Shown here: positions 1-21,709 of the stretch, one piece after another
How the letters are laid out: each line of letters opens with the position of its first letter
Numbering within the stretch: the first letter of the stretch is position 1
From: a virus
IMG/VR virus record: IMGVR_UViG_3300044636_000857
Coordinates: 1 to 21,709 of that record
Strand: one strand, 5' to 3'
DNA: 21,709 nucleotides
Translations under genes and position numbers: made by a program
Notes under the pieces: model-generated
What the model was told of the DNA's origin: nothing
The model's database searches: none
The model's input: the letters and a program-made list of their open reading frames with translations, nothing else

Positions 1-1130
1 CCTAGCCCCATGCCAATCGGAGCCAGAGGCCAAGGGCCACTAGAAGCCTCATAGAAGTCCAGCAGTGACACAGGCCAGCGACCATCTCTGTAGATCGGAA
101 CAGGCCAATCCAATGCCCTACGTATCTCATCGTCGCCAAGCTCTGCGGTACTTGGCGGAAAGTTAAGCGGAAAGGGTACACCTTTAGCCACAGCCAAGTA
201 AGCGAAGTCGCCAACAGTCTGCTCGAACGCTTCATGTAGAGTCGAATCAAAATCATCTAGGCGAGTACCCACACCTACCTTAGAGTAGATCTCATACCAG
301 ATAATCTTATTAGACGTTGCGTAGGCACTGTTCTTGATCGGATGATATTCATCCCTGCCACTCTCAGATACCTCATTAGCGTCTGCACCAGCCACGCCAA
401 CATTACGTGCGTAACGACTAAGAGAGCCAGCAGGTAGATCAAATCTTCGCTCAACATCCCAGTAATTCTCAATGTGCTGTCTGCCAATCCAGCCGCAATC
501 ACTCAAGTTTGGCTTAGTACACTGAGGGTCAATAAACAGACGCAAGCAAGAATCGAACACCGATCTAGTCAGCACTCGCTCGCTACCTGGGAACTGATAC
601 TTCTCCGTCCACAGGCAACCTCGCCCAGTAATCAAAGCCTCTGTAATCGCAAGCTGGCTTTCAGCAATCAACCCACCATTAGGCTGCTCACGTTGAGCAT
701 AAGACAGGTATTGCTCCATGAGTGAACAACGAGTCTTATTTCGCCTGCGATTACTTTCATATCGCTGTAAAAAATCCTGGTACCTCTGTGCCGTGGCAGG
801 ATCGGCAGGATCACCCATGACATCGGGCTCAATGTCTAGACGAGCGTAAGGGCGAGCAGAGATACCAGGATAGTCCCAATAGAGTGAAGGACCAAACACG
901 CTGACAAGTTCAAAAGCTTTTGCTATCGTCATTTTGAACTGAGGGGCTGGCAGGTTACTAAAGAACTTATTGCGGAACGTATCGTCCCACATAAAGCCGC
1001 ACGTACCCTGATAGAAGTTCCGGCAAATGTCAGCGGTCTGACGAAAGGGCTCTCTCGCTTTACGAGCTTGCTCAATCCTCGTCAACCAAACACTCACCAG
1101 TCGTTCAAGCCTACCCCGAATCTCAAGCAT
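1..1130 (-). CDS. Portal-like (head-tail connector) protein, 3' end cut off by window edge
   Basis: An open minus-strand frame of 376 codons starts at ATG 1130 and runs off the left edge, so the C-terminus is missing. The start is supported by AAGGAAG seven bases upstream and by a TAATG overlap with the stop of the preceding gene. The protein begins MLEIRGRLERLVSVWLTRIE. It has a helical N-terminus, then a stretch typical of portal proteins: a long helix (AESQLAITEALITGRGCLW) followed by a mainly beta region with 'RLFIDPQCTKPNLSDCGWIG'. That pattern matches the 'v.iDP.a....a.wi' segment common to portals. Portals form the dodecameric ring at the capsid vertex through which the terminase pumps DNA. 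Position just after the large terminase and one small gene supports the call. I recognise the fold pattern, not a specific family. A podovirus-type head-tail connector is the alternative. Confidence 0.68.
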   Translation of the reverse strand, partial: MLEIRGRLERLVSVWLTRIEQARKAREPFRQTADICRNFYQGTCGFMWDDTFRNKFFSNLPAPQFKMTIAKAFELVSVFGPSLYWDYPGISARPYARLDIEPDVMGDPADPATAQRYQDFLQRYESNRRRNKTRCSLMEQYLSYAQREQPNGGLIAESQLAITEALITGRGCLWTEKYQFPGSERVLTRSVFDSCLRLFIDPQCTKPNLSDCGWIGRQHIENYWDVERRFDLPAGSLSRYARNVGVAGADANEVSESGRDEYHPIKNSAYATSNKIIWYEIYSKVGVGTRLDDFDSTLHEAFEQTVGDFAYLAVAKGVPFPLNFPPSTAELGDDEIRRALDWPVPIYRDGRWPVSLLDFYEASSGPWPLAPIGMGL

Positions 1131-1468
1131 TAGTTAGCTTCCTTGACCTTACCAGACTTGCGATCAGGGACACCACGAACCTCAACCAGATCCTCATACC
1201 ACTTGGGGAACATCCACCAACCAGTTCGCTTCGCCAATTCAGTGGGCTTGCCATCAACGAACAGCCTTGCATCACTTAAGTGCGGCACGCTAGTCACTAA
1301 GCCACCACCACTCCTCTTGGACGTTGGAAATGTATTGATTGACACTACGCCATTGTGAAACGAATCCGACACGATCCCTGGGACGACATCATCGGGAGCA
1401 TGTGGAGGACACCACAGAATTGGCAAACCAACCGGAGCCAATCCATCAAAATTTTTGTTGAGCGACAT
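1130..1468 (-). CDS. Hypothetical 112-aa protein between terminase and portal
   Basis: Not recognised. The frame extends to a TTG at 1474, but ATG 1468 is the better start because AAGG lies seven bases upstream at the end of the terminase gene. Its stop shares the TAATG junction with the portal start, so it is translationally coupled on both sides. The protein is soluble, with no signal peptide or membrane segment. It is rich in Pro, Gly and Trp in the first half (LPILWCPPHAPDDVVPGIV) and basic at the end. Position between terL and portal suggests a packaging or neck role, but the sequence shows nothing that proves it. Confidence 0.72.
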   Translation of the reverse strand: MSLNKNFDGLAPVGLPILWCPPHAPDDVVPGIVSDSFHNGVVSINTFPTSKRSGGGLVTSVPHLSDARLFVDGKPTELAKRTGWWMFPKWYEDLVEVRGVPDRKSGKVKEAN

Positions 1469-1470
1469 GT

Positions 1471-3207
1471 TCAAACCTTGTAGGGGGTAAGCGCAGTGCC
1501 AAGCAAAACCGAATTATCATCTGGCTTCTTGCGAGACGATGAAGACGCTTGCAACTGCTGAAACAATTGAAACGCGGGGGATCCTCCCCCTATATTCTTC
1601 CCTGCAACTGGAAACCACTTTGGAAAACTGGCACACCAGTATTCCGCCGCCACAGCTAAGTCGATCGTCTGATACTTCGCAGGTCGATCACCAACCTCGT
1701 TATCCAATCGCTCCTCTTTGATGTAGTCCTCTAATTGCTTACAGAGATTCGGACACTTGTGAGTTACAATCCGAAGATACGGAAAGGAGCCAGCTTTATT
1801 GTTCACATGCATCCACGACTGCAATCGCATGATGCGAGACTCCACATTGGGCGAACCCCACATAAAGTGATGCCCCGTCAAGATGCTGTGGATGTTGTGT
1901 TCTTTGAATGTTCGCGAGTAGTTGTCAGCAACTGATAACGCAAAGCCCATCGTCGTTTGCTTACCTGCACGCTGGTCGATAATGAATCGATAGATCGGAT
2001 AGCCTTGTATCTTGCTCTTAATCATCGGAGCCAGTGTGTCAGCGTCTGCTCGACCTGGATACAATTCATCGTAAACAACGTAATACTCACCGAAACTCGG
2101 CGGCGGTATGGCACAAAAAAGTACCGCTGGCTTTCTCGTGCCTGGATCAAGAATCATCTCTCTTGTCCAGTCAATTGGAGGCACCCAATTGTTCCGCCTT
2201 AGCGTTTCGGAAATCTTGTCCTCAACTCCCTCAGGATAGCAGGCAGAATGAAAGCTCCTGTCAAATAGCGGATACATCTTGAGTTGTTCAATAGAGTATT
2301 CGCCACGATCTCTAGATGACTTTTCTTCGTCGGTAAAGCCCTCAAGAAGCTCTCTCTTACCAGCAGGATCAAGCTGGCTATTTGCGCTAGTTGTCAGAAT
2401 CACTTCACCAGCCATCGGATCTGGATCGTCGGCATCTTGCAGCTTAGCTCGTTCAGTCAAAGCACGCAGAGCCTCATTATTGGCTCTAGGCCAGCTAGAC
2501 CAGAACAGCCTTCCTCGCCTGTCAGCTAGACGCGATTGCCACTCTTGATAGTGCTTTGGATATTTGATCGCCTCGTCTATCCAAATCACATCCACTGGGT
2601 CGCCCTGCTTAGGCTCTGCCTTGGATGAGTAGGCATAGATGTCAGCCAGCGTTTCTTTAGTCACTGGATCCCAGATGACAACCTTCTTGAACTCGTTGTT
2701 ACCTTTGTTCTCCCAGTCCCAAGATCCTGGCTTTACGAATCGATTGGGTATCACTGGATAGCTAGGATAAACTTCACCCGATCTAGCTGCATCGTCAGGG
2801 TCGGCTTGATTGTAAGATCTCAATTGACCCGTCGAGCGATCACGTATCATCTTGAACAATCCTGGCTTAAACAAAAGCCTATGAACTGTCTCTCCAATAT
2901 GACGCTGATCGTAGCCAATGATCCATATCGTAAGCGGCCTGCCTAACTGGTGAGGACGACGCGCTCTCACCCTGGTGCCATCTGACAAATGAACGTAACC
3001 ATCTGTAGCAATAGCTCCGGTGAGAACAGCCAGTGAGGTACTCTTACCAGAACGCACACCACCACGAACCAACAACTCTCTGGCGTTGGACTGAAATATG
3101 GGATCTTGATGAGACTGAGCACGAAACAGATCAAGAGCGGTGGTTCGGCGCCGAGCCATTTCCACCAGAGCAGCAGCTTCGCGATTACTCAGATTCAGAT
3201 TCGTCAT
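1471..3207 (-). CDS. terL: Terminase large subunit (packaging ATPase and nuclease)
   Basis: The 578-aa product has the two-domain layout of TerL, which cuts concatemeric DNA and drives it into the prohead through the portal. Walker A is GGVRSGKS at residues 49-56. Walker B with the catalytic acidic pair is VIWIDEA around 207-213. The C-terminal RNase H-like nuclease has acidic residues in the expected spacing: D354 in 'ILDPG', D380/E381 in 'VVYDELY', and D411 in 'FIIDQRAG'. The length is normal for the family. The ATG at 3207 lies inside the preceding gene (23-base overlap) with only a weak ribosome site, so coupling is likely. It is followed by the 112-aa gene and the portal. The ATPase and nuclease motifs make this the firmest call in the structural arm. 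Confidence 0.95.
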   Translation of the reverse strand: MTNLNLSNREAAALVEMARRRTTALDLFRAQSHQDPIFQSNARELLVRGGVRSGKSTSLAVLTGAIATDGYVHLSDGTRVRARRPHQLGRPLTIWIIGYDQRHIGETVHRLLFKPGLFKMIRDRSTGQLRSYNQADPDDAARSGEVYPSYPVIPNRFVKPGSWDWENKGNNEFKKVVIWDPVTKETLADIYAYSSKAEPKQGDPVDVIWIDEAIKYPKHYQEWQSRLADRRGRLFWSSWPRANNEALRALTERAKLQDADDPDPMAGEVILTTSANSQLDPAGKRELLEGFTDEEKSSRDRGEYSIEQLKMYPLFDRSFHSACYPEGVEDKISETLRRNNWVPPIDWTREMILDPGTRKPAVLFCAIPPPSFGEYYVVYDELYPGRADADTLAPMIKSKIQGYPIYRFIIDQRAGKQTTMGFALSVADNYSRTFKEHNIHSILTGHHFMWGSPNVESRIMRLQSWMHVNNKAGSFPYLRIVTHKCPNLCKQLEDYIKEERLDNEVGDRPAKYQTIDLAVAAEYWCASFPKWFPVAGKNIGGGSPAFQLFQQLQASSSSRKKPDDNSVLLGTALTPYKV

Positions 3208-3823
3208 CTGGATTGTATTCCCAAGTAGGAGACTCTTCTGCTATCGCTGGAGTAACTTCTACGTCGATAGGCTCACTCTGCATCGCAACGCTATTGATGA
3301 CCTGAATGCGAAAGTTAGGATCATCCTGCATCATACGAGCCGCAAGTTGTGCTAAGGTTGCTTTCAGGTCATCGTCCGTAAGACCTGACGCATCCACGTT
3401 ATTGCGATCATCAAGTTTCTCTTGCAGGCTCAATATCATCTGCCAATACTTGACGATTACCGAATCCTTTCGCTCAAACATCAATTGTTCTTTTTGCGTC
3501 AGATTCTCACCACGGACTTTATCAAAGTCCTCCTTGAGCTTGACAGCCAATCCATCAGCACCACCCACTAGATCAGTAAACTTGGAGAATACCTGATCAA
3601 GAACCTGCTGATCTGATCCAGCCTTCTTGATTCGAGACAGCAACTCTCTTGAAAACTGGGCTGTTTGACGCGTATCGCTCATCAGCAACTCTCTGTGTAT
3701 TTGCTCTCGCCTAACTTCTCTGCAATCGCCACAGTACCCACCGGAAAGCATGCGATTAGGAAATACTTGACGACATTGATTGCAATGACTTGCCTGATTA
3801 GTGACTCTAAGGTTTAGTGACAT
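3185..3823 (-). CDS. Zinc-ribbon/coiled-coil protein, possible terminase small subunit
   Basis: The 212-aa product starts at ATG 3823, preceded by GAGGAA. A TTG at 3835 would add four residues but would bury that ribosome site. The N-terminus carries two CxxC knuckles, CNQC at about 14-17 and CGDC at about 31-34, which look like a compact zinc ribbon. A long helical, charged middle is predicted to be partly coiled coil. The tail is strongly acidic (PDDESESE). Lying immediately before terL and overlapping it by 23 bases is the classic place for the small terminase, which recognises packaging DNA. However, small terminases normally use a helix-turn-helix rather than a zinc ribbon, so the assignment rests on position. 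It could instead be a regulator or a scaffold-like helper. Confidence 0.7.
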   Translation of the reverse strand: MSLNLRVTNQASHCNQCRQVFPNRMLSGGYCGDCREVRREQIHRELLMSDTRQTAQFSRELLSRIKKAGSDQQVLDQVFSKFTDLVGGADGLAVKLKEDFDKVRGENLTQKEQLMFERKDSVIVKYWQMILSLQEKLDDRNNVDASGLTDDDLKATLAQLAARMMQDDPNFRIQVINSVAMQSEPIDVEVTPAIAEESPTWEYNPDDESESE

Positions 3824-3841
3824 ACTGTTCCTCAACGAAGC

Positions 3842-3871
3842 GGGGCCAGTAAGTAATTACTCACCAGCCCC
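3842..3871 (-). promoter_or_regulatory. 15-bp hairpin in the leader of the terminase genes
   Basis: The two 15-base arms, 3842-3856 and 3857-3871, pair throughout when read as minus-strand RNA. GGGGC pairs with GCCCC at the base and AGTAA with UUACU at the top, and the three non-Watson-Crick positions are all G-U wobbles. The hairpin ends about 20 bases before the zinc-ribbon gene's start. No U-run follows it, so it does not look like a simple intrinsic terminator. RNA processing, attenuation, or protection of the downstream message are options. Confidence 0.55.
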
Positions 3872-3893
3872 TACCCCAGCGGCACCAGCCACC

Positions 3894-3917
3894 CCCCAGA
3901 ACATAAAACATTCGGGG
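3894..3917 (-). promoter_or_regulatory. Small hairpin directly after the 63-aa gene stop
   Basis: In minus-strand RNA, CCCCGAA (3917-3911) pairs with UUC and GGGG (3901-3894), with a one-base bulge and a nine-base loop. It begins at the base after the stop codon of the 63-aa gene. A very G-rich run follows rather than Us. Together with the hairpin at 3842-3871 it makes a structured leader between the capsid and terminase genes. Confidence 0.4.
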
Positions 3918-4109
3918 TTATTTATTTAACTTGATTGGAGAGACCATGCTCTTCCACATGTCGCCCACCACTGGCTCCTTCTGAAGGGCCGAGGTTTCAG
4001 GGACGACGTTCTGAATGATTGGCTCTGAGCCGTAAGCTTTGGCATTAGCCGTATACTTAGGCTGATTAATTACTTCACCCTTAGGTGTCACGCCCTTAAC
4101 TTTATCCAC
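3918..4109 (-). CDS. Small 63-aa protein of the capsid operon, unknown
   Basis: Not recognised. The start is GTG 4109, chosen because AGAGGT sits six bases upstream. The protein is soluble and basic, with low-complexity N- and C-termini (MDKVKGVTPKGEV, SPIKLNK). It has no Cys, no membrane segment and no motif I can name. Its place between the decoration-like gene and the terminase pair suggests a minor head or completion protein expressed with the late genes. The structured leader begins right after its stop codon. Confidence 0.6.
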   Translation of the reverse strand: MDKVKGVTPKGEVINQPKYTANAKAYGSEPIIQNVVPETSALQKEPVVGDMWKSMVSPIKLNK

Positions 4110-4146
4110 AACATCACCTCTTGTTTTTTACTTAGTGCCAACAGAA

Positions 4147-4178
4147 GCCAGTGAGCAGCATCCCTGCCACCCACTGGC
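4147..4178. repeat. 7-bp inverted repeat between decoration and 63-aa genes
   Basis: GCCAGTG (4147-4153) and CACTGGC (4172-4178) are perfect inverted copies with an 18-base loop. They lie in the 92-base gap between the decoration-like gene and the 63-aa gene. No U-run follows on the transcribed strand, so a terminator is not supported. It may be a weak hairpin adjusting expression after the capsid genes. Confidence 0.3.
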
Positions 4179-4201
4179 CGTTTCCATGGTCACATAAACG
4201 A

Positions 4202-4726
4202 TTAGTAGCCTGGGAACTTCCAGACCACATCAATGGTTTGATCTGCTGCCGTTGCTGCGGTCACTGCACGACCACACGCACTCAAGGAGCCAGCCGCGTC
4301 GTTGGTCACAGTCGTGACTTCACCAGTAGCGGCAGGAATCAGAATAGCGTTAGCCGAAATAGAACCGGCAGAACGAGCCTTGCCTGGACCTTCAATGAGC
4401 ATCCAAAAGTGCTCGCCGTTAGCCACAGATGTCACATAAGGATCAACTGCACCAACTCCAGTACCAGCAGCGCCGGTAACACCACCAACGTAAGTTCCAG
4501 CCAATCCACTTTTCCAGGTTAAGCACTCATTAGGATTGAGCGCTCCACCGGAGTCATTCTTAACCCACATCGCTTTGATGCGGCGACCTGACAAGAGTTT
4601 GCGTTGCGAATCAATCGCAGAGTAATTCACATCAGTGAACTCTCGAACTGTCCCAAGCAAAGACTCTAGTTCACCGGCTACAGCCTTTTCGCCTAGCCGA
4701 TACATATTCGTTTGAACTGCACCCAC
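4202..4726 (-). CDS. Capsid decoration-like protein
   Basis: The 174-aa product directly follows the major capsid gene. The start is GTG 4726 with GGGAG about nine bases upstream; an ATG seven codons in is possible but has no ribosome site. After a short helical start the protein is almost all beta-prone. It is rich in Gly, Ala, Thr and Ser (SGGALNPNECLTWKSG, AANAILIPAATGEVTTV-like stretches) with few charges, typical of phage head decoration or stabilising proteins that trimerise on the capsid surface. The residues SGGALNPNECLTW resemble 'DUF2190/decoration'-type starts, but I cannot confirm a family. Position beside the major capsid gene is the main support. Confidence 0.6.
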   Translation of the reverse strand: MGAVQTNMYRLGEKAVAGELESLLGTVREFTDVNYSAIDSQRKLLSGRRIKAMWVKNDSGGALNPNECLTWKSGLAGTYVGGVTGAAGTGVGAVDPYVTSVANGEHFWMLIEGPGKARSAGSISANAILIPAATGEVTTVTNDAAGSLSACGRAVTAATAADQTIDVVWKFPGY

Positions 4727-4777
4727 TTTATTTTTCTCCCTGTTAGGTTTGTTTTGTTACGACGACGGAACTAACGA

Positions 4778-5890
4778 TTAAGAACCGAAAGCACCGTACT
4801 TGGCAATATGTTTTGGATTGAACCTTAAATTCCCAAAGAAACCAATAGCCACTTCATGGGCCATTGCGGTGTTGTTGAACTCTGGACCAACCAAGTAGAA
4901 CAACTGATCGTGCAAGCTGAACAAGCTCATTTCATCTAGGTTCACTGCATAGCCAGTGCCCGCTGGACAATCGAACTCACTCTTAATCATTGCACCGTTG
5001 TAGTTGATCACATCTTCTGCAAAGCCAAGCTTGCCAGCGTAATCGCTAACCTGCAATCGCTCGCGAACGACCAAGCGATCTTGGAACTCGTCGAACAATT
5101 CCTGGCTTAGCATGTGCAAGGTTGGGATCTTGCTGCCACCAGACAAGTGACGAATCCAGCTACGACCACGACGAATCACATGCTCGCAGTTATCGGCCCA
5201 AGTGTTACCACCAGTGCCCCACTGAGGACATGCGTAATTGATGAGCTTGGGACTCACGAAATCGTAATCGGCTGTGCCAGATCCAAGAGGCCAGTCAGTG
5301 GTGAGCAAGCCCGAAGGACGATTAGCAGCAGCCAAGTTGTTTGACCATGTTCCACCGTAGGAGCCTGGGCGAACCAACTTGCCACCGTAAGAGGCAGAGC
5401 TAGAAGGCAGTGCTACGCGGTCGTTAACCGAAACCGATCCGTCTGGAACCATCGGGGTATCGATACCCACGATCTGGTCATCGTTGCCAGTGTTTCGCAA
5501 GAACAACTCAGCCGACAATCGATTGCCTACCGAAGCGAGAACCGAGTCCATCGCATCAGCATAAAGATCGACGATCGCCAACGGACCCTTGTTCATCATC
5601 TGAATTTTGAGATCCAGTGCTTGAGTTCCAATCAAGCCAGCGACTGGTACAGTCAACTGCTCGAATGCTTGGTGATGTTCGTAGATCACACCAACACCAC
5701 TGGAATGGGTTCGAGCGGCTGGCTGTCGTGCTCGCACAGTCCAGGTCGTCGACGTTCCGCTCTGGTTGTAAAGAATGCGACCTTCGCTTTGCAGCAAGGC
5801 CAACCAGAAACGGTTGCGTACCGTTTGATCGGATGCACCTTTTAGGTACTTAGGTGCTGTGTTCCGAATGGCTAAAATTGCCTCAGACAT
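4778..5890 (-). CDS. Major capsid protein (HK97-fold type)
   Basis: The 370-aa product starts at ATG 5890 with AAGGAG and a seven-base spacer, one of the strongest ribosome sites here, as expected for the most abundant phage protein. The N-terminus is helical. The middle has the alternating pattern of HK97-fold coats: an extended arm, the 'DLYADAMDSVLASVGNRLSA' spine-like helix, then a long Gly/Ser/Pro-rich surface loop region (about 135-215). The C-terminus ends in beta structure. It follows a scaffold-like gene and precedes a decoration-like gene, which is the standard head arrangement. No protease gene or cleavable delta-domain is evident, so maturation without proteolysis is likely. Confidence 0.85.
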   Translation of the reverse strand: MSEAILAIRNTAPKYLKGASDQTVRNRFWLALLQSEGRILYNQSGTSTTWTVRARQPAARTHSSGVGVIYEHHQAFEQLTVPVAGLIGTQALDLKIQMMNKGPLAIVDLYADAMDSVLASVGNRLSAELFLRNTGNDDQIVGIDTPMVPDGSVSVNDRVALPSSSASYGGKLVRPGSYGGTWSNNLAAANRPSGLLTTDWPLGSGTADYDFVSPKLINYACPQWGTGGNTWADNCEHVIRRGRSWIRHLSGGSKIPTLHMLSQELFDEFQDRLVVRERLQVSDYAGKLGFAEDVINYNGAMIKSEFDCPAGTGYAVNLDEMSLFSLHDQLFYLVGPEFNNTAMAHEVAIGFFGNLRFNPKHIAKYGAFGS

Positions 5891-5908
5891 TGACTACTCC
5901 TTGTCTCG

Positions 5909-7117
5909 TTAGTTTCCCCTGTAGTTCGCGCCCAGAATCTCAGCGTTGTCTGGATCACGCTCTAACATTTCTCGAAATGACATCTTACGATTCACCGGCG
6001 TTTCTACCGGCTGCACAAAAGCATTGCTCACTTGCACCTTTCGTGCGTCAGGCTTCTTCCTGGCCTGCTCTACAAACTGATTCTTCTTTGCTTCAACCTG
6101 TTGCTTCTTTTCTGCCGCCAACTCTTCTTGGTTTTTGGCAGGCTCTACTGGGGGAAGCATCCTGTACGCCAACTTCCAGATACGTAGGTCTGGCTGATCC
6201 ACACCAAGTTCGTTGCAGATCTCTCGAACCTTGTTGCTGTAAAGCAGCCCACGCTCTGTAGGAATTTCTTTTCCATCCAAGCCAACCATGACATTGCCAT
6301 CATTACTGACTCGGAAGAATTCGTTTTTGTGGTCGGTGTAGAACTTCTGGAACTCGTTCTCTTCTTGCTGCTGGTATCTATAAGCCTGCACCTGCTTTTG
6401 CTTCTCAGCTAGATTCGCAGCTAGCTGGGTGTGGTAAGCTTTAATGCGGCTTTCGATTTTGTTTTCAATTTCCTCTAGCAACCCAGCTTCCTGCATTGCA
6501 GTCACTGGATCATTGACCATAAGCTGGCTGCGTCTCTGCTGCTCAGTGACGGCCTCATTAAGCTGCTGAGCGGCTTTCTGTCCATCGATCCCATACTTAG
6601 GATCAGGCAAAAACTTCGAGGTCTTGTCGTCGAACTCGCAATACTTGGTTAGATTCTGGTCGATCTCAACCTTTTGCCAGCGACGTAGCTTTTGTTCGTT
6701 AGTCTCAGGCTTGACTGGCTCTGCAATCTGTTGCTGAACCGGCTGCTGCTGACTAAGAGCTTCAACCTGAGCCTGTAACTCAGCCATTCTTCGTCGCTGC
6801 TCATCACGCTCAGCAAAAACATTAACCAGTTGCTTCTGAATCTCATCCTCAGAATACTGGTCGGCAGCGATATTAACTTTAGCTAATGCTTGCTTTAGCG
6901 GAGAGACTTCGGCTACAGGTGCGGGTTCGGAGCCAGCTTCTGGTGCCTTGGCTTCAGGCTGCTGCTCTACCGCCGACTCGACCTGCTGCTCAACAGCCTC
7001 TGGAGTTGCACTTTCTGATTCGACTGACTCAGCCTCAGGTGCAGTTGCTCCATCACGATTAGCGGCACGCTCCGCTAATCTCTCCTGAATCATCTTGGTC
7101 AATTCGCTATCAGCCAT
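5909..7117 (-). CDS. Scaffold-like capsid assembly protein
   Basis: The 402-aa product starts at ATG 7117 with AAGGAA six bases upstream; the frame extends upstream to 7156 but without a better site. The N-terminal third is very acidic and rich in Glu, Ala, Pro and Gln. Long charged, Gln-rich helices with coiled-coil character follow (around 115-150 and 215-265), and the C-terminus is basic. This composition, and the place immediately before the major capsid gene (19-base gap), fits an internal scaffold that shapes the prohead and leaves before DNA entry. It has no protease motif. It is the first gene of the leftward late operon, so its upstream region is the operon's control site. Confidence 0.75.
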   Translation of the reverse strand: MADSELTKMIQERLAERAANRDGATAPEAESVESESATPEAVEQQVESAVEQQPEAKAPEAGSEPAPVAEVSPLKQALAKVNIAADQYSEDEIQKQLVNVFAERDEQRRRMAELQAQVEALSQQQPVQQQIAEPVKPETNEQKLRRWQKVEIDQNLTKYCEFDDKTSKFLPDPKYGIDGQKAAQQLNEAVTEQQRRSQLMVNDPVTAMQEAGLLEEIENKIESRIKAYHTQLAANLAEKQKQVQAYRYQQQEENEFQKFYTDHKNEFFRVSNDGNVMVGLDGKEIPTERGLLYSNKVREICNELGVDQPDLRIWKLAYRMLPPVEPAKNQEELAAEKKQQVEAKKNQFVEQARKKPDARKVQVSNAFVQPVETPVNRKMSFREMLERDPDNAEILGANYRGN

Positions 7118-7128
7118 GTCATTTCCTT

Positions 7129-7147
7129 GGGGTGGGGTGGAAGGGGG
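7129..7147 (+). promoter_or_regulatory. G-run cluster (possible G-quadruplex) ahead of the late operon
   Basis: Four G-runs (4, 4, 2 and 5 Gs) with one- or two-base spacers lie on the plus strand just upstream of the scaffold ribosome site. In the minus-strand transcript the same stretch is a C-rich leader. Three runs are long and one is only GG, so a three-tier quadruplex is not guaranteed. It may affect late transcription through DNA structure, or simply be a pyrimidine-rich leader. Confidence 0.35.
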
Positions 7148-7177
7148 TCTCCGCATATCTTTCCAACTGCCACAAGA

Positions 7178-7226
7178 AATAATTGGCTCTCAAAGGTAAT
7201 ACTGGTGAGAGCAGAACAATAATTGG
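7178..7226. promoter_or_regulatory. Repeat and dyad cluster in the divergent control region
   Basis: The nonamer AATAATTGG occurs at 7178-7186 and again at 7218-7226, exactly 40 bases (about four helical turns) apart. Between them GCTCTC (7186-7191) and GAGAGC (7207-7212) form a perfect inverted repeat with a 15-base gap. The cluster lies between the late operon start (7117) and the rightward gene at 7244, so it is well placed as an operator. I see no convincing sigma-70 promoter for the late operon here. Confidence 0.5.
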
Positions 7227-7243
7227 AAGAGGAGGATAAAAAA

Positions 7244-7474
7244 GTGGAGCAGGTAGTCGGAATGATTGACCCCAGAACTGAAGAGCTTGTAACACTCAAG
7301 GAGTTAGGTCAGAGGCTACAGAGAACGTACAACAACATCTACGAGTTGGTACGTGTTGGCCGAGAGAGTGTTGGAGGCAAGACAGTGCAACTGGAAGTTA
7401 TTAAAACCCCAGGCGGCATGAGAACTTCGATGGAAGCGTACTATAGATTTCTAAGGAAACTAAATGAGTGCTAA
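7244..7474 (+). CDS. Small DNA-binding-like protein (resembles planctomycete DUF1580)
   Basis: The start is GTG 7244, chosen for the GAGGAGG about eight bases upstream; the frame opens earlier at a TTG (7223) that would swallow this site. The 76-aa product has the layout of short winged helix/MerR-type DNA-binding proteins. 'LVTLKELGQRLQRTYNNIYELV' reads as a helix-turn-helix. It is followed by a beta wing and 'MRTSMEAYYRFLRKL', the 'trREALqrFl' ending used by excisionase-like proteins. DUF1580, as I remember it, is limited to planctomycetes and has this layout. It is transcribed away from the late operon and overlaps the next gene by 11 bases. Regulator of the late region or recombination directionality factor are both possible. 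Confidence 0.65.
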   Translation: MEQVVGMIDPRTEELVTLKELGQRLQRTYNNIYELVRVGRESVGGKTVQLEVIKTPGGMRTSMEAYYRFLRKLNEC

Positions 7475-7820
7475 CGAAGATTACATAATCCAAGGATTAG
7501 ACGCACTGACTCAGGGAATCACTGAGCTTACTACGCAAGTCGAAACACTTCGAGCAGAGCAAGATGAAGTAAGGATACCGGCGACTGTCACCGTAGCAAT
7601 GGAATCCCTAAAGATCTTGAGCCGTAGCCAAAAGATTGTCACTCGGCATACTGTCGAGAGGAACTCTGGCGTCGACACCACAAACAACGAAGTACCGTGT
7701 GAGTCGATCCATAGGTACCCCAGACCGCTTCAGGAAAGCGAGGCTGAGTTGCGAGATGTTTGTTGCCAACTGATCTCTGGCTATCTTATTCAATCGCTTG
7801 GCTCCCACGGCACCGATTGA
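7464..7820 (+). CDS. Short coiled-coil protein overlapping the recombinase 3' end
   Basis: The ATG at 7464 sits inside the end of the upstream gene, a typical coupling arrangement. The first 36 residues (IIQGLDALTQGITELTTQVE region) form a clean heptad coiled coil and look like real coding sequence. From 7608 on, the frame lies antisense over the last 213 bases of the recombinase gene, and its composition there looks less protein-like (Arg, Ser, Cys and His mixed without pattern). Either the protein is real with a tail shaped by the overlap, or only the N-terminus matters. No function can be given. A coiled-coil partner for the preceding DNA-binding protein is a guess. Confidence 0.45.
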   Translation: MSANEDYIIQGLDALTQGITELTTQVETLRAEQDEVRIPATVTVAMESLKILSRSQKIVTRHTVERNSGVDTTNNEVPCESIHRYPRPLQESEAELRDVCCQLISGYLIQSLGSHGTD

Positions 7821-9284
7821 GTCCAAGAACTGAGGCCAGATGTTTTCGACCGAAGTGACCTGACGATTAAATAAAGGCGTATACTTTGGCTTGACCCTTT
7901 TGGTCCTCACATCCTTGCGACTCAATCTTCCCTTGATCGCATACACCGCTGGCTTAATGCCCTTTTGCTGAGCAGTGATTGCATTGACGATAGCACAGGA
8001 GTGCGTGCCCTTGAACCCGTACTCTCGTCGTACAGTCATCGCCATTTGAAACCTAGCCGCCCTTGCCCAGTCAACGATGTACCTGCTTTGATTGCCACAC
8101 TTAACACCTTTGTAGAGCATGAATCGATGAGGCTCAGTGTAGCAGAGACCTTCACGCTTCATACGCGAGAAGCACTCCACAACCCTTGCTGACTTGATTT
8201 TGCTTTCTAGTTCCGCAAACATTGTAACCAGACTTAGGTACCAGTCTGAGTCAGTGCTGTCGGTAGAGATGTTCTCTTCTATCAGCCTTAGCGTTAAACC
8301 CTTCTTCCTCAACATAGCCACTGTATTGGCCATGTCCTTGAGCGAACGAAAGATACGGTCTCCACGGTAAACAACTAAACAATCTCCTGGCTTTGCTTCC
8401 TTCAAGAATCTACTGCCACCTGGGCGCTGATCGAAGGGAACCTTAAACGCAGACACCGCCTCGTCAGCCACAACCCCCATGCACTCGCTCTCAGAGTACT
8501 TGGCTAACTCCTCCTCAACTCTCATCCGTTGATTGGCTAAACCCAAGCCACTCTCTAGCTGACCATCTGATGAAACGCGAATGTAACCCCAAACACGCTT
8601 GAGCGATTGAACCTGCTTCTTTGGCTTTGCGTATGGAGATAGTATCTTGCTTGGCAGATCACCCTCCCTGATCTTAGACACCTCCTCCATCCTAATAGAC
8701 TTGGGTGTGCTACGTGCCGACTTGATGCCCTTACCTGCCTTTAGTCGCTTAATCGCCGCAGCTTCCCTCACTCGGAAGCCAAGCATGCGCGAGAAGTGCT
8801 CTGCAAGCACAGCCAGTAGGGCCGCCTTCAATTGTCCACTAGGACTACTCAAATCAATGTCGTCGTTGATAAAGTGAACAAGAATGCCTTTGCGACGAAA
8901 CAGATCGATCGTAGTACCAAAGTCACCTACGTTGCGGAACATTCTGTCCACCGACCAAACGAGAACATGATCTCCTGGCCGTAAGCTCTCAAGCAACTTG
9001 GAGCCAGCGGGGCGCTTACTTAGATGATTCTTATCATAAGCACTTACTCCCGCGTCAATAAAAAAGCCAGGAGGTGCGGATTCTGGATACCTATCGGTTG
9101 ACCAAGGTACACCTGCGAGCTTAGAATGTTTATACTGTACACATCTATCTGCCTGTGTTTCTGGGCTCAGAGATGTTCGTACACTCCCAGACTCAGAGAT
9201 TCGGCAATACGCAACAACGCAAGGAGGTCGTTCTGTGAAGAAAGTAGATCCTGTCGCAGATTTTTTAGCAGGTCGTGAAGCCAA
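7608..9284 (-). CDS. Serine recombinase with two tandem catalytic domains
   Basis: The 558-aa product contains two resolvase/invertase catalytic domains in one chain. Domain 1 (about 22-180) has Y26-C-R28-I-S30 with S30 as nucleophile, and DRMFR at 113-117. Domain 2 (about 230-378) has Y234-I-R236-V-S238, and DRIFR at 309-313. These match R8, S10, D67, R68 and R71 of gamma-delta resolvase, so both sites look intact. A Lys/Arg/Ser-rich linker (about 181-229) joins them. The last 180 residues are basic and presumably bind DNA, but show neither the Recombinase-family domain nor the Cys-rich zinc ribbon of large serine integrases. The only in-frame start is TTG 9284 after GAGGGG. The two domains are only distantly alike, so this is an old duplication or fusion. 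Role unknown: inversion, resolution or integration. Confidence 0.88.
   Translation of the reverse strand: MASRPAKKSATGSTFFTERPPCVVAYCRISESGSVRTSLSPETQADRCVQYKHSKLAGVPWSTDRYPESAPPGFFIDAGVSAYDKNHLSKRPAGSKLLESLRPGDHVLVWSVDRMFRNVGDFGTTIDLFRRKGILVHFINDDIDLSSPSGQLKAALLAVLAEHFSRMLGFRVREAAAIKRLKAGKGIKSARSTPKSIRMEEVSKIREGDLPSKILSPYAKPKKQVQSLKRVWGYIRVSSDGQLESGLGLANQRMRVEEELAKYSESECMGVVADEAVSAFKVPFDQRPGGSRFLKEAKPGDCLVVYRGDRIFRSLKDMANTVAMLRKKGLTLRLIEENISTDSTDSDWYLSLVTMFAELESKIKSARVVECFSRMKREGLCYTEPHRFMLYKGVKCGNQSRYIVDWARAARFQMAMTVRREYGFKGTHSCAIVNAITAQQKGIKPAVYAIKGRLSRKDVRTKRVKPKYTPLFNRQVTSVENIWPQFLDSIGAVGAKRLNKIARDQLATNISQLSLAFLKRSGVPMDRLTRYFVVCGVDARVPLDSMPSDNLLATAQDL
9221..9228 (+). promoter_or_regulatory. 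Strong ribosome binding site of the sigma factor gene
   Basis: AAGGAGGT matches the 16S rRNA tail and lies six bases before GTG 9235. It decides the start of the sigma gene and lies inside the coding sequence of the recombinase on the other strand. Confidence 0.8.
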
Positions 9285-10020
9285 GAGATTAACCCCTCTG
9301 GAAGAAAGCCAATACTACGAACAAGCAAAGAGCGGCGATAAAAAAGCAATCGAAATACTGTTGTGCTCTCAGGCACACTGGATCTGGACCCTCTGCCATA
9401 ATCACCCCAAGCCTCCTCAAGTCAACACGGACGAACTATTCAACGAAGCAATGTGCCAAGCCTATTTAGCAATAAAGAATTTTGATCCTGCCAAGGGAAG
9501 ACTTTCATCGTTCTTCTCTCGCGTCATCCCAAGGAAGTGTTCTGACTACGTGGTGAAGACAAGTAGCACCTTCGGCAAACGAATACCAATGGCCTACTCT
9601 TCGGAAACAAATTCTTTTCTCATTGACGAAGACAATGTAAAAGCAGTGTTAGCCGAAAACAAAGAAAGCAACATCTACGAGGACGAGTACCACAGCGAAG
9701 TAGACGAACTTGCTGGAGTAGTGACTTCAATACTAGCGGAGATGGAGCCAAGGTCAAGGTGGATTGTTGCAAAAAGACAAGAAGGCAAGACAGCGGAGGA
9801 AATTGCAGCCGAGGAGACACTGAACAACCTGCGATCTGGAAGGATGGGCCGAGTGGTAGAAGCCAGCAGTGTCATGCTGGCCCTACACGCTATTAAACGC
9901 GAAGTCTTTCGTGAACTGTCTCGACGCGACATACCTATCGATTGCTGCGTCTCTGGCTCCCGAATCGGCAAGCTATTCGACGACCTCAATACCGACGCCC
10001 AAAATCGCCTTTTCGACTAA
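9235..10020 (+). CDS. Phage sigma-70-family RNA polymerase sigma factor
   Basis: The 261-aa product starts at GTG 9235 with a near-perfect ribosome site. Region 2 spans about 38-105. 'NTDELFNEAMCQAYLAIKNF' and the following 'DPAKGRLSSFFSRVI' match the sigma 2.1-2.4 pattern 'DLiQEG..GL..A...FDP..G..FStya'. Region 4 is around 167-229. It opens with 'LAEMEPRSRWIVAKRQEG' and a 'KTAEEIAAEETL' helix, but then has an atypical stretch before the last helix (ALHAIKREVFRELSRR). Region 1.1 is absent, as in small alternative or phage sigma factors. Such factors redirect host RNA polymerase to late promoters. Its 5' end overlaps the recombinase start by 50 bases head-to-head, and its 3' end overlaps the acetyltransferase gene by 35 bases. 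Anti-sigma function is the main alternative; the conserved 2.2-2.3 core argues against it. Confidence 0.8.
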   Translation: MKKVDPVADFLAGREAKRLTPLEESQYYEQAKSGDKKAIEILLCSQAHWIWTLCHNHPKPPQVNTDELFNEAMCQAYLAIKNFDPAKGRLSSFFSRVIPRKCSDYVVKTSSTFGKRIPMAYSSETNSFLIDEDNVKAVLAENKESNIYEDEYHSEVDELAGVVTSILAEMEPRSRWIVAKRQEGKTAEEIAAEETLNNLRSGRMGRVVEASSVMLALHAIKREVFRELSRRDIPIDCCVSGSRIGKLFDDLNTDAQNRLFD

Positions 10021-10474
10021 GACGCTTAGAAAAGTACTGCTCAATCCTGTTCCTAGAGCTAGCGTTTGCACGCGAACTTAATCGCCAAACTTGGAATCCT
10101 TCGTTGTCGGCGTCTATCCCGAACACATGGAATCCACAGCGATGAGCAAACGCAACAGACGCTGGCTCCCAGCCAGGAACAGAGAGGGTAAGCAGCTTGA
10201 CATGATCTTGCCTCAGCAAACTATTAATCATGCCACGAGCGTAGCCCTTAAGCCTGTACTCATCCAGAACTGCAAGGCGACGAATGTAGATTTCGTGCAT
10301 GTCGCGTTCAGCGATCATGACACCTACGATCCTCTTTCCGTTCTTGATCACCTGGACGATGCTGCTGCCGTCGACCGCTTCTTGCACCTCATGTGCGACG
10401 ATGATCTTTGGGTAGCAAAGCTGAAGCACCCTTGTGGCCTGCTTGATGTCATCGGTTCCGTCGATCGCTCCCAT
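9986..10474 (-). CDS. GNAT-family N-acetyltransferase
   Basis: The 162-aa product carries the GNAT core. 'IYIRRLAVLDEYRLKGYARG' is beta4 plus the acetyl-CoA pyrophosphate loop (R-x-x-G-x-A, here RLKGYA). 'LTLSVPGWEPASVAFAHRCG' and 'FHVFGI' are the usual motif B region. ATG 10474 with GGAGGG eight bases upstream is preferred; the frame extends to 10531 with no ribosome site. It overlaps the preceding gene by 26 bases and closes the leftward operon, with its 3' end overlapping the oppositely oriented sigma gene. The substrate is unknown. In phages such enzymes may modify host or phage proteins, small molecules or modified DNA bases; nothing here tells which. Confidence 0.85.
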   Translation of the reverse strand: MGAIDGTDDIKQATRVLQLCYPKIIVAHEVQEAVDGSSIVQVIKNGKRIVGVMIAERDMHEIYIRRLAVLDEYRLKGYARGMINSLLRQDHVKLLTLSVPGWEPASVAFAHRCGFHVFGIDADNEGFQVWRLSSRANASSRNRIEQYFSKRLSRKGDFGRRY

Positions 10475-10754
10475 TTCTTTTGCCCTCCATAACAGTAATG
10501 ACCAGCCAGCAATTCTCCTGGGGAGCAACAACTGCGATCAATCCGCTGCAACGGCAATGAAGCACTGGCACACCATCCTGCATGCGCCAGCGCCTCAGCC
10601 AGAAGCCGCGTTGCATCTCACTACGTATTCTCTCTTGAACTCCATGCCTGTCCGGTATCGGATCAATCCTGAGCCAATACCGACGCAGTGCATGGTCTGT
10701 CACCTCTACCCGATCTGTAGTCTCAATCTTAAAACGGAATGTCGCCAAATCCAT
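10449..10754 (-). CDS. Hypothetical 101-aa protein after SSB
   Basis: ATG 10754 is the likely start because it lies 26 bases inside the end of the SSB gene, matching the overlap pattern of the operon; the frame itself runs up to 10853 through SSB coding sequence. The product is strongly basic. It contains 'VTDHALRRYWLRID' followed by a beta-rich end (VPVLHC...LIAVVAP...CWLVITVM). The H-A-x-x-R-x-x-x-R opening with a closing beta sheet recalls small DUF4258/RelE-fold-like proteins, which can be toxins or stand-alone RNA/DNA binders. The resemblance is weak and no antitoxin gene is adjacent, so I leave the function open. Confidence 0.68.
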   Translation of the reverse strand: MDLATFRFKIETTDRVEVTDHALRRYWLRIDPIPDRHGVQERIRSEMQRGFWLRRWRMQDGVPVLHCRCSGLIAVVAPQENCWLVITVMEGKRNGSDRRNR

Positions 10755-11169
10755 CGTCTGATGGGAAGTCGTCTTCGGATTTGACTGCGGGCTTACTTGC
10801 TGGTTTGCCTGCTGGCTTGCTGCTCGGCGTAGGTCGCTCTTGTTTTTCACCATTGCCCTTGGGCTTTCCTTCCAGCTTTAGCTGGCTTGCGTGAAGCTCC
10901 AAGTTGGATCTCTTCTCTCCATCCTTCTCCCATGAGTTCGTCTCCAGTTCTCCGTTGACAGTGACAAGACTCCCCTTCTCCAAGTATTGTTCCGCTGTCT
11001 CGGCTAACTTCCCCCAGAGAACGACATTAATGTTGCTCCACTTAGTCTCCTCTCCCATTTTCTTGCTCCAGCCCAAACGGATTCTGGCTACCTTAGTTCC
11101 GTTTTTTGTAGTATTCACACTTGGCGCATCGCTCAAATAACCATGAACAGTCGCAAACGCACTAGCCAT
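10729..11169 (-). CDS. ssb: Single-stranded DNA-binding protein
   Basis: The 146-aa product has the OB-fold of bacterial SSB in residues 1-105: 'GYLSDAPSVNTTKNGTKVAR' (beta1-2), 'WSNINVVLWGKLAETAEQYL', 'KGSLVTVNGELETNSWEKDG', then 'LELHASQLKLEG'. A Pro/Lys/Ser-rich linker leads to an acidic tip ending DDGFGDIPF, the docking peptide for SSB partners such as RecQ, RecO and Pol III chi. SSB coats ssDNA during replication and recombination. The ATG overlaps the previous gene by eight bases, and GGAG lies eight bases upstream. The intact acidic tip suggests it can recruit host repair and replication enzymes. Confidence 0.95.
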   Translation of the reverse strand: MASAFATVHGYLSDAPSVNTTKNGTKVARIRLGWSKKMGEETKWSNINVVLWGKLAETAEQYLEKGSLVTVNGELETNSWEKDGEKRSNLELHASQLKLEGKPKGNGEKQERPTPSSKPAGKPASKPAVKSEDDFPSDDGFGDIPF

Positions 11170-11383
11170 TTATCAAGCTCCACTTTCTCAAAGCATCAGA
11201 AACACTAATAAACACCACACATTTTTTGCGTAGTAAACGTAAAACTCTTTCCACATCTTTCTGAGGTAAATCTAAACCTCTCAAATAATCAGCCACCTCC
11301 TGATAACACTCTGACAAGTCCGACTTCGTAGGAAACTCCTCCGCTAGCTTCTCCAGAATGTACGACACGCCATCCTTGTTCAT
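11162..11383 (-). CDS. Small 73-aa helical protein, unknown
   Basis: Not recognised. The ATG at 11383 overlaps the stop of the HNH-like gene as ATGA, and its own end overlaps the SSB start by eight bases. The product is all-helical by appearance (YILEKLAEEFP, YQEVADYLRGLDLP, VERVLRLLRKK), with a mixed charge pattern and one hydrophobic helix (CVVFISVSDALRKWSL) too short and polar to be a clear membrane span. It may be a small accessory or inhibitor protein; sequence gives no clue. Confidence 0.65.
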   Translation of the reverse strand: MNKDGVSYILEKLAEEFPTKSDLSECYQEVADYLRGLDLPQKDVERVLRLLRKKCVVFISVSDALRKWSLING

Positions 11384-11811
11384 AATGACAATCCTGTATT
11401 CTCGAATAACATATTCATCCAGTACGCTGGTGGTCGCTTCGGATCAGGAGGTGAGCCCGTCCAAATACGACTATAGAACTCCGGATCGTAGAAGCCAGGA
11501 TCCATGATCTGTTTGATCCACAGCAGGTGGGAGGCATCAATCGTAGGATACGATCTGCCGCCAATCTTCTTCTCTGCGATCCTCTCTGAATCGTTCACAT
11601 GGCACTCGTGCACTAGCGGACACAGCAGCACCACAGCCCGACGATCATTGACGCGATGCATCGCACCTGAACCGCTACTCAAGTGAGCCACTTGCAGCCA
11701 CCAATCGCCATACCAGTTGGCTGGACGAGTACCCTTGGTCAATCCTGAGATCCAGCAGAATCTTCTTCCTGAGATGTCGCGTATTGCTCCAGCATCTCCT
11801 TTTTCGCCCAT
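11380..11811 (-). CDS. HNH-like nuclease domain protein (start uncertain)
   Basis: The frame opens at ATG 11850, but two later starts are possible: ATG 11811 (143 aa, used here) and TTG 11739-11741 at the stop of the upstream gene. ATG 11811 keeps C19 of 'RRFCWISG', which may be the first ligand. The core reads 'WWLQVAHLSSGSGAMHR' then 'RRAVVLLCPLVHECHVND', matching the HNH pattern 'qvaHi......R..n...LC..CH', with H43, C64, C70 and H71 as candidate metal or catalytic residues. HNH proteins of this sort in phages process recombination intermediates or packaging DNA, or are homing endonucleases. The second half (DASHLLWIKQIMDPGFYDPE) is not recognised. The large overlap with the previous gene (73 bases) is unusual even for this operon. 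Confidence 0.6.
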   Translation of the reverse strand: MGEKGDAGAIRDISGRRFCWISGLTKGTRPANWYGDWWLQVAHLSSGSGAMHRVNDRRAVVLLCPLVHECHVNDSERIAEKKIGGRSYPTIDASHLLWIKQIMDPGFYDPEFYSRIWTGSPPDPKRPPAYWMNMLFENTGLSL

Positions 11812-12212
11812 ACGTTTTTCAGGTAGCCCTGAAAGTCCTGACTGTTCCATCCTTCAGCCTCCGCTTTTCTTAGTGCCACAACCCGCAACCTCGGACTCAA
11901 TTTCGCAGCAGCTAGGTGGTGAGACCACGATAGGCTGGCATTGCGATGCTCTGGTGGATACTTAGCAGCCATCGCTACACACCGATGAAGCAAATCAGGA
12001 CTAAAGCTTGGATCTACTGCCTGATATGCATCATCACCAAACAGTTTTTCTCCTTGTAGGATCGCATCACCAATCCACCAGTAAATGTGTCTTTGCATCC
12101 AAGCCAGTCTGCTTAGTGTTTCTTCAAGCTGATCTAGGCTAGGCGGAGCCGAGCAGTACATCCTGCTATCAGTAAAAATGAAAGGACCATCCCTAAATGA
12201 GAAATCGTTCAT
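11739..12212 (-). CDS. Hypothetical 157-aa protein with helix-turn-helix-like layout
   Basis: The start is ATG 12212, which overlaps the stop of the nuclease gene as ATGA and has GAGGTG five bases upstream. The product is helical. It contains 'IYWWIGDAILQGEKLFGDDA' and 'ASLSWSHHLAAAKLSPRLR', then 'LRKAEAEGWNSQDFQGYLK'. This 'IGD.L..GE..yG......sfSHH..vA.L.......lL..Ae.eGw' pattern recurs in uncharacterised phage and actinobacterial proteins that look like ParB/KorB-type DNA binders. I recall the pattern but not a named family. A DNA-binding role in the recombination operon is plausible. Confidence 0.7.
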   Translation of the reverse strand: MNDFSFRDGPFIFTDSRMYCSAPPSLDQLEETLSRLAWMQRHIYWWIGDAILQGEKLFGDDAYQAVDPSFSPDLLHRCVAMAAKYPPEHRNASLSWSHHLAAAKLSPRLRVVALRKAEAEGWNSQDFQGYLKNVWAKKEMLEQYATSQEEDSAGSQD

Positions 12213-13135
12213 ACCAGCACCTCAACATCTAAGGTTTGATTCAATCTATGAAGGCGATGTGTGTCGAAGTATGCTTTCTCAAACTCCATCAGTCCCGCAG
12301 CCACCTTCTCGGAAAACTGATTCTTTACTTGATCGATGGCATTGAGGCAGTTGATATAGCTTCCGAAAGTAATCAGTAACTTACTGGCTGTCTTCTCTCC
12401 AACACCTGACGCACCAGGGATGTCATTGCGACCAACCATAGCCAGCCAATCCACCCACTGCTTAGGTTCGCAGGCGTAATTCTTAAACAACGACTCGCGA
12501 TTGAAGAACTGTCCCTTCCAGTACATGTTCACTTTGGGTCCGAGACACTGATACAAATCCTTGTCTTGGCAAACCATTACACACTTATCGCCAGCAAGTG
12601 CATACGAGGTGGATAGTGAGGCCAATACGTCGTCTGCGTCATACGTTGGAAACATATATCGTTTCACGCCACGCTTATCAAGTGCCTCCCTAGCACTAGC
12701 AACAAAAGACAAAAAGCCGCTAGTGATGTCGAGCCGACTGCTTTTCCAACGTGAGTCTTTAGCATACCTCCAGCTTTCTTCCTCCATCTCATCAGCAAAC
12801 AGGAAGAGCGAACTCATTGAGAAAGCCATCTTAATTCTTGAAATGATGTCAGCGAACTCAGATGCTGGACTGGTATCCTTGGCGCGATGATACGCTAAAT
12901 GGCAGATAGCCTTGAAGTCAATCACCACCACGATCCTCTCCTTTCGGCCCTCAAGGAAGTCAGCCAATCGTTTGTTATACGCTGGCAAGCAACCTCTCAA
13001 ATACCAAGCTTGACTAACAAAGTGCACAAGGTTTCTTGCCACTGACACAAGCTGCGGGATGTTCTCACACTCTAAAAGCATCTGCCGAAAATCTTTGATC
13101 TGTTCGGCCTGCCACTCCGTTATACTACTAGCCAT
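12209..13135 (-). CDS. FEN-family 5'-3' exonuclease / flap endonuclease
   Basis: The 308-aa product resembles the 5'-nuclease domain of Pol I and phage T5 D15, which removes RNA primers and flaps. Visible landmarks: D73 in 'VVVIDFKA', D115 in 'LFADEM', 'YDADDVLAS' at 165-173 (E128/D130/D131 equivalents), 'CQDKDLYQCL' at 189-198, and an H3TH 'IPGASGVGEKTASKLL' at 239-254. The segment before the H3TH reads 'MVGRNDIPG' instead of 'vGDxxDNIPG': R236 replaces the first Asp and two residues are missing. This may change the second metal site. The first 65 residues are an extra helical extension not found in the family core. ATG 13135 has AGGAG eight bases upstream and overlaps the helicase end by eight bases. 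Confidence 0.88.
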   Translation of the reverse strand: MASSITEWQAEQIKDFRQMLLECENIPQLVSVARNLVHFVSQAWYLRGCLPAYNKRLADFLEGRKERIVVVIDFKAICHLAYHRAKDTSPASEFADIISRIKMAFSMSSLFLFADEMEEESWRYAKDSRWKSSRLDITSGFLSFVASAREALDKRGVKRYMFPTYDADDVLASLSTSYALAGDKCVMVCQDKDLYQCLGPKVNMYWKGQFFNRESLFKNYACEPKQWVDWLAMVGRNDIPGASGVGEKTASKLLITFGSYINCLNAIDQVKNQFSEKVAAGLMEFEKAYFDTHRLHRLNQTLDVEVLV

Positions 13136-14732
13136 TACCTGTACTCCTAAGTGCTGCTGCTTCCGTTTGATTTACCTTGCGACTCCAAGTTGATTCATCT
13201 CGTGGCATCCTTAGCAAATCACCTGGAGGGTAGTAGCCATAGGTGCGATAGAATAAGGCTTTGAGTTGATTAAAGTTCATGGCACGAGGACTTGTAGAGT
13301 TTCGTGTTCTGAAGTAAAGATTGTCCCACCTCTGCTGGTCAGCACTGGATCTTGGACGAGTACGAGGTGGACGAAAGTTTGGTCCCGTCACCCGACGCAG
13401 TTCACCGTTCTGCTGCACAATCATCTTGCTTCTACCGCGAGACTCTCTACCGCATCCAACCGGAGGAGCAGGGCAAGCAGGCATATTGCCGTGACGCACA
13501 GTTCCACAGTGCGGACACACAATTGGATCTTGGTCAGGATTTTTTTCCGCTTGCTCGCGTATCTTCTTCTCAATCTGCTCCTCAGTCTGATAGTACATCT
13601 CCTCCCAGTTACGGTCCCGATTAGGCCCGCCACCGAATTTGTAATAGGAGCCAGCATGATCCGTAATTAGAACGTGGTCAGGTGTCTCTGCCGAATAGCG
13701 AATAACCCTACCCGTCGATTGCAAGTACGTCTTGATCGATCCCATGGGACAGGCAAGAACTAAGTGATACATCTGTGGCAAGTCGATGCCCTCCCTGAGG
13801 ACAAAGCGATTGCATATCACCTTGATGTCACCAGCTTTCCACGCCTCCAGTACCTCTTGTCGAATCTTGCCATCTGTGTCCGTGTACACCTGATCGTTGA
13901 TCTGCACTTTATTGGCATCAATATGAGCAGCCTTTACGCCCTGCCGCATGAAGTCCAGCGTCAATCCAATCGATGACTCTACGCAGGGTGCGAACACAAG
14001 CGTTGGCCTTTTGTCTGGATTCTCGGTAAACCACTCTTCAATCACACGACCAACAATCTGCTGACTCCACACATGTTTTCTGATGTCACCGATACTGTAC
14101 TCGCCCGTCTTGACTCGCTTAACCTTCGACAAGTCAAATTCAAACGGAGCCTTAATCACAGCCCTTACGTGAGCACCAGCAGCCAAGCATTCTGAAGGTT
14201 TACCTGACACAACCAGCTTCGGGTACAAGTGACTCATACCCACAGGAGTTGCCGACAAGCCGACGATCTTTCGATTGCGATGCAGGTAAGACCTTAAGAA
14301 CTTTTCGCTCTCACCACTGGCTTGCAAGTGCCCCTCATCCACAAACACATAGTCAGCGTCAAACGGTTCCCAGCGATTACTGTTAATGGTTCTTGAGATC
14401 TCCGTCTGAATGGAACTAATCTGTATATCCTGCGTCGAATCAAAATGCTCAGCCAGTGATGCTGCTCGCACACCAAAGCCTATACCTTTAGCTTGAGCGT
14501 TAAGCATCGTTTGATGCGTGAGCATCTTGCGGTTAGTCAGGATCAAACACTTAGCTCCCTGGCTCTGATAATACTGAGCTAGTGCCCACATCATGTCTGA
14601 CTTACCTCCACCCGTAGCACTACATAGCGTTACGGCATTCGTCGATCTCAAAGCCTCCACTACCTGCACTACACCATTGATCTGATGAAGCCAAGGAGTC
14701 CTTGAGAAGAATGGCATTAAGGCTTCTTGCAT
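13128..14732 (-). CDS. SF2 DEAD/DEAH-type helicase
   Basis: The 534-aa product starts at ATG 14732 (GGAG six to seven bases upstream), 16 bases inside the previous gene; earlier ATGs in frame lack a ribosome site. Motifs: a Q-like 'WLHQINGVVQVVEAL', Walker A SATGGGKS (38-45), DEGH box in 'VFVDEGH' (129-135), LSATP (159-163), 'REGIDLPQ' (313-320), and 'QSTGRVIR' (338-345). This is the RadD/UvsW/type III-like translocase group, which remodels branched DNA such as forks, D-loops or Holliday junctions. After the helicase core comes a CPHC pair (406-409) with C420 and C427, a likely zinc knuckle, and a basic tail. Neighbours (5'-nuclease, SSB, ParB-like) fit a role in recombination-dependent replication. 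Confidence 0.93.
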   Translation of the reverse strand: MQEALMPFFSRTPWLHQINGVVQVVEALRSTNAVTLCSATGGGKSDMMWALAQYYQSQGAKCLILTNRKMLTHQTMLNAQAKGIGFGVRAASLAEHFDSTQDIQISSIQTEISRTINSNRWEPFDADYVFVDEGHLQASGESEKFLRSYLHRNRKIVGLSATPVGMSHLYPKLVVSGKPSECLAAGAHVRAVIKAPFEFDLSKVKRVKTGEYSIGDIRKHVWSQQIVGRVIEEWFTENPDKRPTLVFAPCVESSIGLTLDFMRQGVKAAHIDANKVQINDQVYTDTDGKIRQEVLEAWKAGDIKVICNRFVLREGIDLPQMYHLVLACPMGSIKTYLQSTGRVIRYSAETPDHVLITDHAGSYYKFGGGPNRDRNWEEMYYQTEEQIEKKIREQAEKNPDQDPIVCPHCGTVRHGNMPACPAPPVGCGRESRGRSKMIVQQNGELRRVTGPNFRPPRTRPRSSADQQRWDNLYFRTRNSTSPRAMNFNQLKALFYRTYGYYPPGDLLRMPRDESTWSRKVNQTEAAALRSTGNG

Positions 14733-15571
14733 TGTTCTCTCCATATCGTGACGAACGAAGCAAAGGCCACCTGCACTCTCTCTTTCCATGGAGATCGCTT
14801 TAGCTTTTTACCTTCGGCAACCGAGTCGATGCGAGCAGGAAGCTCAGCAATAAACCTCTCAATCTTGGCTATCTCTTGCTCAAGACGTTTGTTTTTCTGC
14901 TCAGGCTTTTCCGGTTGGCCCGACTGGTGCTCAGCAACTGCCTGAACAACTTCCTCCACAGAACGGAATACTAGATCCTCGCCTACGTTCGTTGGCAAAT
15001 TCTCTAGCACATCACACACCTGAGATTTCTGCGACTCAGGCAAGTCCTTGATCGACAGAATAGATTCTGGGGTAGCTGCAATGTGACCATGAACAATGTT
15101 CCGCTTAGCCTGCGGAGTTAAGGAATCAAGCACTTCCGTCACTGCTAAATCCGACCAGATCTGGCGAGCCGAAACACCCGTTGCTTTAGCGACTGAATCT
15201 ACAATTGCAGTCTTTAACCCACGAACATTACTAATCTTGCTCGCCTTGGCTTCGACAAGCATAGCCCTCCACCGAGCCCGACTAATACCATCTCCATTAC
15301 GCCGACCGAACTGATGAGCGAAGATCCAATCCTTAACCTGCTGACGATTCTCAAAAGGAATGTCGATCGTAGTAAAAGGTACGTTCTCGGCTAACGCAAT
15401 CTCGTAGCGAGTCATACCGTCCACGACTATATCCTCACCCTCCCATACAACAATCGGATCGATCACTCGGCCATCGCGAACAATGTTCTTGCGTAACTGA
15501 TCTAGCTCTTCAGCACTATGAGCCTCTAGTAAATTCCTGAACTCATCATCAACGACCAATAGCCTGTTCAT
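14717..15571 (-). CDS. ParB-like nuclease/partition-domain protein
   Basis: ATG 15571 is preferred (GGAAGGA, eight-base spacer); the frame extends to 15640. The 284-aa product begins with a ParB/Srx-like domain at about 10-92. 'HSAEELDQLRKNIVRDGRVI' is followed by 'DPIVVWEGEDIVVDGMTRYE', and VDGMTRYE corresponds to the conserved 'DGhhRleA' loop; then 'IFAHQFGRRN' corresponds to the 'eNlqR.d' motif. A helical, HTH-like middle (ATGVSARQIWSDLAVTEVL) follows, then a highly charged coiled-coil region. ParB-type proteins bind centromere-like sites or act as CTP-dependent clamps; some phage members nick DNA. No ParA is present, so plasmid-style partition is unlikely and a replication or regulatory role is more probable. 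Confidence 0.85.
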   Translation of the reverse strand: MNRLLVVDDEFRNLLEAHSAEELDQLRKNIVRDGRVIDPIVVWEGEDIVVDGMTRYEIALAENVPFTTIDIPFENRQQVKDWIFAHQFGRRNGDGISRARWRAMLVEAKASKISNVRGLKTAIVDSVAKATGVSARQIWSDLAVTEVLDSLTPQAKRNIVHGHIAATPESILSIKDLPESQKSQVCDVLENLPTNVGEDLVFRSVEEVVQAVAEHQSGQPEKPEQKNKRLEQEIAKIERFIAELPARIDSVAEGKKLKRSPWKERVQVAFASFVTIWREQCKKP

Positions 15572-15767
15572 CCACTTGTTCCTTCCATAGGTAGCTCTTG
15601 CCAGAACTCGTCTCCACCTCTTCTGCATATCCTCGCTCAACAGCCTGCTTCCAAATCGTCTCGTCCTTCATGCTACAACTGTCTACCAGAGCAGCACCCA
15701 GGAACATTGAAACAGCCATACACAAGCACGTTATGCTGATACAGTCATCTACTTCTTTCTCACGCAT
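15549..15767 (-). CDS. Small single-span membrane protein, 72 aa
   Basis: The start is ATG 15767, sharing TAATG with the stop of the previous gene and preceded by GGAGGGG. Residues 1-8 are charged, then residues 9-28 form a hydrophobic, Cys-rich membrane span (CISITCLCMAVSMFLGAALV). The exposed tail reads 'ETIWKQAVERGYAEE' and 'GKSYLWKE', a 'W..aav.rG.Ae......g...Wk' pattern that I have seen at the end of small membrane proteins from many unrelated phages. The family's function is unknown to me. Its neighbour upstream is also a membrane protein, so the two may act together, for example in membrane attachment of replication, superinfection exclusion or lysis. Confidence 0.72.
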   Translation of the reverse strand: MREKEVDDCISITCLCMAVSMFLGAALVDSCSMKDETIWKQAVERGYAEEVETSSGKSYLWKEQVDEQAIGR

Positions 15768-16021
15768 TACCAAGCCCCTCCGAACAGCAAGAACGCAGCC
15801 AGTGCGATAATAGGCCACACCCACCACGGAGCACCTAGAAATATCAACAACCCTTGCATCAAGAACTTCATTGCCCAAGACGGCAGAAAACCGCTAAGCT
15901 TTTCGTAGAGATTGAAAATCGCCTGACGGATCCTCTTGAATGGCCTGAATCTCCTGCGCTCACTACCATCCTGATTCTGCGATTGTCTGCGGCCCCAACC
16001 CCTGAATCTCTTCAGCATCAT
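15767..16021 (-). CDS. Small basic membrane protein with C-terminal hairpin, 84 aa
   Basis: AAAGGAG lies four bases before ATG 16021 and seven before a second ATG at 16018, so the real start may be the second. The frame extends to 16078 inside the helicase gene without a site. The first 45 residues are strongly basic (RRQSQNQDGSERRRFRPFKR). They are followed by an amphipathic helix and two short hydrophobic stretches (about 50-64 and 67-82) separated by 'APWW'. That suggests a membrane hairpin with the basic part in the cytoplasm. Overlap with the helicase gene is 59 bases. Function unknown; no holin-like family is recognised. Confidence 0.68.
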   Translation of the reverse strand: MMLKRFRGWGRRQSQNQDGSERRRFRPFKRIRQAIFNLYEKLSGFLPSWAMKFLMQGLLIFLGAPWWVWPIIALAAFLLFGGAW

Positions 16022-17648
16022 AGAACTCCTTTGTGAAAACAAATTGACTTGGGACGACTGGATCGACACACAAAACAAGACGATCCTTGGCTCGTGTCAT
16101 TGCCACGTACATCAATCGCCTCTCCTCAATTATTCCCTCCTCAGAGCGAATGGATTTCTTGCTTGGAAAAACTCCCTCCTTAAGGTCAGCTATGATCACC
16201 ACTGGCCACTCTAGACCCTTCGCCTGATGGATCGTAGATACAGTGACCGCATCCTTGCTTGACTCAACCTCCGCAGGCGAAACCAGCTTCTCAACCGCAT
16301 CACGCACGAAGTAACCACCCACGCTCTTCTTGACCTCAACTACACTTGAACGAAGCTCTGGCACATCCTTCACTTCCTCAAGCGCCTCAGCAAACACTAA
16401 CTCTGTATTGCTACACGAGCTAATAAATTTCACAATCGACACCCCATTCCTGTTGGTCACTAGAGAAGCCAGGATGTCCTCTGGCTCATTCCCTGTTAGA
16501 TGGATCGATATTTGACGAGCAGCTTCCTTGAACAGAATCTGATGAATGACATTATCCCTGTTCATGCCAAACATCGCGGCCATAGCCAGAAATGCTACCT
16601 TACCTTGCACTGGCTTGACTGCGTTGCATGGCACATTAGTCTCTGCTAACTCACGAGCCAAATACTCTACCGTTCGGTTTGTTCTGCAAAGAATCGCTAT
16701 CTCCTGTGGCTGATATAGATCCTCCATGAGCCTCAATACCTCTAGGACTGGACGATCGGTAGAGACTGTCACTGGCTCAAACACACTATCTCGCACAGAA
16801 ACCACATCGGCCTCAGCGTCAGGATTAAACTGAATTAGATGATTACTTGCTCGCACAATCTTGGGCTGGCAACGAAACGATTCCTTTAGCGGCAAAGCCA
16901 AACTCTTTTCACTGACAGCATAGCTATGAAAAATCTCTGGAGCCGCATTACGCCACGAGTAAATGTTCTGGTTCATGTCACCGACAATCACAAGCTGAGC
17001 AGCAGACCGCTTAACCAACTCCTCAATCAGAAGCCACTGAATCTTGGACGTATCCTGAGCCTCATCCACAATGAGAAGCCTGCACGATGGTCGGTACATA
17101 CCTGACTGCAAGACCCATATCGCCGTAAGCAATACACCTAAGTAGTCGCTGTAGTTGCTGGTCGTCATCAATTGATCCATCGCACCTAGCAGCCTAGCCT
17201 CTTCCGTTACCTTAGCGTTCTCGGCAGGACGATTGCCTAGATAAGGAGCTACTCTCATTTCATCAATAAGTGATGCCACCTCTGGCGTAGCCTTGACCTT
17301 GTGCATCTCACAAACGATCTGAAACAGAATCCAGTGACATGCTGGACTCAGTAGCTTTAGATCGGAAAAGCGATTCTTGGCGATACTCAAAGCCAGGGCG
17401 TCGATCGTACTAGCCTGCACCCGTCGACCTTGCCGACCAAGCCTGTCTTTAAGCTCTCGTGCCGCTCGCCGCGTGAACGTGATCGCAATCACATCTTCAC
17501 CAGCCATGCCTCGCTCTAGATGCTCCTTAATCAAGCCAACGACCGTATGCGTCTTGCCTGATCCTGGGCCAGCCTTCACAACCACTGGCCCCATTCTCAT
17601 TAGGCTTGAATGAATAATTGCTTCCTGCTGCTCTGAAAAATCAGACAT
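15963..17648 (-). CDS. UvrD/Rep-like SF1 DNA helicase
   Basis: The start is ATG 17648, overlapping the stop of the ATPase gene by eight bases, with GGAGG upstream; the frame extends to 17720 without support. The 561-aa product has all SF1A motifs. These are the Q motif 'FSEQQEAI', Walker A AGPGSGKT (26-33), Ia 'AITFTRRAARELKDRL', II VDEAQD (194-199), III 'GDMNQNIYSWRNA' (223-235), IV 'LKESFRCQPKIVRASN', V 'VSTIHQAKGLEWPVV', and VI 'RLMYVAMTRAKDRLVL'. It is shorter than Rep/UvrD (about 670-720 aa), mainly through reduced 1B/2B insertions. It should unwind 3'-5' on ssDNA. It sits after an SMC-like ATPase, which suggests the two work on the same DNA ends or forks. Confidence 0.95.
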   Translation of the reverse strand: MSDFSEQQEAIIHSSLMRMGPVVVKAGPGSGKTHTVVGLIKEHLERGMAGEDVIAITFTRRAARELKDRLGRQGRRVQASTIDALALSIAKNRFSDLKLLSPACHWILFQIVCEMHKVKATPEVASLIDEMRVAPYLGNRPAENAKVTEEARLLGAMDQLMTTSNYSDYLGVLLTAIWVLQSGMYRPSCRLLIVDEAQDTSKIQWLLIEELVKRSAAQLVIVGDMNQNIYSWRNAAPEIFHSYAVSEKSLALPLKESFRCQPKIVRASNHLIQFNPDAEADVVSVRDSVFEPVTVSTDRPVLEVLRLMEDLYQPQEIAILCRTNRTVEYLARELAETNVPCNAVKPVQGKVAFLAMAAMFGMNRDNVIHQILFKEAARQISIHLTGNEPEDILASLVTNRNGVSIVKFISSCSNTELVFAEALEEVKDVPELRSSVVEVKKSVGGYFVRDAVEKLVSPAEVESSKDAVTVSTIHQAKGLEWPVVIIADLKEGVFPSKKSIRSEEGIIEERRLMYVAMTRAKDRLVLCVDPVVPSQFVFTKEFYDAEEIQGLGPQTIAESGW

Positions 17649-19515
17649 GGATAACCTCCAGCTTTGTGTCACCAACCACAGTGTCGTGCCAGTGAGCAAT
17701 AAAGACATTGCCTCGTGCAACGCGAGTCAGTGCTAAGACAAACTTGTTGGTATAAACCGAATCAAGTTCACCGCCCTCTAAGAATAGTAGTGATCTCACT
17801 ACGTTACGTACAGCATGAATAGCCAAAATAATCGAAGATCCGTAGATCAATCTCTCAGCACCACTCATCGCTGCAAACACGCTTCCATTGGTGTTCTTGA
17901 TGACCACAGACGGACGCTTGCCAGCCACTGGCTCAATCACTACCGGAGATAAGTCACAGTAAGTAATGATCTGATTAGCAATCTCACACACCTTACCAAT
18001 CCCATCGTTCATCGCCTTAACTCGGAACGATTGCAAGTCCTCAACCAACTGCTCGAAGTATGGTTCCAGTGACTTAAGCTTTGTTGATTGATTACGTGCA
18101 TCTTGCGCAGTGAGTAAATAGCGTGAGTATTCATTGGCTCGCGTGATACAACCCGTCACCTGCTGTAACCGATACGCTGTCGCCTGCAACTTCTCTTCGT
18201 CCACCACCACTAACTTATCCTGTAGAGACTCATTCTCACGACGATAGTTTGCGATCTGAGAATCAGCATGCTTGCTTGATGCCGCCGCCTTATCGATCTG
18301 GCTCTTGCTCTGCGAGATAAGACCCTCACACAAACCTATGCACTTAGCAATCGACTTGCGTGTAATTGCCGGAAACCCCAGACCTTGAGCATGGCTCATT
18401 TCACGTACCGTCTGATACAAGTTATCCAGATGTTCGTCATCGCCCACGACATACGTGTTCTGAGTAACGTACTCTTGAACCAGTCCAACAAACTTATCTG
18501 ATACCTTGATTAGCTCGTGTTCTGGGTTCAAAACTCGTATACACTCAAGCAAATCACCTACCTTACTCGTAAAGAAGCCGAGGCTGCTAAAGTCTTGTGG
18601 ATCGACAAAATCCGGCATCCTAGCAAGCAACTCTTGACACTGCTCAAGTAACTCAGTCTTGGCAGCCAGTGATGCTGTTAACTGCTGCTGTGTCTCAGCA
18701 AACGACTTGACTTGATTGCCTAGCCGTTCGATCTGAGAGTTGTTGTAAGCGATCGTCTGCTCTACCGTAGTCTTAGCCGTAGCCATCTCTGTGAACTGGT
18801 TGATCTGCGACTTAAGGCTAGCCTGCTCTAACTTGAGATCCTCTAGCGATGGACCATCGTAAGGCTGTGGAGCAGTCTCAATCGCCTTCAGGATCGCCCT
18901 AGCTTTCTCTCGCACTTCTCGCAAGCTGATATTAACCTGCTCAAGTAACTGAGTCGCTCGGCTAAAGCAATCCAGTTCACCTGCCAACTGAAGTGCAATG
19001 TCTGCCGTTGAGAAGCCAGCATCTGTCAGCTTCTTCATTAGATCACCGACCGACTGCTTGATATGCTCTGGCAGTCCCTCGCCCGAAGCAGAGTCCACCG
19101 GCATAATCAATCGCCAAACCTCTTCGCCGGTTAGATCGCGGAACTGATCGATCGACACCGGAACATTACCACACTGGCTTGCAGCTTCAGCCTCACTGAC
19201 CTGCATACCATTGATCATCATTACACGAGACTGGCTTACCGATCCCTTCTTGCTCAGCGTGAGCGATAGCTTTGCAACCATGCCATCATCAGCCTCACAC
19301 ACCACAGAACAACTATCACTACCACTGCGAACGAGAGCACCGGCACCCTTTGCTCCAATCTCCTCACATCGGCCAAAGATAGAATATTGAATACCCTGTA
19401 GCAAAGCAGACTTCCCGCTGCGATTGCCACCGCACACATAAGTCACTGGCTTAAGATCGTACCGCCCATCCTTGAGCCCTTTTAGATTGCTCACCTGCAC
19501 ACTCTTCAAACTCAT
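17641..19515 (-). CDS. SMC/Rad50-like ATPase with coiled coil
   Basis: The 624-aa product has the layout of short SMC/Rad50/RecF-type ATPases. Walker A GGNRSGKS (29-36) is at the N-terminus. A long central helical region with coiled-coil heptads (about 180-500) is broken by a folded segment. The signature 'AAMSGAERLIYGSSI' is near 548-562, and a Walker B-like 'LLFLEGGELD' is at 576-585. The usual hhhhDE...LD is altered: E580 and G581 stand in for the D-E pair and the loop is two residues shorter. An H-loop-like 'FIAHWHDT' follows. No zinc hook CxxC and no TOPRIM domain are present, and no SbcD/Mre11 partner is encoded. ATG 19515 overlaps the preceding stop as ATGA. Likely role: DNA-end or structure-binding ATPase in recombination. 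Confidence 0.85.
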   Translation of the reverse strand: MSLKSVQVSNLKGLKDGRYDLKPVTYVCGGNRSGKSALLQGIQYSIFGRCEEIGAKGAGALVRSGSDSCSVVCEADDGMVAKLSLTLSKKGSVSQSRVMMINGMQVSEAEAASQCGNVPVSIDQFRDLTGEEVWRLIMPVDSASGEGLPEHIKQSVGDLMKKLTDAGFSTADIALQLAGELDCFSRATQLLEQVNISLREVREKARAILKAIETAPQPYDGPSLEDLKLEQASLKSQINQFTEMATAKTTVEQTIAYNNSQIERLGNQVKSFAETQQQLTASLAAKTELLEQCQELLARMPDFVDPQDFSSLGFFTSKVGDLLECIRVLNPEHELIKVSDKFVGLVQEYVTQNTYVVGDDEHLDNLYQTVREMSHAQGLGFPAITRKSIAKCIGLCEGLISQSKSQIDKAAASSKHADSQIANYRRENESLQDKLVVVDEEKLQATAYRLQQVTGCITRANEYSRYLLTAQDARNQSTKLKSLEPYFEQLVEDLQSFRVKAMNDGIGKVCEIANQIITYCDLSPVVIEPVAGKRPSVVIKNTNGSVFAAMSGAERLIYGSSIILAIHAVRNVVRSLLFLEGGELDSVYTNKFVLALTRVARGNVFIAHWHDTVVGDTKLEVIHV

Positions 19516-20642
19516 TGTGTCACCCTCAAATGATCTATGATCTTGTCAATCGTTTCTAAAGTTACGTTTGGCTTTACAAGGTCGCTCTTAGTCTTCAGCC
19601 CCTGCAAGCGAAGTGCAGCCTTTACAAGCTCATCAACCTGCCCTGGCTTCTCTTCATTGCGAGGTATCTTCTCAATCGCTGCCCGCAAATCATTCAATGC
19701 GTCTGCTTTACTCCTAACCTTCTTCTGAGGGGACTCAATTACTGAAGTGACTTCAGTAACCTCGTCCTCGTCATTTTCGTTGACCGTCTCAATGTCCTCA
19801 TCCGTGGCTTCTGCGTACTCCGCTTTGACATCAATGTAGTCACCATCAATCACTACGCTGCCCTGTTTGTTACGTGACACCACATCACCCAGCTTCATTA
19901 GGTCTTTATCCGCCTGAGGCCAAATTGTAATTGTCACCGTATTGTCTTCATCTACGTAGTGAAGTCCCAACAGCTTGCGCATAATGTTTCTGGAGGCCAT
20001 GCTGTAAGCGTTCCTCTCAGCAAACTTCTGCTTCTCAAGATGCTCCCGATAGATTGCCAAGACAGCCTTGCTATTAAGATCAACCTCTAGCTCAACTCCC
20101 ATCGATACAGGCACCCGTATACAACTAGGAGGGCAGGGTGGAGCGGCTGCCGAGTTGATCAGCCTACCCCAATCCTTAACCTCACCACTTCGCTTGTCGT
20201 GCCACTTGGCGTACAAATCAGAAGCCAAATATGCCTTAAAGTTAAACACAAAGGTCAAGTCCTGAGCCTGCCAGTTACCGCTAGGCCCACGGCAAGCACC
20301 AATCACCCTAACCTTCACGTACTCCAGCATGCCGTTGGATTCGTGTAGGTAAGGATTGCCTACCTCGCGACCGTCTGACGAGATAATCGTGTCTGGGCTG
20401 ACGAAGTTAATTCCGATCAAACTGCGAAGATAATCATACCCCTTGGCTGTAATCACCTTCTTCTGCTCGTACTGCTTGGTCTCAGCATTCAGAACCGTCA
20501 TGTTGTACCACTGGCCCTGCTCTGCGGTGAGCATGACCTTCTTCGTGATACTGTACACAGCACCATCTGGCTGCACCCGAACCAAAGCACCCTTACCATC
20601 GGCGCCGTAAACATGCCGCAATGTCGACAACTGGCTACTCAT
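19512..20642 (-). CDS. Unrecognised 376-aa protein, possible annealing/recombination protein
   Basis: The start is ATG 20642 (GGAG eight bases upstream, overlapping the previous stop); the frame extends to 20702. The first 240 residues form a mixed alpha/beta domain. It has a 'VITAKGYDYLRSLIGINFVS' segment, then 'VKVRVIGACRGPSGNWQ', and a basic helix 'KFAERNAYSMASRNIMRKLL'. That A-x-x-x-A-x-x-RNxxxKxLG helix before an end-of-domain strand resembles phage single-strand annealing proteins of the RecT/ERF/Rad52 type, where a similar helix closes the core. The fit is suggestive only. Residues 270-330 are an acidic linker (DEDIETVNENDEDEVTEV), and the last 70 form a small helical domain. First large gene of the early operon and immediately before an SMC-like ATPase. 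Confidence 0.75.
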   Translation of the reverse strand: MSSQLSTLRHVYGADGKGALVRVQPDGAVYSITKKVMLTAEQGQWYNMTVLNAETKQYEQKKVITAKGYDYLRSLIGINFVSPDTIISSDGREVGNPYLHESNGMLEYVKVRVIGACRGPSGNWQAQDLTFVFNFKAYLASDLYAKWHDKRSGEVKDWGRLINSAAAPPCPPSCIRVPVSMGVELEVDLNSKAVLAIYREHLEKQKFAERNAYSMASRNIMRKLLGLHYVDEDNTVTITIWPQADKDLMKLGDVVSRNKQGSVVIDGDYIDVKAEYAEATDEDIETVNENDEDEVTEVTSVIESPQKKVRSKADALNDLRAAIEKIPRNEEKPGQVDELVKAALRLQGLKTKSDLVKPNVTLETIDKIIDHLRVTQ

Positions 20643-20899
20643 CGGCTTTTCTCCATGATCATTTGAAAGACACCCAACTGATGCTCTGGCGTATCCAGCC
20701 ACAGAATGTGACCGTAATCCTCTTCCTTGCCGTCGAAGTAGTCGACCAAGGCATTGATGGCCCGATCGTGACGCTCCTCACCAAAAAACGTCTGGATCAT
20801 GTCAACCCAGAAAAAGAACGGCTGCCGCAGATTGTCCATCTCGCAGTCGTGTGAATGATTGGCAAAGTGATCTGCCGTGACTGGTAACTCGGCCTGCAT
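20639..20899 (-). CDS. Acidic 86-aa protein, first gene of the leftward operon
   Basis: Not recognised. ATG 20899 has AGGAGGAATTGT directly upstream, a near-ideal ribosome site. The product is acidic, with several His and Phe/Trp residues (HFANHSHDCEMDN, QPFFFWVDMIQTFFGEE, DYGHILWLD), and has no membrane segment. Being first after the operon's promoter, it would be made early and in quantity, like many small phage proteins that bind and redirect host enzymes. Nothing in the sequence identifies a target. Confidence 0.78.
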   Translation of the reverse strand: MQAELPVTADHFANHSHDCEMDNLRQPFFFWVDMIQTFFGEERHDRAINALVDYFDGKEEDYGHILWLDTPEHQLGVFQMIMEKSR

Positions 20900-21014
20900 A
20901 CAATTCCTCCTAGCACCTAGCCAGATGCTCTTTAGCGGTGGATCGCTATCCTAAGAAAACAAGAAAGTCCCACTGAGATAAGCAATTCGCAAACTGCAAA
21001 TCGCTGACGGTTGA

Positions 21015-21043
21015 AAGATAGAAATGCCCGAAAGCTTGGTCAA
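21015..21043 (-). promoter_or_regulatory. Candidate early promoter of the leftward operon
   Basis: On the minus strand TTGACC (21043-21038) and TATCTT (21020-21015) are separated by 17 bases, a 5/6 and 4/6 match to the sigma-70 consensus at the ideal spacing. Transcription would start near 21008, about 110 bases before the first gene. A second TATCTT on the same strand at 21105-21100, with TTGTGG 16 bases ahead of it, could be a weaker tandem promoter. Confidence 0.6.
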
Positions 21044-21060
21044 TACTCTGCCATCACTGG

Positions 21061-21081
21061 CTGACCAATCGATTCAATCAG
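21061..21081. promoter_or_regulatory. Operator-like dyad with a repeated 10-mer
   Basis: The site has the form CTGA-cc-AATCGATT-caa-TCAG, a near-perfect palindrome centred on ATCGAT. Its right part, GATTCAATCA (21071-21080), recurs at 21168-21177, where it overlaps the -10 box of the candidate rightward promoter. The placement upstream of the leftward promoter and on the rightward one suits a shared regulator. Confidence 0.45.
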
Positions 21082-21142
21082 CAAAGGCCATTAGAGCGAA
21101 AGATAATAAAAAAGTCGTACCCCACAATGGGTATAAAAAGAC

Positions 21143-21170
21143 TTGACTATCTTATCTAGCCTGCTAGGAT
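21143..21170 (+). promoter_or_regulatory. Candidate rightward promoter toward the integrase
   Basis: TTGACT (21143-21148) and TAGGAT (21165-21170) are 16 bases apart, matching the sigma-70 consensus at 5/6 and 4/6. The integrase start lies about 180 bases downstream, with the tandem repeats in between. The repeated GATTCAATCA element begins inside the -10 box. Confidence 0.45.
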
Positions 21171-21247
21171 TCAATCAACTGTTTCGAAAAGAGAGATTAA
21201 TCCAACCATAAGTAGTGGTTCCGAAAGTGGAGGATAAGGGACTTGAA

Positions 21248-21283
21248 GAAAATTCGGAAAATTCGGAAAATTTGGAAAAATTT
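21248..21283. repeat. Four tandem 9-bp AT-rich repeats
   Basis: The units are GAAAATTCG (21248-21256), GAAAATTCG (21257-21265), GAAAATTTG (21266-21274) and a degraded GAAAAATTT (21275-21283), head to tail without spacers. A C-rich tract (21284-21302) follows at once. Possible roles are integrase arm sites, iterons for a replication protein, or a slippage-prone linker. The nearness to the integrase start (21355) favours a recombination or autoregulation role. Confidence 0.6.
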
Positions 21284-21354
21284 ACCCCCTACCCCTCACC
21301 CCACTATCTGTGGCGTAGATTAGGAAATCCTCTCTTGGTCCTTACCTAGCGAGA

Positions 21355-21709
21355 ATGTCCATGTTGCTACAAGAATTTTTTGAATCAATCTACACACCCC
21401 TAAAACTTCGAGGTCGCAGCAAGGAGACTGTCCGGTTGTATCGATTATCGATACGGTCTTTTGAGAAGACGCTGGGCAGAAAAGCACTCCTAAGTGACCT
21501 AACCGACCTGGAAATGGCTCGTCACTTAAGCCGAGTCGGAGCCAGTGGTCGGGCTGCTGCGACGGTTAACAAAGACAGGGCGCAGATCCTGGCGATCTGG
21601 CGTTTTGCCTGTCAGCGTGGCTATCTCCAGATTTGGCCCAACGTGCCAGCCGAGATAGAACCTAAGCGAACTCCGCAGGCTTGGCTACCAGAGGAGTTGC
21701 TTGCCATCC
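21355..21709 (+). CDS. Tyrosine recombinase (integrase), 5' part only
   Basis: The frame starts at ATG 21355, or ATG 21361 two codons later; neither has a strong ribosome site. It continues past the window end, so the catalytic domain with the Arg-His-Arg-Tyr residues is not visible. The 118 residues seen form a core-binding (SAM-like) domain. 'KLRGRSKETVRLYRLSIRSF' and 'LSDLTDLEMARHLSRV' are followed by 'AATVNKDRAQILAIWRFACQ', then 'EPKRTPQAWLPEELLAI', which leads into the catalytic part. This layout closely matches planctomycete chromosomal integrases as I know them. It points away from the early operon, the common place for int at the edge of a temperate phage or integrated element. Confidence 0.85.
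   Translation, partial: MSMLLQEFFESIYTPLKLRGRSKETVRLYRLSIRSFEKTLGRKALLSDLTDLEMARHLSRVGASGRAAATVNKDRAQILAIWRFACQRGYLQIWPNVPAEIEPKRTPQAWLPEELLAI

Follow-up and report, generated by a model that had tools for sequence, protein, structure and literature searches.

An attP-integrase region with putative divergent promoters in a virus that probably integrates at tRNA-Ala(GGC) of Planctomycetota

Described integration modules and the locus under study

Phages and islands that target tRNA genes by means of tyrosine recombinases carry a tyrosine integrase gene next to a short stretch identical to a tRNA 3' end, and the att/int pair described here belongs to this known kind, in a host group that is poorly studied. 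It differs in that the hosts are planctomycetes, the core lies upstream of int and is inverted, and the system is known here from sequence alone. In the sections cited here on the integrative elements ICEclc and ICEKp1, an int promoter lies across attP from int and drives int in the excised form only, and int is co-directional with the tRNA gene, whose promoter drives int when the element is integrated (PMC13023037). Pcirc has also been described in the cited parts of two further reports (PMC2892462; PMC9286271). The present locus resembles these elements, as far as those sections describe them, in having a putative int promoter (Pint) across attP that should be able to drive int only when the element is excised. 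In contrast to them, int opposes the tRNA here (the tRNA sense of the core is on the minus strand and int is encoded on the plus strand), Pint would turn antisense to the tRNA, and the element is a phage and not an ICE. As the orientation of int differs, we have not placed it as a member of the ICEclc/ICEKp1 type. The ssrA modules of Dehalococcoides, in the portion of their description cited here, have a history that differs from that of their cargo and a sharp identity boundary; they are 9-11 kb modules within vcr islands, with a serine recombinase at ssrA (PMC3146451). On that partial description, the present locus is alike in being an integration module with its own history and a sharp identity edge, but it is a 1.1-kb tyrosine-integrase cassette in a phage.

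The window, that is the whole stretch of DNA analysed, is a virus contig of 21,709 bases with structural genes (recognised by eye) and a leftward replication operon. In the family search, ORFs of the contig matched UvrD helicase, DEAD/ResIII helicase, 5'-3' exonuclease, SSB and an SbcC-like ATPase. The contig end falls inside a rightward tyrosine integrase gene, and the region under study, 20900-21354, is the exact gap between this gene and the first leftward gene. The product of the latter (86 aa) is 29% identical to its homologue in the relative L004 and had no Pfam or PHROG family; its fold model (mean pLDDT 70.7) had no PDB match at E <= 0.001. The Rfam search of the window gave nothing at gathering score.

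The window also encodes a second recombinase besides int, a 558-aa ORF (7608-9284, minus strand) with two resolvase (PF00239) stretches in a single chain, which makes it an unusual double serine recombinase. Divergent from it and overlapping its start is a protein with sigma-70 region 2 (9235-10020, plus strand), through which the phage may supply its own sigma factor. An 83-aa protein at 7223-7474 was considered as a possible excisionase; it had no Pfam match and a model of mean pLDDT 56, and nothing is claimed of it.

The relatives that cover the gap are two IMG/VR contigs from other metagenomes, each analysed as differing cuts. One is a divergent relative (cuts L004 and L009), whose 396-aa early protein is 67% identical, and the other is a close relative (cuts L005 and L010), with L010 being 99.75% identical to window positions 13253-21709. 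In scans of viral contigs for further relatives, the finds besides these two informative contigs were a 23% integrase match and a contig that carries tRNA genes. In the phage records nothing matched the 396-aa protein, the terminase or the integrase, and in the plasmid records nothing matched the integrase. The features of the region, in window coordinates, are:

20639-20899, minus strand: 86-aa ORF, first gene of the leftward operon; AGGAGG at 20911-20906 precedes its ATG
21015-21043, minus strand: sigma-70-like leftward promoter TTGACC-17-TATCTT, a consensus match kept in the divergent L004/L009
21138-21709, plus strand: apparently exchangeable Pint-attP-int cassette; only L009 and L010 extend to its right end, which lies just past the int stop codon
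21143-21170, plus strand: putative int promoter Pint, TTGACT-16-TAGGAT with TG before the -10, a consensus match kept in three contigs
21226-21247, minus strand: attP core, a copy of the tRNA-Ala(GGC) 3' end reaching from the T-loop to 2 bases beyond the discriminator base; identical to L015 over 22 nt
21248-21279, plus strand: 9-bp tandem repeat (AATTCGGAA-like), present three times in the window and twice each in L004 and L005
21355-21709, plus strand: tyrosine integrase gene by family matches, cut off by the contig end; 294-295 aa in relatives

The attP core and its tRNA

Read on the minus strand from 21247 to 21226, the core is TTCAAGTCCCTTATCCTCCACT. Neither this 22-nt tRNA 3'-end copy nor the adjoining 9-bp tandem repeat had been part of the original prediction. 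The core is identical at 22 of 22 positions to the tRNA-Ala(GGC) of a Planctomycetaceae MAG (L015), where it is the sole match of the window in the 7.6-kb locus, and the similarity to the tRNA ends immediately upstream of the 22 bases. The identity of 21226-21247 as attP is strongly supported, and we infer that the MAG represents a host of the phage. The neighbouring integrase is represented in the window by its N-terminal part only; the full-length L004 integrase matches PF00589 (E 2.9e-9) and PF02899. At the level of a guess, the 9-bp repeats are candidate arm-type integrase sites.

The occurrence of the core was followed in viral and cellular genomes. Among the matches listed for the viral collection, its first 20 bases were found in three contigs, the two relatives and a contig of 177 kb (L011). 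The collection of 84,980 species had this 20-mer at five places, three in one Planctomycetaceae MAG, one in a Planctomyces MAG and one in a Lachnospiraceae MAG (L014), with no tRNA at the last of these. L015 is a complete tRNA-Ala(GGC); in L017 a contig edge leaves only the 3' part of one. The core copies L016 and L018 lack a tRNA body, and each is followed by the same terminator-like hairpin. When one mismatch at most was allowed, 32 of the 170 family genomes had the 22-mer, at 37 places in all; none of the genomes listed in this survey had the backwards 22-mer used as a control. Of the 37 places, 20 were fetched: 15 of these form the end of a full tRNA-Ala(GGC), another 2 are truncated at contig edges and the remaining 3 are displaced copies. 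In one genome (G152), an intact tRNA-Ala and a displaced copy lying 9.45 kb apart bracket an element with phage-like ORFs (by eye) and an integrase-like ORF adjoining the tRNA, which indicates that the tRNA-Ala(GGC) end is a site used for integration in these hosts, by other integrases.

The G152 element spans 7302-16752 of locus L054, with integrase-, primase- and capsid-like ORFs recognised by eye, and a second integrase-like ORF lies beyond the displaced copy; it may be a small prophage or a satellite that lies in tandem with another element. The 177-kb viral contig carries at 4922-4994 a tRNA-Ala(GGC) whose 3' end is the first 20 bases of the core, with 11 tRNA genes in the examined stretch, and is perhaps another planctomycete virus.

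The ability of phages to carry such tRNA-Ala genes, as on this 177-kb contig, would also allow the tRNA-like stretch to be an inherited fragment (for example a decayed phage tRNA gene) or a product of chance, with the integrase acting elsewhere. In keeping with this, an integrated copy of the phage was found neither in the two MAGs with the exact core, from which the integrase is absent, nor in the 170 family genomes, from which the 396-aa early protein is absent. However, the match is exact over 22 nt, comprises the 3' end only, adjoins the integrase gene and is kept in three contigs, and an equivalent layout exists at another tRNA in a relative. We consider such a fragment highly improbable.

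That relative was found among genomes that share the family and class of the MAG, in which relatives of the integrase are up to 49% identical. Upstream of the closest one (G422, locus L065, 49% identical), comparison with its own genome gave a 22-base match to the 3' end of tRNA-Ser(GCT) (E 0.0014), which precedes int by 166 bases and has the opposite orientation to it, as in the window. On the other side of the att core from int, L065 has a Cro/C1-type HTH gene, so a regulator can occupy this place in the wider family; a promoter-like site facing int was absent there at the threshold used. The tRNA-end layout was not shown by three of the four integrase relatives examined: in L056 a tRNA end is present, but downstream of int and beside another integrase; in L066 the region upstream of int is a repeated element; and in L067 no att-like layout was found. 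Other distant integrase loci were scanned solely for tRNA genes or T-loop motifs. One more distant integrase locus, L039, has an apparent 5' half of a tRNA (by eye).

Divergent promoters, the cassette and the decision-region proposal

The original prediction of opposing promoters is supported for one site on each strand. The leftward TTGACC-17-TATCTT recurs exactly at the homologous place in L004/L009, with an unrelated spacer and as one site per contig. In this part of the alignment, left of window position 21138, L009 and L010 have only about 40-57% column identity per 60-column step, and the longest word common to both is TGGTCAATACTC, which covers part of the -35; a length of 12 nt was reached in 1.2% of shuffled pairs. 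On comparative grounds the site is well supported as the promoter of the leftward operon, and it would drive the replication genes with the 86-aa gene first. Pint is kept in all three contigs, and between the window and L009 it has three substitutions, all of them in the spacer, the hexamers being unchanged. Conservation thus supports divergent promoters in one control region, and there is a moderate case for both sites being promoters in function.

The leader of the leftward transcript contains a small hairpin at 20935-20950 (minus strand), TAGCG-GTGGAT-CGCTA, for which L004 has GGGCG-GTGGAA-CGCCT in the same columns, with the loop nearly kept and two stem pairs changed on both sides; the comparison rests on two sequences, and the predicted fold of the window is without this hairpin. 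The 5' leader hairpins differ between the two phages, as far as two sequences can tell. Just upstream of the leftward promoter is a terminator-like stem-loop with a T run (21118-21133, minus strand), a type of site that was not enriched over shuffles.

Just outside the -35 of the rightward promoter, the identity between L009 and L010 rises from about 50% to about 97%, and it falls again about 10-13 bases past the int stop codon, beyond which the two share only a 34-base match. The 1.1-kb cassette is about 97% identical between the two phages and its flanks about 35-57%. An assembly chimera is unlikely, given that the two copies differ by about 3% and were recovered from separate metagenomes. 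It therefore seems that Pint, attP and int move as one unit, and the alignment makes a strong case that the cassette has been exchanged between divergent phages.

The gap had been regarded as a dense switch-like region of the kind expected for a phage decision. All the motifs on which this was based are present: GAAAGATA at 21013 and 21098, GATTCAATCA at 21071 and 21168 (the latter copy overlapping the TAGGAT -10), and the 8-bp palindrome AATCGATT at 21067. Their density, however, is not clearly above chance. In the stretch 20900-21240, chosen such that the tandem repeat is left out, the observed numbers were reached by 12% of dinucleotide shuffles for repeated 8-mers, 7.5% for repeated 10-mers, 13% for 8-bp palindromes and 11.5% for promoter-like sites. 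Conservation, the check that had been proposed, likewise extends to the leftward promoter and Pint but not to the other motifs: the aligned L004 lacks the second GAAAGATA with its TATCTT box, the dyad and the GATTCAATCA copy at 21071, and the GATTCAATCA copy at 21168 has become GATTCAAACA in L004 and in L005. Being unconserved in L004 and with counts not clearly above those of shuffles, the repeats and the dyad were rejected as operators.

A lysis/lysogeny decision region in which a repressor encoded at another place uses the dyad, the GAAAGATA boxes and the GATTCAATCA repeats as its operators would agree with divergent promoters 100 bp apart and with the HTH gene across the att core of L065. 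Besides the shuffle counts and the absence of the motifs from L004, the loss of one GATTCAATCA copy already in the 99.75% identical L005 and the lack of any repressor-like family among the window ORFs scanned argue against it, and we regard it as improbable. The remark that no repressor gene is adjacent was borne out, the neighbours being the 86-aa ORF of no family and int. The gap 20900-21354 is a real control region that is best read as an attP-integrase region and not as a lysis/lysogeny switch.

Integration and its possible consequences

Taken as such, the gap is probably the attP and divergent promoter region of a temperate Planctomycetota phage that integrates at tRNA-Ala(GGC) and in which Pint would be uncoupled by integration. 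After infection, Pint would direct int transcription across attP, Int would recombine attP with the tRNA-Ala gene and the core copy of the phage would restore the tRNA 3' end. As the crossover must lie inside the core, with Pint and int on opposite sides of it, integration would cut int off from Pint. Given the opposite strands of the core (minus) and of int (plus), int would come to lie beside the host DNA downstream of the tRNA, with Pint pointing antisense into the tRNA gene. Loss of the linkage between Pint and int would favour a stable prophage. The separation is deduced from the map, on which Pint is a putative element, and regulation by integration is speculative.

Expression of int would be unchanged by integration if attP is as described and int has a promoter of its own between the core and 21355. 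A weak site starting in the core edge, TTGAAG-17-GAAAAT, agrees with the consensus at 8 of 12 positions and its L004 counterpart, TTGAAA-18-AAAAAT, at 9 of 12. However, both have poor -10 hexamers, the site across the core matches better and has TG before its -10, and the cassette edge takes in this across-core promoter, which is Pint; we hold a separate int promoter to be rather unlikely. The weak site could nevertheless permit some int expression after integration. Returning to the uncoupling of Pint, it is tentatively possible that integration itself is the switch, by which int is disconnected from Pint, Pint becomes a convergent antisense promoter <60 bp from the tRNA-Ala(GGC) end and int is left facing the displaced terminator of the tRNA. 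No repressor would then be needed for integration to limit itself, and the integrase for excision would have to come from another source.

The locus provides a precise attP/attB pair for a planctomycete phage and suggests a host group for a virus that was otherwise unplaced. It also shows that an attP-integrase cassette together with its putative promoter can pass as a unit between divergent phages. The tRNA-Ala(GGC) end, which is used by several unrelated integrases, could be a landing site for planctomycete genetics.
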